From positions 25,088,349 to 25,152,348 of the forward strand of contig OX453276.1 of assembly GCA_949710005.1 (NCBI GenBank): 64,000 nucleotides of DNA, in the 5' to 3' direction. This document shows positions 1 through 64,000 of the stretch, piece by piece (the stretch's first letter is position 1; every line of letters begins with the position of its first letter). The DNA comes from Ricordea florida. Taxonomy: Eukaryota; Cnidaria; Anthozoa; Corallimorpharia; Ricordeidae. The notes beneath the pieces are model-generated. The model was given only the letters and a program-made list of their open reading frames with translations, was not told the origin of the DNA and did no database searches. The translations under genes and the position numbers were made by a program.

Positions 1-1381
1 TGTTTGTGCAAAACTTCTTCCAGGGCTGGATTGGTGTCTGATGTTTCTAATTGACGTAAAGGCCAATCTAATTGGATAGACTCAAGCCACTCTCTGCCCA
101 ACAGGGTGGGTCCCTCGTTCTTCATCACGTAAATTGGAAGCTCTTTAGATTGCCCTTTGTACTGCACAGTCACATAGCAAAACCCCATAGGTTTTACTGA
201 CTCGCCCGTGTATGTACGCAACTTCAAAGGGGTGTCCTTTAACGGAACATGACGCAGGTACTCCTTATACACCCCCTCACTCACCACTGACACATTAGAA
301 CCTGTATCCAGCTCCATGATCACAGGTCGACCTTCGAGGTACACTTCAAGAGAAATGGGCTTTCTATTCTTACTGTCAGAAACATGGTACAGGTCCCCAT
401 ATTCCCCGTCGCTTTCTTCTGGATCAGCACCCTCCATAACATTTACTCCAGCGACAGTAACTTGTTGAATGGCTTGTTTCTTCTTACATGCTCGCTGTGT
501 GTGTCCAATTATGCCACAGTGAAAGCAGCGTTCCTTAATGAAGGGACACTTTTGCGAGTTGTGTGACCCTGTACAACGATAGCAAGGTTTGGGTGGCTTG
601 GTGTCCTTACCCCGGGAACCCTGTGTCTTTTGTGGCGACTTGGGTGGAGCCTGCCCCCCCCCCCAAAGGTTGGGTCGTGTCAAGTTTATTGACTGGAGTG
701 TCTGGCCCTTGTTCTCCCTGAAGCACTTGAACATCTTTATTAGCTTGCTCTATAGCTAGGCACTTTTGGGGTCATCCTCGGTGTAAAAACCTGTGAAGTT
801 TTTCTTTGTTATTTCACTATTATTTTCCTAGTCTCTATTGTTTTGTCTCCTTTGTTTCCTTTGTTCTACGTCATTCGTGAGCGTAACAGGTTTTTACACC
901 GAGGATGAGCCCACTTTTGAACCGCAAGTTCAAAAGTAAGGTCCGCGAGTTTTACTTTCAAGTCAGTAATCATCTTCGGGTCGCGAATACCCGAGACTAA
1001 CCGGTCACGGAGACGCTCAGTTCGCACTGCTTCCCCAAACTTGCATTCCGTTGCCAAGTGCTTCAAAGTGGCTACATGATGACTAACTGACTCACCGGAA
1101 TTCCTGGCTCGGTTATCGAATTCATACCTCGCGACCAGTGCTGACCTTTCGGGTTTAAGTTGCTTTTTCATTCGTTCCACGACGACATCGTACGTAATGG
1201 CTTCATCCTTTAGCTGCGCGAGAGCCACCAAATCCTTCGCCAATTGGTACGTTTCCACAGGGAGGTTCGTCAAAAGGACAGCCTTCTTCGTCTTGGCATC
1301 CTGAACGCCATTTGCGAGGAAGTAAAAATCCAGCTGTTCGGTGTAGGACGCCCAATCCGTCCCCACAACATACTTTGTCAC
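1..1381 (-). pseudogene. Gag and protease remnant of the Ty3-type element
   Basis: The gag start is the ATG at 1379-1381; the capsid-like region runs uninterrupted to about 912, where a MITE enters. Beyond the MITE the minus strand encodes two CCHC knuckles (CYRC...H...C and CFHCGIIGHTQRAC, about 483-590), the protease motif LDTGSNVSVV (about 285-315) and a GREWLE...DWPL segment typical of the protease-RT junction (about 60-110). Reverse transcriptase would lie left of position 1. The MITE breaks the frame, so no full protein can be made. Confidence 0.8.
769..911. mobile_element. 143-bp hAT-like MITE inserted in gag
   Basis: Terminal inverted repeats of about 26 bp (core TCATCCTCGGTGTAAAAAC at 772-790, its complement ending at 908) are flanked by a perfect 8-bp target duplication, CACTTTTG, at 761-768 and 912-919. 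An 8-bp duplication is the usual mark of hAT transposons. No coding capacity. A diverged relative lies at 44350-44482. Confidence 0.85.
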
Positions 1382-1526
1382 TTTGCTTTGATTTTGGTTT
1401 GACTCATGTTCAGTGCTTCGTCCGGCATTTTCTGTCGTTTCGTTAAATTTCTCACGTGAATTTCACGACCCCACTTCCGTTTACCGCTTGTGCTTGTTTA
1501 GCTGGATCCCATCCTCGTCGCCAGTT

Positions 1527-1677
1527 GTTGTGTATTTGCAAATATGGAGGACAAATAAAATCCTAAACCAAGATGGCGGAACACTCTTTATTCAACTACA
1601 CAAGAGGACCTCGTGGGAGGCCAAATATGGAAAACAGAACACGTGACAAACAGGGAGTCCAACCGGGAAAACCTAAC
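1527..1677 (-). repeat. Putative 5' LTR of the minus-strand Ty3-type element
   Basis: The segment next to the primer-binding-like site begins TGTTGTGTATTTGC on the plus strand, so the LTR would end in ACA on its own strand. It contains an AATAAA-like signal. The outer edge is a guess because no second LTR is in the window. Confidence 0.4.
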
Positions 1678-1699
1678 ACTTCTTATTCGCTTCCAAATT

Positions 1700-1948
1700 A
1701 TGTATAAAGTACTGTTTCTTTGCCGATTTAATGGCATTGTTTACTTCGTTTCGAGCTTACTTATATCGCTCCCAAGCGGTAGTATTATTTTCTCGAATAG
1801 CAATTTTCTTCATATAATTCCGTTTATAGATTTTGCGAGTCAGTTCACTTGTAATCCATGGGGAGTGTTTATTGGAGACCCGTTTATTTTGAAGTGGGGC
1901 ATGCTTATCAACCACTTTCATAAATAAATTTTTCCAAACATCCCACAT
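1700..1948 (-). pseudogene. LINE fragment (region between endonuclease and reverse transcriptase)
   Basis: A 63-codon minus-strand frame at 1757-1948 contains DKHAPL...KR...SPWIT...I.KRN, the linker motif found before the reverse transcriptase in CR1/Jockey-type LINEs. A matching motif (KPWITKELKDVM) occurs just before the LINE reverse transcriptase at 9370-9420. Only this scrap is present, so it is a dead fragment. Confidence 0.6.
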
Positions 1949-2209
1949 TGTTTCTGGATTTGTCTCTGAAAAAACTATATTTCATGGCTGTTGTGCAACA
2001 TCATTGAGGAAGTGGTGGTGGTTGAAATTTTTAAAAACGCGCGTCTTAACCGTGCAATGAATACCAGTTCGCTCGTAGCAGATTTTAAGGGTCATGAAGA
2101 CCAGAGAATGATCGCTGATGGCGAGATGAACTACACCAGAGTTAGATATTTTTTCGGGCGAACTAGTTATACAATTGTCAATTGTTTATTGCAAGTAAAA
2201 TTTATTCAT

Positions 2210-2480
2210 AAAAGTCGATAATCATAATGATGTAAGGAGTGGTAGGCAATTTCAATTGCTTTTTATTGATACTATCGAGAACCAAACAATTATTACTCTT
2301 TGTAATTTGACTGTTTGTCAACAATAAATTAAAATTGATAATTAATAAGTTGATAGGAATTGATAATCACATGAGATATTGTGATTCACTTTTATCGTCT
2401 AGTTAATTGTGGAATAATTGTTATTGATTTTTAATCGGCAATAGTTGGTTTTTATTTAAATTTATCATTGTTGATATTTA
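2210..2480 (+). repeat. Dispersed repeat block B, copy 1
   Basis: Segments such as ATGATGTAAGGAGTGGT and the TATTGAT-rich sequence that follows recur in the same orientation at about 13205-13470 with scattered changes. Function unknown; probably a non-autonomous repeat or part of an old duplication. Confidence 0.55.
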
Positions 2481-3329
2481 ACATCCTGATAATTTTGTCC
2501 TTGTTGTATTAATTTGAAAGAAGTTTACATTTGTTTATGGTTGCTGGCTGTGTGTTAGCATTGTTTCAGTATGGGGACAAATGGGTTGGTTTTACAGAAG
2601 GCGTGTCTTCATATGATTTGATCTTGTGGTTTGACTGTTGAGCAGTTTGTATGTAAGCATAAATGCAGGTTGTCAACAATATAAAAGATCATTAAAGCTA
2701 CTTTTAGGTGTTTGCTTTTTTTTAAATTTGGGTACTTCAGCTACTGTCTGCTTATTAGATGTTGTCTGCTAAATACTGTATATATACAGAGCGTAAAATT
2801 AATTTTTTTTTCCGGTAGCCGCTTGGCTCATACCATACAGGGCTACAAAGAGGACACTAGAATGGTTTATATACAACGTGGAAAGTTACGTAAATACAAG
2901 ATGGCGTCTAGTGGATTTACGTTCGTGCAAGTGCTGCGTTTTTTGAAATGAATTTTTAAAATGAGGAACTTTAATTTGCTGTTGATTTAACTTTACAAAT
3001 ATTCAACAATCGCTAGATCTGTAGGTAAGATGTGATTAGAAACTGTAGTCGCCATTTGGCGACTAACTTTCAGGATTTGGTTGCCAAAATGAAAAATTTA
3101 GTCGTATTGGCGCCTGTATTAGGCGCAATTTGATGCCCTGAAATATATATATTTTTATTAAATCCTGTGGCTTTACTTAAACGTTTAGTATTTCCACTGG
3201 GGGTTTGTTCCCAAATCACTACTTTATAGGTTTCAGGATCTTTCTCAGTTGGTGAGATGGAACCATAAATGGCTGGAGTGTGTTAATATTTAAAGGAAAT
3301 TGAGAATTGCACAAAAATTTCATATAGAT

Positions 3330-4190
3330 CTTGATTCTCTGCCTCTTTAAGTTCAGTATGTGAGGGTTTTTTAATTACCTCAGCTTGGCAGCAATATTTG
3401 TTGTGACTAAGAATTATTGATGATAATGTTTGGGAATGTCATTTCTTTATATGGTTCACTACCTATTTCAATAAGACTGAAATGTTATGTGTCATTGAAA
3501 GAGTAAGTTTAATTGCATAATAGCCACATTTAAGTTGAAATACATAGTTCACATGATAATACCTATAATTAATCCTTGTAAACTTCAGTTGTTTTTACTG
3601 ACACCTTTTTGTTTATATTTTGTTTCTTAGTTTTTAATGTTCATTTCATTGTGGATACTGGTTTTTTCTTCATTTTCAGAGTGTTATCTCTATAATGCCT
3701 GTGTGACTTTCATCGTCATATATTTTGATAATTGCATGCATTACTAGTACGCACTGACCTCATGGACTTATAAATTTCTGCTACTACCTGTGTTGTCTTT
3801 TCAAATACATGATACATACTTAATATGAAATGATTGATAAGGTTTCGTCAAGTTTGTTGTGGCAGAAGAAGTAAGGTTACTTTTTTAGTTTTACAAGGAT
3901 GTGATATTTGTGGTTTTCAAATGAGTTTGGCTATCTCGAATATTGGCTCCACTGAGCTTTACCAATCAAATTGACCTGAATCATATTTTTTGTGGTTAAG
4001 AATAACTATGTTTTAATTTGACTGAAGGAAATTATCTTTTCATGCCTTTTATGATTGTTCTTTTAGGAGTAGCTGTCTTAATGTAATCCTTAGTATGTGT
4101 CAGTGTGTAATTGAGTTGAAACTCTTTGTGTTACTTGAGAGCTCAGGAACTTTCAGTTTAACAGAGATTCTGAAAACAGTGAATTAGAAG
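3330..4190 (+). repeat. Dispersed repeat block A, copy 1
   Basis: A long run starting near TTGATTCTCTGCCTCTTTAA (3340s) recurs at about 12060-13060 in the same orientation, with point changes and small indels. A shorter part (about 3580-3740) also occurs inverted at about 4425-4570, so the locus could fold back on itself. No protein coding seen. Confidence 0.6.
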
Positions 4191-4424
4191 CGCTTCTCAT
4201 CCCCCAAGAAACACGCCTGGACACCCTAGAATCTATGGCAAAAGATTAAATGAATTGATGCTTACTACAGAACATCCTTACCACTACAGGGGCTTAGCCA
4301 GCTTATAGACCTGTAGGCCTGTGCCTATAATTTTTTGGCCTGATCACTTCCCTTTGTAATAATTTAATAGAGGTTGTTGGGTTGAACTATAAACTCAAAA
4401 GGCTGCTGAGGTCAGTGCCTATAG

Positions 4425-4570
4425 TCATGCATTCAATTTTTAAAATATATGGAGATGAAAGTCAGCCAGGCCCTGAGGAGATAACACTCCAAACAAGAAA
4501 AACCAGTTTCAGTATCCACAATGAAATGAACATAAAAGGCTAAACAAACTTGAAATGTAAAGGAGCAAGT
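4425..4570 (-). repeat. Inverted partial copy of repeat block A
   Basis: The sequence with GGAGATAACACTCC...AAAACCAGTTTCAGTATC is the reverse complement of the block around 3640-3740 and 12400-12470 (GAGTGTTATCTC near 3679 and 12423). Confidence 0.55.
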
Positions 4571-4764
4571 GTCATAAGTAAGTAGCACATTTATCTGTAA
4601 TCCTTTTCAGAGGTTTTGGTTTAAAATATTTCTACAGTTGTTTTTTATCACATTTAACATGAGGGAGATAACAGGGCCTGATGGGTAGTAAGGAAGATGG
4701 TAATGGTGGGAAAAGTGACTCACTGCTTTGAGTTGTTTTGATTGTACACAGTATGAGAGGGCAC

Positions 4765-4901
4765 TGTTATATGGTAGGCAAGGTTTGCCAGCCTGGGTAC
4801 GAGCGTGCCTCGTTATGATGTATATAAATGAACAAGCTTTCAAAAATAAAGTGATTGTTTACAGTTGGACGATTGTAGGTGATCTACTGCCTGTTGAAAC
4901 A
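4765..4901 (+). repeat. 5' LTR, 137 bp
   Basis: Starts TGTTATATGGTAGG and ends CTGTTGAAACA. The same two ends occur at 9243 and 11999. It contains TATATAAAT and AATAAAG, candidate TATA and polyadenylation signals. Confidence 0.85.
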
Positions 4902-4942
4902 TGGGTTCAGGATCCTAACGAACCCGGGGAAGAAAAAAGAAT

Positions 4943-6203
4943 GCCACTCCAGAAGACAGAATAACTCAGCTCAAACCGCCCGTGCCACTTGACTTCGAAG
5001 CTATAAATTTGGCTCACAGTTGGAAAAGATGGAGGCAAGAAGTAGAATTGTACATGGATTTAGCAATGTGTGGCAGAGAGGAGTCAACAAAAGTGAAGCT
5101 GTTTTTGTATTTAGTCGGGAGTCAGGGACGAGAAATTTACAGTACGATGACATTCGGAGTGCCCGAAAACGAAAGAAATTTGAAGCAGGTTATCGATGCG
5201 TTTGATAAGCACTGTAATCCGAAAAGAAACGAAACCGTTGAGAGGTACAAATTTTTTTCACGCTTTCAATTCCCAGTCGAATCGCTAGAAAAGTTTGAAG
5301 CTTTGAAGATTTGAAGATTTGAAGCTTTTAGCGACAACCTGTAACTTTGGTGACCTTAAAGATTCACTGGTGAGAGACCGGATAATCTGCGGGATTCAAG
5401 ATAAGCAGCTTCGTGAAGACCTCCTCAAGGATCCATGCCTTGATCTGCAACGATGCCTCGACACATGTAGAGCAGCCGAATTGTCCAAAGAACGAAGTAA
5501 AACCTTGGAAGAAAGTGAACATGTAAATTCATTGAGAGATCAAATAAAGCGTGGTAAAGCATTTGGTAACAAGAGGTGCGAGAAGGTGGATAAAAGGCGA
5601 GAAAAATTCGAAAGGCGTGAAAAGTCGGAGAATGACAGGCGTGAAAATGAAAGAACTGAATATGATGCGTATCGTAAAGAAACAAAGAAATGCAAATATT
5701 GCGGTGGAATACATCGACCCGGTAAGCAAAACTGTCCTGCGTTTGGCAAGAGATGCTCTTACTGTGGAATAATGAATCATTTCGCGTCTCAGTGCATGGC
5801 TAAGGCGAACGTAAACGTGGTTGAGACAGAGGGTGAAAGCGACGAAGAATACTGCCTCACACTCGACTCAATAGATGAAAGCGAAATGATAAGCGTCCAT
5901 GCGACAAGTGATCATGAGTATTCGAAGAAGCTGTTTGCTACAATAAACCTTGGAAATTCGCCGGTGAAGTTTCAGCTGGATAGTGGAGCAACTTGCAACC
6001 TTGAAGACTGGAACGAATTAACGCCTACCAGGAAATGGCTCACAATGTACAACAATACAATAATGAAGCCTCTGGGTACGTGCGCTATGGAGGTACTCAA
6101 CCCGAAAAACTCAGTCTTATCATGTGGAGTTTGTAGTCGTCGACAACGACAGAGCCTTACCAATCCTGGGAAACCAAACCATGCAGCAGATGGACCTGGT
6201 TAG
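4943..6203 (+). pseudogene. Gag-protease region of the decayed Ty3-type element
   Basis: The capsid-like part (4982-5312, containing SWKRWRQEVELYM) meets an in-frame stop at 5312-5314 and resumes in another frame from about 5319. The second part carries zinc-knuckle-like motifs CKYCGGIHRPGKQNC and CSYCGIMNHFASQC (about 5689-5795) and the aspartic protease motif QLDSGATCN (about 5975). The frame is lost again near 6100-6200 before RT. No ATG is present at the expected gag start in the same frame. The gene cannot give a full Gag. Confidence 0.8.
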
Positions 6204-7708
6204 AGTGCAACATCACAATGTGATGTCAGTCAACACCACGCAAGCTTGCCTAACTGCTGAACAACTCGTAAAAGATTATCCCGATGTCTTCCAGGGGACT
6301 GGAAAGTTGGAGGGGCAGTACAAGCTTGAAGTTGAAGAAGGTTCTTCGCCAGTGGTTCATCCACCAAGGAGAGTTCCCGTAGCGCTTAAAGAACCTTGGT
6401 ATCATAGAGAAAGTCACAGAGCCTACCCCGTGGGTCTCAAGCCTTGTAACTGTACAGAAGCCTAATGGACAAATTCGAGTGTGTATTGATCCCAAAGACC
6501 TGAATCGAGTGTTAAGGAGAAGCCACTACCCGACACCAACCATAGACGAGGTACTTGCAGAGCTTTCAAGGGCAAATATTTTCTCAACCGTCGACACTAA
6601 GAATGGGTTCTGGCATGTTGAACTTGATGATGACAGCTCACGCCTTACTACTTTTAATTCACCCTTTGGACGGTTTCGTTGGCGCCGCCTACTCTTCGGG
6701 CTTTGCACAACCCCAGAGGAGTTTCAGCGAAGATTGAACCACGCCTTAGAGGGCTTAAAGGGCGTCCGTGCCATTCATGATGACGTCTTGATTTTTGGTG
6801 GAGGCTCCACAGAAGATGAAGTTTTAGTAGATCACGATCGAAACCTGCGCTCGTTAATGCAGCGATGCCGTGAGCAGAATATCAAGCTGAACAAGGCCAA
6901 AGTGAAACTGCGATGTAAAGAAGTTACTTTCATGGGTCATGTGAACTCGAAGGACGGTCTTAAAGCAGATCCAGCAAAGATCAAGGCTGTCCTGGAGATG
7001 CCAACCCCAACTGATCTGGCCAGTGTACGCAGATTCATTGGATTTACGAATTACCTAAGCAAGTTTCTGCCTCGCCTCAGTGATGTTTGTGAGCCACTCC
7101 GGAAACTCACACTCCCTGACGTAGAATGGTTCTGGACCGACCTTCACGACAATGCAACCGAAGCAGTGAAACGGCTCGTCACCAATGCTCCAGTTCTCAA
7201 GTATTTTGACTCGACAAAGGGCGTCACCCTAAAATGTGACGCGTCAGAAAAGGGGCTTGGAGCAGTTCTGTTGCAAGACGGCCAGCCTATCGCGTACGCA
7301 AGCCGCGCGCTGACGGATCCTGAGACTCGCTACGCCCAGATCGAGAAGGAGCTCCTTGCAGTCGTTTATGGACTAGAGAAATTCCACACCTACACGTATG
7401 GGAGACAAGTAACTGTGGAATCAGATCACAAGCCATTAGAAGTGATCGCTAAGAAACCACTCCACCAGGCGCCAAAGAGACTTCAGCGCATGCTCCTGAG
7501 AGTTCAAGCTTACGCCGTCAACCTTGGCTACAAGAAGGGGTCCACCATGTACCTGGCTGACGCCCTGAGCCGAGCGTATCTTCCCAACGACGGAAGTCAC
7601 ACAATTGCCTCAGAAATTGAGAGTATCAACATGACGCAGGATGCTTGTTTAAAACCATCTACTCTCCAAGAAATCAAACAGCACACAGAAAAGGACGACA
7701 GTCTTTAA
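6203..7708 (+). pseudogene. Reverse transcriptase and RNase H of the decayed Ty3-type element
   Basis: The region before RT (6203-6465) lies in a different frame from the RT frame (6479-7708). The RT contains FSTVDTKNGFWH, FNSPFGRFRW and the catalytic IHDDVLI. The RNase H part contains KCDASEKGLGAVL, YAQIEKELLAVV and SDHKPLE. A TAA at 7706-7708 separates it from the integrase. The domains themselves look well conserved, so the decay seems fairly recent. Confidence 0.85.
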
Positions 7709-9073
7709 GAGCTAATCAAGGTCATCAAGGCAGGCTGGCCCGAGACAAAGGGAGAACTTTCTCATCTCGTATTACCGTACTTTGGAATACGTGACGAACT
7801 GAGTGTTGACGAGGATGTTGTTGTAAGGGGAGAGAGAATAGTGGTTCCAAAATCGTTGCGTCGAGACTTGATGCGTCGTCTTCATTATGCGCACTCTGGT
7901 GTTGTCAGCAGCCTTTCTCGAGCGAGAGAATGCATCTACTGGCCGGGCATGACTAGTGAGATCCAGCAGTTCATTGAGACGTGTGATGTTTGTAGAGCCT
8001 TTGACAAGAAACAGCCTAAAGAAACGCTAATCTCATATGAAGTACCAGACAGACCTTGGGCCAAAGTCGGCATTGACCTGTTCAGTTATAGGAGTCGTAA
8101 CTACCTCATCTGCGTGGATTACTACTCCTGGCTTTGGGAGATTGACCTTCTTGAAGACACACGATCAGCAACAGTGATCCAAAAGTTGAAGGCCTAGTTC
8201 GCCAGGCATGGCATTCCAGAAACGTGTGTTTCAGACAACGGCTCGTAGTTTATTTCAGATGAATTTAAGGAATTCAGTCGTCATTGGAGTTTCGCTCACG
8301 TGACAAGCTCCCCGACATATCCTCAGAGTAACGGGAAGGTTGAGGCCGCTGTTAAGTCAGCTAAAGTACTTATGAAGAAATCCAGAAAGGCCAAGACAGA
8401 TCCTTATCTTGCCCTTCTCGAATACAGAAACACACCCAGTCAAGGAACAGACAGTAGCCCAGTAGTACGGCTCATGAGCAGACGGACAAGATCCCAGGTC
8501 CCTTCCTTACCACCGTTTCTTAAACCAGTCATTGACCACAGTGTCCATGACAAGCTGCTAACCAACAAGAAACGTCAAGCGAGTTATTGCAACAAGGGAG
8601 CTAAAGATCTTACAGAGCTTAGAAGTGGAGATACAGTGCGTTTAATTCCCCCTCGAGGCGTGACAAACGAGGCGGTCAAAGCGAGGGTGGACAAGCCTGT
8701 GGGAACTCGGTCTTACGAGGTGATTACTGAAGATGGAGCCAGATATCGACGGAACCGTCGTCACTTAAGGAAAACAAGGGAGTCTTACGAGAGTGGTACA
8801 ACGACACGTAATTCAAACCAGCAGATCTCAAATCAAACAGCGTCGCCGTCCATGCAGACAGAAAGGACTGCTGTGGCCCCTGCGCTGTCTGAGCAAACAG
8901 AAGCACGGCGTGACCCCGTAATCCTCCAGAGGAAGCCTGAATCAAGCAGCCAACCAGCTGCATTGTCTGGATTGAGCAGTCAATAATCAGCATTATCTGA
9001 ACGTCCTAAGACGACACGCTCAGGCCGAGTTGTAAAGAGACCAGAGTACTTAAAGGACTTTCATACGGAGACT
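7709..9073 (+). pseudogene. Integrase region of the decayed Ty3-type element
   Basis: The HHCC zinc-binding part is visible at about 7880-7995 (HYAH ... CDVC), the first catalytic Asp in GIDLF (about 8070), the second in SDNGS (about 8235) and the Glu in GKVEAAVKS (about 8340). In-frame stops at 8195-8197, 8246-8248 and 8984-8986 break it. The tail after the last stop still reads as coding up to about 9073. Confidence 0.8.
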
Positions 9074-9230
9074 TAGTGGGAGCAAGCCGGAGAAAAAGAA
9101 CTCAGATTAACAATTCAACATACGATATGTTCTCACTGACTAGAACAGTTGTTTTTTTTTTTTTGCTGTTGTCGTTGAGTATTATTATTATTATTATAAA
9201 TTATGACTAGTTATAAATTGTTTTTTTTTA

Positions 9231-9242
9231 GAGGAAAAGGGA
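9231..9242 (+). other. Polypurine tract of the decayed Ty3-type element
   Basis: AGAGGAAAAGGGA immediately precedes the 3' LTR, the position expected for the plus-strand primer. Confidence 0.6.
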
Positions 9243-9317
9243 TGTTATATAGTAGGCAAGGTTTGCCAGCCTGGGTACGAGCGTGCCTCGTTATGATGTA
9301 TATAAATGACAAGCTTT
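9243..9317 (+). repeat. 3' LTR, first part (split by LINE)
   Basis: Matches the 5' LTR from TGTTATAT to AAGCTTT, where the LINE enters. The rest of the LTR continues from 11593, is interrupted again by a MITE, and ends at 11999 with GTTGAAACA. Confidence 0.85.
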
Positions 9318-9456
9318 TATTCAGCTTTATGCACCTATCAAAAAGCTGAGAACGAAGCGTGCAATAAAGCCGTGGATCACAAAGGAACTGAAAGATGTAA
9401 TGGCTGAGAGAGACTATGCGTATTAAGTCGTCAAAAGATCGGGAGGTAAACAAGAA

Positions 9457-11337
9457 ATGTGGGACAATTATCGCAAGTTAAAGAACTTAACTAACAGGAA
9501 GATCAAGGCGACTGAGGCTTTGTATTACAAGAAACTAATTGAATCCGCCCAAGGCCCTAAAGAGATGTGGCGCACGTTGAATTCAGCTTTGGGAAATCAG
9601 AAAATGGATAATTTGACATTTAAATTGCAGGAAGGTGAACGTATTATATCAGAACCTAAAGCTGTTGCCTGTAAATTCAACAAGTTCTTTGCAACCATTG
9701 GATGTCGCATTGCCAAAAAATTGTTCTTCATATCAAAGGATGCCTGGAAGAAATACGAATCTGCTGTCCAAACTGATGATGAAAATCTATGCGAACTTCA
9801 ATGCGTCAGTTCTAAAGTTGTCTCTAAGATTTTGCACTCATTGAAGGTCAACAAGGCAGCTGGACTAGACAAAATACCGGCAAGGTTAGTGAGAGATGCC
9901 GAAGCGGAGCTTGCTCCCTCAATAACATATCTCATTTTTAAATCGATCACAGACGCAACTGTCCCTGCCTTGTGGAAGGTTGCACGTGTAACCCCTCTGT
10001 ATAAAACTGAGGACAAACTTTTGGTTGAAAACTATAGACCTATTTCTGTGCTGCCGGTTCTAAGTAAAGTTTTGGAGAGAGTGATACACACACAAATGAG
10101 TGCTTACCTAGATCACTTGAGCTGGTTATACAAACATCAGTACGGATTTAGACGTGGGCGTAGTACGGCACAAGCGGTTGGTCAACTAAACAACTCTGTG
10201 CTTGATGCTATTGATGGAGGAAAAGTCGCTGGTATGCTATTTTTCGATATATCCAAGGCATTCGACTTTATAAATCACAAGATACTCCTGGGAAAGCTTG
10301 AACACATTGGGCTAGCAGCAAGGAGTCTGAGTTGGTTTAAATCGTATCTTGCAGACAGACGGCAATGCGTGTGTATAAACGGGGAGGTATCAGAGACTCG
10401 CCCTATTGAATTGGGTGTTCCACAAGGAAGTATCCTAGGCCCACTTCTATTTAATGTTTACATTAACAGCTTGTCAGCTGCTGTAACGAAGAGTGAACTC
10501 ATATTGTATGCGGATGATGCTGTTTTAATAGTTGCTGCGTCGACACCCCAAGAGCTTAATGATGCCCTTCGACATGACTTCACCCTAATCTCCGACTGGT
10601 ATACCGACAACAAATTAACGCTTAATGTAAAGAAGACCAAATTGATGCTTTCAGGTAGCAAGGCAATGTTGTCTCCGTTTAATGACTTTCAGTTTTCTAC
10701 TGATGAAGGGCAAATAAATCGTGTTTCATCTTTTAAGTATCTAGGTGTATTACTGGATGAGAAATGGAAATGGAAGATGCACGTCAATAGCCTCTTACAA
10801 AAATTAGGACATCGCCTTTCAGTCTTCAATCGAATCTATCAAATGCTGGATCAGAAAAGTCTCACAGCATATTTTAATGGCCTTGTCCTACCACACCTAG
10901 ATTACGCAGATATTTTCTGGGGTGACCAGCCTGGTCTTACAACACAGATGAAACAATTGCAATCTTTTCAAAATCGCTTTGCGAAGAAGATCGTGAAGTC
11001 GAAAGTGTCATCAGCAGAGGCCCTGACGTCGTTGCGGTGGGTGTCTTTACATGCGAGGCGGTTCGGACATCGGTGTTGTGTTGTACAAGATGCAATGAAA
11101 GGTAGCATTCCCGAGCATTTCGGTGTATTCAGATCCACCATGAACCAACAACACGGTTATAATACCCGAAATGGCTACATGCCCAAAGTCAATAGGCCAA
11201 GAACGGAATGGGGAAAAAGCAAAACGTATTATAAAGCCATTAACGACTGGGCCACGCTACCAAGTGCTTTAAAGAAACTGATGCCGAAAACTATTTTTAA
11301 ATACAAACTGAAACAGCTTTTATTAAACCATTTTTAA
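9457..11337 (+). CDS. LINE reverse transcriptase, truncated ORF2 (626 codons)
   Basis: Non-LTR reverse transcriptase. Visible motifs in order: LKVNKAAGLDKIPARLV, VTPLYK...NYRPISVLPVLSKVLERV, QYGFRRGRSTAQAV, FFDISKAFDFINHK, LGVPQGSILGPLLFNVYIN, the catalytic YADDAVL, and FKYLGVLLDEKWKWK near the thumb. The upstream linker (about 9350-9423, with KPWITKEL) is in the same frame but cut off by a TAA at 9424-9426, so the listed ATG is only the first one after that stop. The endonuclease domain is missing. A dead copy whose RT part is still open. Confidence 0.85.
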   Translation: MWDNYRKLKNLTNRKIKATEALYYKKLIESAQGPKEMWRTLNSALGNQKMDNLTFKLQEGERIISEPKAVACKFNKFFATIGCRIAKKLFFISKDAWKKYESAVQTDDENLCELQCVSSKVVSKILHSLKVNKAAGLDKIPARLVRDAEAELAPSITYLIFKSITDATVPALWKVARVTPLYKTEDKLLVENYRPISVLPVLSKVLERVIHTQMSAYLDHLSWLYKHQYGFRRGRSTAQAVGQLNNSVLDAIDGGKVAGMLFFDISKAFDFINHKILLGKLEHIGLAARSLSWFKSYLADRRQCVCINGEVSETRPIELGVPQGSILGPLLFNVYINSLSAAVTKSELILYADDAVLIVAASTPQELNDALRHDFTLISDWYTDNKLTLNVKKTKLMLSGSKAMLSPFNDFQFSTDEGQINRVSSFKYLGVLLDEKWKWKMHVNSLLQKLGHRLSVFNRIYQMLDQKSLTAYFNGLVLPHLDYADIFWGDQPGLTTQMKQLQSFQNRFAKKIVKSKVSSAEALTSLRWVSLHARRFGHRCCVVQDAMKGSIPEHFGVFRSTMNQQHGYNTRNGYMPKVNRPRTEWGKSKTYYKAINDWATLPSALKKLMPKTIFKYKLKQLLLNHF

Positions 11338-11544
11338 CCTTAGTTAGTAGTATTTTAATCTCTTGTTCTAGTTTTTAATCTTAGTTAACTACAGTTTTAG
11401 ATATTTTTAGTTTTTATTACCACATACGTTTTGTCCTTTTTATTGTATTCTTAGATTTTAATGTATTTTAAAGGTTTGACATTTATTTTCTCAGAGGACC
11501 CTCCTGAAAACCACCTCTAGGTGATTGGAGGCCTCCTCTTAAAA

Positions 11545-11592
<48 letters not shown>
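11545..11592 (+). repeat. ATT microsatellite at LINE 3' end
   Basis: About 15 ATT units form the 3' terminus of the LINE, directly before the target duplication. Confidence 0.9.
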
Positions 11593-11593
<1 letters not shown>

Positions 11594-11605
11594 AGCTTTC
11601 AAAAA

Positions 11606-11937
11606 CACAGGCGGCCCAAGCTCACAATGCGAGGAGATTTTTTTTTTTATGCGAACGTTGAGCGCGCAAAACGTGACACGGTTACCGCCGACATCTATTA
11701 CATAGCGACCGAGTTTGGTTACGCAGTATGTGGTGGTGTTGTGTTACAACGGTTTGAATTTATAAAGGTTTGTATGGGAAAAATGGTAATCGACATTATA
11801 GCTGAAATTTTGGTATTTTTGCAATAAGAATGACTCACCTCAATGCCTTGTTGTCTTTTCTATTGTCATCTCGCTTCTCAGCTCGATCCGAAGCCTTTTA
11901 TGCAAGTTGTCGCTTTTTGGTTTTTGGGCCGCCTGTG
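11606..11937. mobile_element. 332-bp MITE with 14-bp perfect inverted ends
   Basis: The ends are CACAGGCGGCCCAA and its exact complement TTGGGCCGCCTGTG. The flanks are TCAAAAA (11599-11605) and TCACAAA (11938-11944), a 7-bp duplication with one change. Comparison with the intact 5' LTR shows that the MITE plus one copy of the flank is extra. No coding capacity. Confidence 0.8.
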
Positions 11938-12004
11938 TCACAAATAAAGTGATTGTTTTCCGTTGGACGATTGTAGGTGATCTACTGCCTGTTGAAACAG
12001 GCAC

Positions 12005-13907
12005 TGGAGATAATTTTCATTTTACACAGGGAGTACGTAAGCACTAAAATTTCATTGAGGTTTTGATTCTCTGCCTCTTTAAGTGCAGAATGTGAGAGTT
12101 TGTTAATTGCCTCAGCTTGGCAGTAATATTTGCTGGAATAAGAATTATTGATGTTAATGTTTGGGAATGTCACTTCTTTATATGGGTCATTACCAATATC
12201 AATAAGACCGATATGTTATGTGTCATTAACAGAGTAATATAAGTTTAAGTGCATAATAGGAACATTTAAGTTGAAATACATAGTTCACATGATAAAATCT
12301 AAAATTAATCCTTGAAAACTTCAGTTGTTTTTACTGACGCCATTTCCTTTACATTTTGTTTCTTTAGTCTTAAACATTTATTTCATCGTAGATACTGAAA
12401 CTGGTTTTTTTCTTTATTTTCGGAGTGTTATCTCCTCAGTGCCTGTCAGACTTTCATCGTCATATATTTTGAAAATTGCATGCATTACTAGTACGCACTG
12501 ACCTCATGGATTTATAAATTGCCGCTACTACCTGTGATGTTTTTCAAATACATGAGATCGACATACCTAAAATGAAATTATTAAAATGGTTTCGTCAAGC
12601 TAGTTGTGGCTGAGTAAGTAAGGTTACTTATTTAGTAATACAAGGATGGGATATTTGTGGTTTTCAAATCAGTTTGGATTTTGGGGCGACTTAAAGGATT
12701 GGGAAGATCATACGGGAGTATAATGTAACTAATTCTCAGTACATTTTTATGTATAATGGCACTGTTCCCAGCCAGCATCTTGATGACTGAGGAACGGCTT
12801 TCTCGAGTACTGGTTTGCCTGATCCCTATAGAGCAAATTGACCTGAATTATATTGTTGGTGATCAAGGAAAACTATGTTTTAAATTAATTAAGGGAAATT
12901 ATCTTGACATGTTTTTTATGATTGTTTTCAGTTAGAAGTAGTTGTCATAATGTAATCCTAAATATGTGTCAGGGTGCAATAGAGTTGGAACTGTTAGTGT
13001 AACTGGGTAGCTCAAGATCTTTCACCTTTAAGGCGATTGTGAGAACAGTGAATTAGAAAATTAAGGTTGTGGAGAAGTGAATTTTCATTTTTCTAAATAA
13101 TATCACCATGTTGATTGAAATTTAACATAGAATACAAGTCAATAAGTTGATATTACTTTAAAATTGTCTATTTATTGAGAAGTTAAATTATTTTATAAAA
13201 GTCAATAATGACAATGATGTAAGGAGTGATGGTCAATTTCAGTTGGTTTTTATTGATTATTATCAACAAAAAAACAATTATTACCTTTTGTATGTTGACT
13301 GTTTTGGAACATTGAAACTAAAATTGATCATAAACTAAACGTTTATAGGAATTTATAATGACATGAAATCTTGCGATCGACTTTTATCGTGTATTGATAT
13401 TTGTGGAATAATTGGTATTGATTTTTATTTACAAAAATTGCTTTTTACTTAATTTTAGAATTATAGACATGTAAGCATAAATGATCAGGCGAAGGAAATT
13501 GTAGGCAGAGTTCTAAATGTTTAATGGCTGGCTAATGCACCGAAGTTGCAAGGATATTCTGCAGTAAGCTTTGATTTACTTAATTTTTTGCCACAGATTC
13601 TTGGGTATCCAGACGTATTTTTTTTTTCTTGGGGAAGGAGAAGCACTTTCACCTTCATCCTTTCTTGCTTGGAATTCATCATAATGTTTCTTGCTTTAGA
13701 GATGAATAGAAATTATAACAATTTTGTAGAAAATAGATGCTTTTGCATAGAAGTTGGAAATATATGTTTTGTTGGTTGACTGCATATCTCTTGACCTCCT
13801 GGTTTTATCCAATATCGTAGGACAAACTTGAAGGTATTATTGATGGGTTGGCAAACTAGTTATCTTATATTTTATATTTGGATGCAATGAATTGTTATAA
13901 TCTAGAA
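12005..13907. other. AT-rich stretch without recognised genes; second copies of repeat blocks A and B
   Basis: About 12050-13060 matches block A (3330-4190) and about 13160-13470 matches block B (2210-2480). The order is A then B here but B then A in the first copy. A 77-codon frame at 13546-13779 has no recognisable features and is probably chance. Confidence 0.6.
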
Positions 13908-14305
13908 ATTTCATGTGTAGCGTTTTTTTCGCCTCACGGCTCAAAGAACGACGAATGTTGCACAGTGTGGCGCGCTTGTTTCGCCTCAATTGGCTTAAAG
14001 AACGGCGTATATTTCATGTATAGCGTTTGTCTCGCCTCATGGCTTTAAGAACGACGTATATTTCATGTGTAGGGTTTATATCGCCTCATCACAAAAGAAC
14101 GAAGCATATATTTCATGTGTAGCGCTTATATCGCCTCATGACTAAAGAACGACGCATATTCCATTGTAGCGCGCTTGTTTCGCCTCAATTGGCTTAAAGA
14201 ACGACGTATATTTCATGTACAGCGTTTGTCTCGCCTCACGGCTTTAAGGACGATGGATGTTACACAGTGTAGCGCGCTTGTTTTGGCTCATGGCTGAGAG
14301 ATATT
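13908..14305 (+). repeat. Minisatellite, about 8 units of about 50 bp
   Basis: Units carry TTTCATGTGTAGCG, a TCGCCTCA core and AAAGAACGACG. The TAG/TGG/CAG before the GCG occurs at 13918, 13968, 14021, 14070, 14120, 14167, 14220 and 14270, a spacing of 47-53 bp. Two sub-types (GCGCGCTTGTTTCGCC and GCGTTTGTCTCGCC) recur in the same succession at units 2-3 and 6-7, which suggests a higher-order repeat. Confidence 0.85.
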
Positions 14306-15726
14306 TTATATGTGTCTCGCGAACTGACTTCCGGGGAGTCCGATGGACTCTTGCCAGGACGAACTGACTCCATCGGATCCGATCGAGTCTGTTTGCCAAC
14401 ATTTTCAACCCCCCTCGCTCCCCTTAACCTTTTACTTCCGGTACCACTTATCAAGCGCTTTGCGTCAATTTCCGGTTCCGGTCGCAATCGGAGTCGATCC
14501 GCCAGCTGGTGAAGACAACCCGACTCAGGTCGGGTGTATTGGACATGTGTGAACCTAACTTGCAAACACCACTGTGATGATCTACCAGCTAAGCTACTCA
14601 ATATCAACATTAATTTTGTCCTAACTATTCTCATATATTTGTTATGGTACTAGTGAGGAGAATTTGTTTAAATATCAATACAACTCTTGTTCGCTGATCA
14701 TTTTCGTTATTCTCATGACCTGAATGGTGGATGTATAGTGAGTATTGTAATGAGAAATTGGATGCTGGTCACTTCTGGGACTTGAAGGGTTACCAAATCC
14801 CAGTGTACATGCAAATTAGCTCCTATGCAGATCCCAAAGAGTATGTGCATAGGAAACTAAAGTGTAGATAGCTGGTTTAACTCATTTCCAGCGGTTTAAG
14901 AGAAATTTCCCAATGGTTTTTCTCAACGCTTTCAACTGCTTTTCTCAACTCTTTCATCAACACTTCCAACGGGTACCCAATGGCCAACAAAGGGCTTTAG
15001 CCATTCAACGGAAAAGCGTTAGGTTCGTTTTTGCATAAGAGGTCACATGTATGAAAGCACCAGTTCGAATCTGGTTCTATTATTCCATTATGTAACTATG
15101 TACAACATTCACAGGAGTCCAGGCAAGAAGTGAACAACAAGGAATTATAGAAACCTTTTTGTAAAAATTTAATATACATGTAAATTACCCTTGGCACATG
15201 TGAAATGCAAAAGCTGAATCAAAATTTTTGTCAAAACTTTGTCACATAAACAGTCACAGATTCAGTGACAATCAAACTGTAAATTCAACCAATTCAAATA
15301 TTGCATTGCATAATAAATAATTATTAAAATTATTAAAAATGATTATGTACTTCATTCTTGAAATAAATTTGGCACATGTGAAATTTAGCCACTGAACTGA
15401 CTCTTAAAGTGCCCCTGCGATCAAATTTTTCACATTTTATCTTTTTCCATTTTCGCGTAGAATATGACTCTCTCACTTACCTTGCCAAATTTCGATCCAT
15501 TTCGAGCAACAGAAGTCAACTTTTTCTAACCGTTTTATTCGAGATTTTGCGACCGCCATTATTTGGTCTTGTTCCGGAAGTAGATCTGAATGCCTCCTTG
15601 GGATTAAAGGAAGTGACGTCAAAGGCTCAACACGAAAAATGCATATGGCTAATTGCCATACAGAGTTCTGTACTCAATTCACAATCGTTTTTTGCGACTT
15701 TTATCACCAGTACCTTACCCAACATA
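14306..15726. other. Stretch without recognised genes
   Basis: Contains short overlapping frames on both strands near 14.3-14.6 kb that look like chance. A 20-bp run TCTCGCGAACTGACTTCCGG (14313-14332) recurs near 47571-47590 and marks a dispersed repeat. A tRNA-like B-box (GTTCGAATC near 15063) and a tRNA-like A-box on the minus strand (14581-14596) hint at tRNA-derived SINE remnants, but no complete tRNA or SINE could be drawn. Confidence 0.5.
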
Positions 15727-16024
15727 AATGACGGAAGCCCAAGCATAGTACAAGATTGCAGCAATCGTTCAAACCATGCTGCTGGGATTTCATTACATCG
15801 TAGTCCCGTAAATAAGTCGGAGCGGGAGAAGTGGGTTCGCTTTGTGCGTACTCGCTGCGAAAATTTTAACCCAAAAGGAGTTTTTGTTATATCGCTCTTT
15901 GGAAGACTGCTTCGAGAGAACTCTGCATGTGGAAGGATTAAGGCGAAAACTTCTCCCATGTTCAGTTCCTACTATCCATAGAAAAGGACCAGAAAAACCA
16001 TCATCAGCGCGATCTCGTCGAAAG
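15727..16024 (+). pseudogene. Degraded THAP-type zinc finger exon
   Basis: One frame (to about 15875) reads DCSNRSNHAAGISLHRSP...REKWVRFVR, the start of a THAP domain (C2CH zinc finger, DNA binding). A second frame (from about 15860) continues with LEDCFERT...LRRKLLPCSVPTI, the end of such a domain. So a frameshift lies in the middle, the first zinc cysteine is replaced, and the Cys-His pair before DCFER is missing. A good splice donor (GTAAGT) follows at 16025. Such domains occur in host regulators and in P-element transposases; which one this was cannot be told. Confidence 0.55.
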
Positions 16025-16440
16025 GTAAGTCCACGTGTTTTCGTAGTTTGTTTACGTTCGATTAAAGATGCATAAATAATAGGGATAACTGCATTTGGTC
16101 GCGTGGGAGCTTCCAAAATATTCCGATAACGACTGTATTATCTGTCTTACACAAAAACGCCTAATAAGTTATAAAGTGGCACATGTCGTGGCCAATGAGA
16201 TGTATACTGAATATATATAAATGGTACATATAAGTTTGAAAATACTTATATACTGTATACTCAGCTCTGCTATCACAGCATTGAGCACTTTATGCCAAGG
16301 TTGACTGTACCTTCATACGTAAATGGTACATATAAACACGATGAGATGATGTACTTCATCAGTGCGTAGAATTGATATTTCTACTGGCCTGTTAAAATTT
16401 CCTTCGTAGTAGATTGGAAATGTTTCATTTTTTCTTAGAT

Positions 16441-16640
16441 CGTAAAAGAAATTTTGGATTCTCAAGCTGCATCGTCCCACGATTCGCGGCAAGAGAGGAG
16501 TTAAAGGGTGTCATGGAGGAACTGGCAGAACAGGACCCAGCAGCCCTACACACTGTGATCCCGGACAAGGAGGACAAAGATGCAGCTAAAACCGAATACA
16601 ACTGGCAAAAAGCAAAGGAGACAGTGATATGTCCTCCTAC
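16441..16640 (+). other. Possible exon of unknown type
   Basis: A 200-bp open stretch follows a splice-acceptor-like TTTTTTCTTAG and contains ELKGVMEELAEQDPAALH, less AT-rich than its surroundings. It might belong to the same broken gene as the THAP exon. I do not recognise a domain. Confidence 0.2.
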
Positions 16641-16874
16641 CTGTTCTGGTATTAATAGTTGTTAGATTTATGTAATCCACTGTCATGTGATAATAATTTC
16701 AAAGGCTATTTGATTGAGGCTGTTTACAGCTTAGCCCACAGGCTGTGTCTAGTGCAAATAATCAAATGAATATAAATTAAAAAACTTCTCAAACAAGTGA
16801 TAGTGACTATGAAATTGTTCCAAACTTGTCAATGTACATTCCAGAGGGTAGTTAGTACTTCTCTTTTCTACAGA

Positions 16875-16990
16875 TGCAGAGCTACAACCAATGACACAAA
16901 ACACAACAGTTGTTGGAAGAAAAAGAGGTTAACCAGTGTGTAGGACCTGTGGAAATCCAAGGAAAGGCCATAAAAAGGGCAATGCTGCAG
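16875..16990 (+). pseudogene. Zinc-knuckle-like exon remnant
   Basis: After an acceptor-like TTTTCTACAG the sequence reads VGRKRG, an in-frame TAA, then PVCRTCGNPRKGHKKG, a short Cys/His-type motif. The stop in the middle suggests decay. Confidence 0.35.
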
Positions 16991-17804
16991 TATAAGTGCA
17001 AGCTAGGGCATTTATAAATCAACAGAGACCAAAACCAGAATCAACCTTTGTTGTTGGAAATACTCTAGGGTGATTTTGCCCCAAACTCGAATTTTCTCAT
17101 GATGGTTTCATTTGTCTGCACTGCTTAAATTGAAAAAGGAATTCGTGTATGGAGTTATTTCTAGGTTTGTCAATACTTTTGAAGTGTGCAGTTCAGTACA
17201 TTTTCAAAACTGAAAAACTCTGAATTGGGGGCAAAATGACCTCTAATAGGGGGTGAACTGGTATGGAGCGAAACAACCAGTTACCAGGGGAAATGACTAG
17301 TGAGAGTAAATTGGCCGTGAGAGATTACAACCAATACACCTTTTATTATGAACAGGATCAGTTGGTAATCTGCTAGTTGTAAATTTCCTATCCAAAAAAG
17401 TTTTCAATGTTAATATACCTAACCACATCGCTTCTTCCTAGCTACATTAAGTGCCATTGGGTATAAAAATAATTATTTGTTAAACTTTATCACATTAATC
17501 ATCTTCCTCATATCCCTGCAATCCCTCTTCTTTGGCAGTTGGAAAAGTTTTCCTGATGCTGTTGTAAACACAGCTAGGTAGAGGAAGACGGTTTGATGCC
17601 CCAACATATCCCCATACAAGTCTTAGAAACTGTAAGCAACAGCCCGAAGGAACCTGTGGAAAACAAGTTGTACATTATATTGTGTGTAATCCCTGCCAAA
17701 ATTACTCATGTAATTTCTAAATTGTTGTTCAAATTTTATTTTCCTCGGTTTGAAACTCATTATCATACATTACAATACCAGAAAACAAAGGAAAATAAAA
17801 TTTG

Positions 17805-18186
17805 AACCAAGGATAAAATTGAACTACAATATATACACATTGAATCGTTTATAATAATATACTCTTCAAAATCATGCACAGTTATTTGCACATCTGATTA
17901 GAGTTGATCGTATGACCCCCAAAATGCAACAACACATAGTAACATATGTATTATGCAACATCCCCTTACAGCATATTTCAGTGACCATTCACTTCCCCGG
18001 AAAGTTAAAGTTAGGCACGCGAATATGCTTTGTATTTTGTCCTTTGATAGTTGTATTTATTCCCTGAAGAAGGCTCAACATTCAGTTTGGCAAAATTGAA
18101 TGTAGCAGTATAGAACTTAGTGTACCTGAATTTAGTAGGAGAGATCATTAAACCAAGGATAAAATTGAACTACAACATATACATCT
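17805..18186 (+). repeat. Pair of direct repeats (about 30 bp)
   Basis: ACCAAGGATAAAATTGAAC occurs at about 17807 and again at about 18155, each followed by TACAAYATATACA. The rest of 16990-18828 is AT-rich with no recognised gene. Confidence 0.6.
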
Positions 18187-18828
18187 ACAAAAGTTCATGT
18201 AAACTTACTCGTGCTATGCTGTATCTCCATGAGCCAACCTTGTGGTGTAGGACTTTTTCTGTTTCATTTTAAAGCCGGCGCCAGCAGCGTGAAGAAGTCA
18301 TCTATTTAAACAAACTGCAACGAAACCAGGATGTGAAAGTTATGCATTCGCCTTCTTGCTCTATCCCCTCCATTCTTTCCCAACACCGGTTCACCACTAT
18401 GCAGCATCTGCACTCTTCGTGGTTCACGACATATTCCAAGTTGGAACATTTGCACCTTAGAAATAAAGTGTTAAATTCTCAAATTTACGTTTGCACATAG
18501 AGTAACACTTTATACAAAGAGATCAAAGTGATACGAAAAGAACGTGGTTCAATAATAGAAACTAAGGTAGCTAGCGATCAAAGAGTTTGTGTCTATTAAG
18601 CAAGTAAACATGACAAGGAGAACACAAACCAGTTTTCCACGGGTTCTACTCCAGAAAACCTGCTCCATAGAATTTCCTCTTCTGCTTCTTGAGCTACTTG
18701 CTCGAAGAACTCGGCTCTTCCTTGTTCGGCAAAAAGTCTTCGTTTGCAGAAACAAAACTATCCTCAGACGCTTCTGAAGAATTTTCACTACTTAAATTAT
18801 CCAAAGGTTCTTCGTCGGATATTGTAGA

Positions 18829-18981
18829 TGTGGTGTCTGACGTCATACCTCGTGCTCACATGATGCTTAGTGCATCGGAGGGCAAAGTTCACTTTCGGTT
18901 CCGTAGTTGTAAAATAATAAAGGTTGGTTGAGTTCTTCGTCTACTTTGGAACTCCCTAACGAAACGACCCAATACGCAACA
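18829..18981 (+). repeat. 5' LTR, 153 bp
   Basis: Begins TGTGGTGTCTGACGTC and ends ATACGCAACA. Contains AATAATAAAG, a candidate polyadenylation signal. Matches 23465-23617 throughout. Confidence 0.95.
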
Positions 18982-19101
18982 GTGGCGACGAGGATAACTT
19001 GGCAAACGAAAACTTAACGTCCGCTACGAACGGTGGATTGCCAGAATACGGGATAATTCAGCACTGAACCTCCGGCATCTGCTCGACCGAAAGCACGTGA
19101 A

Positions 19102-22100
19102 ATGGCGGGCAGACCACCTTTTGATGTTTTTAATCCTGAGGGCGAAGACATCGACAGTTACCTTGAGCGATTACAGGAATATTTCATTGCATACGATATC
19201 AAGAACGATTCAGATAATGCCGCTAAACGAAGAGCTATACTTCTCACATCTATTGGCAGTAGTTCTTATCGGGTATTGAAAGATTTATCATTTCCCGACG
19301 CGCCAAACTCGAAGACCTTCGACCAGCTTGCAACGCTGCTGCGTGGTCATTATAAGCCGACTCGTTTAAAAGTGGCAGAAAGATACAGGTTCCATTCTGC
19401 AACTCAGAAACCAGGTCAAAGTATCGTCGACTTTGTGAGAGAGCTGAAAAATCTTTCTGGGACATGTGAATTCACAAACGAACAGCTAAACGATAGTCTA
19501 CGCGATCGATTTATTTGCGGGCTTCGCTCAGAGCAGATTAAACGGAAATTATTATCGAATAACTTCACCTTTCAAGAAGCCGTGGACACTGCCATAGCCC
19601 AGGAAATAGCTCAGAAGGATGTACGTGACCTTGGAGCGATTTCTCACAGTGAAAATTCGTCTTCCAACGTAAACAAGGTCAAGCGAGAACATCGGTTGTC
19701 ACGTGGTCGCTCATCTGGTAGACATTATCGTGGCAATGGTAAACAACCTCAGCAGTACGAGAATCCACGGAAACAATGTTTTCGTTGTGGGTTAACCAAC
19801 CACACCCCGAACAATTGCAAATACAAAGGGTCAGAATGTTTCAAGTGTCACGCAACAGGTCACTTGCAGTCTGAGTGTCGCAACGTGAAACCATTTCCCA
19901 AACGATCGGCGGGAAAACAGTATGTACGTCACACGGATCAGGATTCTGAACATGAAGTGTGTAAGGACACAGGAGACGAGTTCCTGGGGTCAATCTTTAA
20001 TCTGGTAGAGAACCAAAAACCTGAGTCACGCAAATCACGAATTTCAGCTCCTGCTGTGAGAGTTCCTGTGCTTATTGAAGATGTTCAATTTCAGATGGAG
20101 GTAGATACGGGTGCTTCTGCTTCAATTCTAAATTACGCAGATTACGAGCGGTATTTCAAATACCTTTCGCTGAAGCCAGTAGAGAAATCATTCCATGCCT
20201 ATGCTGGCACACCGCTGGACGTTGCGGGACAGATTTTAGTTGACGTGGAGTACAACGGGCAACGCGCGACACTACCTCTTCTAGTTGTTCGTGCAGAACG
20301 GTACGCCCCTCCGTTGCTTGGACGATCTTGGATGATGAAAATTCGCCTCGACTGGGTAAACCTCTTTCCATCCTCAAACGGTCAGTTCTCGGTGTTCCAT
20401 GAGACGAATGTAGAGGTCGAACGTCTTAAGAAACTGTATGCTGACGTCTTCAAGCCTGAACTGGGGACTGTTAAAGGTGTTACGGCGAAATTGTACCTAA
20501 AGGAAAACGCAACACCAGTATTTCAACGGGCACGCCCAGTACCTTATGCCCTTCGCTCCGCGGTAGAGGAAGAACTGAAACGCATGGAAAATGATGGGGT
20601 TCTAAAACCTGTCGAAGTGAGCGACTGGGCAACGCCCATTGTTTGTGTTCCTAAAACCGATGGTACAGTACGTATTTGCGGTGATTATAAGGGCACAGTG
20701 AACCCAGCAATTCAGACCGAGCAGTTTCCGATTCCAACATTGGAGGAGATTCGAGGGCGTGTGTCTTCATGGAAGAAGTTCACGAAGATTGATCTGCGAA
20801 GTGCATATCAACAACTGATCCTAGACGAGGAATCACAAAAACTGTGTACGATTAACACCCATAAGGGTCTGTTCCGGTACACGCGGTTACCATTTGGAAT
20901 TTCATCCAGCCCCGCTATTTGGCAACGTTTCATCGAACAAGTGCTTGCAGGACTAGCAGGAACTTGTGTTATCATGGACGATTTGCTTGTAGGAGGCTCT
21001 GATGACGAGGAGCATGTGAAGAATTTAGAAGCAGTCCTGAAGCAGTTTCAGAAGTACGGGTTGCGAGTCAAACTACCGAAGTGTGTGTTTATGGCACCGT
21101 CAGTCATTTACTTTGGATTGCGCTTTTCAGAGAAGGGTCTTCAGCCGACGGGTGAAAAGGTCAAGGCCATCAAAGAAGCACCTATTCCACGCAACGTCAC
21201 AGAATTACGATCGTTCTTGGGAATGTTGGCGGCACTAACCAACTTTATCCCCAAGTTATCAACCCTTGCCCATCCTTTGTACGAGCTCCTAGGAAATAAG
21301 CCGTGGAATTGGTCGTCAAACTGCGACAAAGCTTTCTCTGATGTGAAATGTGCACTAACGTCAGAAACTGTGCTAACGCATTACAACTCTAGCCTTCCTG
21401 TAGAATTAGCGGTGGACGCTTCTCCATATGGTTTGGGTGCGGTCATAATGCACGTGTGTCCTAACGGCGAACGACGCCCTATTGCCTATGCGTCACGAAC
21501 ATTGAACGAACACGAAAAGCGTTATGCGCAGATCGACAAAGAAGCTTTGGCGATAATGTTTGGGCTAAAACGGTTCCATTTGTACCTATATGGCCGTCAC
21601 TTTACGATACAAACGGATCATAAGCCTCTGGAACGAATTTTGGGTCCTAAAACAGCCATCCCCTCGCTAGCAGCGATGCGTCTACAGCGTTGGGCGATCA
21701 TTCTTTCAGCTTTCAACTACAACATCAGGTCCGTTCCATCAAAGCAAAATGCAGTGGCTGACGCGCTGTCACGGTTGCCCTTGCCGTCAACGCGTAATGA
21801 CGAGGATTCTGCATATCATGTCGAAGAACGACTGATCCATGCCTTACCCATTACTCACAAAGAAATAAACCACGCCACAAGAGTAGACCCAGTACTGTCA
21901 AAGGTGCTAGAATATGTCAGGCAAGGCTGGCCAAAGCACGTGGAGGATCTACGCCTCCAACCCTACTTTAATCGTCGATTTGAGTTGTCTGTGGAGCAAG
22001 ACTGTCTTTTGTGGGGACTTCGGGTGGTCATACCTACTCGGTACCACAAAGACGTGCTTCAAGAGTTGCATTCAGGACACCCAGGGATTGTTCGGATGAA

Positions 22101-23253
22101 AGAATTGGCACGTAGTTACTTATGGTGGCCTAACATTGATCAAGGAATAGAACAAACTGTCAGAAATTGCCAAAGCTGCCAGCAAGTTAAGAAGCCACCA
22201 GCTGTAGCGCCACTTAACCCATGGTTATGGCCGAGTAATCCTTGGCATCGCATTCACATAGATTACGCAGAAGATGAAAACGGGCATTATTTCATCCTTG
22301 TTGATGCACACTCGCGCTGGCCAGAAATATACTTTATGCCACGAAACACGTCAGCAACCGCGACCATTACTATCTTACGGGAACTATTTTCCAAATACGG
22401 ATTGCCAGTACATTGTGTCAGTGATAATGGTCCTCAGTTTCGCAGCGAAGAGTTTGCACACTTCTTGAGGATGAACGGTGTTAAGCATGTACGTGTAGCA
22501 CCCTATCATGCAGCCAGTAACGGATTGGCCGAAAGAATGGTTCAGTCATTCAAGAATCACATGAAAACATGTAAAGACAGCAAGCTGTCTGTTCAACAAC
22601 GCATCGCTAATTTTCTGTTGACTTACCGGTCGGCAAGACACCCTACTACTGGCAGAACACCAGCTAGTCTGTTCCTGGGGCGTGAACTTCGCACAAGACT
22701 AACCCTCCTTCGCCCAAGTGTAGGGGACAAGGTAATGGATTCACAAGCGAAGCAGAAGGAAACACACGATGCGCATGCTAAGTTTAGAGAGTTCTACCCA
22801 GGTGATAGAATTTGGGTGAAAGATCTTCGGAGAGAACACACGTGGTGGCCAGGCTCTGTTGCAGAGCGAAGTGGTCCGACATCTTACGTAGTAGTTCTGA
22901 ACGATGGACGAGTTTGGAAGCGGCATCTCGACCACATCAGACGTGATACCATGGACAGCGCAGTCGCTGACCGGGAATTGGAAAGGTTACCGCTGGACGC
23001 TGCTTTAGATCCTGTACGACAAGGCACTTCAACTACAAGTGTTCCATCACCCCAGCAGCCTCCCGTGAGCCTGCCGTTGTCGAATTCTGCCGAGCCTGGA
23101 ACTCAAGTTCAGTCGGAGAATGCGAACAGCTCTCCATCTGCGGCAGAGACGACGTCTTCTCCTAATGCTCCGCTACCAGAAGGCAGTCTTATTCCACTGC
23201 GCCGATCCAGTAGAGTGCGCAGGGCGCCAGACAGATTGATTGAGACAATCTAG
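19102..23253 (+). CDS. Gag-Pol polyprotein of the intact Ty3-type element (1383 aa)
   Basis: One frame carries all domains. The gag capsid-like region is residues 1-200. Two CCHC knuckles (CFRCGLTNHTPNNC and CFKCHATGHLQSEC) lie near 229-262. Protease has VDTGAS at 334-339. RT has LPFGISSSPAIWQRF and the catalytic IMDD at 624-627. RNase H has VDASPYGLG near 771. Integrase has H990/H994 and C1023/C1026, then D1054, D1108 and E1144. A Trp-rich tail (WVKDLRREHTWWPG) follows. Gag and Pol being fused in one frame means no frameshift is needed. Start is the first ATG after the primer site. No break is seen. Confidence 0.95.
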   Translation: MAGRPPFDVFNPEGEDIDSYLERLQEYFIAYDIKNDSDNAAKRRAILLTSIGSSSYRVLKDLSFPDAPNSKTFDQLATLLRGHYKPTRLKVAERYRFHSATQKPGQSIVDFVRELKNLSGTCEFTNEQLNDSLRDRFICGLRSEQIKRKLLSNNFTFQEAVDTAIAQEIAQKDVRDLGAISHSENSSSNVNKVKREHRLSRGRSSGRHYRGNGKQPQQYENPRKQCFRCGLTNHTPNNCKYKGSECFKCHATGHLQSECRNVKPFPKRSAGKQYVRHTDQDSEHEVCKDTGDEFLGSIFNLVENQKPESRKSRISAPAVRVPVLIEDVQFQMEVDTGASASILNYADYERYFKYLSLKPVEKSFHAYAGTPLDVAGQILVDVEYNGQRATLPLLVVRAERYAPPLLGRSWMMKIRLDWVNLFPSSNGQFSVFHETNVEVERLKKLYADVFKPELGTVKGVTAKLYLKENATPVFQRARPVPYALRSAVEEELKRMENDGVLKPVEVSDWATPIVCVPKTDGTVRICGDYKGTVNPAIQTEQFPIPTLEEIRGRVSSWKKFTKIDLRSAYQQLILDEESQKLCTINTHKGLFRYTRLPFGISSSPAIWQRFIEQVLAGLAGTCVIMDDLLVGGSDDEEHVKNLEAVLKQFQKYGLRVKLPKCVFMAPSVIYFGLRFSEKGLQPTGEKVKAIKEAPIPRNVTELRSFLGMLAALTNFIPKLSTLAHPLYELLGNKPWNWSSNCDKAFSDVKCALTSETVLTHYNSSLPVELAVDASPYGLGAVIMHVCPNGERRPIAYASRTLNEHEKRYAQIDKEALAIMFGLKRFHLYLYGRHFTIQTDHKPLERILGPKTAIPSLAAMRLQRWAIILSAFNYNIRSVPSKQNAVADALSRLPLPSTRNDEDSAYHVEERLIHALPITHKEINHATRVDPVLSKVLEYVRQGWPKHVEDLRLQPYFNRRFELSVEQDCLLWGLRVVIPTRYHKDVLQELHSGHPGIVRMKELARSYLWWPNIDQGIEQTVRNCQSCQQVKKPPAVAPLNPWLWPSNPWHRIHIDYAEDENGHYFILVDAHSRWPEIYFMPRNTSATATITILRELFSKYGLPVHCVSDNGPQFRSEEFAHFLRMNGVKHVRVAPYHAASNGLAERMVQSFKNHMKTCKDSKLSVQQRIANFLLTYRSARHPTTGRTPASLFLGRELRTRLTLLRPSVGDKVMDSQAKQKETHDAHAKFREFYPGDRIWVKDLRREHTWWPGSVAERSGPTSYVVVLNDGRVWKRHLDHIRRDTMDSAVADRELERLPLDAALDPVRQGTSTTSVPSPQQPPVSLPLSNSAEPGTQVQSENANSSPSAAETTSSPNAPLPEGSLIPLRRSSRVRRAPDRLIETI

Positions 23254-23464
23254 CTAATCTGTATTAAGAGTTTACGAAGCGTTGCATCTATTTCTTTAGG
23301 ATAAGCGCAAGAACTGGTTGGACATTGTTTTCATCTGACAGTTTAGTGTCTGATTCGCTGTATGAGTATTTTTGACTTGAATTCATTATTAACCCTTTAC
23401 GTTCGGTTTCAAAAATATTATAAGAACTTGTTGCTCAGTTAGTATTGCCTAAGAAGGGAGGAGA

Positions 23465-23617
23465 TGTGGTGTCTGACGTCATACCTCGTGCTCACATGAT
23501 GCTTAGTGCATCGGAGGGCAAAGTTCACTTTCGGTTCCGTAGTTGTAAAATAATAAAGGTTGGTTGAGTTCTTCGTCTACTTTGGAACTCCCTAACGAAA
23601 CGACCCAATACGCAACA
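23465..23617 (+). repeat. 3' LTR, 153 bp
   Basis: Same sequence as the 5' LTR; preceded by a purine tract and followed by the GTAGA duplication. Confidence 0.95.
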
Positions 23618-23622
23618 GTAGA

Positions 23623-24443
23623 CATCATAAAAGAGGGCGAAAAAGCGCTACAAATGAGAACGCGAACAACAATTTAAGTCGTAAACAAGGAGGAAAACAG
23701 CGAACGACGTGAGAACGTTGAGCCTATGACGTCACGACCAAGTTGTCTGCTGTACAAATGCAGGCTCAGATGAAACGAGTTTTCAGTAATGGCGGACGAT
23801 TTTTGGGAGACTTTGAAGCGGAAAAAAACAATGATCGAAGGTTTGCTGCTTGTTTTTATCAACTTCTAGTGATAGCATTAAACGCAATACAACATTCTTT
23901 ACACAAATTGCTCCGAAGTAAAAGTGTGTTTTTTCGTCGCAGGGGCACTTTAATATTGAATGTAATTGAATGTAATGTTTTCTTAGTAAATAAATGTGGA
24001 TAAGGGTAACTATAAAGTATTGCGTGCAGTACAAGCATTTTCACATTAATGAACACAGCGCAAGGCATACAATTATGTACTTACTACTGTTAATAAAATA
24101 AAGCTCCTAATAAGCAGAGGCTTGGATTTTTCAATTGTTGCCTCCTCAGGCAAAGTCTTTTTATCAAGAATAAATCTGCAAGGTAAAACAAACAAAAAAC
24201 ATCTTCTTACATATTAAACATGTTGAACATACTAGTAGTATCAGCTGTTGATGAGGCCAGAAACAACAAATTTACAATAAATGTATTATTGACCCATTGA
24301 CATTAATTGTTTATCAGACACATGTGGATACCACACTATAGCAGAACTCAAGGTTTCAGTTTTTTGTTGTTGTTGTTTTTCCATCAAAGCAATGGATTCC
24401 ATTAAAATGCAATGCCAGGACTCATAGATAATCTTTGTATGTG
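23623..24443. other. Gap between Ty3-type element and foldback repeat; no recognised gene
   Basis: Short frames on both strands show no conserved motif. The sequence beside the insertion is GC-richer than average, with CGTCAC and CGCC-rich segments, and could be the 5' region of a host gene, but no exon could be drawn. Confidence 0.4.
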
Positions 24444-24542
24444 TAATCGCATGGGCCCGAGGGCAATTAAGGATTAATTTCACGCGTATTTTCAAAGTTT
24501 TCCTAAAAGTGCCCGAGTCGCGAAGCGACGAGGGCAATTTTG

Positions 24543-24582
<40 letters not shown>

Positions 24583-24597
24583 TCCGAGGGCACTTGC

Positions 24598-24605
<8 letters not shown>
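24444..24605. repeat. Near-perfect long palindrome (foldback element)
   Basis: Both ends read GTAATCGCA when read inward. The left arm TTAAGGATTAATTTCAC...TTTTCAAAGTTTTCC is mirrored by GGAAAACTTTGAAAA...GTGAAATTAATCCTTAA, around a centre GAGTCGCGAAGCGACGAG. The whole could fold into one stem-loop. Probably a foldback MITE. Confidence 0.8.
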
Positions 24606-24629
<24 letters not shown>

Positions 24630-25632
24630 TTTTTGGGAATTGCATTTTCGCACGATGTCCGCGCGATGAAGCCCTTTCAATGCCGCCACAAATGTCAAAA
24701 CAAACGTAACTGACCAATAGATTCAATGAACATTTTATTTTCAAAATACAGTTAACAACGTTACACGGTTTCATACCGTTATATTGCAATCAACAGTAAA
24801 CAGGAAAAAGGCACAAAATGTATTTATGTGAACATTACACCTTAATCGGAGTCAGATTCTGGGAGAAAAATTCTTTTGTAACCTCGCTTGCTCTGGCTGA
24901 GACTTGCTTGGGAAGAATGATTTCCAGCTATGTTGAGAGTGACACTGCAATGGCTGAAATTGTAGATTTGACTCGAAGCTGAGTCGGGCTGTGTTTGCAC
25001 TGAGGACAGTGGTTGAAGTACTTGTCTTGTCGTGGCAGTATTTGTGAGATTGTCGATGATGTTGGACATCATTCTTTGCTTGTTTTCATCACCGAAGTCG
25101 TAGTCATTCAAACCTTGCTCGGAACTGTGACCAGTAATGTTTTTAATCTTGTATTTCGGAATGCTGGAACTCTTCAATTTCTTGACAACCGTTTTTCTGG
25201 CGCTGTGGTTAGTAAGCTTCTTGTCTGGGCAGGTAACTTTCAGAGGTGAGTTTTCAGCTGTGCGAAAAATTGGGCGAGCGCTTCGTTCAGCTGTGACACT
25301 TCGTAGCTCTCAATTTCCTCCTTTTTCCCCCTTGTTACAGCCCATTGTTTGAAAACGCCGGTCCAATAGACAGTACTTCGTTTAGTGTTTTTGTTCTCGC
25401 GACCGTGCTTTAGTCCCTCAATTAAGGTTCCGTCGGCTTCCACGAAACGGGAAGCCATTGTTGCAAAAAAATTCATCAGCAATAACGCTTCGTTGCCAAG
25501 CAACGTATGACCAATCAGCAGCAAGTAATCATGCCCTCTTGATTACCTAAAGTGCCCTGGTGATTAAGAAAAAATGCCCTCTGTCTAAGCCAATCAGCGT
25601 TCAGTAATTTTGCCCTGCATGTGATAAGTAAT
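24606..25632 (-). mobile_element. Crypton-like element remnant between short inverted repeats
   Basis: A tyrosine-recombinase remnant on the minus strand is flanked by inverted sequences of the form ATTACTT..TATCACAT...GGGCAAAATT (left about 24600-24632; right about 25605-25632 on the opposite strand). Cryptons usually lack terminal inverted repeats, so either the repeats belong to another element that captured the gene or this is an unusual type. The edges are approximate. Confidence 0.5.
24842..25524 (-). pseudogene. Tyrosine recombinase remnant (Crypton / DUF3504-like), internally deleted
   Basis: Two frames on the minus strand read as one family. The first (25524 to about 25255) has NTKRSTVYWTGVFKQW...RG and LNEALAQFF, the N-terminal domain of Crypton-derived recombinases. 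The second (about 25260 to 24842) has LTNHSARKTVV (His-x-x-Arg box) and ITGHSSEQGLNDYD (His and candidate catalytic Tyr). The frame changes near 25255, and the segment that should hold the first catalytic Arg is missing. So it is a dead, shortened gene. Confidence 0.65.
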
Positions 25633-25995
25633 ATAATCTTTACTAATGATTAGGATAATTCAAAATGTACATGAAAAAAATTGCTCAATTGTGATTGGCT
25701 AAGTGCAGTGCAGTTCAAGTTTAACACCAGTGCGAAGAAATGAAACACAGCACGAATTACAGATCAAATTTTTTTTCATGTAACAAGAAATCATATGGTT
25801 TCTTTTTTGTTCAATTTGTGATTTTTTATTTACACACTTGAGTTTTTCCAAAAGCTCAAATTGCACTCACAGAAGCAGCTCATGCAACTTGAGCTTTTTA
25901 AAAAAATTCACTGGTGAGAATAAATTACAAATTGAACTCAAAACTGTATGATTACCATTACCAATAAAACTTAAAATGCAAGGCTTACCACTCAC

Positions 25996-26157
25996 CTCCA
26001 AATTAGTTTCTTGTTTAACACTAGGTAATCATAGACAAAACAAACACCAAACACCGTTATGCCATGTTCTTTAACCAGCACTGCCATAGAACCAAGCAAC
26101 AGTGAGACAAATAGGTAGATATTTTTCTTAAAACAATGGACTTTATCATTTGCAGAC
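25996..26157 (-). CDS. TMTC-like gene, exon 3
   Basis: On the minus strand, after an acceptor CTTTTCACAG, the exon encodes LFVSLLLGSMAVLVKEHGITVFGVC and ends before the donor GTGAGT (exon-last base 25996). The VKE(H/Q)GITV(F/L)GVC motif is characteristic of TMTC proteins (transmembrane and TPR-containing; ER O-mannosyltransferases of cadherins, known for the family). The exon joins exon 2 in phase (AG|G TCT = Arg-Ser). Later exons should lie left of here; I did not find them. Confidence 0.8.
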
Positions 26158-27362
26158 CTGTGAAAAGGTGAAATTACATCTTTATTTTAGTTGCTTAATT
26201 AATGTTTATGAAGTAAATTAAATCAAACATACAATTTAACACTTGCTCTACAGTACTACAAGAGAGCTGAAATCTGATTGGCTAATAATCATACTATTTA
26301 AGAATTAAATAATAACACAGGTCATGCAGTTTCATGTATAAACCATAAACTTGTCTTTGGAGAAAACAAATTTTACTTTCAAATGGGAAGTACTGAAAAA
26401 AATCATATTCATGGCTAGACTTGCATATACTTTATTAGGGACTCTGTTACTGTCTTGTCTGAGGCAAAACTGTTTTTGAAGAATGAAATAGTATGGCTAT
26501 GTGCAATGAAGTATATAGAGGATATTACATGGTGGCGAGAAGATATGAATTTTGTGTTCGAGTGGCAAGAACAATATCTCCTGAGTGAGCACAGCGAACA
26601 TGTCAGATATTGTTCTTGCCACTAGTACATAAAATTCATATCTTTGAGCTAACATGTAGTTTTCTTTTTATCATGTTGACAAAAACACAGTAACACGTTC
26701 ATTAGGCAGCTTTGTACACAAAATGAATTGTGCAAGGCAGCAAATAACGTCTTTGATATCCTCATTAGTGAGGACATGGAAAATACACCACTATGGTCCC
26801 AGATGTAATTTTGTATGAATTTTACAAGTGGTGTAATTCCCAGTAAAACACTCACATCATAGGATATGGTCTGATATGGAAATATATCCAAATTTGACTT
26901 CAGATGTTAGTGTTTGTTCTTGCCTGAGAATTCTCCCTAAAACAAGGAGGCTAGTTGCAGCTTGTGCAAACACATACGATATGATCTATTTTTCTTATAA
27001 GATAACTATTCAAATTACCCCAGTGGTCACTTATAAAGATAACTACAGTATTAACCAATTATTGTTATTATTATAGTAATAGTGGTGATAATACATGTAT
27101 AAATTAGTGCTATGGTCTTCTTCATCGCCTGAAGAAGACTAACAGTAAGCAGTCGAAATGTTGCAACCACCACCCAAGTGACTCTGTCGTGAGACCATAG
27201 AACTAATTTATATTATCATTGAAGTTACCCACAATGAACAAAAATCTTTTCCATAACAGTAATAATGGTAACAATAAAATTTAATGATAGTGACACTGAT
27301 AATGACAATAATAACAAATTCATGCAGCTATTCATACTAGTATATAAGTATAAAAAACAGAC
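26158..27362. other. TMTC-like intron 2
   Basis: AT-rich sequence between exons 2 and 3, containing the foldback repeat at 26541-26643. Frames here carry no recognised protein. Confidence 0.7.
26541..26643. repeat. Foldback repeat, 39-nt arms
   Basis: AGATATGAATTTTGTG...AAGAACAATATCT (26541-26579) is mirrored by AGATATTGTTCTTG...AAATTCATATCT (26605-26643) with few mismatches and a 25-nt spacer. Likely a small foldback MITE inside a TMTC intron. Confidence 0.8.
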
Positions 27363-27436
27363 CTTACAAATGCCAGAAAAGAGAGAAGAAAGAAAAAGCA
27401 TGCCATAACATCAGCACGACCTACAACTCCAGTGAC
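27363..27436 (-). CDS. TMTC-like gene, exon 2
   Basis: On the minus strand, after acceptor TTTTCTTCAG, 74 bases encode VTGVVGRADVMACFFFLLSF plus five further residues. It continues exon 1 (which ends HPVHTEA) in phase. The GRAD motif after HPVHTEAV is the hallmark of TMTC proteins. The donor is AAG|GTCTGT; the alternative donor GTAAGG would put a stop early in exon 3 and is rejected. The Polinton-like element 1 lies between this exon and exon 1. Confidence 0.85.
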
Positions 27437-27896
27437 CTGAAGAAAACGAAAATGTACTGAATCAAATATTTCAAATCATTCACCTTCTATGGCGATATTG
27501 AAATACACCTTGGGATACAACATGAATTTCTTGTCTATAAGTACAACATGTGCAAAATAGTTTGAGCCAGTAAAGTATTCAATGTGTTGCTTTAGCCAAT
27601 CAAACAAAGTTTCTCTTGGGCCTTGACTGCAATGAATGTCCAGCATAAAATAGAGCACAGCTGATCTAAAAACACTATTGGAATGATCTCCCTCTTTCTG
27701 TTCGCAACAAACTATCTAAAATCCCAATTTAAAAGTCACTTTACAAATAAATTATTATCTTGCTCAATACGAAATTACTTGACGTTTAGTTTAAGTATGT
27801 GTGTGATTTGTGTTTATGAGTATTAAATAGTTTTTTTAATTATTATAAATAGTGAGTAGTCATGTATAAAAGTTCTGTCAAACAATCAATAGCTTC

Positions 27897-28331
27897 AGAG
27901 AGGGAGAAAACTGCGGTTTTGAGACAGACGAATTTTGACAAGGATTTTTTAGCTTATAAGCTAAATTGGTTTTTCAAATTTGATCAGGAATTTAACCAGC
28001 AGCATAAAAGCCAATAAATACTTGCCAAAATGCCTAAGACCTCCAAAAGCCCGCATCAAGCCGTTGTTGGGTATTGCTGAAGCCGCTAAGTTTCTGCAAA
28101 GTTTCGGCCAAGAAAGGGGCCGACAGGCGGAGCGAGAGGATCGAGCGGAGGGCGAGAACCATCCAGTGGCAAAGCCTCTGCACAGCATTGGTGAAGCCGA
28201 CGGAACTGAGACACAGGAATTTTGACGAGATTTATTAGGTGATATTTCTCGGACAGGCGGATTAAAAATTTGAAAAGCGGCTTAAAGATTTGATAATTCT
28301 TACAAAAGTAATTATGGATCGGTTAAGAAGA
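27897..28331 (+). repeat. Left terminal inverted repeat of element 1 (435 bp)
   Basis: Starts AGAGAGGGAGAAAACTGCGG. It is less AT-rich than the rest of the element. It contains an 81-codon frame (27980-28225) of low complexity that is mirrored in the other repeat and is probably not a gene. The inner end includes a CTTAAAGA box (28281-28288) and the first six codons of the polymerase gene (from 28314). Confidence 0.95.
28281..28288 (+). promoter_or_regulatory. CTTAAAGA box upstream of polymerase
   Basis: Lies 25 nt before the polymerase ATG at 28314, inside the inverted repeat. The mirrored copy (43470-43477, minus) has the same distance to the ATG of the Cys/His-repeat gene. The box fits the YTAAARR motif seen before most genes of the element. 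Confidence 0.55.
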
Positions 28332-31300
28332 GAATTGAATTTTAAGCAATTAACCAAATTGCTCACATTTTATAAAATTCCGGGTAGATCAGAAATGACT
28401 ACTAAAGAGGATAAAGCGATGGCATTGGGCATTATACCAGAAGTAATTAATAATGTTCAACAAATCCTTGATAATAGAAGAGAAATTTTTGAAGCAATAG
28501 ATAATATGCCGAGGAGAAGAGCGAATCAACCGCAACCGCCTCTTCCAATACCGCAAATAAGGCCAAGAAACAGACCAAATTTACCACCTCTAAATATACC
28601 ACAACCAATTCAAATTCCAGGCACACCGCCAGGTTCGCCAGATAGATTTATACCAACGACACCCCCAGGCACACCACCACCAAATCAACCCAGAATAAAT
28701 ATTAATAAATATAAACCAAAAAGACCTTCTCCACCCAAACCAACGCGCCCACCGCCCCCCATTCCAACAAAACTCAAAAAACAAGTAATAAAAAATGAAT
28801 CGGTTGAAAATACCAAACAAACTCCTTTTTTGGGAAATGTATTAAACAAGTTTTGGAGTTTTGTAAAACCATATATCCCAGAAAAAGTAAAAAATAAAGC
28901 AGAGGAACTAGCCAAAAATTTTATAGATAGATATAAAAAGGCGAATGAACCTAAAAACCAACCATCCCAAACAAAAGCAAAAAGAGATTATGAGAAGGAG
29001 GGAGCAAGGCCGAAAACAAAAAGATTGAAAGAAGAAGAATTAATTATCAAAGAAACTACGAGAAAATTCAAAAATGGCTATTTGAAGCAACACAACATAG
29101 ATGGGAAAAAAGGATATACTATTGGTGAATTCATGAGAAAAATAAAGCCAAAGGTTATAGATATTATTAATAAGGATAAGAAACCAAAAAAGGTTAAGGT
29201 TATACTATCATCCAAGTTTGCGAAATCTCCTTTGCAAAATAACCAAATTACAGAAGAGGTTGAAAAATACTTTAGTGCTAAACCAAAAATAATTACAGAG
29301 GCAAGCGATTTGTCAAAAGAATATGAAGATATAATTAAAGATATATTCTTTGAAGTTGAAAGATTTCAAGAAAATACAGATTCTGGTGTTTTTCAATTTG
29401 ACTCAGTTGCGCGATTTGATATTGGGATAGCACCTTACACAGTTATTTCTGGGAGTTCATATATACCAACTCCAGAAAGATTAGCCGCAAAGAAAGCCGC
29501 CATTAACATACAAAATAAGTGCGAAGATTGTGGTCAACTTTCATTAACTGAGGCGGTGTTTCCAAGAAAACATCATAGAGAGAGGGTAAATAATGAATTG
29601 CTTAAAAATTACAAAAAATTAAACTTTTCTGGTATAGAGGGCGCAATGAAATTAAAAGATTTCACCAAGTTTGAAAAACAAAACCCACATCCAGTTAATG
29701 TATTGAAATATGATGAAGAAGCTGACGAAATATATACCGCGAGATTAAGCGATAAATGTTATTGCAAGAAAGAAGAAAAATGCAAGAATTGCGGCTGCAG
29801 GAAAAAAGAGTGCAAGAAAAAACAGAAATGCAGGAAAAAAGATTGCGCAAAAAATGAATGCGAAGAATGCGGATGTAAGAAATGCGATTGTAATAACCAT
29901 GAATGCAAGCTATGTGATTGCAAATTTATAACATTACTTTTAATAAATAATGGTGAAAAATCTCACTATATTTTGGTAAATAATGTTAGCAGACTTTTAT
30001 CATCTGAAAATGATAATAATAAACATAAAAAACATTTCTGCCTTAGATGTTTCAACTCATTTTATGATCAAAGGGTTTTGCAAGAACACAAAGAGTACTG
30101 TGATTCGCACGGTGAAGTTAAAATCAAAATGCCAAAGAACGAAGATGGCAGCCCAAAATTTATTTACTTTAAAAATTTTAAGAATAAAATGCGAGCGCCT
30201 TTTGTTATCTATGCTGATTTCGAAGGTCGGCTAATACCAATACATACTTGCTCACCAAGCGAAATTAAAAGTTTTACAAAAAATTACCAAATGCACAAAG
30301 CATCGGGGTTCTGCTATTATATTAAATGTTTCGATGAAAGTATATTGCCAAAGGATTTTAAAATCTGCGTGAATTATACCGCAAAATCTGATGACGAGGA
30401 TGTTGCGCAGATATTCACAGAATATTTAGAAAGAGATGGCAGGAAAATTTTCGAGTTAATAGAAGAAAAAAAGGCAACTTTTAAAGTTTATGATAAAAAG
30501 AATATGACAAAAACGGATAAAAAAGATTACGAAAATGAAACTCACTGCCATATATGCAAACGAGAATTTTCTGAAGAAGAGGATTTTAGAAAAGTAATAG
30601 ATCATTGTCATCTTACTGGAAAATATCGAGGCGCCGCGCATAAAATTTGTAACTTAAAATATGTGATTCCCAAATTCGTTCCAGTAGTAATTCATAATCT
30701 TTCTGGGTATGATTCCCATCTGTTCATTAAGAATCTTGGAAAAACAAAGGGTCAAATGAACTGTTTAGCTAACACCGATGAAAAGTATATTAGTTTCTCG
30801 AAGAAAATTTTAATTAATTATGATCAAGATCATGATTGCGAGCATGATTGCGATGAGGATGAAGATGACAAAGAAAAACCAATTACAAGAACAATAAGAT
30901 TCATTGATTCTTATAAATTTCTGCAATTCTCTCTTTGCGGATTGGTTGACAATCTTACAAAATGCGAAAAATGCGAGTCATGCAGACCAGGAAAATGTTT
31001 GAAAAGATACGTAAAAGATGGAAAGATTATTACTTTTAATGGTGTTGGCAATTGCGGACAATGCAAGAATTGCAAGTTATTGGGAAGTATGTGTTTTTCT
31101 CCAATAGATAAAAATATGACAGAAATTAAGAAACATTTCACAGGAGAAAAGTTAAAACTATTGTTGAGAAAGGGTGTGTTTCCTTATGATTATTTTGATC
31201 GAATTGACAAACTTAATGAAACCCAACTTCCACCAAAGGAAGCGTTTTTCTCAAAACTAAATAATCAAGGTATTTCGGACGAAGATTATGAACACGCTAA

Positions 31301-32864
31301 AAAGGTGTGGGAAACATTCGGAATGAAAACAATGAGAGATTATCACGATTTATATCTAAAAACAGATGCATTACAGCTAGCTGATGTATTCGAGAACTTT
31401 AGGGATGTGTGTATTAATAATTATAGTTTAGATCCCGCTCACTATTTTACATCGCCGGGATTATCTTGGGACGCAATGTTAAAATTAACTAAAGTTAGTT
31501 TGGAATTGTTCACAGACGTTAATATGCTGCTTTTTATTGAGAAAGGGATTAGAGGCGGCACATCCCAAATATCGAAAAGATATGCCAAAGCTAATAACCC
31601 CTATATGACAGATTTTGAAATAGATAAGCTTATAAGTTATATAATTTATCTTGACGCGAATAACTTATACGGGGCTGCAATGAGCAAGAAATTACCAAAG
31701 CGGGGATTTAAATGGATTCCAAATGAAGAGCTCAAAAATTGGAGAGATGCGCCTTGCATAGTTGAGGTTGATTTGGAATACCCAAAAAATCTTCATGATA
31801 GTCATAAAGATCTACCTTTAGCGCCAGAAAAACTTGCCGTAAATAAAGTCAATAAATTAATACCAAACCTATTCGATAAGAAAAGATATGTTGTTCATCA
31901 CGAAACTCTGAAATTTTACGAAAAACAAGGATTAAAAATAACAAAGATTCATAAGGGAATCAAATTTCAAGAGTCTGAGTGGTTACAAACCTACATCGAT
32001 CGGAATACTGAATTGAGGAAACACGCGAAGAATGACTTTGAAAAGGATTTCTTCAAACTAATGAATAACTCCGTATTTGGGAAAACAATGGAGAATATGA
32101 GAAAAAGGATAGACGTTAGATTGGTTAATAATATAGAATCAGCCAAAAAATTAATAAGAAAACCGAACTTTAATCATTTTACCATCTTTTCTGAGGATCT
32201 TGCCGCAATAAATATGAAGAAAACAGAAATAAGATTTAATAAACCAGTTTACGTGGGGTTTTCCATTTTGGATCTAAGTAAACAAATAATGTATGATTTC
32301 CATTATAATTATATCAAAGAGAAATACGGAGAAAAAGCAGAATTACTTATGACTGATACTGATAGCCTCGTATATAACATAGAAACGGAAGATTTCTTCA
32401 AAGATATAAGTCAAGATGTTCGAGAAAAGTTCGACACTAGCAACTATCCTAAAGATCACAAATCTGGTATTTGGGATGACGCAAACAAAAAAGTAATTGG
32501 CAAGTTTAAGGATGAGTTTGGGGGAAGTATACCCACAGAATTTGTAGGATTAGGTGCTAAACAATATGCTTTATTAATGGACAACGGCAAAGAGATAAAG
32601 AAGAACAAAGGAACAAAGAAATTAGTTATTAAGAAAACAATAAGTTTTGATGATTTCAAAAATTGTCTGAATACTAAAGAACCGCAAATGAGATCACAAA
32701 ATTTAATCGGTTCAAAACTGCACAATATTTACACAAAAACAGTTAATAAGAAAGCGCTATCCGCTTATGATGATAAGAGAATCATTCAAAAAGATGGAAT
32801 ACATACTCTTCCATATGGGCATTATCGTTGCAAAACAGAATCTGGCGGAAGTTCTGTATCATAA
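28314..32864 (+). CDS. POLB: Family B DNA polymerase, protein-primed type (1516 aa), element 1
   Basis: Replicates the element. Start is the ATG at 28314; an upstream TTG in frame is less likely. Domains: short SAP-like N-terminus, Pro-rich stretch (about 70-155), an unusual Cys-rich block at about 481-540 (CxxC and CKK-type repeats), a C2HC-type finger near 575-600, exonuclease motif YADFEG (D635, E637), an HNH/endonuclease VII-like insert (HCHIC...DHCHLTGKYRG, 744-783), Exo II HNLSGYDSH (D800), a second Cys-rich insert (about 883-930), then polymerase motifs YLDANNLYG (D1114), MNNSVFGKTMEN (N1252) and TDTDSLV (D1348, D1350). Its 3' end overlaps the integrase by 43 bp on the other strand. 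No break seen. Confidence 0.93.
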   Translation: MDRLRRELNFKQLTKLLTFYKIPGRSEMTTKEDKAMALGIIPEVINNVQQILDNRREIFEAIDNMPRRRANQPQPPLPIPQIRPRNRPNLPPLNIPQPIQIPGTPPGSPDRFIPTTPPGTPPPNQPRININKYKPKRPSPPKPTRPPPPIPTKLKKQVIKNESVENTKQTPFLGNVLNKFWSFVKPYIPEKVKNKAEELAKNFIDRYKKANEPKNQPSQTKAKRDYEKEGARPKTKRLKEEELIIKETTRKFKNGYLKQHNIDGKKGYTIGEFMRKIKPKVIDIINKDKKPKKVKVILSSKFAKSPLQNNQITEEVEKYFSAKPKIITEASDLSKEYEDIIKDIFFEVERFQENTDSGVFQFDSVARFDIGIAPYTVISGSSYIPTPERLAAKKAAINIQNKCEDCGQLSLTEAVFPRKHHRERVNNELLKNYKKLNFSGIEGAMKLKDFTKFEKQNPHPVNVLKYDEEADEIYTARLSDKCYCKKEEKCKNCGCRKKECKKKQKCRKKDCAKNECEECGCKKCDCNNHECKLCDCKFITLLLINNGEKSHYILVNNVSRLLSSENDNNKHKKHFCLRCFNSFYDQRVLQEHKEYCDSHGEVKIKMPKNEDGSPKFIYFKNFKNKMRAPFVIYADFEGRLIPIHTCSPSEIKSFTKNYQMHKASGFCYYIKCFDESILPKDFKICVNYTAKSDDEDVAQIFTEYLERDGRKIFELIEEKKATFKVYDKKNMTKTDKKDYENETHCHICKREFSEEEDFRKVIDHCHLTGKYRGAAHKICNLKYVIPKFVPVVIHNLSGYDSHLFIKNLGKTKGQMNCLANTDEKYISFSKKILINYDQDHDCEHDCDEDEDDKEKPITRTIRFIDSYKFLQFSLCGLVDNLTKCEKCESCRPGKCLKRYVKDGKIITFNGVGNCGQCKNCKLLGSMCFSPIDKNMTEIKKHFTGEKLKLLLRKGVFPYDYFDRIDKLNETQLPPKEAFFSKLNNQGISDEDYEHAKKVWETFGMKTMRDYHDLYLKTDALQLADVFENFRDVCINNYSLDPAHYFTSPGLSWDAMLKLTKVSLELFTDVNMLLFIEKGIRGGTSQISKRYAKANNPYMTDFEIDKLISYIIYLDANNLYGAAMSKKLPKRGFKWIPNEELKNWRDAPCIVEVDLEYPKNLHDSHKDLPLAPEKLAVNKVNKLIPNLFDKKRYVVHHETLKFYEKQGLKITKIHKGIKFQESEWLQTYIDRNTELRKHAKNDFEKDFFKLMNNSVFGKTMENMRKRIDVRLVNNIESAKKLIRKPNFNHFTIFSEDLAAINMKKTEIRFNKPVYVGFSILDLSKQIMYDFHYNYIKEKYGEKAELLMTDTDSLVYNIETEDFFKDISQDVREKFDTSNYPKDHKSGIWDDANKKVIGKFKDEFGGSIPTEFVGLGAKQYALLMDNGKEIKKNKGTKKLVIKKTISFDDFKNCLNTKEPQMRSQNLIGSKLHNIYTKTVNKKALSAYDDKRIIQKDGIHTLPYGHYRCKTESGGSSVS

Positions 32865-33799
32865 GGTATAACTTGTAATTCTTCCCTTACAAATCCTCGC
32901 CGAGGTCCATCAATTAAATAATATAAAACCGGTTGATTAGGTGAAATTATACTTTTAGAAATATAATAAACTTTGATACTCCAAATAGGATCAGTAGCTC
33001 GCCTTCTTTCCCCACCTTCAAGTTCACCGGGAAATAATAAATATCTAACTTTAACAATAGGCGGCAATCTAACCTCATCAAGCCCCACCACCCGCTGATA
33101 ATTTTTAGTTTCAATATTCACCTCTTTCATTTTTATGGCCTCATTGGGCTCTTTACCGGTTATTCTCTTTTTCGTATTATTCAAAGTTTTTAGAATATCT
33201 GGTAATCTTTTCACCCATACCCTTGATCGGGCATCACTGATCATTTCCTGCGCATATTGATGACTAAATAATCTTTCTCCTAATATTCTATTTGCGTTTT
33301 CCACAAATGCTTGGGCTCTATGATTACCAGCCTCGCTTCTTTGCATTTTCACATTATGATAATTCATGAGTTTACTAACTTCTCCCATAAATTCTTTCCC
33401 AGGATCAACCATTAATGTTTTTGGGAATTTCAATCTTCTGGAATATATTTTCTTAAAAGCTTCTGATATCTCTCGACTTTCTTTTGAGGTTAATGGCTCC
33501 ACATCTTTGTATCTCGAGGCGATATCAACCACGACTAACGCGTATTTATATGTTTTTCTTCCAACTTTATCATGTGGTAAAAATAATAAATCTGCTTGGT
33601 GAATCTGATTGGGTTTATCCACAACCCAGTGTGGCCTAGGTATATAATTTGGGGCGGGCAGATAGATTTGCCATATTGCTTGTTTCTGCAACCATTGTTT
33701 TGCTACATCTTCACTTACTCTAGCCTTCTCCGCCAATTTAGGAATCGCGGAATATCCTTTCCAATATCCCTCTGTCGAATAATATATTTTTGTCATCAT
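32822..33799 (-). CDS. INT: Retroviral-type integrase (325 aa), element 1
   Basis: DDE-type integrase for insertion of the element. The N-terminal part has GYWKGYSAIPKLAEKA and a helix-turn-helix-like KQWLQKQAIWQIYLP. The catalytic residues are D70 (HQADLLFLP), D132 (LMVDPGKEF) and E167 (AFVENANRILGE). The tail VLYYLIDGPRRGFVREEL resembles the chromo/SH3-like end of Polinton integrases. Transcribed opposite to and overlapping the polymerase 3' end. Two ATGs at the start; the first is used here. Confidence 0.93.
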   Translation of the reverse strand: MMTKIYYSTEGYWKGYSAIPKLAEKARVSEDVAKQWLQKQAIWQIYLPAPNYIPRPHWVVDKPNQIHQADLLFLPHDKVGRKTYKYALVVVDIASRYKDVEPLTSKESREISEAFKKIYSRRLKFPKTLMVDPGKEFMGEVSKLMNYHNVKMQRSEAGNHRAQAFVENANRILGERLFSHQYAQEMISDARSRVWVKRLPDILKTLNNTKKRITGKEPNEAIKMKEVNIETKNYQRVVGLDEVRLPPIVKVRYLLFPGELEGGERRRATDPIWSIKVYYISKSIISPNQPVLYYLIDGPRRGFVREELQVIPYDTELPPDSVLQR

Positions 33800-33816
33800 T
33801 TAAAAATAAACAAGTA

Positions 33817-33826
33817 TCTTATAAAT
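33817..33826 (+). promoter_or_regulatory. TATA-like box before small ORF
   Basis: ATCTTATAAAT occurs at about 33816-33826 and again at about 34024-34034 before the probable capsid gene. Confidence 0.4.
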
Positions 33827-33830
33827 CGAA

Positions 33831-34010
33831 ATGGTTGAGGAGGAAGAAAAAATAATATTCACCGAATACCAAATCAACATTATGAAAAAAATTATTAGAA
33901 AAAAAATTCTTTACATGGAAGATGGCGACCAAATTTTTAATATTTTAATTTTAATTCCTGAGGCGAGAGAAGGTTTATTAAAACATATTTCCAAGTTAGA
34001 AAAGGTTTAA
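33831..34010 (+). CDS. Small hypothetical protein (59 aa), element 1
   Basis: An open frame from ATG 33831 to TAA 34008-34010 lies between the divergent integrase and the capsid gene. It starts with MVEEEEK and is rich in Ile, Lys and Glu. TCTTATAAAT stands 8 nt before its ATG and again shortly before the capsid ATG, which supports expression. Element 2 has only 26 bp in this place, so the gene is not conserved there. Function unknown. Confidence 0.45.
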   Translation: MVEEEEKIIFTEYQINIMKKIIRKKILYMEDGDQIFNILILIPEAREGLLKHISKLEKV

Positions 34011-34040
34011 AGGCAAACAAAACTATCTTATAAATTTACA

Positions 34041-35282
34041 ATGACGTCAGAAAAAATTAATCCAAACAGAATTCCAAAAGAACCCTTTGGTTTGAAAGCA
34101 GAATCAACCCTGAATAGAATTACTCTAAATCCATCCTCAGCCAACCCCGGAGAAACATTATACGTAAATATTCCCAAACTCGCGGAGAATTTAGTGATTG
34201 TGCCCGGAAGTGTATCTCTTCTATTTGACTTAGATGTTGAGGGTCATGCTAATAACACAGTTGTGAATAATCTTGGTCGTAATCTTGTAACCAGAATGAA
34301 AGTTCTTTTTGGAGGAGAAACATTGCAAGATACACAAAGATATGATTTATTTCAAACATATCATGATTTATTCTTAACCGAAGAAGAACGCGAAGATAGA
34401 TTAAAACAAGGTATTTCTTCCGAAAATATGAGAAAACTTAGAACAAAAGCGGGAGATAAAAAAACACAAGACGCAAAGGAAGTTACTCTCTCCAATGTTC
34501 ATGGAACAAAGTATAGAATACCGATAAATCATCCTATTCTAAACGATCATGGCGTTTTTTATTCGAAAGCGTTGGAAAATCATCTTATATTTGAGATTAC
34601 ACTTGCCCCGATCGCTAATATTCTTATTTATTCTGATACAACTAAAGCGCCATCATATTCAATCAAAAACTTAGAGTTGGAATATTCCTCAATTTCAAGT
34701 GAATACTTGGCCCGTGAGGCTCAGGCGGCTTATCAAGTTGGTAAAGGATTCTTTTATGAAAATGTTACTTTGCACAAAACTTTTACATTTTCCATTGCCG
34801 GAGATGGCGTTATTAATCAACACATTAATTTACCGAGAAGATCAATGACGGGAATATTGTTTTTGTTTTTATTACCGCAAGCTGCAGGAGCAAGGGATTC
34901 TGAAAATTTTTATAATCCGGGCATATCTTCCGTTGAAATTGATGTTGATGGCGTTCCAAATAGAATATACTCTAGGGGAATGATTCCGTCCGATCTTTGG
35001 GAATCCGTGAAGAAAAGATTTCGTCGGGGTGATGGTTTGCAAATTTCTTTGAAAGAAAAAGAATTTTACGCGGATAAGTTTGCTCTTTGGGTTGATACTA
35101 GAACTCATCCAGATAATGGCATTCATGGCGGTGGACTTGCTCTAAATAATACGCACGATGGAGTAAAAATAGAAATTAAAAGGAAACAAGGCGGATCTGG
35201 AACCATAACTTGTCATATGTTTGTCGTAGCCGACGCAATGATGGAGATTATGAATTCAAGTTTGAGATCAATTAAGTACTGA
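34041..35282 (+). CDS. MCP: Probable major capsid protein (413 aa), element 1
   Basis: Called a major capsid protein from its place (between integrase and packaging ATPase), its size, the lack of membrane segments and its conservation with the 411-residue protein of element 2. Shared blocks include NRITLNPSSANPGETLY, NNLGRNL, LNDHGVFY, NLPRRSMTGILFLF, GARDSENF and DKFALWVD. A double jelly-roll fold is expected for Polinton capsids (about 600 residues), so this one is short; the fold is not proven by sequence. Upstream are TTTAAAGG (34006-34013) and TCTTATAAAT (34025-34034). Confidence 0.75.
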   Translation: MTSEKINPNRIPKEPFGLKAESTLNRITLNPSSANPGETLYVNIPKLAENLVIVPGSVSLLFDLDVEGHANNTVVNNLGRNLVTRMKVLFGGETLQDTQRYDLFQTYHDLFLTEEEREDRLKQGISSENMRKLRTKAGDKKTQDAKEVTLSNVHGTKYRIPINHPILNDHGVFYSKALENHLIFEITLAPIANILIYSDTTKAPSYSIKNLELEYSSISSEYLAREAQAAYQVGKGFFYENVTLHKTFTFSIAGDGVINQHINLPRRSMTGILFLFLLPQAAGARDSENFYNPGISSVEIDVDGVPNRIYSRGMIPSDLWESVKKRFRRGDGLQISLKEKEFYADKFALWVDTRTHPDNGIHGGGLALNNTHDGVKIEIKRKQGGSGTITCHMFVVADAMMEIMNSSLRSIKY

Positions 35283-35316
35283 TCAGCGCTTACGCGCCTC
35301 CCCGCTTCGCGGACCA

Positions 35317-35324
35317 TCTAAAAA
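35317..35324 (+). promoter_or_regulatory. TCTAAAAA box before ATPase
   Basis: 26 nt before the ATPase ATG; matches the YTAAARR series. A GC-rich hairpin-like stretch (GCGCTTACGCGC, CCGCTTCGCGG) lies just upstream in otherwise AT-rich DNA. Confidence 0.5.
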
Positions 35325-35350
35325 CATAATGTTATGATACAAAAAAAATC

Positions 35351-35977
35351 ATGGAAGATTTACGCGATAAAATCCCATTCCATTGTATAATAACAGGACC
35401 CACAAATTGCGGAAAAACAAAGTATTTAATTGAACAGCTCCGCGGTCCTTTCCGAAAAGTTTTTGAATATATTGTTTTAATTTGTCCGACTTATTGTAAG
35501 AATAAAACTTATCATAATTTTGCTCGCGGAGACAAGAGATTCTTTGTATTATCTCCGGATGCCAGTAACGTCGAGGAGATCAATGAATTGTTAAATGATT
35601 GCCAAACTTTATTCTCCGGAACAAATACTTTAATAATTTTAGATGATTGCGCCGTTTCATCGGATCTGAAGAAAAGATCGAATAAGTTTATAGATTTAGC
35701 ATTCTCCGGAAGGCATCATGGATTATCACTTTGGGTTCTAACTCAGCAATTAACATCCATAGCAAAACCATTCCGTGAAAATGTAGCTTGCGTTGTTACT
35801 TTTCATAATCCATCCCAGAAAGGTATGAAGATGTTTTTCGAAGATTACGGAGGTGATTTGGATTACGAATTGGGGAAAAAGTTTGTACAACTCCTGAAAA
35901 CAGAAAAATATTCTAGGTTGTGTTTGAGTTTGCGATATCCATTTAATTGTTATTTAGAGATTCCCGAAGTGATTTAA
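35351..35977 (+). CDS. ATP: Genome-packaging ATPase, A32/FtsK-HerA type (208 aa), element 1
   Basis: P-loop ATPase that should pump DNA into the capsid. Walker A is GPTNCGKT at 16-23, Walker B is LIILDDC (D98, D99), and LTQQL follows, the usual pattern of A32-like ATPases. Length fits the Polinton ATPases. It follows the probable capsid gene directly. The same protein in element 2 is very similar, more so than most other genes of the pair. Confidence 0.9.
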   Translation: MEDLRDKIPFHCIITGPTNCGKTKYLIEQLRGPFRKVFEYIVLICPTYCKNKTYHNFARGDKRFFVLSPDASNVEEINELLNDCQTLFSGTNTLIILDDCAVSSDLKKRSNKFIDLAFSGRHHGLSLWVLTQQLTSIAKPFRENVACVVTFHNPSQKGMKMFFEDYGGDLDYELGKKFVQLLKTEKYSRLCLSLRYPFNCYLEIPEVI

Positions 35978-35982
35978 CAAAG

Positions 35983-36537
35983 ATGGCAAACTTAGAAGAT
36001 TACATTAATCAACCAACAGAAAAATCTGACCACCCGCAAGGAGGATCGGGAAATGATAATGAGGATCTTGAAATCAAACAAGAATCACTCGCCATTCTCG
36101 CAGTTCTTGGCACGACAAAGGAATATACCGGAGTTGATATGAGCTTGGGCGATGTAAAAAGATTATCGGAACGCGATGTAGAAAAATATTTTAATCGGTA
36201 TCAATCGGTAATGGGTAAGAAAATTAACGGTGGATTGATAGATTCATCACTTCAATTAGTTTCCAAAGTTATTTCTTATTTACTTCCAGTTGATGATATA
36301 GAAGCTCTTTGCAATGACCTGAAGAATGATGATTTGGTTAATCGAGAACTATCAAACATTGTAGGTTTCTTGGCATTGAAATCAGGAAGGCTGGCAGCAC
36401 TTGCTAGCGGTCTATTCCAGGTTGCTAAACACATTAAATTCAACAAAAATCAGCAATTTCTAAGAGAAGAACCAGCAAATGGCAGCACAACTGAGCAGAA
36501 TACTAAGCAATCTACTGAAGGTGTTGATGCGGCATAA
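35983..36537 (+). CDS. Conserved protein of unknown function (184 aa), element 1
   Basis: Starts at the ATG five bases after the ATPase stop; a longer frame with a TTG start inside the ATPase is less likely. Conserved with the 189-residue protein of element 2 in the same place: LAIL..LG..KEY.GV.M.LGDV.RLS..DVEKY..RY. The C-terminal third has a weakly hydrophobic stretch. Probably virion-related by position only. Confidence 0.7.
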   Translation: MANLEDYINQPTEKSDHPQGGSGNDNEDLEIKQESLAILAVLGTTKEYTGVDMSLGDVKRLSERDVEKYFNRYQSVMGKKINGGLIDSSLQLVSKVISYLLPVDDIEALCNDLKNDDLVNRELSNIVGFLALKSGRLAALASGLFQVAKHIKFNKNQQFLREEPANGSTTEQNTKQSTEGVDAA

Positions 36538-36577
36538 TAAACAGATCTAAAAACTTATTTGTAGCACCTAAATAACA

Positions 36578-36988
36578 ATGTCAGAAGAAGTTGAACAAAT
36601 TACGGCAGATCCTGCACCTGAAAATAAAGATACTAAAAAGAAGGAGAAAGATCCTAAAAAAGTCGCTGCTGGAAAGAAATTAGCTGAATATAATAAAAAA
36701 GCAAAAGATGCATTAGCAAGGGAGATGAAACGCGAAGAAAAAATAAAACAAGACCCAGAGAGCGGCGCAGCAAATGAATATAAATCATGGCTTCCAGAGT
36801 TATCTTTTACTACTGTTTTATCCGTTGTCGGGTTGGGGTTTACAGCGTTTGATCTTTTTATGAGATATAAGGAAAAAGCAAGAGAAGAATATTCAAATAG
36901 AATAGCTGATTTATCCCAAGTTCCTCAATTACCACAACCGAAAAAGACACCATTTTCTGTAACTCCAAAATCTTTAGGAATGGAATAA
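36578..36988 (+). CDS. Small basic membrane protein (136 aa), element 1
   Basis: A charged Lys-rich N-terminal half (KKKEKDPKKVAAGKKLAEYN) precedes one membrane segment (FTTVLSVVGLGFTAFDLFM, about 68-87). Clear relative of the 134-residue protein at 58408 in element 2 (both start MSEE and share VEQIT and DPK+V.AGK.L.E.NK). A TCTAAAAA box lies 24 nt before the ATG. Function unknown; membrane anchor with a basic tail that could contact DNA. Confidence 0.75.
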   Translation: MSEEVEQITADPAPENKDTKKKEKDPKKVAAGKKLAEYNKKAKDALAREMKREEKIKQDPESGAANEYKSWLPELSFTTVLSVVGLGFTAFDLFMRYKEKAREEYSNRIADLSQVPQLPQPKKTPFSVTPKSLGME

Positions 36989-37034
36989 TCTCAAAAGTAA
37001 TTTAAAAGTTTCTCAATGGTACAGTAAAAAAATT

Positions 37035-37253
37035 ATGTCGACAGAAAACAAACTTGTGAAAACTGTAACTGATTCAGCGGTACTTGTCGGATTAGGAGCC
37101 GGAGTTGGATATGTAGCCAAAAAGATGATGAAAGAATCATTTTTGAGCGATCCATCCTCAAGTATTACAAATTATGCAAAGTGGGTTGCAGTATTATCCG
37201 GAAGTATGTATCTTAAAACATATTTAGAGGATCAAAAGATTTTACCAAAATAA
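37035..37253 (+). CDS. Small membrane protein (72 aa), element 1
   Basis: Two hydrophobic stretches (AVLVGLGAGVGYVA and WVAVLSGSMYL) and the conserved end KTYLEDQKILP shared with element 2 (58819-59050, where the frame is broken). TTTAAAAG lies 16 nt upstream. The next gene starts one base after its stop. Confidence 0.7.
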   Translation: MSTENKLVKTVTDSAVLVGLGAGVGYVAKKMMKESFLSDPSSSITNYAKWVAVLSGSMYLKTYLEDQKILPK

Positions 37254-37254
37254 A

Positions 37255-37647
37255 ATGGCAGCAATAGCGATGATGATTGGTGGAGCTATATTGAATGCAA
37301 CCGCCTTTGTTGGTGGGAATGCCCTTGCAAAATATATATCTGGTAATAAAACAGATACGGAAAAAATACGACACGATAAAGCAATGGAAAAATACCAAAG
37401 AGATTACGCAGAATATCAGGAAAAAAGACAAAAAAGGATTGATTGGGAAATGAAAAGAAAAGATGAAAAATACCAAGCATCAAAAAATATTTCGGCTACA
37501 AATCAGGCTTTTGAATTGTACGACCAAATGACTGAACCAAAATTCTCTGATTATTACAAACCAAGCGATGATCAAAAAACAGGAGAAATGGTATATGTTG
37601 GGGCTGGGATGATGGGTTTGGGTTACGCGGTCAGTAAAATATTATAA
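37255..37647 (+). CDS. Small membrane protein (130 aa), element 1
   Basis: N-terminal hydrophobic segment (IAMMIGGAILNATAFVGGNAL), a charged middle (ERxRHDKAMEKYQ-type), a conserved SDYY(K/R)P...DQKTGEMVYV motif and a C-terminal hydrophobic segment. Element 2 has the same protein (134 aa at 59457). Stop and start of neighbours are one base apart. Function unknown; likely virion membrane or assembly protein by context. Confidence 0.75.
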   Translation: MAAIAMMIGGAILNATAFVGGNALAKYISGNKTDTEKIRHDKAMEKYQRDYAEYQEKRQKRIDWEMKRKDEKYQASKNISATNQAFELYDQMTEPKFSDYYKPSDDQKTGEMVYVGAGMMGLGYAVSKIL

Positions 37648-37651
37648 ATTA

Positions 37652-37692
37652 TTATATAACTTGTAATTCATCGTTCAAAATAAGTTATATAA
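37652..37692. terminator. Hairpin between convergent genes, element 1
   Basis: TTATATAACTT (37652-37662) pairs perfectly with AAGTTATATAA (37682-37692), in the 62-bp gap between a plus-strand and a minus-strand gene end. A related hairpin with TTATATAAC lies at 42236-42265, also between convergent ends. A role in 3' end formation is inferred. Confidence 0.45.
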
Positions 37693-37709
37693 CACAAATG
37701 ATTTATTTT

Positions 37710-37976
37710 TTAGTTATTTTCGAGGCTATTTTTTTTCGTCATTTCTTCGTCACTAATTCTATTATCATTTTCTATTCCATATTTTTCAGTTACTTTTGCT
37801 CTTATTTCTCTTTTATATTCTTCAAAGTCTCTATCTGGGTCATGTTCTCTTTTCATTTTGCTTAATGTTTTACAAGCATCTTGCGGAGAAATATTTATTC
37901 CAAATTTTTTAGCGTATTTTACTAAATCCATATTACTAATTGTATTAGTATGATATTTTTGTTCTTCTTTGCTCAT
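37710..37976 (-). CDS. Hypothetical protein (88 aa), element 1, minus strand
   Basis: Start taken at the ATG 37974-37976 (MSKEEQKY); upstream extension would run through the promoter region. Highly charged, helix-rich, no membrane segment, no recognised domain. It sits in the slot where element 2 has an RPB6-like gene but is not related to it by eye. Its upstream box (37990-38022) is shared with the minus-strand gene at 42280-42891. Confidence 0.6.
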   Translation of the reverse strand: MSKEEQKYHTNTISNMDLVKYAKKFGINISPQDACKTLSKMKREHDPDRDFEEYKREIRAKVTEKYGIENDNRISDEEMTKKNSLENN

Positions 37977-37989
37977 TTTACTTCTTTTT

Positions 37990-38022
37990 ATTTTATATTT
38001 TTTCTTTTTAAATATCAATTTT
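37990..38022 (-). promoter_or_regulatory. Minus-strand promoter box, copy 1
   Basis: ATTTTATATTTT(TT)CTTTTTAAATATCAATTTT is shared with 42904-42934, differing by two T. In both cases it begins 13-14 nt upstream of a minus-strand ATG. Two copies this long with equal spacing argue for a regulatory site. Confidence 0.6.
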
Positions 38023-38046
38023 GATTTTATTTCCGGCTCAAGACGA

Positions 38047-38054
38047 TCTAAAGA
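38047..38054 (+). promoter_or_regulatory. TCTAAAGA box before acidic protein gene
   Basis: 28 nt before the ATG at 38083. Part of the YTAAARR series. Confidence 0.5.
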
Positions 38055-38082
38055 TTTCTTACTGATGAGTAAAAAAAAAATC

Positions 38083-38277
38083 ATGGCAGCATTACCAGAA
38101 GTACCGGACGATGATCCCATTGGATTGGGGGAAGAAGAAGATCCCGATGATTATGATGAAGATAGTCAACTACTTGGTAGAAAACCATCAAAAATGACTG
38201 TTCGTGTAACATCAACAACCAGAGGTGAAAGGAATTATGAGAATGAGGGAGCAAGACCAAAACAAGAGAGGAAATAA
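38083..38277 (+). CDS. Small acidic protein (64 aa), element 1
   Basis: Acidic N-terminal part (PDDDPIGLGEEEDPDDYDED) followed by a basic tail. An upstream ATG at 38065 in frame would add six residues (MSKKKI); the spacing of the TCTAAAGA box favours 38083. The same kind of acidic segment is fused to the N-terminus of the membrane protein of element 2 (60146). The stop is followed after two bases by the ATG of the next gene. Confidence 0.6.
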   Translation: MAALPEVPDDDPIGLGEEEDPDDYDEDSQLLGRKPSKMTVRVTSTTRGERNYENEGARPKQERK

Positions 38278-38279
38278 CT

Positions 38280-39284
38280 ATGAGCCTTATGGAAAAGGAA
38301 AATGATAAAGAAGCTTGGGAAGAAATTTTAAGAAAATTTCCAAATGCTAAACCTATTTTATTTTCTCAATATAATGATTTTGGTAAAATACAAGTTAAAC
38401 TCACGCGAGTAAAATCTGTATGGCATGATTTATATGATAAAAATGGTGATATTAATAAAAAACTCCCCGACGGCATAATAGGGGCTCTGGGTAAAAGGGC
38501 AGGAGAAGTTGTGCAAACAGGTGATAATCTTTTGTCTCAATTGGATGAGAAAAATGAAGAACTTGTGGATTTGCGTAATGCATTGAAGGGTTTAAGACCA
38601 GCAGTGGAAACAAGTCAAATCGAAATAGCGCGATATGTTTCAGTTGAAAAAGATTTGAGGAGTATTATCGAACGACAACAAACTGATATGGCTGAAAAAG
38701 ATAGTTTTTTAGAAGAAGCAGTTAGACAGAAGATTGATGCAAGACAATATGCAGAAACTTTACTTAATAATTTGCGAGAAATCAAAACTGAGAATGAAAA
38801 GGGTAAGAAAGATTTGGCTAGCTTGAAAAATATTGAACAAAGTAGAGATAGGTTGGCAAAAAGGGTTGAAACTTACGATGAACTAGCAAGAAAACAGTTA
38901 ATATTAAACGAAAATGAAATGGAAGATATCGGGAGAAGAAACGAAGAAATACTAAAAAATATGACATTAAGAGATCGATTAAAGTATATATTTAAAAAGT
39001 ATGGTTTTACGGTCTTTGCTGTTTTAAGTGCGGTGGGGGTTGTAATTGGGGCTATAGTTTCCAATCTTACAAAGGGTTTATCAAAATTAGGGAAAGGAGT
39101 TGGAAATGGTTTGAAAACTTTAGGTAAAAAATTGGGGGAAATATTACCGGGAATGGTTGGCGCAATAGTTAGCTTTCTTTTCAAAACGGCTGGTGAGGTT
39201 GTCGGATTTTTGGGTAAGAATGCTTGGCTTTTAATAATGGCTGTAGTTCTATATTTTGTAGAACAAATGAAGAAGAGAAAGTAA
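38280..39284 (+). CDS. Coiled-coil membrane-active-like protein (334 aa), element 1
   Basis: N-terminal domain (about 10-75), long charged coiled coil (about 80-225), then a strongly conserved C-terminal third: a hydrophobic stretch (TVFAVLSAVGVVIGAIVSNL), a Lys/Gly amphipathic stretch (KGLSKLGKGVGNGLKTLGKK), a second hydrophobic stretch and a final WLLIMAVVLYFVEQ. The element 2 protein (313 aa) is nearly the same there. The amphipathic part recalls membrane-disrupting virion proteins such as adenovirus pVI in style only. Likely a virion membrane or penetration protein; this is inference. Confidence 0.75.
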   Translation: MSLMEKENDKEAWEEILRKFPNAKPILFSQYNDFGKIQVKLTRVKSVWHDLYDKNGDINKKLPDGIIGALGKRAGEVVQTGDNLLSQLDEKNEELVDLRNALKGLRPAVETSQIEIARYVSVEKDLRSIIERQQTDMAEKDSFLEEAVRQKIDARQYAETLLNNLREIKTENEKGKKDLASLKNIEQSRDRLAKRVETYDELARKQLILNENEMEDIGRRNEEILKNMTLRDRLKYIFKKYGFTVFAVLSAVGVVIGAIVSNLTKGLSKLGKGVGNGLKTLGKKLGEILPGMVGAIVSFLFKTAGEVVGFLGKNAWLLIMAVVLYFVEQMKKRK

Positions 39285-39288
39285 CAAG

Positions 39289-39296
39289 TTTAAAGA
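39289..39296 (+). promoter_or_regulatory. TTTAAAGA box
   Basis: 24 nt before the ATG at 39321. Part of the YTAAARR series. Confidence 0.5.
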
Positions 39297-39320
39297 TATC
39301 ACGGTGATCAGTAAAATACA

Positions 39321-39920
39321 ATGGAACAATACAATGGAATTTACCCCGTATTACCCAATAATACAGATCCTGTTAATTTCAGACTACAAAAATCAAGCGA
39401 GGTATTACAAAATCTCGAGAAAGAAATAAAACATTACGAAGAAGTGCGGAAAAAATATAACAGGGCGCGAGGAATATGTTCAAAAATTAGTGTTTCCGGA
39501 GGATTTATTTCAGTTATTCTATCGGCAAGCGGATTGGGAACTTCACTCACGGGATTTGGCGCTGTTATCGGTGTGCCTTTGGGCGTGGTCGGCGGTATTT
39601 TTGGAGGTTTGACGATTGGATTTGGTTTCGCCTCTAAAAGTCTTTCCTCCAAAGTTAGTAAACACGAACAAACCGTTGCAATTGCAAAATCAAAATTAAA
39701 CACCATTAGCGATTTAGTCTCAAAAGCTCTGAAAGATAATGCAATATCCGATCAAGAATTTTCCATAATTTTAGCGGAGTTGGGAAAGTTTCAAAAACTG
39801 AAGCAAGAAGTTCGTCAAAAATACAGAAAAGATTCAGAAAAAAACTTGGACATGTCTGTGATAAGGAGGGAAGTCCGCGAAGATATATTGAAAGAACTTA
39901 CCGGAGGGAAAGGACATTAA
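39321..39920 (+). CDS. Gly-rich membrane protein (199 aa), element 1
   Basis: Soluble N-terminal part with HYEEVRKKYNRARG, a long Gly-rich hydrophobic region (ISVILSASGLGTSLTGFGAV and VVGGIFGGLTIGFGFAS, about 58-110) and a charged helical C-terminus (LVSKALKDNAISDQEFS). Element 2 encodes the same protein with the same length (61943-62542). Function unknown; likely sits in a membrane by its composition. Confidence 0.75.
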   Translation: MEQYNGIYPVLPNNTDPVNFRLQKSSEVLQNLEKEIKHYEEVRKKYNRARGICSKISVSGGFISVILSASGLGTSLTGFGAVIGVPLGVVGGIFGGLTIGFGFASKSLSSKVSKHEQTVAIAKSKLNTISDLVSKALKDNAISDQEFSIILAELGKFQKLKQEVRQKYRKDSEKNLDMSVIRREVREDILKELTGGKGH

Positions 39921-39980
39921 AACTTGTATATGAGAAAACCGAAGTTGGTTGCAATTGTTTTACATCTTATTCTTAAAAGA

Positions 39981-39988
39981 TCTAAAGA
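39981..39988 (+). promoter_or_regulatory. TCTAAAGA box within a short inverted repeat
   Basis: 28 nt before the ATG at 40017. It lies between CTTATTCTT and AAGAATAAG, which could pair around it. Confidence 0.5.
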
Positions 39989-40016
39989 TCGCATTACCTG
40001 AAACACAAAGAATAAG

Positions 40017-41540
40017 ATGTTATTGGATGATTTCAAAAATCGTTACCCAAACGCGAAACTCGATAAATTTACATTTGTGAATGACTCGTTTGACGGATAT
40101 ATTAAATGGAAAGTTAATGGAACAACAATTATGTCTGATGATGATCCTTCTGGAAAAACTTGGACTGCAAATCTTTCTAATGATTTGAAAACATTATTAT
40201 GGCAAGATTTGGGGGAAGAAATTAAAATCAAGAAAAGTTCATTCCCAAAAAGTTTAACATTTACGAAACAAAAATACCCAATACCCGGGGTTAAATTTGA
40301 TGATTTTACAACTGATGTTACAAAAATGCTAACCGAGTTAGATATATATGTTTCAGATAAAAAGAAATTCACCGCAAATATGAGAAACATATTTAAATCA
40401 CAAGTTGTAACATTTAATACCGCAAAGGAATGCAAAAGATGGTTGAGTAAGCCTGATTTTTATTATTGGCCTCAACAACTTAACTTTGCTGTTTGGTGCG
40501 CAACATCTGGTTGCGGTATAAGTCTCTTTGAAAGTCTAAATTATCCTAAAGTAATTAGTAGTTTTATAAAGTTTCACATATGCTTTACAATAAGAAGAAT
40601 AATATATGAATTAAATGTAACATTACCTGACGAACAAACTTTTTCGATAAAAAATAATCAATATGATAAAGTTGCATATAATCGACTGTGTAAAGAGTTT
40701 GGAGTTAGTAATAATTCTGACTTTAGATGGAAAGGTGGAAGAAATCATGGTTTGGGTGATATATTTATTTATTACAGCTCAGGAGGAAATGAAAATTTAT
40801 ATATTGAAAGAAATTATGATCATGATGCAAATACCTGGCCGGGGCAAAATAAATTTTCTGATGAGGGTTATAAGGATGGAGATGGAAATAAAATCTCGTT
40901 TATTAGAAATGATCTATTTAGTGATTTCAAATATGCATGGTTTATTCCTATGGCGGGGCATGGTCTCACCAAAGCGGGGCTTGGAAGATTAAATCGATCC
41001 GCAGAGGCTTTTGTTTACTGTATTTTGGGTGCGCAAGTTAATACAAGAAACCCAATTTATGGCAAAGGCGGTGGAGCAATAGAAACACAAAATGAATTCA
41101 AAGCCTTATTCGAAAGTTCTATAAAAGTAAATGATATTTCTAAATCCGTTCAAAATTACCAACAATCTGTGCAGGAAACTAAATTACGGCTTGATTTGGC
41201 TGTTGCCCCTGGTGTTTGGTTGATGCCAAGTAATTTAATTATAAATACAGAAAGTGTGGTTGGGTACAATAATAAACTGAAAATAGCAACAGAAGATATG
41301 ACTTTTGGGGTAAATAATTCAATAAATGTTGAGACAAAAAATGTCGGAATACCTAATAGCTTAGGATCGACAAAAGTTTTATTAAATACCAATCCGCAAC
41401 CGGCGAAAACAAAACTAAGCAATGCTGATGAATCAAACAATGCGGAAGAAGTTAGTAATATAGAAACATCCTCTCATCAAAATAATCTTATTGCTTTAAT
41501 GCTTGTTGGAGGATTATTGTCCTGGTTTTTATTTCGCTAA
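40017..41540 (+). CDS. Conserved tail-anchored protein (507 aa), element 1
   Basis: Large protein conserved with element 2 (62613 onward). Shared blocks: WPQQLNFAVWCATSGCGIS, FESLNYPKV, SNNSDFRWKGGRN, GLTKAGLGRLNRSAEAFVYC and LRLDLA.APGVWLMPSN. The C-terminus ends in one hydrophobic segment (LIALMLVGGLLSWFLFR), so it is probably tail-anchored. The N-terminal 70 residues resemble the N-terminal domain of the 334-residue protein (PNAK...F and a spacing of Asp-rich turns). I do not recognise the family; a virion surface or assembly role is suggested by position only. Confidence 0.8.
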   Translation: MLLDDFKNRYPNAKLDKFTFVNDSFDGYIKWKVNGTTIMSDDDPSGKTWTANLSNDLKTLLWQDLGEEIKIKKSSFPKSLTFTKQKYPIPGVKFDDFTTDVTKMLTELDIYVSDKKKFTANMRNIFKSQVVTFNTAKECKRWLSKPDFYYWPQQLNFAVWCATSGCGISLFESLNYPKVISSFIKFHICFTIRRIIYELNVTLPDEQTFSIKNNQYDKVAYNRLCKEFGVSNNSDFRWKGGRNHGLGDIFIYYSSGGNENLYIERNYDHDANTWPGQNKFSDEGYKDGDGNKISFIRNDLFSDFKYAWFIPMAGHGLTKAGLGRLNRSAEAFVYCILGAQVNTRNPIYGKGGGAIETQNEFKALFESSIKVNDISKSVQNYQQSVQETKLRLDLAVAPGVWLMPSNLIINTESVVGYNNKLKIATEDMTFGVNNSINVETKNVGIPNSLGSTKVLLNTNPQPAKTKLSNADESNNAEEVSNIETSSHQNNLIALMLVGGLLSWFLFR

Positions 41541-41557
41541 TGTTTTGATTATATAAA

Positions 41558-41565
41558 TCTAAAGA
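41558..41565 (+). promoter_or_regulatory. TCTAAAGA box within an inverted repeat, before penton gene
   Basis: 25 nt before the ATG at 41591. It is enclosed by GTTTTGATTA (from about 41542) and TAATCAAAAC (to about 41584). Confidence 0.55.
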
Positions 41566-41590
41566 TGAGCGCGATGTAATCAAAACAAAA

Positions 41591-42226
41591 ATGCTGAGTA
41601 TTACAATGTATGATTCTGAAACACGGGTTCATTTAGATCCGCCGCTGAAAAATCTTCGGGAGATACAGCTTCTGGATTGTAATATAAAAACCAAAAGATT
41701 GATTAATTTCAAAGATCAACAGATATTATCCAAAGATAATAATCAGCCTCTCATAATAATACAACCAGGCACATATTCTCTGCGAAATATTCAATCAATC
41801 TTTCTTAATGATACTGGTAGGGAAAAGATAACAATAATTGAGACTGATACTGTTGACTATCTTTATTCCAATAAGAACTTCAACATTAAACTTACGAGAG
41901 GATTGTCGTTTGGTTTAGGCGTTCCAGAATTTATAGATCCTGGTAAATTATACCCCATAAATATTCAGTTTAAGGAGCCGCTGAGAATTATATGTAGTAT
42001 AGTGGATAATAAATCTTCATATATGAATAAAACCAAATATGGAGAACCTGTAAAACTTGCTCCATCACACCTACTCGCGAACATACCCTCAAAGGATTAT
42101 CCAACAATTCCGGTTCAAAAATATGAGAGCCCCATAAACCACTTTGATTTAACTATCTTAGACAGCGAATGGAAAAAACTTGATCTTAGGGGTTCGCCCA
42201 TAACTTTTAGTTTAAGATTTAGATAA
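41591..42226 (+). CDS. Probable penton (minor capsid) protein (211 aa), element 1
   Basis: Size and place fit the single jelly-roll penton of Polintons. Conserved with the 209-residue protein of element 2: MLSITMY.SE.RV.LDPPL, IETDTVDYLYSNK.FNIKLTRG, SIVDNKSSY, LAPSHLLANIPS.DYPTIPVQ and GSPITFSLRFR. No membrane segment. The jelly-roll assignment is inferred, not seen. In element 2 the gene stands two places earlier in the order. Confidence 0.7.
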   Translation: MLSITMYDSETRVHLDPPLKNLREIQLLDCNIKTKRLINFKDQQILSKDNNQPLIIIQPGTYSLRNIQSIFLNDTGREKITIIETDTVDYLYSNKNFNIKLTRGLSFGLGVPEFIDPGKLYPINIQFKEPLRIICSIVDNKSSYMNKTKYGEPVKLAPSHLLANIPSKDYPTIPVQKYESPINHFDLTILDSEWKKLDLRGSPITFSLRFR

Positions 42227-42235
42227 TTTTTTTTT

Positions 42236-42265
42236 GTTATGTAACCAGTACTTAGGTTATATAAC
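42236..42265. terminator. Hairpin between convergent genes, element 1
   Basis: GTTATGTAACC (42236-42246) pairs with GGTTATATAAC (42255-42265), one mismatch, in the gap between the penton gene and the minus-strand 203-residue gene. Similar in sequence to the hairpin at 37652-37692. Confidence 0.45.
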
Positions 42266-42279
42266 ATAATTAGATAATA

Positions 42280-42891
42280 TTATTCGTCGGGTAAAGAATT
42301 AAAAATTTCTTGCTCTTCAATATCATAACACCAATCCGCAACTCTTTTGGGGTGCCATGCTACAACCAATAAATCATCGCACAATGATTTGAAAAATAAC
42401 TCTTTATGTGCAATCTTATGTTTATTTAAATTAACACTTACTTTTATTTTTTTTATTACAAAATTTTTATCAAATACTTCAATTCTGCATTCCTCATCGT
42501 GATAAGCAAGATAAACATCATTTTTATAAAAATTATGAATTGCCTCTCCGTTTACAATAACCCAACCACAACATGGATCAAAATCATATTCGTATTCATT
42601 TACAAAAAAATCTTTATTGGCTATTTCTAAAATTTTTCTCGCGAATTCATTAGTGTTAATTCCACCAACACCAAAATTTGTTTTTCCTCCAAAACTAATA
42701 TGGCGCGTGAAATCATAATTTTTATTATAGTATTCCGCACAAAAATTTATTGGCCAACACAAAATTTTTTTTTTGGATAAATATCCCCTATTTTTTGATA
42801 AATTTTTTAATAGGCCCCCTTTTATTTCCTCTATAAATTCACAAATATTAAGATTCTTATTGTTGAAATACCTGAGATTTATTTTTTCCAT
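42280..42891 (-). CDS. Protein with C-terminal AWHPxRxxDWC motif (203 aa), element 1
   Basis: Ends with LLVVAWHPKRVADWCYD, a motif (W-HP-x-R-x3-W-C) that recurs in proteins of large DNA viruses (recollection, not searched). The relative in element 2 (49076-49678) has the same motif and lies at the opposite end of that element. The middle is charged and has no membrane segment. Function unknown. Its upstream box (42904-42934) matches that of the other minus-strand gene at 37990. Confidence 0.7.
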   Translation of the reverse strand: MEKINLRYFNNKNLNICEFIEEIKGGLLKNLSKNRGYLSKKKILCWPINFCAEYYNKNYDFTRHISFGGKTNFGVGGINTNEFARKILEIANKDFFVNEYEYDFDPCCGWVIVNGEAIHNFYKNDVYLAYHDEECRIEVFDKNFVIKKIKVSVNLNKHKIAHKELFFKSLCDDLLVVAWHPKRVADWCYDIEEQEIFNSLPDE

Positions 42892-42903
42892 TTTGATTTT
42901 TAT

Positions 42904-42934
42904 ATTTTATATTTTCTTTTTAAATATCAATTTT
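42904..42934 (-). promoter_or_regulatory. Minus-strand promoter box, copy 2
   Basis: Shares CTTTTTAAATATCAATTTT with 37990-38022 and lies 13 nt upstream of the ATG of the 203-residue gene. Confidence 0.6.
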
Positions 42935-42988
42935 TTTGTTATTAAACCAAAATAAAGGTTTCATAACATAATTACCTATTCTTCGCTT

Positions 42989-43444
42989 TTATTCTAAATC
43001 ATAAAATAATTTCATTCTGCAATCCTTGCAAGAAGCTTTTTGCTTGTCATGTACACATATTTGCGAACCACCGCATTCTTTACATTGTTGTTTATGTTTA
43101 TTATGTTTGCATATTTGTGAACCTTGACATTCTTTGCAATGTTGTTTTTGTTTATTATGACAGCATATTTGCGTACCCATGCATTCCTTACATCGATATT
43201 TATATTTATTATGCAAACAATTATACCCACCGCATTCGCTACAAATTTTTTTTATTTTCTCATGATCGCAAATAATTCTACTAATAGAGATAGCTTTTTC
43301 AATTAAACCAGTAATTCCCTCATCTTTAAGTTTTGCAATTTCATCAATTAGTTCTTGCTTATTCATTTTTGCTCTGCCTTTAATTTCTAGATCTTTCGCT
43401 ATTATTCTTAGTTCAAAAATATATAATCTTCTTAACCGATCCAT
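42989..43444 (-). CDS. SAP-like plus Cys/His repeat protein (151 aa), element 1
   Basis: Starts inside the right inverted repeat, so its first six residues (MDRLRR) are identical to those of the polymerase. The N-terminal part (LRIIAKDLEIKGRAKMNKQELIDEI) looks like a SAP DNA-binding motif. The rest is about six repeats of 14-15 residues built on C.H....KQxCKEC.GSQIC.H, a zinc-binding pattern also found in proteins of large DNA viruses (recollection). Probably a DNA- or RNA-binding protein. An in-frame TTG 24 nt upstream is a less likely start. Confidence 0.75.
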   Translation of the reverse strand: MDRLRRLYIFELRIIAKDLEIKGRAKMNKQELIDEIAKLKDEGITGLIEKAISISRIICDHEKIKKICSECGGYNCLHNKYKYRCKECMGTQICCHNKQKQHCKECQGSQICKHNKHKQQCKECGGSQICVHDKQKASCKDCRMKLFYDLE

Positions 43445-43861
43445 AATTACTTTTGTAAGAATTATCAAATCTTTAAGCCGCTTTTCAAATTTTTAATCCG
43501 CCTGTCCGAGAAATATCACCTAATAAATCTCGTCAAAATTCCTGTGTCTCAGTTCCGTCGGCTTCACCAATGCTGTGCAGAGGCTTTGCCACTGGATGGT
43601 TCTCGCCCTCCGCTCGATCCTCTCGCTCCGCCTGTCGGCCCCTTTCTTGGCCGAAACTTTGCAGAAACTTAGCGGCTTCAGCAATACCCAACAACGGCTT
43701 GATGCGGGCTTTTGGAGGTCTTAGGCATTTTGGCAAGTATTTATTGGCTTTTATGCTGCTGGTTAAATTCCTGATCAAATTTGAAAAACCAATTTAGCTT
43801 ATAAGCTAAAAAATCCTTGTCAAAATTCGTCTGTCTCAAAACCGCAGTTTTCTCCCTCTCT
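43427..43861 (-). repeat. Right terminal inverted repeat of element 1 (435 bp)
   Basis: Mirror of 27897-28331 with no difference seen. Ends TTTTCTCCCTCTCT, followed by the target duplication GCTTC(A). Confidence 0.95.
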
Positions 43862-44349
43862 GCTTCAATGGCCATAATTAGTTTTACTATACTGTGCTCT
43901 TCTCCATAATTTCTCATTCTGCCTCACTTAGATATTAATTATGTTATTATCGATTTCTTGAATCAACCCTATTTAAACTTCTGTTGTATTAATGCTATTG
44001 AATGGAGTAAATTGAAATACAGACACAAATACACCGCTGATCTAGAACTGACATTATAAACTGGGATACAAGACTGAAATGAAGTAGCTTGAAAATTCAA
44101 CGATTGTCTCTACTTTTAATGAATCTCTTTATGTGGTGAAACGGAAAACTGTTAAATAATATAGTAATAGGGATTCTAAGAAAAGGAAAAAGCATAACTT
44201 TCTTCAAAAGTTTAAAGTGCGGGGAAAAGTGGCATATTTGTAAGATGAATTACACCAACTAGACCCGTAAAAACAAATTTTCGTCGACAAAACAGAATGT
44301 TAAATTGTTATTTAATGTATAAATTATCGCCTTCGAAAAATTAAGATTT
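43862..44349. other. TMTC-like intron 1 between element 1 and the MITE
   Basis: AT-rich sequence without recognised coding. Begins with the target duplication of element 1. Confidence 0.7.
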
Positions 44350-44482
44350 ACATCTACCTCGGTGTAAACATCTCTGAAGTTTTTTTGACTTTTATATTTC
44401 CAGTTTCTATTGTTTTGTCTCCTTTAATTTGCTTGTGCTATGTCACTCGTGAAGGTAACAGGTTTTATACCGAGGATGAGCC
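44350..44482. mobile_element. Second, diverged copy of the hAT-like MITE
   Basis: CCTCGGTGTAAACATCT...TTTCTATTGTTTTGTCTCCTTT...ACAGGTTTTATACCGAGGATGAGCC matches the MITE at 769-911. The left end is worn and the target duplication is not clear. It lies in intron 1 of the TMTC-like gene. Confidence 0.75.
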
Positions 44483-44570
44483 AAAAATAAGTTCTTCACC
44501 AAACAAACCCTAAAATTTTATGAGTTTTGGAAGCGCTGAGCTCACAGCGATAAAAGCAATAAGTACTTAC

Positions 44571-45068
44571 AGCTTCAGTGTGCACTGGATGTGAAGCAAA
44601 AAATAATGCTGCAACTACGGCTAAAAAAGTTGACTTGAAGACGATTTTTTCGCACAGAGTATAAACCAAACAGACAAAACAATGCATCATAACGTTGACC
44701 AAGTGGTATCCGAAAGGCCTCAGTTCGTGAATCGCAAAGTTCATCCGAAATGTAAGAGTACAGAGAGGTCTGTACGACTTATGGCTTGTATTGCTCGACA
44801 TCGGTTTCCCCCAGAAGTCATTCAAGAATATGTTTCGCAGAGGGGATTCTTGGCGAATGTCCATGTTGTCTTTGATAGCGAAAATATCGTCGTGTACAAG
44901 ATCGCTGTTGAGACTGTTCCAATAGCAAAACAATGCCGTGATAGCTACGACGCCAAAACCTAATTGTTTTTGTGAATGAATAAAACGTGAATTACTAAAA
45001 TTGCAGCCGCCACTGTCCGTAGCAGGTACTCTTGTCTTCTGACCTCTCAACTTCAAATTCACCGCCAT
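44571..45068 (-). CDS. TMTC-like gene, exon 1
   Basis: Starts at the ATG 45066-45068 (MAVNLKLRGQK) and ends with HPVHTEA before the donor GTAAGT (44565-44570). An N-terminal membrane segment (GFGVVAITALFCYWNSL) is followed by the family motifs HDDIFAIKDN, FLNDFWGKPM, NTSHKSYRPLCTLTFRMN and FGYHLVNVMMHC. TMTC proteins are ER membrane O-mannosyltransferases with TPR repeats (known for the family). Closest in style to TMTC1/TMTC4. Exon 2 lies 17 kb away at 27363-27436 because element 1 sits in the intron. Confidence 0.88.
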
Positions 45069-45668
45069 ATTGAAAGTTCCCTAGTAGAAACCTGGAACGA
45101 GGCCATTTCACGGTCCGGCTGGGAAAGTGAAGGAAAGTGAAGGAAAGTGGAGGAAAGTGGAGGAAAATGGAAGAGAGGTGTTCCGGTGTTGCAGTGCTCC
45201 CATTGAGCTGGTGTTCCAGGGTGTTCCGGTGTGTCCCGGTGTCCCTGGTTTCAGTACATGCCTAAAAATAGTTTTAAGGAATATGTAAAGTCCAAGGACA
45301 GATATCCATGTAGCCTGCAAAGCAGGCGTATTTTGGAGCGCGATCCATGAATTGTTTTCAGGAATAACGTTGTCCTGCCATCTTGGACGTTGAAACTACC
45401 AGAGAGTTGGGAAGAGTCAAAAACTGATTTTAAGGGAGAGGCTGATGGGTTTAAAATAGGAGAGGGGGAGGGGGAGGGGAGGAAAAAATACGCCTGGCCG
45501 CAGCCATTGTTCGTTTGGCGAACCCGTACACTAGATCGACGGGGACTTTGATTGGTGCGGTTTCGGATGTTTGATTGCTAGCTGCCAATCAAGGGGACAT
45601 TTTTTTTTTTCGGGTTTTTCGAGAGGAGTATTGTAGTCTGATTCATCCGAAATTTCATTCATCCGGAT
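45069..45668. other. Intergenic region between divergent TMTC-like and RecQ-like starts
   Basis: Contains short GGAAAGT(G/GG)A tandem units (about 45120-45170) and GTGTTCCGGTG units, and a repeat at 45311-45497. No gene seen. Confidence 0.5.
45311..45497. repeat. MITE-like repeat with GCAGGCGT ends, copy 1
   Basis: Begins TAGCCTGCAAAGCAGGCGTATTTT and ends GGAGGAAAAAATACGCCTGG, with a G-rich stretch (GGAGAGGGGGAGGGGGAGG) near the right end. An inverted relative lies at about 46412-46558. Confidence 0.55.
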
Positions 45669-46150
45669 TTGGAAGACTTCGATTCTGCCCTGGAGAAAGC
45701 TCTTTCTGCGCTCGCTGGATTGGGAATATCGCTTAAATTACGATCGGAACAAAAGGAAGCGGTTACGACGCTGTTGTCGAGGCAAGATTTATTAGCAGTT
45801 CTTCCAACAGGCTTTGGAAAAAGCCTCATTTTTCAGTTGTTTGTGCGGGTGAAAGAAATAATGACAGGCAAACCTGCATGTGTGATCGTTGTTTGCCCTC
45901 TTAAAAGTATTGTGCATGATCAATTGTCCGAAGCAACTGCGATGGGTTTAACGGCCACATCACTTTCGGACGCCAGTTTAGAAGATGTAGAGAACGGCAA
46001 ATACCAGCTAATCTTTGGATCTGAAGAAGAAATTTTGGAGAAGCCTTTCCTCGGTCGGCTCAAAAGGAGCAACACTCCTCCACACCAGAATCTTGCTGCA
46101 TTGATAGTCGGTGAATCGCACACTGTAGAAACATGGAAGGGTCAAAGGTT
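45669..46150 (+). pseudogene. RecQ-like helicase, first exon, apparently inactive
   Basis: Encodes the start of a RecQ-type DNA helicase: LRSEQKEAVTTLLSRQDLLAV, Walker A LPTGFGKSLI, VVCPLKSIVHDQ and LIVGESHTVETW. The last motif should be DE-S/A-H; here the Asp is Gly. There is no ATG at the expected start, only TTG at 45669. Coding similarity stops at GQR near 46146, where a GTTTGT could serve as donor. No second exon found. The missing start and the lost Asp suggest a pseudogene; RNA editing or a different start exon cannot be excluded. Confidence 0.65.
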
Positions 46151-46411
46151 TGTTTTCCTCCCTTGTTGTGTTTTCAGTAGATCCTAGAAGGTGTTCGATT
46201 AACTTGTGCTGTAAACATGAAGATGAATTCAACGTTCTCTTAGGGCAACAACTAGGAAACCCAGACAAAAGGGCACTGTTGCTTTCCGTGAGTCGTAATT
46301 TGAGGCTACCGGAAAAGAAGTGAAATCGATTTTCATTGGCTGTGTTTGCATTTCCGGAAAAGTAGTCAGGCGCGACTAATTAGGGGGCGTTCAGTAATTT
46401 CATAGGCTTTG

Positions 46412-46558
46412 CTGGCAGGCGTTTTCTCCTCTCGCCTCCCCGCCCCTCCCCCCTTCCACCGCCCCTCCCCCTTAGTCTTTTCCGTTGCTTTTCAAGATGG
46501 CGGCCACGATCAATGTACCTCCGAGTTTTCGTTAAAAAACGCCTGCTCTGCAGGCTAA
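46412..46558. repeat. MITE-like repeat with GCAGGCGT ends, copy 2 (inverted)
   Basis: Begins GGCAGGCGTTTTCTCC with a C-rich stretch and ends AAAAACGCCTGCTCTGCAGGCTA, the reverse arrangement of copy 1. Confidence 0.5.
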
Positions 46559-46979
46559 TATCCATGCTGCATGTACATTTTTGAGCAAGAGACCATAAGT
46601 GATTTTGAAACCTTGACCGGCTGCCGTTCATTTAGCCACAGCGATGATATTTCGCAACTTCTCCTTCTTTGAATTTCTGCCGGAGGATTGCATAAACAAC
46701 TCCAAATAGAGAGGCGATGGCCACTTCATTGTTCTAAACATATCGGCCATCCAAGCTCCGGCCATGTTTCAAAACCGATAGCTGGACCATACAAAACTCG
46801 CTTGGAAAATGTGCCTTTAACGGGCTACTTGAGAAAAACTTGCTGACCTTAATTTACGCCACATATCTTGAAATTTAAAACAAACCATTACCTTGCCTCG
46901 TCTGTTGAAGGAGAGTGCAACAATTCAAGCCTTCGAAGTTCGAAGAAATCCATAACTGCACTCGATCGCGGAAAACTAA

Positions 46980-47281
46980 GGGACGGACCATTAGAAAAGT
47001 GATCGGGGGGGGGGGGGGTGGGGAATTTTCAGCTTGCACGAATTTTTTTTTTTTCGCTCACTGCTTGTGCAGGAATTTTTTTTTCAGGTGAACCCCTCTG
47101 CACGAATTTTTTTTACTTCGTGTGAAAAAGTCACATTGGACCTTCCTTCTGCATGAATTGTTTTTTTTACCTTCTTCCTTGCATGAATTTTTTTTTTGGC
47201 ATTTTCCCTTGCATGAATTTTTTTTTGGTTTTTTGCCAACCCCCCCCCCCCCCCCACATCACTTTTCTAATGGTCCGTCCC
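46980..47281. mobile_element. 302-bp MITE with perfect inverted ends, possible TAA duplication
   Basis: GGGACGGACCATTAGAAAAG at the left and its exact complement at the right, continued by GTGAT/ATCAC. Flanked by TAA on both sides (46977-46979, 47282-47284), as for PIF/Harbinger-type MITEs. The interior is low complexity with poly-G, poly-C and repeated GCATGAATTTTTTTT units. Confidence 0.75.
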
Positions 47282-47284
47282 TAA

Positions 47285-48078
47285 ACTTTCCCGCTTTTGC
47301 CTACGGATATTAGTATGAAAACCAATCTCGAAATGTCAAAAGCCCGATCCAGCCCCCCCCCCCCCAAAAAAAAACAGGCTTCATCGTACCCAAAATGAAG
47401 CAATTACTCAGATTACTGTAATCAATTATCAAAACAAGCTATCAACGCGATAATGGCAAATTAGCCGGTTTATGACATCCACCGCCTAGCAACCAGCCTT
47501 TTCGAATATTTGAACTTCCGTTTACCTGAGGCCCCTTTCGTTATACTCTTGTTGTATATTTACTGAGTCTCTCGCGAACTGACTTCCGGTGGCTTTCGTC
47601 CATCAGATTCAGTTTGGGTCTATTGAACAACCCTCAGTTTTGTTTACCGATACGGATTCATTGATATCCTAGCGACAACATCAGCCAACCTTCAGCTGAA
47701 TGCTCTGATCACGTGTAAAAGCGGTCAATACTTTGCTCATGGATAACAGTAAACAGCTTTCCGTTTGACGTCGTAGTTTCATTGGTAGATGTCATTTGAC
47801 CATGAACTAGCCAATAACAAGTCGCGGTTTTGTATTGAGTTCCAATTTTCGTTATTGACTCAAGCTTTTGTGTACGGGCGTTCCGTGATTAGTTCTTTCT
47901 ATCATTTTTCTGGAATCGTAACTAAGGTAAGCTATTAGGTTAATGCTCTTGGGCACAAGGAATCAAGATTTATCGAGCTAAAATTGATATTCTGGTTAGC
48001 TTCGTAAACAGAAATCGGAGGATTTTCACGATTTGAATACAGGTAAGGCAGACATGTTTCCCTTGCCAAATAAGTAAT
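47285..48078. other. Stretch without recognised genes
   Basis: Contains a poly-C/poly-A tract and a copy of the TCTCGCGAACTGACTTCCGG repeat (about 47571-47590) also found at 14313. No coding seen. Confidence 0.5.
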
Positions 48079-48221
48079 GGTAATAGGACTGAGTGGAGTC
48101 CAATTCGGTCTGTAATCATACGAGTGATTAACAAAATCGGACGACCGCGTAGTGGGAGTCCGATTTGTTTAATAACGAGTATGATTGCACACCGAATCGG
48201 ACGACACGAAGTCTTATTACC
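48079..48221. mobile_element. Palindromic MITE-like repeat
   Basis: GGTAATAGGACTGAGTGGAG at the left is mirrored imperfectly by CGAAGTCTTATTACC at the right; the interior holds AATCGGAC and GTCCGATT in opposite orientation, so the whole is near-palindromic. Confidence 0.65.
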
Positions 48222-48347
48222 AATTAATCATAACTGTCACAAAATTTTTTATATATAAACTTATTTTTTCTTAATCAAAACACATGAAATTCCAAGATTT
48301 GTTTTGCTAGCAGTGAAAAAAAAGCCATTTAAGCGCGCGCGTGATGG

Positions 48348-48382
<35 letters not shown>

Positions 48383-48799
48383 TGTCCTATTTAACTGTCC
48401 TATTAAGGCTGAAATCAGGGCAGTTGATAGCCAATCAGATTTGAGAATTTTGTTATAGTTATGATTATGTTCAAAATTGTTTTAATTGCAGCGTCTGTCT
48501 AAAGCTTGTATACCGGGATGAATGCGGATAACTTATCGTAAACTTGTCTAAACCGCTGTATTTTGCGATTTTTACGACCCCCTCAGCTGTACATGGCGAA
48601 TTTTGGTGTTTTGAGAGGTTTGCGATCATCCAAGTAGCTACGAAGCTAAGAGAAGGCATGGAAGGAAAGTTTGCAACAAGTCATTTCTCACTCTGAATCC
48701 CGCACCGCTCCGCCTTCACAACGAGCTCAAATTGACTAAAGAAAGATGTTGAACATTAGTAGTTGGATTGTGGGCATTCTGGCGCAATTTCATTTTGAT

Positions 48800-48891
48800 C
48801 GATTTTTTTGCGAATTCGTGGTTTTGGGTGTGGTCGATTTTTGATGTTACGATTTTTTTGCGAATTCGTGGTTTTGGGTGTGGTCGATTTT
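48800..48891 (+). repeat. Two 42-bp direct repeats, 50-bp period
   Basis: CGATTTTTTTGCGAATTCGT and the following GGTTTTGGGTGTGGTCGATTTT occur at 48800-48841 and 48850-48891. Probably inside the left end of element 2. Confidence 0.8.
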
Positions 48892-49075
48892 GTCAAATGG
48901 GCGTGGCCAAAAAATTTGCCTATCGACTTGTTTGATTTTCGATCGATGACTTTTTTCGTCGAGTGTCAATTTTTTCGTTTGGATCGTCGATGTCCCTTTG
49001 GGGGTGGGGTGGGGGCCGAGTTGGTAAAGTGGGATTTTGGGTCGATGGTTGTACCGATTGGCATACGCAAACGAA

Positions 49076-49678
49076 ATGGCAAACGACATGAACGAGATGC
49101 GGATTGAGGTTGAGAGTTACGATCGTACATACATTTGGCCCGGCTTCCCTGCAATGGAGATTATGACTCTACTACTTGAACGACCTGAAGAAGAGTTGAA
49201 TGTTCATGATTTGATTAAGAGAGGTGGGTGGGAGGTGCGTAGATGGATTCGTAGAAATTACAGGCACGAAGGTGCAATTTGTTTTCGTATTTGGTATAAA
49301 AGACTTATACGTCCAGGACGTTACTCACGGTACTATACAGAAGTTCATTTTTGGCAGTATGGCGAGAATAGGAGCTTTATGTTTGAGGATGATTCTGGTG
49401 AAGCGAGAATTCTTAATGGTGAACATTTTACTGTTTTTGATTTGGATTATATCACTAAAAGATTAGACGACATTCTTATGGAAAAAAATCATGGCAGCTA
49501 TTTTATTTATGAGATCTCTATTATGATAGAAGTCGATAAAGATTGGATATCTCACAAGAAAAGCTTTTACAAGGACTTGGACGATGAATTGATGCGTGTA
49601 GCTTGGCATCCAAGTCGGGCGGTTGATTGGTGTTTTGACGAAGATGAGAAAAGCCTTTTGAATGAATTTCTTGAGTAG
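49076..49678 (+). CDS. Protein with AWHPxRxxDWC motif (about 200 aa), element 2
   Basis: Relative of the 203-residue minus-strand gene of element 1. Ends LMRVAWHPSRAVDWCFDEDE. The ATG is uncertain: 49076 is the first in frame, 49097 would match the length of the element 1 protein better. In element 1 the gene is at the right end and points left; here it is at the left end and points right, so in both it is the terminal or near-terminal gene and points inward. Function unknown. Confidence 0.7.
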   Translation: MANDMNEMRIEVESYDRTYIWPGFPAMEIMTLLLERPEEELNVHDLIKRGGWEVRRWIRRNYRHEGAICFRIWYKRLIRPGRYSRYYTEVHFWQYGENRSFMFEDDSGEARILNGEHFTVFDLDYITKRLDDILMEKNHGSYFIYEISIMIEVDKDWISHKKSFYKDLDDELMRVAWHPSRAVDWCFDEDEKSLLNEFLE

Positions 49679-49696
49679 TTATGTTAAGGGCACACA

Positions 49697-49721
49697 TTTG
49701 TGACATGTATCGTGTCACAAA
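49697..49721. promoter_or_regulatory. Perfect 9-bp hairpin between first gene and polymerase, element 2
   Basis: TTTGTGACA (49697-49705) pairs with TGTCACAAA (49713-49721). It lies after the stop of the first gene and 50 nt before the polymerase ATG. It may end one transcript or help start the next. Confidence 0.4.
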
Positions 49722-49771
49722 AGTTAAATATGATGGTTTAAGAGGTACAATGTCAACATACAATTCATGCT

Positions 49772-52700
49772 ATGGAGAATTTGACAGTGAAAGACTTGAG
49801 GTCAATTGCCAAAAGAGCTGGTGTGAGTGTTCGAGGATTCAGAAAGGCTGAAATGCTTACAGCGTTATCTGACATAGACTTCGAGAATTTGACAGTGAAG
49901 ATACTACGAACCATGGCCAAGAGGTCCGGTATTCGAGGTTCTGGCAGCATGCGTAAAGGGGCTCTTATTAATGCCGTCGGTTCCGTACAGGTGGTTGAAG
50001 CGAATGTTCCAATATCTGGTCCAGTTAGACCTATAAGAACAAGACCCGCCCGGGCTTCGTATGGAAGGGCTGTTGCTTCCGCCCGGCGTGAAATCATTCA
50101 GACCACAGAGTGGATAAGATCCAATGTTAGAGACCCAAACAGGAGGGCCATCACCAGGAGATTAAGAAGGGCAGCTGCGGCGGTTAGGAGGGAACCCGAG
50201 TTTTTCGTACCTGAAAGACATGAAACGGCTCTGAGAGGCTTTTTGAGGACTTACATAGTAAAGGGCAGAGCTGGATACGATCCAATTACATTTCTTGGCA
50301 AGGTTAGAACACCATTTGGTAGTTTATTGCATGGAATCAGGAAGCCATTCAAGTTGAAGTGTATTCTTTCATGTGGATTCGCGAGGAGGAACCCCCAAGA
50401 TAATCGTGTTATTGAGCGGAGTCAGGGTCATTTTCATTCACGGATGGAGACAGTGACAGCTTCAACAGACACACTCGCTTTGTTTGATAGCATCAAAGCT
50501 GGACTTGTTGAATTGGTGCAGAAATACGAGAATGAGCACTCTGGATGGGTGTTTGAAAGTGTGATTGACTTTCGTATCCATTTGAACCCGTTTCAATCGT
50601 TTTCTGGAACTTCATATATTAAATTACCACCCAAATTGGCTGCTAAGAAGGCAATCATCAATGTTAAGAACGAAGAAGACCAGGAGTGCTTCAAATGGGC
50701 AGTTACATCCGCTGTATTTCCAAGGGAGAAGGATGCCGGAAGACTAAACAAAGAGATGAGAGAGAATTCAGAGAAGCTCGATTGGTCGGGGATAGAGTTC
50801 CCAGTGGCAGCACTCAGTACAACTCAGATAGATAGGTTTGAAAGGCAGAACCCATATGGGATCAACATCCTTGGTTATGAGAATGGCGAGCCAACCCTAA
50901 TCAGACGCAGTAAAAAGTCAGGGGTGGAAAAGATAAACTTGCTCTTGATATCAAACGAAGAGACAAATCACTACTGTTGGATCAAAAACATGTCAAGATT
51001 TGTCGAGTATAATAAACATCATGGCACTCGTTTCTATTGTGACAATTGCTTAAACTCGTTCAATTCTCAAAAGTCGTTGGACGACCATATGGAGTACTGC
51101 CTAAACAATGAATCAGTTAAAGTCCAGATGCCCATGGAAGATGATGGCAACCCAAAGTACATTACTTTCACGAACCACAGACGAAAGATGCAAGTGCCAT
51201 TTGTGATCTATGCTGATTTTGAGTGTTTCACGGAGAAGTTGGACACTTGTTTCCCGGATGACAGGTATAGTTTCACAAATCAGTACCAGAAGCACAAGCC
51301 ATCAGGTTTCTGTTACCTTATCAAGTGTTTCGATGATGGTATCTTTGAGCCCAAGTTGGTGATGCGAACAGCCAACTCCCCCGAGGATGACATACCACAA
51401 ATGTTTCAGGAAAGCTTGGAGGAGGACATCAAAAAGATTTATGATCAATTCAAGTCTGAAAGGAAGCTTGTAATGAAGAATAGCGATCATAGGAATCATA
51501 GAAAGGCTACTCATTGCCATATTTGTGAGGGTGAATTGGGGAACGATAAGGTGGTCGACCACTGTCATTTTACAGGCAGGTACAGAGGAGCAGCCCACAA
51601 GAAATGTAACCTGGAATTTAGCACACCCAAGTTCTTTCCAGTCATCTTCCACAACTTGTCTGGTTATGACAGTCACTTGTTTATCAAGAAGATGGGAGTG
51701 TCAGAGGGTAAGATTGATTGTATCCCACTCAACGATGAAAAGTACATCTCATTCACAAAGGGGATTGTGGTTGAAAAGTTCATGAAGAAGGAGGATGGTA
51801 AGGAGAAGGAGGTTCAGATTAAGCGAACCATTAGATTTGTAGACAGTTTTAGGTTCATGGCAAGTGGTTTGGCTAGATTGGCTGACAATTTGCCGAGAGA
51901 GTCTTTGGCAAACCTCTCGAGATACTATGAAGGGGCAAACTTTGATCTTTTGGCTAGGAAGGGAGTGTTTCCCTATGATTGGTTTGATGGCTTTGACAAG
52001 TTACAAGTGTCCAGACTACCAACCAAGGATGAATTTTATTCGATATTATACGACACTGACATATCGGATGACGATTATCAACATGCCGGAAACGTGTGGG
52101 AGGCTTTTGGTATGAGAAGTTTCAGGGATTACCATGACTTGTATCTCAAAACAGATGTGATCCTGTTGGCTGACGTCTTTGAGAATTTCAGAGGGGTTTG
52201 TATGAAGAACTATGGGTTGGATCCAGCATGGCATTATACTGCGCCTGGATTGGCTTGGGATGCTACGTTGAAGATCACCAAGGTTGAGTTGGAGCTTCTG
52301 AGGGATCCCGATATGCTGATTATGGTGGAGAATGGTATCAGAGGTGGAATCTCAACAATCTCGACGAGGCACGGGAAGGCCAATAATCGATATATGAAGA
52401 ATTATAATCCCAAGTTGCCTACAAAGTACATCACATATTTGGATGCGAATGGGCTCTATGGCTATGCAATGACCAAGGCTTTACCAACCCATGGTTTTGA
52501 ATGGATGAGTGATCAAGAGTTGGCAGACTGGAGGAACCATCCATGCATATTGGAGGTGGACTTAGAGTACCCGTTGGAGTTACACGATCTCCATAATGAT
52601 TATCCGTTGGCTCCAGAGAGGTTGGATGTTAACGGGGTTGTTAAGTTGGTTCCCAATTTGAGGCCCAAGAAGAAGTACATTCTACACCACGAATCTCTGA

Positions 52701-53647
52701 AACAGTATTTGTCGTTGGGTTTGAAGTTAACCAAGGTTCACAGAGGGATCATATTCGAGGAATCGGAATGGCTGAGGTCCTACATTGACTTGAACAATAG
52801 TTTGAGAGCCAGGGCTGAGAATGATTTCGAAAAGGACTTCTTCAAGTTGATGAACAACTCAGTGTTTGGCAAGACCATGGAGAACATTAGAAAGAGGGTG
52901 GATATCCAGTTGGTCACTGAGGAGAAGAAAGCGCGTAAGTTGATTGTGAAGCCAAACTTCCATCATAGGAACATCTTTTGCGAGGATCTGACCGCCTTCC
53001 ACATGAAGAGAACGAAATTGGTGTTTGATAAGCCCATTTACTTGGGGTTGTCTATTCTGGATTTGAGTAAGACTGTCATGTACGATTTCCATTACAGGTA
53101 CATAAAGCCCAAGTATGGGGAGAAAGCTAAGTTGCTTTTCACAGACACGGATTCTTTAGCCTATGTGATAGAGACTGAGGACTTTTACAGGGACATCAGT
53201 CCAGATGTGAGGGCTAAATTTGACACCAGCAATTACCCCAGGGAGCATCCATCCGGGATTGAGACCGGAGTGAACAAAAAGGTCGGAGGGATGTTCAAAG
53301 ACGAGGCTGGTGGTGAACAGATCACGGAATTTGTGGGTCTGAGGGCTAAACTGTATGCTTTCAAGACGGACAAGGAGAAGGAAGTCAAGAAGTGTAAGGG
53401 TGTTAACAAGGCAGTGGTTAGCAAAAGCATAAGTTTCCAAGATTACAAGACTTGTCTTTTCAGTGGCCAATCCCAGAGACGGAAGATGAACACCATAAGG
53501 AGTCATAGCCATGACATCTACACTGAAACCATCAACAAGATTGCATTATCACGCGAGGACGATAAACGTGTGATAATGGATGATGGTATAAACACTTATG
53601 CACATGGTCATTTCAGAACGCTGGAAGGTGGTGATTCGGTGTCTTGA
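49772..53647 (+). CDS. POLB: Family B DNA polymerase, protein-primed type (1291 aa), element 2
   Basis: Start is ATG 49772. The N-terminus has two SAP-like repeats (MENLTVKDLRSIAKRAG and FENLTVKILRTMAKRSG). Then a C2HC-type finger (FYCDNCLNSF...H...C), exonuclease motif YADFEC (D482, E484), an HNH/endonuclease VII-like insert (HCHIC...DHCHFTGRYRG, about 578-613), Exo II HNLSGYDSH, polymerase motifs YLDANGLYG (D891), MNNSVFGKTMEN (N1029) and TDTDSLAY (D1125, D1127). It lacks the Pro-rich stretch and both Cys-rich inserts of the element 1 enzyme. The 3' end overlaps the integrase by 40 bp. No break seen. Confidence 0.93.
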   Translation: MENLTVKDLRSIAKRAGVSVRGFRKAEMLTALSDIDFENLTVKILRTMAKRSGIRGSGSMRKGALINAVGSVQVVEANVPISGPVRPIRTRPARASYGRAVASARREIIQTTEWIRSNVRDPNRRAITRRLRRAAAAVRREPEFFVPERHETALRGFLRTYIVKGRAGYDPITFLGKVRTPFGSLLHGIRKPFKLKCILSCGFARRNPQDNRVIERSQGHFHSRMETVTASTDTLALFDSIKAGLVELVQKYENEHSGWVFESVIDFRIHLNPFQSFSGTSYIKLPPKLAAKKAIINVKNEEDQECFKWAVTSAVFPREKDAGRLNKEMRENSEKLDWSGIEFPVAALSTTQIDRFERQNPYGINILGYENGEPTLIRRSKKSGVEKINLLLISNEETNHYCWIKNMSRFVEYNKHHGTRFYCDNCLNSFNSQKSLDDHMEYCLNNESVKVQMPMEDDGNPKYITFTNHRRKMQVPFVIYADFECFTEKLDTCFPDDRYSFTNQYQKHKPSGFCYLIKCFDDGIFEPKLVMRTANSPEDDIPQMFQESLEEDIKKIYDQFKSERKLVMKNSDHRNHRKATHCHICEGELGNDKVVDHCHFTGRYRGAAHKKCNLEFSTPKFFPVIFHNLSGYDSHLFIKKMGVSEGKIDCIPLNDEKYISFTKGIVVEKFMKKEDGKEKEVQIKRTIRFVDSFRFMASGLARLADNLPRESLANLSRYYEGANFDLLARKGVFPYDWFDGFDKLQVSRLPTKDEFYSILYDTDISDDDYQHAGNVWEAFGMRSFRDYHDLYLKTDVILLADVFENFRGVCMKNYGLDPAWHYTAPGLAWDATLKITKVELELLRDPDMLIMVENGIRGGISTISTRHGKANNRYMKNYNPKLPTKYITYLDANGLYGYAMTKALPTHGFEWMSDQELADWRNHPCILEVDLEYPLELHDLHNDYPLAPERLDVNGVVKLVPNLRPKKKYILHHESLKQYLSLGLKLTKVHRGIIFEESEWLRSYIDLNNSLRARAENDFEKDFFKLMNNSVFGKTMENIRKRVDIQLVTEEKKARKLIVKPNFHHRNIFCEDLTAFHMKRTKLVFDKPIYLGLSILDLSKTVMYDFHYRYIKPKYGEKAKLLFTDTDSLAYVIETEDFYRDISPDVRAKFDTSNYPREHPSGIETGVNKKVGGMFKDEAGGEQITEFVGLRAKLYAFKTDKEKEVKKCKGVNKAVVSKSISFQDYKTCLFSGQSQRRKMNTIRSHSHDIYTETINKIALSREDDKRVIMDDGINTYAHGHFRTLEGGDSVS

Positions 53648-54597
53648 GGTACAAATTGAAGCTCTTCGCAAACGAATCCTCGTTTTGGACCACCACTCAA
53701 ATAATACAAGACTGGTTGACCTGGTTCGATTATGGTTCGAGCCAAATCATAGACTTCAAGACTCCATATGGGATCAGTAGCCCTTCGTTTGTCCCCACCT
53801 TCATCTTCACCGGGGGCATAAAGATATCTGACTTGAACATCTGGAGGTAATTTCTTCTCATTCAACCCCACAGGTCGTTTGTAGTCTGGATTTTTGATGC
53901 CAATCGAGTTCATTTTCAAAGCTTCGTCAGGCTCTTTACCAGTAATACGGGTGGGTTCACTGTTGAGGGTCTTCATGATGGCGGGCAATCTATTCACCCA
54001 AACAGTGGATCGGGTGTCACTAATCATCTCTTGGGCGTATTGATGGCTGAATAGCTTCTCACCGAGAGTCCTGTTGGCGCTCTCCACAAAAGCTTGAGCT
54101 CTATGATTCCCAGCTTCACTACGCTGGATTGTGACTTGATGCTTATTCATAAGAGTTGTTACATCACCCTTGAATTCTGTTCCCGGATCCACCATTAATG
54201 TTTGTGGCCACTTCAACTTACGGGAATAAATCCGTTGAAAGGCATTGGCAACTTCACCACTCTCCTTTGAGGTCAATGGTTCGGCATCCTTGTATCTTGA
54301 CGCGATATCAATCACGACTAAGGCATAGCGGTATGTTTTTCTTCTCACTGTATCGTGAGGAAGAAACAACAAGTCCGCCTGATGAATCTGGTTAGGCTTA
54401 TTCACACTCCAATGTGGCCTGGGTATATACTTGGGGGCTGGGAGGTAAATTTGCCACAAGGTTTGCTTTTCCAACCACTCTTTGGCGACCTTTTCACTAA
54501 CTTTGGCTGCTTTGGCCAATTTGGGTATGGCTGAGTATCCTTTCCAGTATCCGTCAGTGGAGTAATATAATCGATTTAAAACGTTGGAATCAGTCAT
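53608..54597 (-). CDS. INT: Retroviral-type integrase (329 aa), element 2
   Basis: DDE integrase. Catalytic residues D75 (HQADLLFLP), D137 (LMVDPGTEF) and E172 (AFVESANRTLGE); C-terminal VLYYLSGGPKRGFVCEEL as in element 1. The ATG 54595-54597 is only 26 bp from the divergent capsid ATG, so both share one short promoter region. Intact. Confidence 0.93.
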   Translation of the reverse strand: MTDSNVLNRLYYSTDGYWKGYSAIPKLAKAAKVSEKVAKEWLEKQTLWQIYLPAPKYIPRPHWSVNKPNQIHQADLLFLPHDTVRRKTYRYALVVIDIASRYKDAEPLTSKESGEVANAFQRIYSRKLKWPQTLMVDPGTEFKGDVTTLMNKHQVTIQRSEAGNHRAQAFVESANRTLGEKLFSHQYAQEMISDTRSTVWVNRLPAIMKTLNSEPTRITGKEPDEALKMNSIGIKNPDYKRPVGLNEKKLPPDVQVRYLYAPGEDEGGDKRRATDPIWSLEVYDLARTIIEPGQPVLYYLSGGPKRGFVCEELQFVPQDTESPPSSVLK

Positions 54598-54623
54598 TTA
54601 CAAAAAGAATATAAGCATTTTAA
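54598..54623. promoter_or_regulatory. 26-bp divergent integrase/capsid intergenic region
   Basis: AGAATATAAGCATTTTAA is all that separates the two opposite start codons. Any promoter elements must be in this AT-rich stretch or within the genes. Confidence 0.4.
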
Positions 54624-55859
54624 ATGGCTTCTATACCAAGCATTCTTGATACCAATCGCGTTCCAAGGACTCGCGAAGGGTTGAAGGCTATGACGTCATT
54701 AAATAGGGTCACACTAAACCCATCTTCAGCCGAACCTGGTGAGACACTATACATTGAAATACCAAGATTGAGTGAAAATCTTGTGATTGTGCCCGGTAGC
54801 GTCTACATAACCTTTGACATGGTTGTAACCGGGCACAAAGACAACACTCTTGTTAATAATTTGGGAAGGAATCTGATTTCACAGTATAAGGTTCTATTTG
54901 GTGGTGAAATCGTAGAGGATCTTGGTAGATTTGATTTGTTCAAGACTTACCACGACTTGTTTCTGACCACCGAAGACCGTGAGAATAGATTGAGACAGGG
55001 CATATCTGACGTTAACATAAGGAGGATTAGGACCAATGCGGGGAACAAAGATACATCAAAAGCAAGGGACAATACTTTAGCTGTGATTCACAACACTAGG
55101 TACGCCATTCCATTAGATCACACAATCCTCAAAGATCATGGCGTATTTTATCCAATAGGATTACTCCATCCACTTAGATTTGAATTGACTTTGGCCAAAG
55201 TTTCTGATGTTGTGGTTTATTCAAACCGTGAAGCACCGCCTGATTATAAATTAATAAACATGGAGATGGAGTACCAGTGCATATCAAGCAATTCTTTGGC
55301 AAGTCAGGCTGTTGCGTCTTACAGAAATGGGAAAGGGTTCACGTATGAAAAGGTACTTCTTCACAAAACCTTCACAATCTCTGAGGCTAATGATTCTGTG
55401 ATAAATCAGCATGTCAATGTGCCGAGGAGATCTATGACTGGTATACTATGTCTTTTCACCGCCCCTCATGCAGAAGGCCTCAGGGACTCTGAGATTTTTG
55501 CAAACCCAAAGATCACGTCAGTCAAGATTGACATAGATGGAGTGCCCAACCAAGTTTATTTGAAAGGTATGATGGCGACTGATTTGTGGCAATCCATAAT
55601 CAAGCGAGTTGGCCTTAGTGATTCAATCGATGAATCCGATTTCTATACAGATAAGTTCGCTTTGTGGATTGACCTGAGGACTTATCCAGACAACGACATC
55701 CATGGAAGTGGTTTGTACATTCACGCTACTCGTGATGGAGTGACTTTGGAAATTAAGAGAGAAAAGGTAGGAACTAGAGTTCTTACATGTCACATGTTTG
55801 TTATTGCTGACGCTGTCATGACCATTGTTAATGGTGGTCTAAAGGAGATTAGATATTAG
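54624..55859 (+). CDS. MCP: Probable major capsid protein (411 aa), element 2
   Basis: Same family as the 413-residue protein of element 1, with matching length and blocks: NRVTLNPSSAEPGETLY, NNLGRNL, LKDHGVFYP, VPRRSMTGILCLF, LRDSEIF.NPK, DKFALWIDLRT and TCHMFVIADAVM. No membrane segment. Assignment as capsid by position and conservation; the fold is inferred. Intact. Confidence 0.75.
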   Translation: MASIPSILDTNRVPRTREGLKAMTSLNRVTLNPSSAEPGETLYIEIPRLSENLVIVPGSVYITFDMVVTGHKDNTLVNNLGRNLISQYKVLFGGEIVEDLGRFDLFKTYHDLFLTTEDRENRLRQGISDVNIRRIRTNAGNKDTSKARDNTLAVIHNTRYAIPLDHTILKDHGVFYPIGLLHPLRFELTLAKVSDVVVYSNREAPPDYKLINMEMEYQCISSNSLASQAVASYRNGKGFTYEKVLLHKTFTISEANDSVINQHVNVPRRSMTGILCLFTAPHAEGLRDSEIFANPKITSVKIDIDGVPNQVYLKGMMATDLWQSIIKRVGLSDSIDESDFYTDKFALWIDLRTYPDNDIHGSGLYIHATRDGVTLEIKREKVGTRVLTCHMFVIADAVMTIVNGGLKEIRY

Positions 55860-55872
55860 GCCGCTGTATGGT

Positions 55873-55914
55873 TTTCTTCTCACGGTGTCATGAGAAGAAA
55901 CATCAATCTAAAGG
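55873..55914 (+). promoter_or_regulatory. Hairpin plus TCTAAAGG box before ATPase, element 2
   Basis: TTTCTTCTCA (55873-55882) pairs perfectly with TGAGAAGAAA (55891-55900), and TCTAAAGG follows at 55907-55914, 17 nt before the ATG at 55932. The hairpin segment resembles part of the integrase gene (about 54340-54385) and may be a captured piece of a related element. Confidence 0.45.
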
Positions 55915-55931
55915 GGTTAATGTAGTGAGTA

Positions 55932-56570
55932 ATGATGAACGAACTCAAAGATTTGATTCCATTCAATTGTATCATCACTGGTCCCACGAATTGCGGAAAG
56001 ACCCAATACATAGTGGAGCAGCTTCGAGGCCATTATAGGCAAGTGTTTGATTATATTGTGTTGATTTGCCCAACATATGCCCATAACAAGACTTATAGAG
56101 GCTTTGCCAAGGGGGACAAACGATTCTTTGTACTGTCGCCAGATGCGAGTGATCATGACGAAATCAACAATTTGTTGATGGACTGTGAATCGTTCTTCTC
56201 GGGTACCAATACGCTCCTAATATTGGACGACTGTGCCGTTTCCAAGGATCTGAAGAATAGGTCCAACAAATTCATCGGTTTGGCCTTCTCTGGGAGACAC
56301 GTAGGGATATCGGTCTGGGTTCTCACTCAGCAATTGACATCTATAGCCAAACCATTCCGTGAAAATGTAGCTTGTGTGGTCTCATTCCACAATCCATCAC
56401 AAACGGCGATGAAGATGCTTTTCGAGGAGTACGGCGGGGACCTGGATGCTGAAACGTGTAAGAAACTCAAGAAGCATCTTATGAATGAAAAGTATGCCAG
56501 GCTATGCTTCTCCCTTAGACATCCATTCCAAAATTATTTAGAGATACCAGCTTTAACGGCACAACCATGA
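55932..56570 (+). CDS. ATP: Genome-packaging ATPase, A32/FtsK-HerA type (212 aa), element 2
   Basis: Walker A GPTNCGKT, Walker B LLILDDC and LTQQL as in element 1, with long runs of identity (e.g. RSNKFI.LAFSGRH and FRENVACVV). Two ATGs in a row at the start. The stop overlaps the next start codon (ATGA at 56567-56570). Confidence 0.9.
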   Translation: MMNELKDLIPFNCIITGPTNCGKTQYIVEQLRGHYRQVFDYIVLICPTYAHNKTYRGFAKGDKRFFVLSPDASDHDEINNLLMDCESFFSGTNTLLILDDCAVSKDLKNRSNKFIGLAFSGRHVGISVWVLTQQLTSIAKPFRENVACVVSFHNPSQTAMKMLFEEYGGDLDAETCKKLKKHLMNEKYARLCFSLRHPFQNYLEIPALTAQP

Positions 56571-57136
56571 CAACTCCCGAAGAAATCATGAATGGTGAAA
56601 CTGTCGTGGCGAAACAATCACCACCAACCATTAACGTTGATGATGTGAAAGCTAAAAGAGAAGAGCTGGCAATACTAGCTTCCCTAGGCTCGTCCAAAGA
56701 GTATCTTGGCGTTCAAATGGCTCTAGGTGATGTCCACAGATTGTCAGATAAGGATGTAGAGAAGTACTACAAGAGGTACAAGATGGTGTCGGGTAAGAAT
56801 GTGGCTGAAGTACTAATTGATCCTCCTTTACATCTATTGGCCAGACTAGTCAACTGGTCTCTTAGTAGTTACGGTGGAATAGATGAGCCAGATGCTTTGG
56901 TAGAGGATTGGAAGAACAATCAGTTGATCAAACAGTCGCTGGCAGAATATTCTGGTTTAATAGTAGTAAATGGTGGTGCGATTGTTACGTTATTGATAAT
57001 AGCCCTTACCGCTCTCAAGCATTTCAGACTAAAAGAGCCTAGCCCTCCCACTAGATTGTATGACATGGCCAACACGGATGAGGATTGGGGAGCTGGGCAA
57101 GTTTTAGGGGGTGAGGGCGTCGACACTGTTCGGTGA
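56567..57136 (+). CDS. Conserved protein of unknown function (189 aa), element 2
   Basis: Counterpart of the 184-residue protein of element 1 (REELAILASLGSSKEYLGV, MALGDVHRLSDKDVEKYYKR). Here a clear hydrophobic segment (LIVVNGGAIVTLLIIALTAL) lies near 140-160. Starts within the ATPase stop codon. Ends with EGVDTVR, like EGVDAA in element 1, so the stop is conserved. Confidence 0.75.
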   Translation: MTTPEEIMNGETVVAKQSPPTINVDDVKAKREELAILASLGSSKEYLGVQMALGDVHRLSDKDVEKYYKRYKMVSGKNVAEVLIDPPLHLLARLVNWSLSSYGGIDEPDALVEDWKNNQLIKQSLAEYSGLIVVNGGAIVTLLIIALTALKHFRLKEPSPPTRLYDMANTDEDWGAGQVLGGEGVDTVR

Positions 57137-57551
57137 AAAAATTGAAATTGGAAGTGGAAGGGGTAGGTGCAAAGGCATACTCGAAAGAGATCGAAAACAT
57201 GTCGCAGAGAACAAACTCAACTTCCTCATAGATAAAATAAGGTGTCATACTGTTTTCAAGGGTCGCAAAAGGCATGAGACCTTCAGAAATTACTTGTATG
57301 ATCCTGAAAACAGCACCCGAGCATGCTCACATATGGCATTGAGATGGGAGTCTGTGTATTATGGAGCGCATGGTACAAACGATGCTATCGCTTCTGCAAA
57401 ACTTGTGGTTCAACATATTAAGTTGAGTAAACCAATGGTTGAATTCGAACCGGTGGCAGATGAAGAGGCGGTACTTGGTGATTCGGAATATGAAGACGAT
57501 TCAGACGAAGAATCATCAGATGAAGATGAATATGTTCTTGAGCGTAACTAG
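57111..57551 (+). CDS. Hypothetical protein with acidic tail (up to 146 aa), element 2 only
   Basis: An open frame overlaps the end of the previous gene. It has no ATG near its beginning; the first in-frame ATG is at about 57332 (MALRWESVYYG). The middle is basic and the C-terminus is very acidic (DSEYEDDSDEESSDEDE). No relative in element 1 and no recognised domain. The start may be a non-ATG codon, or the gene may be partly broken. Confidence 0.45.
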   Translation: MRASTLFGEKIEIGSGRGRCKGILERDRKHVAENKLNFLIDKIRCHTVFKGRKRHETFRNYLYDPENSTRACSHMALRWESVYYGAHGTNDAIASAKLVVQHIKLSKPMVEFEPVADEEAVLGDSEYEDDSDEESSDEDEYVLERN

Positions 57552-57584
57552 GTTTAAGAACTAAGGGGGTGGGATCTGACAGTT

Positions 57585-57617
57585 TCCTAGTATACCACTT
57601 ACTAGGAGACTTAAAGA
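57585..57617 (+). promoter_or_regulatory. Palindrome plus CTTAAAGA promoter module, copy 1
   Basis: TCCTAGTA (57585-57592) and TACTAGGA (57600-57607) form a perfect dyad with a 7-nt loop, followed by GACTTAAAGA; the ATG is at 57643. The same module occurs at 57853 and 58353. Confidence 0.75.
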
Positions 57618-57642
57618 TAGTGGTAGTTTACATCACAACAAC

Positions 57643-57834
57643 ATGAATTTACTATTTCGAACCAATGAAGAATTTGCCAAAGTGTTAATGTCCGCGGCCA
57701 CATTGTCAGCCATTGAAGTCCTGTCAATTGCAACTCTCACATACATAGTTGGATTTGAGGCAGTAGCAGCTTCTACCATAAGTTTGGCAACAGTTACAGC
57801 TGTGATAGGGTTTAATTTACTGACCAAATACTAA
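57643..57834 (+). CDS. Small two-span membrane protein (63 aa), element 2 only
   Basis: Almost entirely hydrophobic after a short N-terminus, with two likely membrane segments (LMSAATLSAIEVLSIATLTY and ISLATVTAVIGFNLL). No relative seen in element 1. Its own promoter module lies 36 nt upstream. Function unknown. Confidence 0.65.
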   Translation: MNLLFRTNEEFAKVLMSAATLSAIEVLSIATLTYIVGFEAVAASTISLATVTAVIGFNLLTKY

Positions 57835-57852
57835 TGCGGGAAATCTTTTACT

Positions 57853-57886
57853 CTCCTAGTATAACACTTACTAGGAGACTTAAAGG
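57853..57886 (+). promoter_or_regulatory. Palindrome plus CTTAAAGG promoter module, copy 2
   Basis: CTCCTAGTA (57853-57861) and TACTAGGAG (57869-57877) form a perfect dyad, followed by ACTTAAAGG; the ATG is at 57909. Confidence 0.75.
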
Positions 57887-57908
57887 TAACAATGGATTAA
57901 CTCACAAC

Positions 57909-58337
57909 ATGTCTGAACAAGAAGTGCAAACTAAAGAGTCTGGTGTTGAAAGAAATAATAAGAAAATCACACATGGTGTTATCGAGAAGCAGGATAATGG
58001 GGATATACACCTATACTTGTTATCGAAAGATAATGTGGAAGTAAAGACTTGTAATTGCACTAATCTAGCAAACGCATTAACCAATGTAGTTGTAAAGATG
58101 AGAAAAGATAGTAGGGTGAAGGTTACTCATTTTGTTGTACATGATGATGGTGGTATATACTTTCGCTTGGAATTGGGTGAGGATGAAGTAGAGTATGTGT
58201 TATTTAGAGATGGGAAGGAAGTGTTTTCAAGTATGGATAGTAATGGAGTGAGACACACAGCGCTAAAGACTAATCTAGTGAAAATATTAATAACTGCAGC
58301 TGCAGTTACAGTCACAGCCTGGTTACTAATCTTTTAG
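57909..58337 (+). CDS. Tail-anchored protein (142 aa), element 2 only
   Basis: Start at ATG 57909 (MSEQEVQTKE) is chosen because the promoter module lies just before it; a longer frame from 57834 would translate the module. The soluble part has a NCTNLANALTNVVVKM segment and many beta-like charged stretches; the C-terminus is one membrane segment (ILITAAAVTVTAWLLIF). No relative in element 1, no recognised domain. Confidence 0.7.
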   Translation: MSEQEVQTKESGVERNNKKITHGVIEKQDNGDIHLYLLSKDNVEVKTCNCTNLANALTNVVVKMRKDSRVKVTHFVVHDDGGIYFRLELGEDEVEYVLFRDGKEVFSSMDSNGVRHTALKTNLVKILITAAAVTVTAWLLIF

Positions 58338-58352
58338 TATAAATGTTTAGTT

Positions 58353-58385
58353 TCCTAGTATACAACTTACTAGGAGACTTAAAGC
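58353..58385 (+). promoter_or_regulatory. Palindrome plus CTTAAAGC promoter module, copy 3
   Basis: TCCTAGTA (58353-58360) and TACTAGGA (58368-58375), then GACTTAAAGC; the ATG is at 58408. Confidence 0.75.
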
Positions 58386-58407
58386 TTAGAGTAGATTAAC
58401 TCACAAC

Positions 58408-58812
58408 ATGTCTGAAGAAACAAGTCAGGTTGAGCAAATCACTAGAGAACCTTCTGTCAAAACCAAGGTCAAAGACCCCAAGCGAGTTCAGGCTGGTAAA
58501 ACGTTATCTGAAAAGAACAAGAGGGCCAGAGAGGCTTTGAAACGTGAAGAGGAAAGGGAGAAGAAAAAGAGTGAAAAGGAAGATGATAAGGGTAGTTCTG
58601 GTGGTGTAAGAGGCTATGTGTCGTCCCAAACTATTATTCTGGCCATAGGTGCAATTGGCCTCGCCGTCTATGGACTATGGAACAACTATCGAGACAGGAT
58701 ACCTGACTTACATTTTCCACCCGTTACATTGAAATCGAAACCATCAAAGCCCAAAGTCACAGAAAGTCAGCCCGCCACAGAGGAAACCGATTTAAAAGAT
58801 GATCTGTTGTGA
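58408..58812 (+). CDS. Small basic membrane protein (134 aa), element 2
   Basis: Counterpart of the 136-residue protein of element 1: MSEE start, VEQIT, KDPKRVQAGKTLSEKNKRA, a Lys/Glu-rich stretch and one membrane segment (IILAIGAIGLAVYGLW, about 70-88). Function unknown. Confidence 0.75.
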   Translation: MSEETSQVEQITREPSVKTKVKDPKRVQAGKTLSEKNKRAREALKREEEREKKKSEKEDDKGSSGGVRGYVSSQTIILAIGAIGLAVYGLWNNYRDRIPDLHFPPVTLKSKPSKPKVTESQPATEETDLKDDLL

Positions 58813-58818
58813 TTCAAA

Positions 58819-59050
58819 ATGGCTGAGAATAAGCTCGTAAAGACAGTTACGAGTTACAGTTTCTGGAGTGCTCATTGGATTGTCAGCTGGGATGGGCTGG
58901 GTTGGCAAAAAGGTTCTCAGGGAAACATTCATCGGTGACCCATCGACTAATTTCCCAATGAATTATCTCAAATGGGTGTTTGTGCTGACTATAGCCATGT
59001 ATGTCAAAACCTATTTAGAGGATCAGAAGATACTACCCACAAGTGCCTAA
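58819..59050 (+). pseudogene. Frameshifted small membrane protein, element 2
   Basis: The ATG at 58819 opens MAENKLVKTVT, matching the start of the 72-residue protein of element 1, but the rest of the match (GVLIGLSAGMGWVGKKV to YLEDQKILP) is in another frame. The switch lies at a near-duplication of AGTTACG (about 58854-58866) that adds seven bases. The copy is broken unless the shift is a sequencing error or is bypassed. Confidence 0.65.
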
Positions 59051-59052
59051 AC

Positions 59053-59439
59053 ATGACTGGAGAGAATAACAAGTCTTTGAAAATATATAATGAGATTGAA
59101 GTTTTTGATAAGCTTGCCAAATATGAGTACCTGTATGCGTTAACAGGACATATTCAAAGTGCAGTGGTTAATACATTTAGGAACAATAGAGAACTTAAGA
59201 CTGATGATGTTCCAGATACTGTTGAAGGTTTATTCAGGTGGTATTACACGGGAGACAATCGATACTATAACCATTATGGCGAGCCTGAATTGGAAGATTT
59301 CGTTTCTAAATACAGAGATATTGCTATAAAATGTAGAAGAGCCCAACAACAACGAGGCCCACACCCATTGGTGACATTTATGTTTGGGGTGTTGACACCG
59401 ATCGCATTATACACAGGCTCGAAATTGTTTAAGAAGTAG
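59053..59439 (+). CDS. Tail-anchored protein (128 aa), element 2 only
   Basis: ATG 59053 follows the previous stop by three bases. Charged soluble part (ALTGHIQSAVVNTF, GLFRWYYTGDNRYYNHYG), then a C-terminal membrane segment (VTFMFGVLTPIALYTGSKLF). No relative in element 1 and no recognised domain. Confidence 0.65.
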   Translation: MTGENNKSLKIYNEIEVFDKLAKYEYLYALTGHIQSAVVNTFRNNRELKTDDVPDTVEGLFRWYYTGDNRYYNHYGEPELEDFVSKYRDIAIKCRRAQQQRGPHPLVTFMFGVLTPIALYTGSKLFKK

Positions 59440-59456
59440 GACAACCAATTGCTTAA

Positions 59457-59861
59457 ATGGCGACTATAGCAATCATGCTTGGAGGGGCAGTCCTCAATGC
59501 AACAGCCTTCATTGGTGGAAACTATTTAGCAAAGGTCATTAGCGGCTCGTCTTCGTCCGATCTCCAACTTGAAAGGGAGAGGCATGACAAAGCCATGGAG
59601 AAGTACCAGAAAGACTATGCTGCTTATCAAGAGACACGAATGGCTTATATTGACTTTGAAAATCGTAGGAAGGGTGATGAGAATCAAGCCTCTGAGAACA
59701 TATCAAAGACGGATGAAGCGCTGAGATTGTACAATCAAATGGGCAATCCCCCTAAATTCTCTGACTATTACCGCCCCAATTCAGATCAAAAAACTGGTGA
59801 AATGGTTTATGTTTCTGGTGGGATTTTAGCCTTGGGATACATTGCCAGCAAGTGGATATAA
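59457..59861 (+). CDS. Small membrane protein (134 aa), element 2
   Basis: Counterpart of the 130-residue protein of element 1: IAIMLGGAVLNATAFIGGN, RHDKAMEKYQKDYA, FSDYYRP and DQKTGEMVYV, with a C-terminal hydrophobic segment. Its TAA shares a base with the next ATG (TAATG). Confidence 0.78.
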   Translation: MATIAIMLGGAVLNATAFIGGNYLAKVISGSSSSDLQLERERHDKAMEKYQKDYAAYQETRMAYIDFENRRKGDENQASENISKTDEALRLYNQMGNPPKFSDYYRPNSDQKTGEMVYVSGGILALGYIASKWI

Positions 59862-60109
59862 TGAGTGACATAGTAACAACCCATGAATATGTTCGTTTGA
59901 TAGGATTCAGAGCTGAGCAATTGCAGATGGGCAGTAAACCAGTGATAGACTGGCCATTTGATTTCAATCCTATAGCCATTGCCAAAAGTGAACTCAAACA
60001 GCGTGTCTTACCACTCAACATAATCAGGAAAATACCAGACTGTAATTCAAAGACTGGTTTCCGCGATGAAGTATGGAACCCAAACGACATGCATATACGA
60101 GACTTTTGA
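59861..60109 (+). CDS. RPB6/omega-type RNA polymerase subunit-like protein (82 aa), element 2
   Basis: The whole protein aligns with the conserved C-terminal domain of RPB6 (small RNA polymerase II subunit; bacterial omega; also found in large DNA viruses). Seen: TTHEYVRLIGFRAEQLQMGS (T..E..R..G.RA.Q), KPVIDW, FNPIAIAKSELKQRVLP (IA..EL....lP), NIIRKIPD and a final acidic turn. No membrane segment. It overlaps the previous stop (TAATG) and is followed by the coiled-coil membrane protein gene. In element 1 the same slot holds an unrelated minus-strand gene. In RPB6 this domain stabilises the polymerase clamp and binds partners; here it might redirect host polymerase II to element promoters. Function is inference; family call is strong. 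Confidence 0.82.
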   Translation: MSDIVTTHEYVRLIGFRAEQLQMGSKPVIDWPFDFNPIAIAKSELKQRVLPLNIIRKIPDCNSKTGFRDEVWNPNDMHIRDF

Positions 60110-60145
60110 AATCAATTTAGAAAGCTGCCATATTCAACTTCAAAT

Positions 60146-61087
60146 ATGGCAACTGCTTATGATCCCGATTTGGATCCGACTACACTAAATGAGTCAGGTG
60201 ATGGTGATGATGGGGATGATACGCTTTACTTGAGCCCAATCACAAAGACATCCACCACTCGTCCAATTGACCCTGATTATGAAGAGGAAGAAACCTCGTT
60301 CGGTGGTGTTGATGAAACTCGGCCCTTATTGATAGAAGAGATGGAAATAGAACAAGATGAAGCCTGGGCCAAGATTAGATCAAGATTCCCCAAAGTTGAT
60401 ACGTCCAAGATTACAGCCGGGCTGAATAAATTCAAACAAGTAGTCGTCAAATTGATTAGAAAAGGATCAAAACCTTACGTGTTGTTCAAAGGTAATGATG
60501 AATTGAATGATGGGTTGCCGGCCACCATCAAAAATAGTCTAGGCCCAAAAGCAGAAGAGGTTGTGGAAACTAATGATGGTGTGATCACTGAGAAAAAGGG
60601 ATTGCTCACCAAAATGAAGGAGACGCTAAGATTCCAAATAGATAAGCCGCTGAAGACCCCAGAAGAAGAAAATAACATAGAGGCCCTGGCGAGTGAAATC
60701 GGTGAGCGTGAGAAGGAGATAGCCAATCTGGAAGGTGAGAATGAGAGAATCCAGGAACGAATGTCATTGCGGGATCGGGTGAAGGCCATTTTCAAGAAAT
60801 ACGGATTCACAGTCTTTGCTGTCATGAGTGCCGTTGGAGTGGTCATTGGTGTCATAGTCTCCAACCTCTCCAAAGGGCTATCGAAATTGGGCAAGGGCGT
60901 TGGTGATGGGCTAAAAACTCTTGGGAAGAAACTTGGTGAATTGCTGCCTGGGATGGTGGGCGCTATTGTAAGCTTTCTGTTCAAGACTGCTGGAGAGGTC
61001 GTCTCATTCCTGGGTAAACATGCTTGGCTGTTAATAATGGCAGTTGTGCTTTACTTCATAGAAGAGTTAAAAAGGAAACGTAAATGA
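60146..61087 (+). CDS. Acidic plus coiled-coil membrane-active-like protein (313 aa), element 2
   Basis: Fusion of two parts that are separate in element 1: an acidic N-terminus (about 1-70) like the 64-residue protein, then the N-terminal domain, a shortened coiled coil (about 165-210) and the conserved C-terminal third (FTVFAVMSAVGVVIG, KGLSKLGKGVGDGLKTLGKK, LPGMVGAIVSFLFKTAGEVV, WLLIMAVVLYFIEEL). Ends overlapping the next start (ATGA at 61084-61087). Confidence 0.78.
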   Translation: MATAYDPDLDPTTLNESGDGDDGDDTLYLSPITKTSTTRPIDPDYEEEETSFGGVDETRPLLIEEMEIEQDEAWAKIRSRFPKVDTSKITAGLNKFKQVVVKLIRKGSKPYVLFKGNDELNDGLPATIKNSLGPKAEEVVETNDGVITEKKGLLTKMKETLRFQIDKPLKTPEEENNIEALASEIGEREKEIANLEGENERIQERMSLRDRVKAIFKKYGFTVFAVMSAVGVVIGVIVSNLSKGLSKLGKGVGDGLKTLGKKLGELLPGMVGAIVSFLFKTAGEVVSFLGKHAWLLIMAVVLYFIEELKRKRK

Positions 61088-61272
61088 ATCAAATGAAAAG
61101 CTATTGCGTCAAAGAGAAAAAGCTGACTGGTTGTGTGCCTGGTAGTGAAACCTTTGCCAAAACAGCCAAAGGAAGGCCGATGATGAAGTGTAAATGTTCC
61201 AGCTGTGGCATCATCAAAACTCGATTCCTCTCAGAGGCTGACTATAGAAATTTAAAGATGACGAAGAAGTAA
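61084..61272 (+). CDS. Small zinc-ribbon-like protein (62 aa), element 2 only
   Basis: SYCVKEKK near the start and KGRPMMKCKCSSCGIIKTRF in the second half look like the two halves of a small zinc ribbon of the DUF5679 type found in viral genomes (recollection), but the first half has only one cysteine of the expected pair. Start overlaps the previous stop. No counterpart seen in element 1. Confidence 0.6.
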   Translation: MNQMKSYCVKEKKLTGCVPGSETFAKTAKGRPMMKCKCSSCGIIKTRFLSEADYRNLKMTKK

Positions 61273-61281
61273 TCAAACAAC

Positions 61282-61911
61282 ATGTTGAGCATTACTATGT
61301 ACGAGTCTGAAGCCAGAGTGTATTTGGATCCCCCACTGGAAGAAGTTCGGGAGATCCAACTCCTCGACTGTATTGTACCCAAACGATTGGTCAACTTCAA
61401 GGATCGACAGGGCTTTATCAAGGAGGATCGACCCATCATAATAATCCCACCCGGTACATACTCTCTACGTGCCATACACGCAATCCTTCTGAACGATACG
61501 GATAACGCCAAGCTGTCTATCGTTGAGACTGACACCGTTGATTACCTGTACTCCAACAAGACGTTCAACATTAAACTCACAAGAGGGATACAAGTTGCTC
61601 TTGGGGTGCCTGAAACCGTAACCCCTGGAAAGTTGTACCCCATAAACATACAGATTAAGGAGCCACTGAGACTTATGTGTAGTATAGTGGACAATAAGTC
61701 GTCATATGCGAATGAGACTCAATATGGAGAACTCGTGAAACTCTCGCCTTCCCACCTCCTTGCCAACATACCATCACAGGATTATCCAACCATTCCAGTC
61801 CAAAAACACGAGAGTCTCCTAACCCACTTCGATTTAAGCATCCTCGACATTGGATGGAAGAAACTTGATCTGAAGGGTTCTCCCATCACATTCAGTTTAC
61901 GATTCAGATAA
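61282..61911 (+). CDS. Probable penton (minor capsid) protein (209 aa), element 2
   Basis: Counterpart of the 211-residue protein of element 1: MLSITMYESEARVYLDPPLE, VETDTVDYLYSNKTFNIKLT, SIVDNKSSYAN and SPITFSLRFR. Here it precedes the Gly-rich membrane protein and the large tail-anchored protein, while in element 1 it follows them. Confidence 0.7.
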   Translation: MLSITMYESEARVYLDPPLEEVREIQLLDCIVPKRLVNFKDRQGFIKEDRPIIIIPPGTYSLRAIHAILLNDTDNAKLSIVETDTVDYLYSNKTFNIKLTRGIQVALGVPETVTPGKLYPINIQIKEPLRLMCSIVDNKSSYANETQYGELVKLSPSHLLANIPSQDYPTIPVQKHESLLTHFDLSILDIGWKKLDLKGSPITFSLRFR

Positions 61912-61914
61912 CAT

Positions 61915-61922
61915 CTTAAAAG
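61915..61922 (+). promoter_or_regulatory. CTTAAAAG box
   Basis: 20 nt before the ATG at 61943; part of the YTAAARR series. Confidence 0.45.
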
Positions 61923-61942
61923 TAAGTGATCCTCAGTCCAAA

Positions 61943-62542
61943 ATGGAAGCATATAAGGCGATTTACCCCAACTTGGAAGCCACTGCACCTCCTCCCGATG
62001 GTCCGTCGTTCAGACTTCAACAATGTTGCGATGCTTTGAACAAGCTAAAGTCTGAATTAAACCACTACGAGACAGTACTCAAAAAATACAACCGATCCAA
62101 GGGCACACTCATGAATGTAAGCTCGACCTGTGGTATAATGTCTTGCATTTTGGCGGCTGGTGGATTGGGCACATCGCTTAGTGGTGTCGGAATCGTCGCA
62201 TCTGTACCATTGGGTGTGGTAAGTGGTGTGTTTGTGTGCGCATCCATAGCATGTCAACAAATATCCAAGAGACTGTCTCAGAAAGCTGTGAAACACCAAA
62301 ACACCATCACGCTGGCCAGATCCAAGATAAACACCATTGAAGACCTGGTTTCCAAAGCCCTTCGTGACAATACGATCTCTGACTCAGAATTCTCGTTGAT
62401 CATGGACGAACTCAAGAAATTCGAAAAGCTCAAGGCTGAGATACGGGCTAAGGCTCAAAAAAATGTGAGTGGGGAGGACCCATTGGTGTTGAGGCAGAGA
62501 GTTCGCGAAGAAATCCTCAAAGAACTAAAAGGAGGACCATAA
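61943..62542 (+). CDS. Gly-rich membrane protein (199 aa), element 2
   Basis: Counterpart of the 199-residue protein of element 1 with the same length: HYETVLKKYNRSKG, CILAAGGLGTSLSGVGIV, VVSGVFVCASIACQ, LVSKALRDNTISDSEFS. Function unknown. Confidence 0.75.
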   Translation: MEAYKAIYPNLEATAPPPDGPSFRLQQCCDALNKLKSELNHYETVLKKYNRSKGTLMNVSSTCGIMSCILAAGGLGTSLSGVGIVASVPLGVVSGVFVCASIACQQISKRLSQKAVKHQNTITLARSKINTIEDLVSKALRDNTISDSEFSLIMDELKKFEKLKAEIRAKAQKNVSGEDPLVLRQRVREEILKELKGGP

Positions 62543-62571
62543 CCATAATCTATGAGCAGAACAAATACTAG

Positions 62572-62579
62572 CTTAAAAG
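62572..62579 (+). promoter_or_regulatory. CTTAAAAG box
   Basis: 33 nt before the ATG at 62613; the box is followed by CTTCTACCC...GGATAGAAG, a short inverted repeat. Confidence 0.4.
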
Positions 62580-62612
62580 TTTGAACCCTTCTACCCAAAT
62601 TCTGGATAGAAG

Positions 62613-64000
62613 ATGGGCTTACTCGATGACTTCAAAAACAAGTATCCAAAGGCTGACCTTGACCAATTCAGATTTGTGAACGATCAATATGGGGGTTACA
62701 TGATTTGGAAACATTACGGATTGACAATCATGTCTTATGATGATCCCACTGGCAAGACATGGACTGATGGGATGCGACCAAATTTGAAATCACGACTCTG
62801 GATTGATCTTGGACTGGCCGATGATGACACAATGAACTCATTCCCAACGAGCCTAAACGTGACCAAAAGATACTACCCGATACCAGCCATTGATTTTGAC
62901 GAACCCACAAGTAACACCACAAACATGCTGACCTCGCTGGACATATACGTGTCCAATACGAAGAAATTCACCGCCAAGATGCGTAATGTTTTCACCTCCC
63001 AAGTTGTAACCTTCAAGTTTGGTAAACAAAGTCGAAAGTGGTTGAACGCCCCCGACATGAACTACTGGCCACAACAGCTGAACTTTGCAGTGTGGTGTGC
63101 GACCTCTGGTTGTGGGATTAGCCCCTTTGAAAGCCTCAACTACCCAAAAGTCGTGAGTAGTTTCATCAAGTTTCATGTGTATTTCACCATAAGACGTATT
63201 TTGTATGAACTGAATCTTCCACTCCCTGATGAGCAGCCCTTTGTAATCAACAACAACCCTTACAGCAAGGTCGCTTATCAACGATTATGCGCTGAATTTG
63301 GCATCTCAAACAACTCTGATTTCAGATGGAAAGGTGGACGAAACGGAGGTTTGGGTGACATATTCATCGATTATGGGGCTGGATACCATGGAGTGGGTGG
63401 AGGATACCAAAACGTCCATATGGTAAGGAATTACGACGAAGAGGCTGATCAATGGCCTGGTGAAGGTGGTAAATTTGCCGATGATGGTGGTAAGAAGGAA
63501 AAGGGTGACCTCATCTCATTCATCCGTAATGATGACTTTGCCGATTACAAGTATGCTTGGTTCATACCAACGAGTGGCTATGGACTCACTAAAGCTGGAC
63601 TTGGCAGATTGAATCGGTCTGCTGAAGCCTTTGTTTACTGCGTGTTGGGGGCTCAAGTCAACACTAGAAACTCGATTGTGGGCACTGGTGGTGGAGCGAT
63701 TGAGACTCAACAAGAATTCTTGGCCCTGTTTGAGAGTAGTGTGATCGAGAACGACATTTCGAGTTCAATCCAAAGGTACCAACTGGCGACTCAAGAGGCT
63801 AAATTACGGCTTGATTTGGCCATTGCTCCTGGTGTGTGGTTGATGCCCAGTAACATGATCATAAACACGGAGAGTGTGATCGGGTATAACAACAACCTCA
63901 TGAAGGCCACTGATGAGATGAAATTTGGTGTCAACACAAACATAAACCTGGAGACTAAGACTGTGGGAATCAGCCATAATCTGGGATCCTCAAAAGTCAA
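62613..64000 (+). CDS. Conserved tail-anchored protein, element 2, cut by window end
   Basis: Open to the window edge (462 codons seen). Counterpart of the 507-residue protein of element 1: WPQQLNFAVWCATSGCGIS, SNNSDFRWKGGRN, GLTKAGLGRLNRSAEAFVYC, LRLDLAIAPGVWLMPSN. A CTTAAAAG box lies 33 nt before the ATG. The C-terminal membrane segment seen in element 1 would be beyond 64000. Confidence 0.8.
   Translation, partial: MGLLDDFKNKYPKADLDQFRFVNDQYGGYMIWKHYGLTIMSYDDPTGKTWTDGMRPNLKSRLWIDLGLADDDTMNSFPTSLNVTKRYYPIPAIDFDEPTSNTTNMLTSLDIYVSNTKKFTAKMRNVFTSQVVTFKFGKQSRKWLNAPDMNYWPQQLNFAVWCATSGCGISPFESLNYPKVVSSFIKFHVYFTIRRILYELNLPLPDEQPFVINNNPYSKVAYQRLCAEFGISNNSDFRWKGGRNGGLGDIFIDYGAGYHGVGGGYQNVHMVRNYDEEADQWPGEGGKFADDGGKKEKGDLISFIRNDDFADYKYAWFIPTSGYGLTKAGLGRLNRSAEAFVYCVLGAQVNTRNSIVGTGGGAIETQQEFLALFESSVIENDISSSIQRYQLATQEAKLRLDLAIAPGVWLMPSNMIINTESVIGYNNNLMKATDEMKFGVNTNINLETKTVGISHNLGSSKV

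Follow-up and report, generated by a model that had tools for sequence, protein, structure and literature searches.

An RPB6-like RNA polymerase subunit gene in a putative Polinton family of Ricordea florida

Background

RPB6 (RPABC2) is a subunit shared by eukaryotic Pol I, II and III. Homologues are also present in nucleocytoplasmic large DNA viruses (NCLDVs), among them ASFV C147L and the marseillevirus and mimivirus proteins; these viruses encode RPB1 and RPB2 too. The acidic N-terminal tail of human RPB6 binds the p62 subunit of TFIIH, and archaeal RpoK and most bacterial omega subunits are without such a tail (PMC8754651).

Two groups of virus-like elements are among the closest described systems. 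Yeast cytoplasmic virus-like elements such as pGKL2, which are Polinton-derived in one hypothesis, carry transcription genes: a two-subunit RNA polymerase, a capping enzyme and a helicase, with no mention of RPB6 in the accessible part of PMC6211774. That paper also says that no transcription genes similar to those of the yeast elements and NCLDVs had been reported from Polintoviruses. Mavirus and endogenous mavirus-like elements integrate and have one box before their genes, TCTA, which is the late promoter of the giant virus CroV; the host is a flagellate and the giant-virus helper is known, and RPB6 does not appear in the accessible part of this source (PMC8547959). In the open-licence literature, we found no report of RPB6 in Polintons, adintoviruses or Mavericks.

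Results and discussion

The RPB6-bearing element and a neighbouring Polinton

The window analysed here is a 64,000-nt stretch of the Ricordea florida genome (contig OX453276.1, positions 25,088,349 to 25,152,348, forward strand). An earlier note, made from its sequence alone, had read an 82-residue open reading frame (ORF) as an RPB6-like subunit encoded by a Polinton-like element. The relevant features, in window positions, are:

27896..43862, no strand assigned: neighbouring Polinton, used as comparison element; inverted repeats at 27896-28343 and 43415-43862
49772..53647, + strand: 1291-aa protein, read as DNA polymerase B; Endonuclease_7 and SAP-like matches (SAP below cut-off)
53608..54597, - strand: integrase (rve); Pfam E 2.3e-7, 31.5 bits, 1.1 below the cut-off of 32.6
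54624..55859, + strand: major capsid protein (Capsid_N) by sequence profile; Pfam E 1.6e-5, over the cut-off
55932..56570, + strand: packaging ATPase (Pox_A32 type); Pfam E 1.7e-11, over the cut-off
59428..59433, + strand: TTTAAG box, 29 nt before the 134-aa gene
59457..59861, + strand: 134-aa protein with hydrophobic ends, upstream neighbour of RPB6
59859..59863, + strand: TAATG, where the 134-aa gene's stop and the RPB6 start codon share a base
59861..60109, + strand: RPB6 homologue of 82 aa, by homology and predicted fold; ATG at 59861, TGA at 60109
60116..60121, + strand: TTTAGA box, 30 nt before the 313-aa gene
60146..61087, + strand: 313-aa membrane-type protein, downstream neighbour of RPB6

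From its sequence, the RPB6-bearing element, the right end of which lies beyond the window, is taken to be a Polinton. The 1291-aa protein is presumably its DNA polymerase B, judging by PolB-like motifs recognized by eye; Pfam gives no PolB match to this protein at E<=0.01. An ORF at 62613 was considered as a capsid protein and rejected, as Pfam has no match there and Capsid_N lies at 54624-55859. A 167-aa element protein (57834-58337, + strand) has a hydrophobic C-terminus and a near-threshold MH2 (SMAD) match that may be due to chance (E 6e-5, 23.8 vs 25 bits).

The inverted repeats of the neighbouring Polinton are 448 nt in length. This element begins with AGAGAGGGA and ends with TCCCTCTCT, and is flanked on both sides by GCTTC, a possible 5-bp target-site duplication (that of Polintons is usually 6 bp). 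No RPB6 was found in the three forward frames of its slot matching that of the RPB6 gene. The slot is occupied by an antisense 136-aa ORF (37710-38120, - strand) with a near-threshold DUF2624 match (E 6.2e-5, 24.2 vs 24.7 bits).

Identity of the RPB6 homologue

The reading of the 82-residue ORF as RPB6-like is upheld by PDB homology, a profile of six homologues and the predicted fold, which agree. The two findings that the earlier note named as refuting it, lack of a significant profile hit and a fold other than that of RPB6, were not obtained. A phmmer search of the PDB returned 27 matches at E<=10 (best 1.1e-7), every one of them RPB6, RpoK or ASFV C147L, and the six-homologue profile reaches 7.7e-12. 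C147L is the best PDB match and aligns with query residues 2-79, compared to 5-64 for human RPB6; this longer C-terminal alignment could mean a better fit to a viral polymerase. The RNA_pol_Rpb6 family search suggested in the earlier note gave a more qualified outcome: PF01192 does match (E 4.7e-4), but at 20.5 bits the match is below the curated cut-off of 26. In protein searches, the sequences nearest to the window protein (P0001) are P0002-P0008 and P0016, the last of which is a fragment. One copy in this genome, L048, has exactly the sequence of P0005, so that the same species or a close one is the probable source of this set. When PF01192 was applied to five relatives of the window protein, P0005 alone scored above the cut-off (26.9 bits); in the host genome, 11 of at least 86 matches do so, Polinton copies among these.

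A structure model built from 79 sequences (a six-sequence model was poor, with a pLDDT of 53.5) shows the RPB6 fold: overlaid by VIA-align 2, it superposes on human RPB6 at 1.0 A over 75 residues. NCLDV RPB6 proteins have this fold in common with the model. The BFVD search gave 23 matches at E<=0.001, of which 18 are named RNA polymerase proteins (from large DNA viruses, by our assignment to virus groups), one is named only as an ascovirus genome and four are nameless.

The Polinton protein shares the T..E..R..RA.Q, P..IA..E and R..P pattern with eukaryotic RPB6, and its core and C-terminus are complete. Its N-terminal tail is almost absent: 5-13 residues precede the EY motif in the Polinton sequences (P0001-P0006 and P0008), compared to a median of 35 in environmental relatives (53 rows, including the fragment P0016) and 38 in host RPB6, the sequence of which is incomplete. 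Unlike eukaryotic nuclear RPB6, it thus has no acidic N-terminal tail; it is also intronless, carries W-x(3)-F-N-P and is only 36% identical to the host protein.

Copies in the genome and selection

The ORF lies among Polinton genes and is present in this genome (538 Mb, 48 contigs) in at least 150 copies, most of them intact. These copies, from a search with the RPB6 protein in which 150 of 374 candidates were scored, are 81-100% identical to the query (E<=1.2e-42); 148 of the 150 are without a stop codon and two contain one. The PF01192 genome search (150 of 256 candidates scored) adds more diverged copies to the set: a stop lies inside three of its at least 86 matches and P0007 is also cut short, so that the frame is broken in some divergent copies. 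Searches with the packaging ATPase produced 5022 and 5046 first-look candidates (150 scored per search), a number that suggests massive Polinton expansion in this genome.

We read 40 RPB6 copies, the 20 best and 20 from lower ranks. All are open to the C-terminus except one, which ends three residues early. For 39 of these rows (75 codons; L004 was excluded because of an early stop), median dS is 0.32, median dN 0.049 and median omega 0.14. Of the 741 pairs, 717 have dS > 0.05, and omega stays below 1 in every one of these. The median omega of the 134-aa gene, after removal of rows with stops or too short, is 0.16 where RPB6 is present (41 loci) and 0.12 where it is absent (13 loci); the similarity of 0.14 to 0.16 indicates that RPB6 is selected like the neighbouring element gene.

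Gene slot, coupling and loss

The position of the gene is nearly constant. In 39 of the 40 copies the 134-aa gene terminates at -2 to +7 nt relative to the start of RPB6, and TAATG stands at the first ATG in 32/40; in L018, no long frame was found upstream. A member of the 313-aa gene family starts no more than 200 nt after RPB6 in 38/40 loci.

Presence of the gene is more variable. Of 5022 candidates for the ATPase, 150 were scored, and twenty elements were picked by hand from ranks 1-113 of these. Their ATPases are 98-100% identical to that of the window. The sample is not random, as the first pick was known to be absent from the RPB6 list. RPB6 is present in seven, and the 134-aa and 313-aa genes stand side by side in the other 13. 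Three of these empty sites have a 47-nt gap in which the last RPB6 bases are still visible and are clear deletions; in the other ten the gap is 37-38 nt and retains nothing of RPB6, and it is their tree position that leads us to read them as deletions. In a midpoint-rooted tree of the flanks (60 rows, three being loci fetched twice), the empty sites fall within the RPB6-bearing family and eight changes are needed, some of which could be mimicked by gene conversion between elements. This nesting suggests that these elements probably had RPB6 ancestrally and that an individual element can do without it. RPB6 is therefore best described as an accessory gene which a large Polinton family has maintained and which some closely related elements lack.

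That the ORF is RPB6 and a gene of the element is almost certain. A chance ORF or neutral passenger could be missing from some elements, as RPB6 is, and could score under the Pfam cut-off, as the window copy does; the homology, the predicted fold, the intact copies and omega all oppose this reading, and we consider it refuted to the point of being scarcely credible by the omega and homology results.

A rarer Polinton lineage of five distant copies (L041, L042 and L046, with L044 and L045 broken) has a shorter RPB6-like frame (1468-1683 of L041). Damage affects the majority of these copies. The L041 peptide is 42% identical to P0001 (E 1e-15) and 36% to host RPB6 (1e-9); several environmental sequences are also closer to it than host RPB6 is. 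With 150 of 359 candidates scored, a search for this shorter type found it at five places only, the remaining matches listed resembling the main type. In L041, L042 and L046 its slot lies between homologues of a 209-aa and a 199-aa gene, and this different slot implies more than one move or gain of RPB6. Near the RPB6-like remnant of L044 and L045, approximately 2.5 kb into each, the minus strand has ORFs (139 and 136 aa) in which a RING-finger-like cysteine/histidine pattern can be seen by eye.

Origin of the gene

After the Polinton copies, the nearest relatives are an environmental family (P0009-P0061 without P0016; 34-60% identity) on contigs of up to 534 kb, most members of which end in IRD plus one residue. 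The contigs that encode P0033, P0019 and P0045 span 176-534 kb. Beyond these are ChoanoV1 mimivirus RPB6 (1.5e-12) and then archaeal RpoK. The size of the contigs and the nearest named relative suggest that the environmental clade belongs to giant viruses. The host has a separate, spliced RPB6 gene with an acidic N-terminal exon (G000 C11:8.51 Mb).

In a tree of 87 rows and 105 columns (P0051, P0067, P0068, P0069 and P0073, which are long or odd, and three fragments left out), Polinton RPB6 forms one group (100/94) inside the environmental clade (100/87). An earlier 91-row tree, which had no host gene, included those five rows and left out the same three fragments, also nests the Polinton group. 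A tree of 105 columns is support rather than proof for this placement. On the question raised in the earlier note of whether the gene came from the host or from a virus, a virus-type source is favoured: forcing Polinton and host RPB6 into one clade lowers the log-likelihood by 24.2 (p-AU 0.039), a result to be read with the few columns and long host branch in mind.

Polintons pick up genes, and a copy of host RPB6 would fit both this habit and the 36% identity between the two proteins over 67 residues; the short tree, with its long branch for the host row, also leaves room for it. Against such a copy stand the rejection of the joint clade, the 100/87 support for the environmental clade that holds the Polinton rows, and a W-x(3)-F-[ND]-P signature that, by eye, is common to Polinton RPB6 and most of the environmental clade and is not found in host RPB6. 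We thus regard a host source as very improbable, and Polinton RPB6 as probably of virus-like origin. Scans of viral contigs with P0001, two further queries, an environmental profile and an ATPase pair found no relative; this negative is weak because even the Polinton ATPase was without a match, and the collection may lack such elements. A tblastn search of a phage collection found nothing.

Promoter boxes

The shared promoter boxes noted earlier in this element are real. A loose box (T[CT]TA[AG]A, CTTAAA or TTTAAG) starts within -50 to -18 of the start codon in 11 of the 14 listed genes of the RPB6 element and 10 of the 13 of the neighbouring Polinton, counts that none of 2000 dinucleotide shuffles reached (means 2.1 and 2.7, respectively), in a contrast inflated by the choice of pattern after the sequences had been viewed. 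The boxes counted begin 25-49 nt ahead of the start codon. The stricter TYTARA is present before 6/14 genes of the RPB6 element (reached in 3/2000 shuffles) and 9/13 of the neighbouring Polinton (0/2000). A plain search for shared 6-8-mers was not significant for the RPB6 element. Across genome copies, which are related and hence not independent, the box occurs before the 134-aa gene in 53/57 loci and the 313-aa gene in 56/57; the loose box is found before RPB6 in none of 44, and in the window copy there is none.

The main difference from TATA is in the second base of the box; host TBP might accordingly recognize it, and the box may be nothing more than a variant of TATA. There is overlap as well with TCTA, which mavirus and CroV late genes have in common, and the boxes of the neighbouring Polinton are often TCTAAA.

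Proposed mechanism and partner polymerase

Unlike the case in NCLDVs, a PF00562 search of the genome, covering RPB2 only, found no virus-type or intronless RPB2. Its 14 exon-sized matches lie at four places, with a longest open frame of 97 aa, as expected for the host's own polymerases. The polymerase that Polinton RPB6 joins should therefore come either from the host or from an infecting virus; we lean tentatively towards a host enzyme, at slightly less than even confidence.

The account that we prefer as a whole, also with somewhat under even confidence, is that a translationally coupled RPB6 joins a host polymerase and favours the promoters of the element. The TTTAAG box before the 134-aa gene would start a two-gene transcript with RPB6 second, and RPB6 would be translated by termination-reinitiation at TAATG. 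The protein might then replace host RPB6 at the clamp base of some host polymerase, most likely Pol II, giving an enzyme without the acidic tail. The binding of the human tail to TFIIH p62 (PMC8754651) is the ground for proposing that this tail-less polymerase might favour short promoters with a TYTARA-type box, or heed host initiation control less, at the time of particle production. RPB6 would be diffusible, and elements that lost the gene might borrow the subunit, which would explain the pattern of presence and absence. Control of transcription by the element, as the earlier note had hinted, is in our view plausible; RPB6 is dispensable in single elements (13/20 of the hand-picked ones are without it) and has no box of its own, and the PF00562 search found no virus-type RPB2. 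Against the mechanism, elements without RPB6 have also multiplied, and the frame is broken in some divergent copies. RpoK and most omega subunits are likewise tail-less (PMC8754651), so tail loss need not mean retargeting, nor does the tail define the whole family.

The polymerase of an infecting giant virus might instead transcribe the Polinton in the manner of a virophage. The boxes would then be promoters of the virus, and RPB6 would either be contributed to the viral enzyme as a subunit or compete inside it. The grouping of RPB6 with the environmental clade and its contigs of up to 534 kb, the 18 of 23 BFVD matches, the lack of a virus-type RPB2 in the PF00562 search and the resemblance of the TCTAAA boxes to the TCTA of mavirus and CroV (PMC8547959) would all fit. 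No such giant virus is known here, however, the viral nature of the environmental clade is itself deduced, and Polintons have their own DNA polymerase and integrase; we rate this role as rather unlikely. It is less likely still, and indeed improbable, that tail-less RPB6 is a poison or decoy which cripples the transcription of the host or a competitor virus, as a gene of offence or defence. Its accessory distribution and missing tail would suit such a role, but a core and C-terminus at omega 0.14 are more conserved than a simple poison needs.

Conclusions

In one hypothesis, a Polinton-like virus that gained transcription genes was the ancestor of giant viruses and of the yeast cytoplasmic elements. 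RPB6 is a candidate for such a gene: by sequence and predicted fold it is a bona fide RNA polymerase subunit, and the animal Polinton family that carries it has at least 150 copies of it in this one genome. We offer as a speculation, and a doubtful one, that the tail-less RPB6 of viral descent directs a polymerase, be it host Pol II or the enzyme of an unseen giant virus, to a private TYTARA-type box, and that such Polintons are a living intermediate on the route proposed to lead from nuclear Polintons to cytoplasmic viruses or plasmids that transcribe their own genes. Closely related elements that have or lack RPB6, side by side in one genome, constitute a natural experiment on its role. The presence of a giant-virus-related RPB6 in a virus-like element suggests that some such elements tamper with the machine that reads genes.
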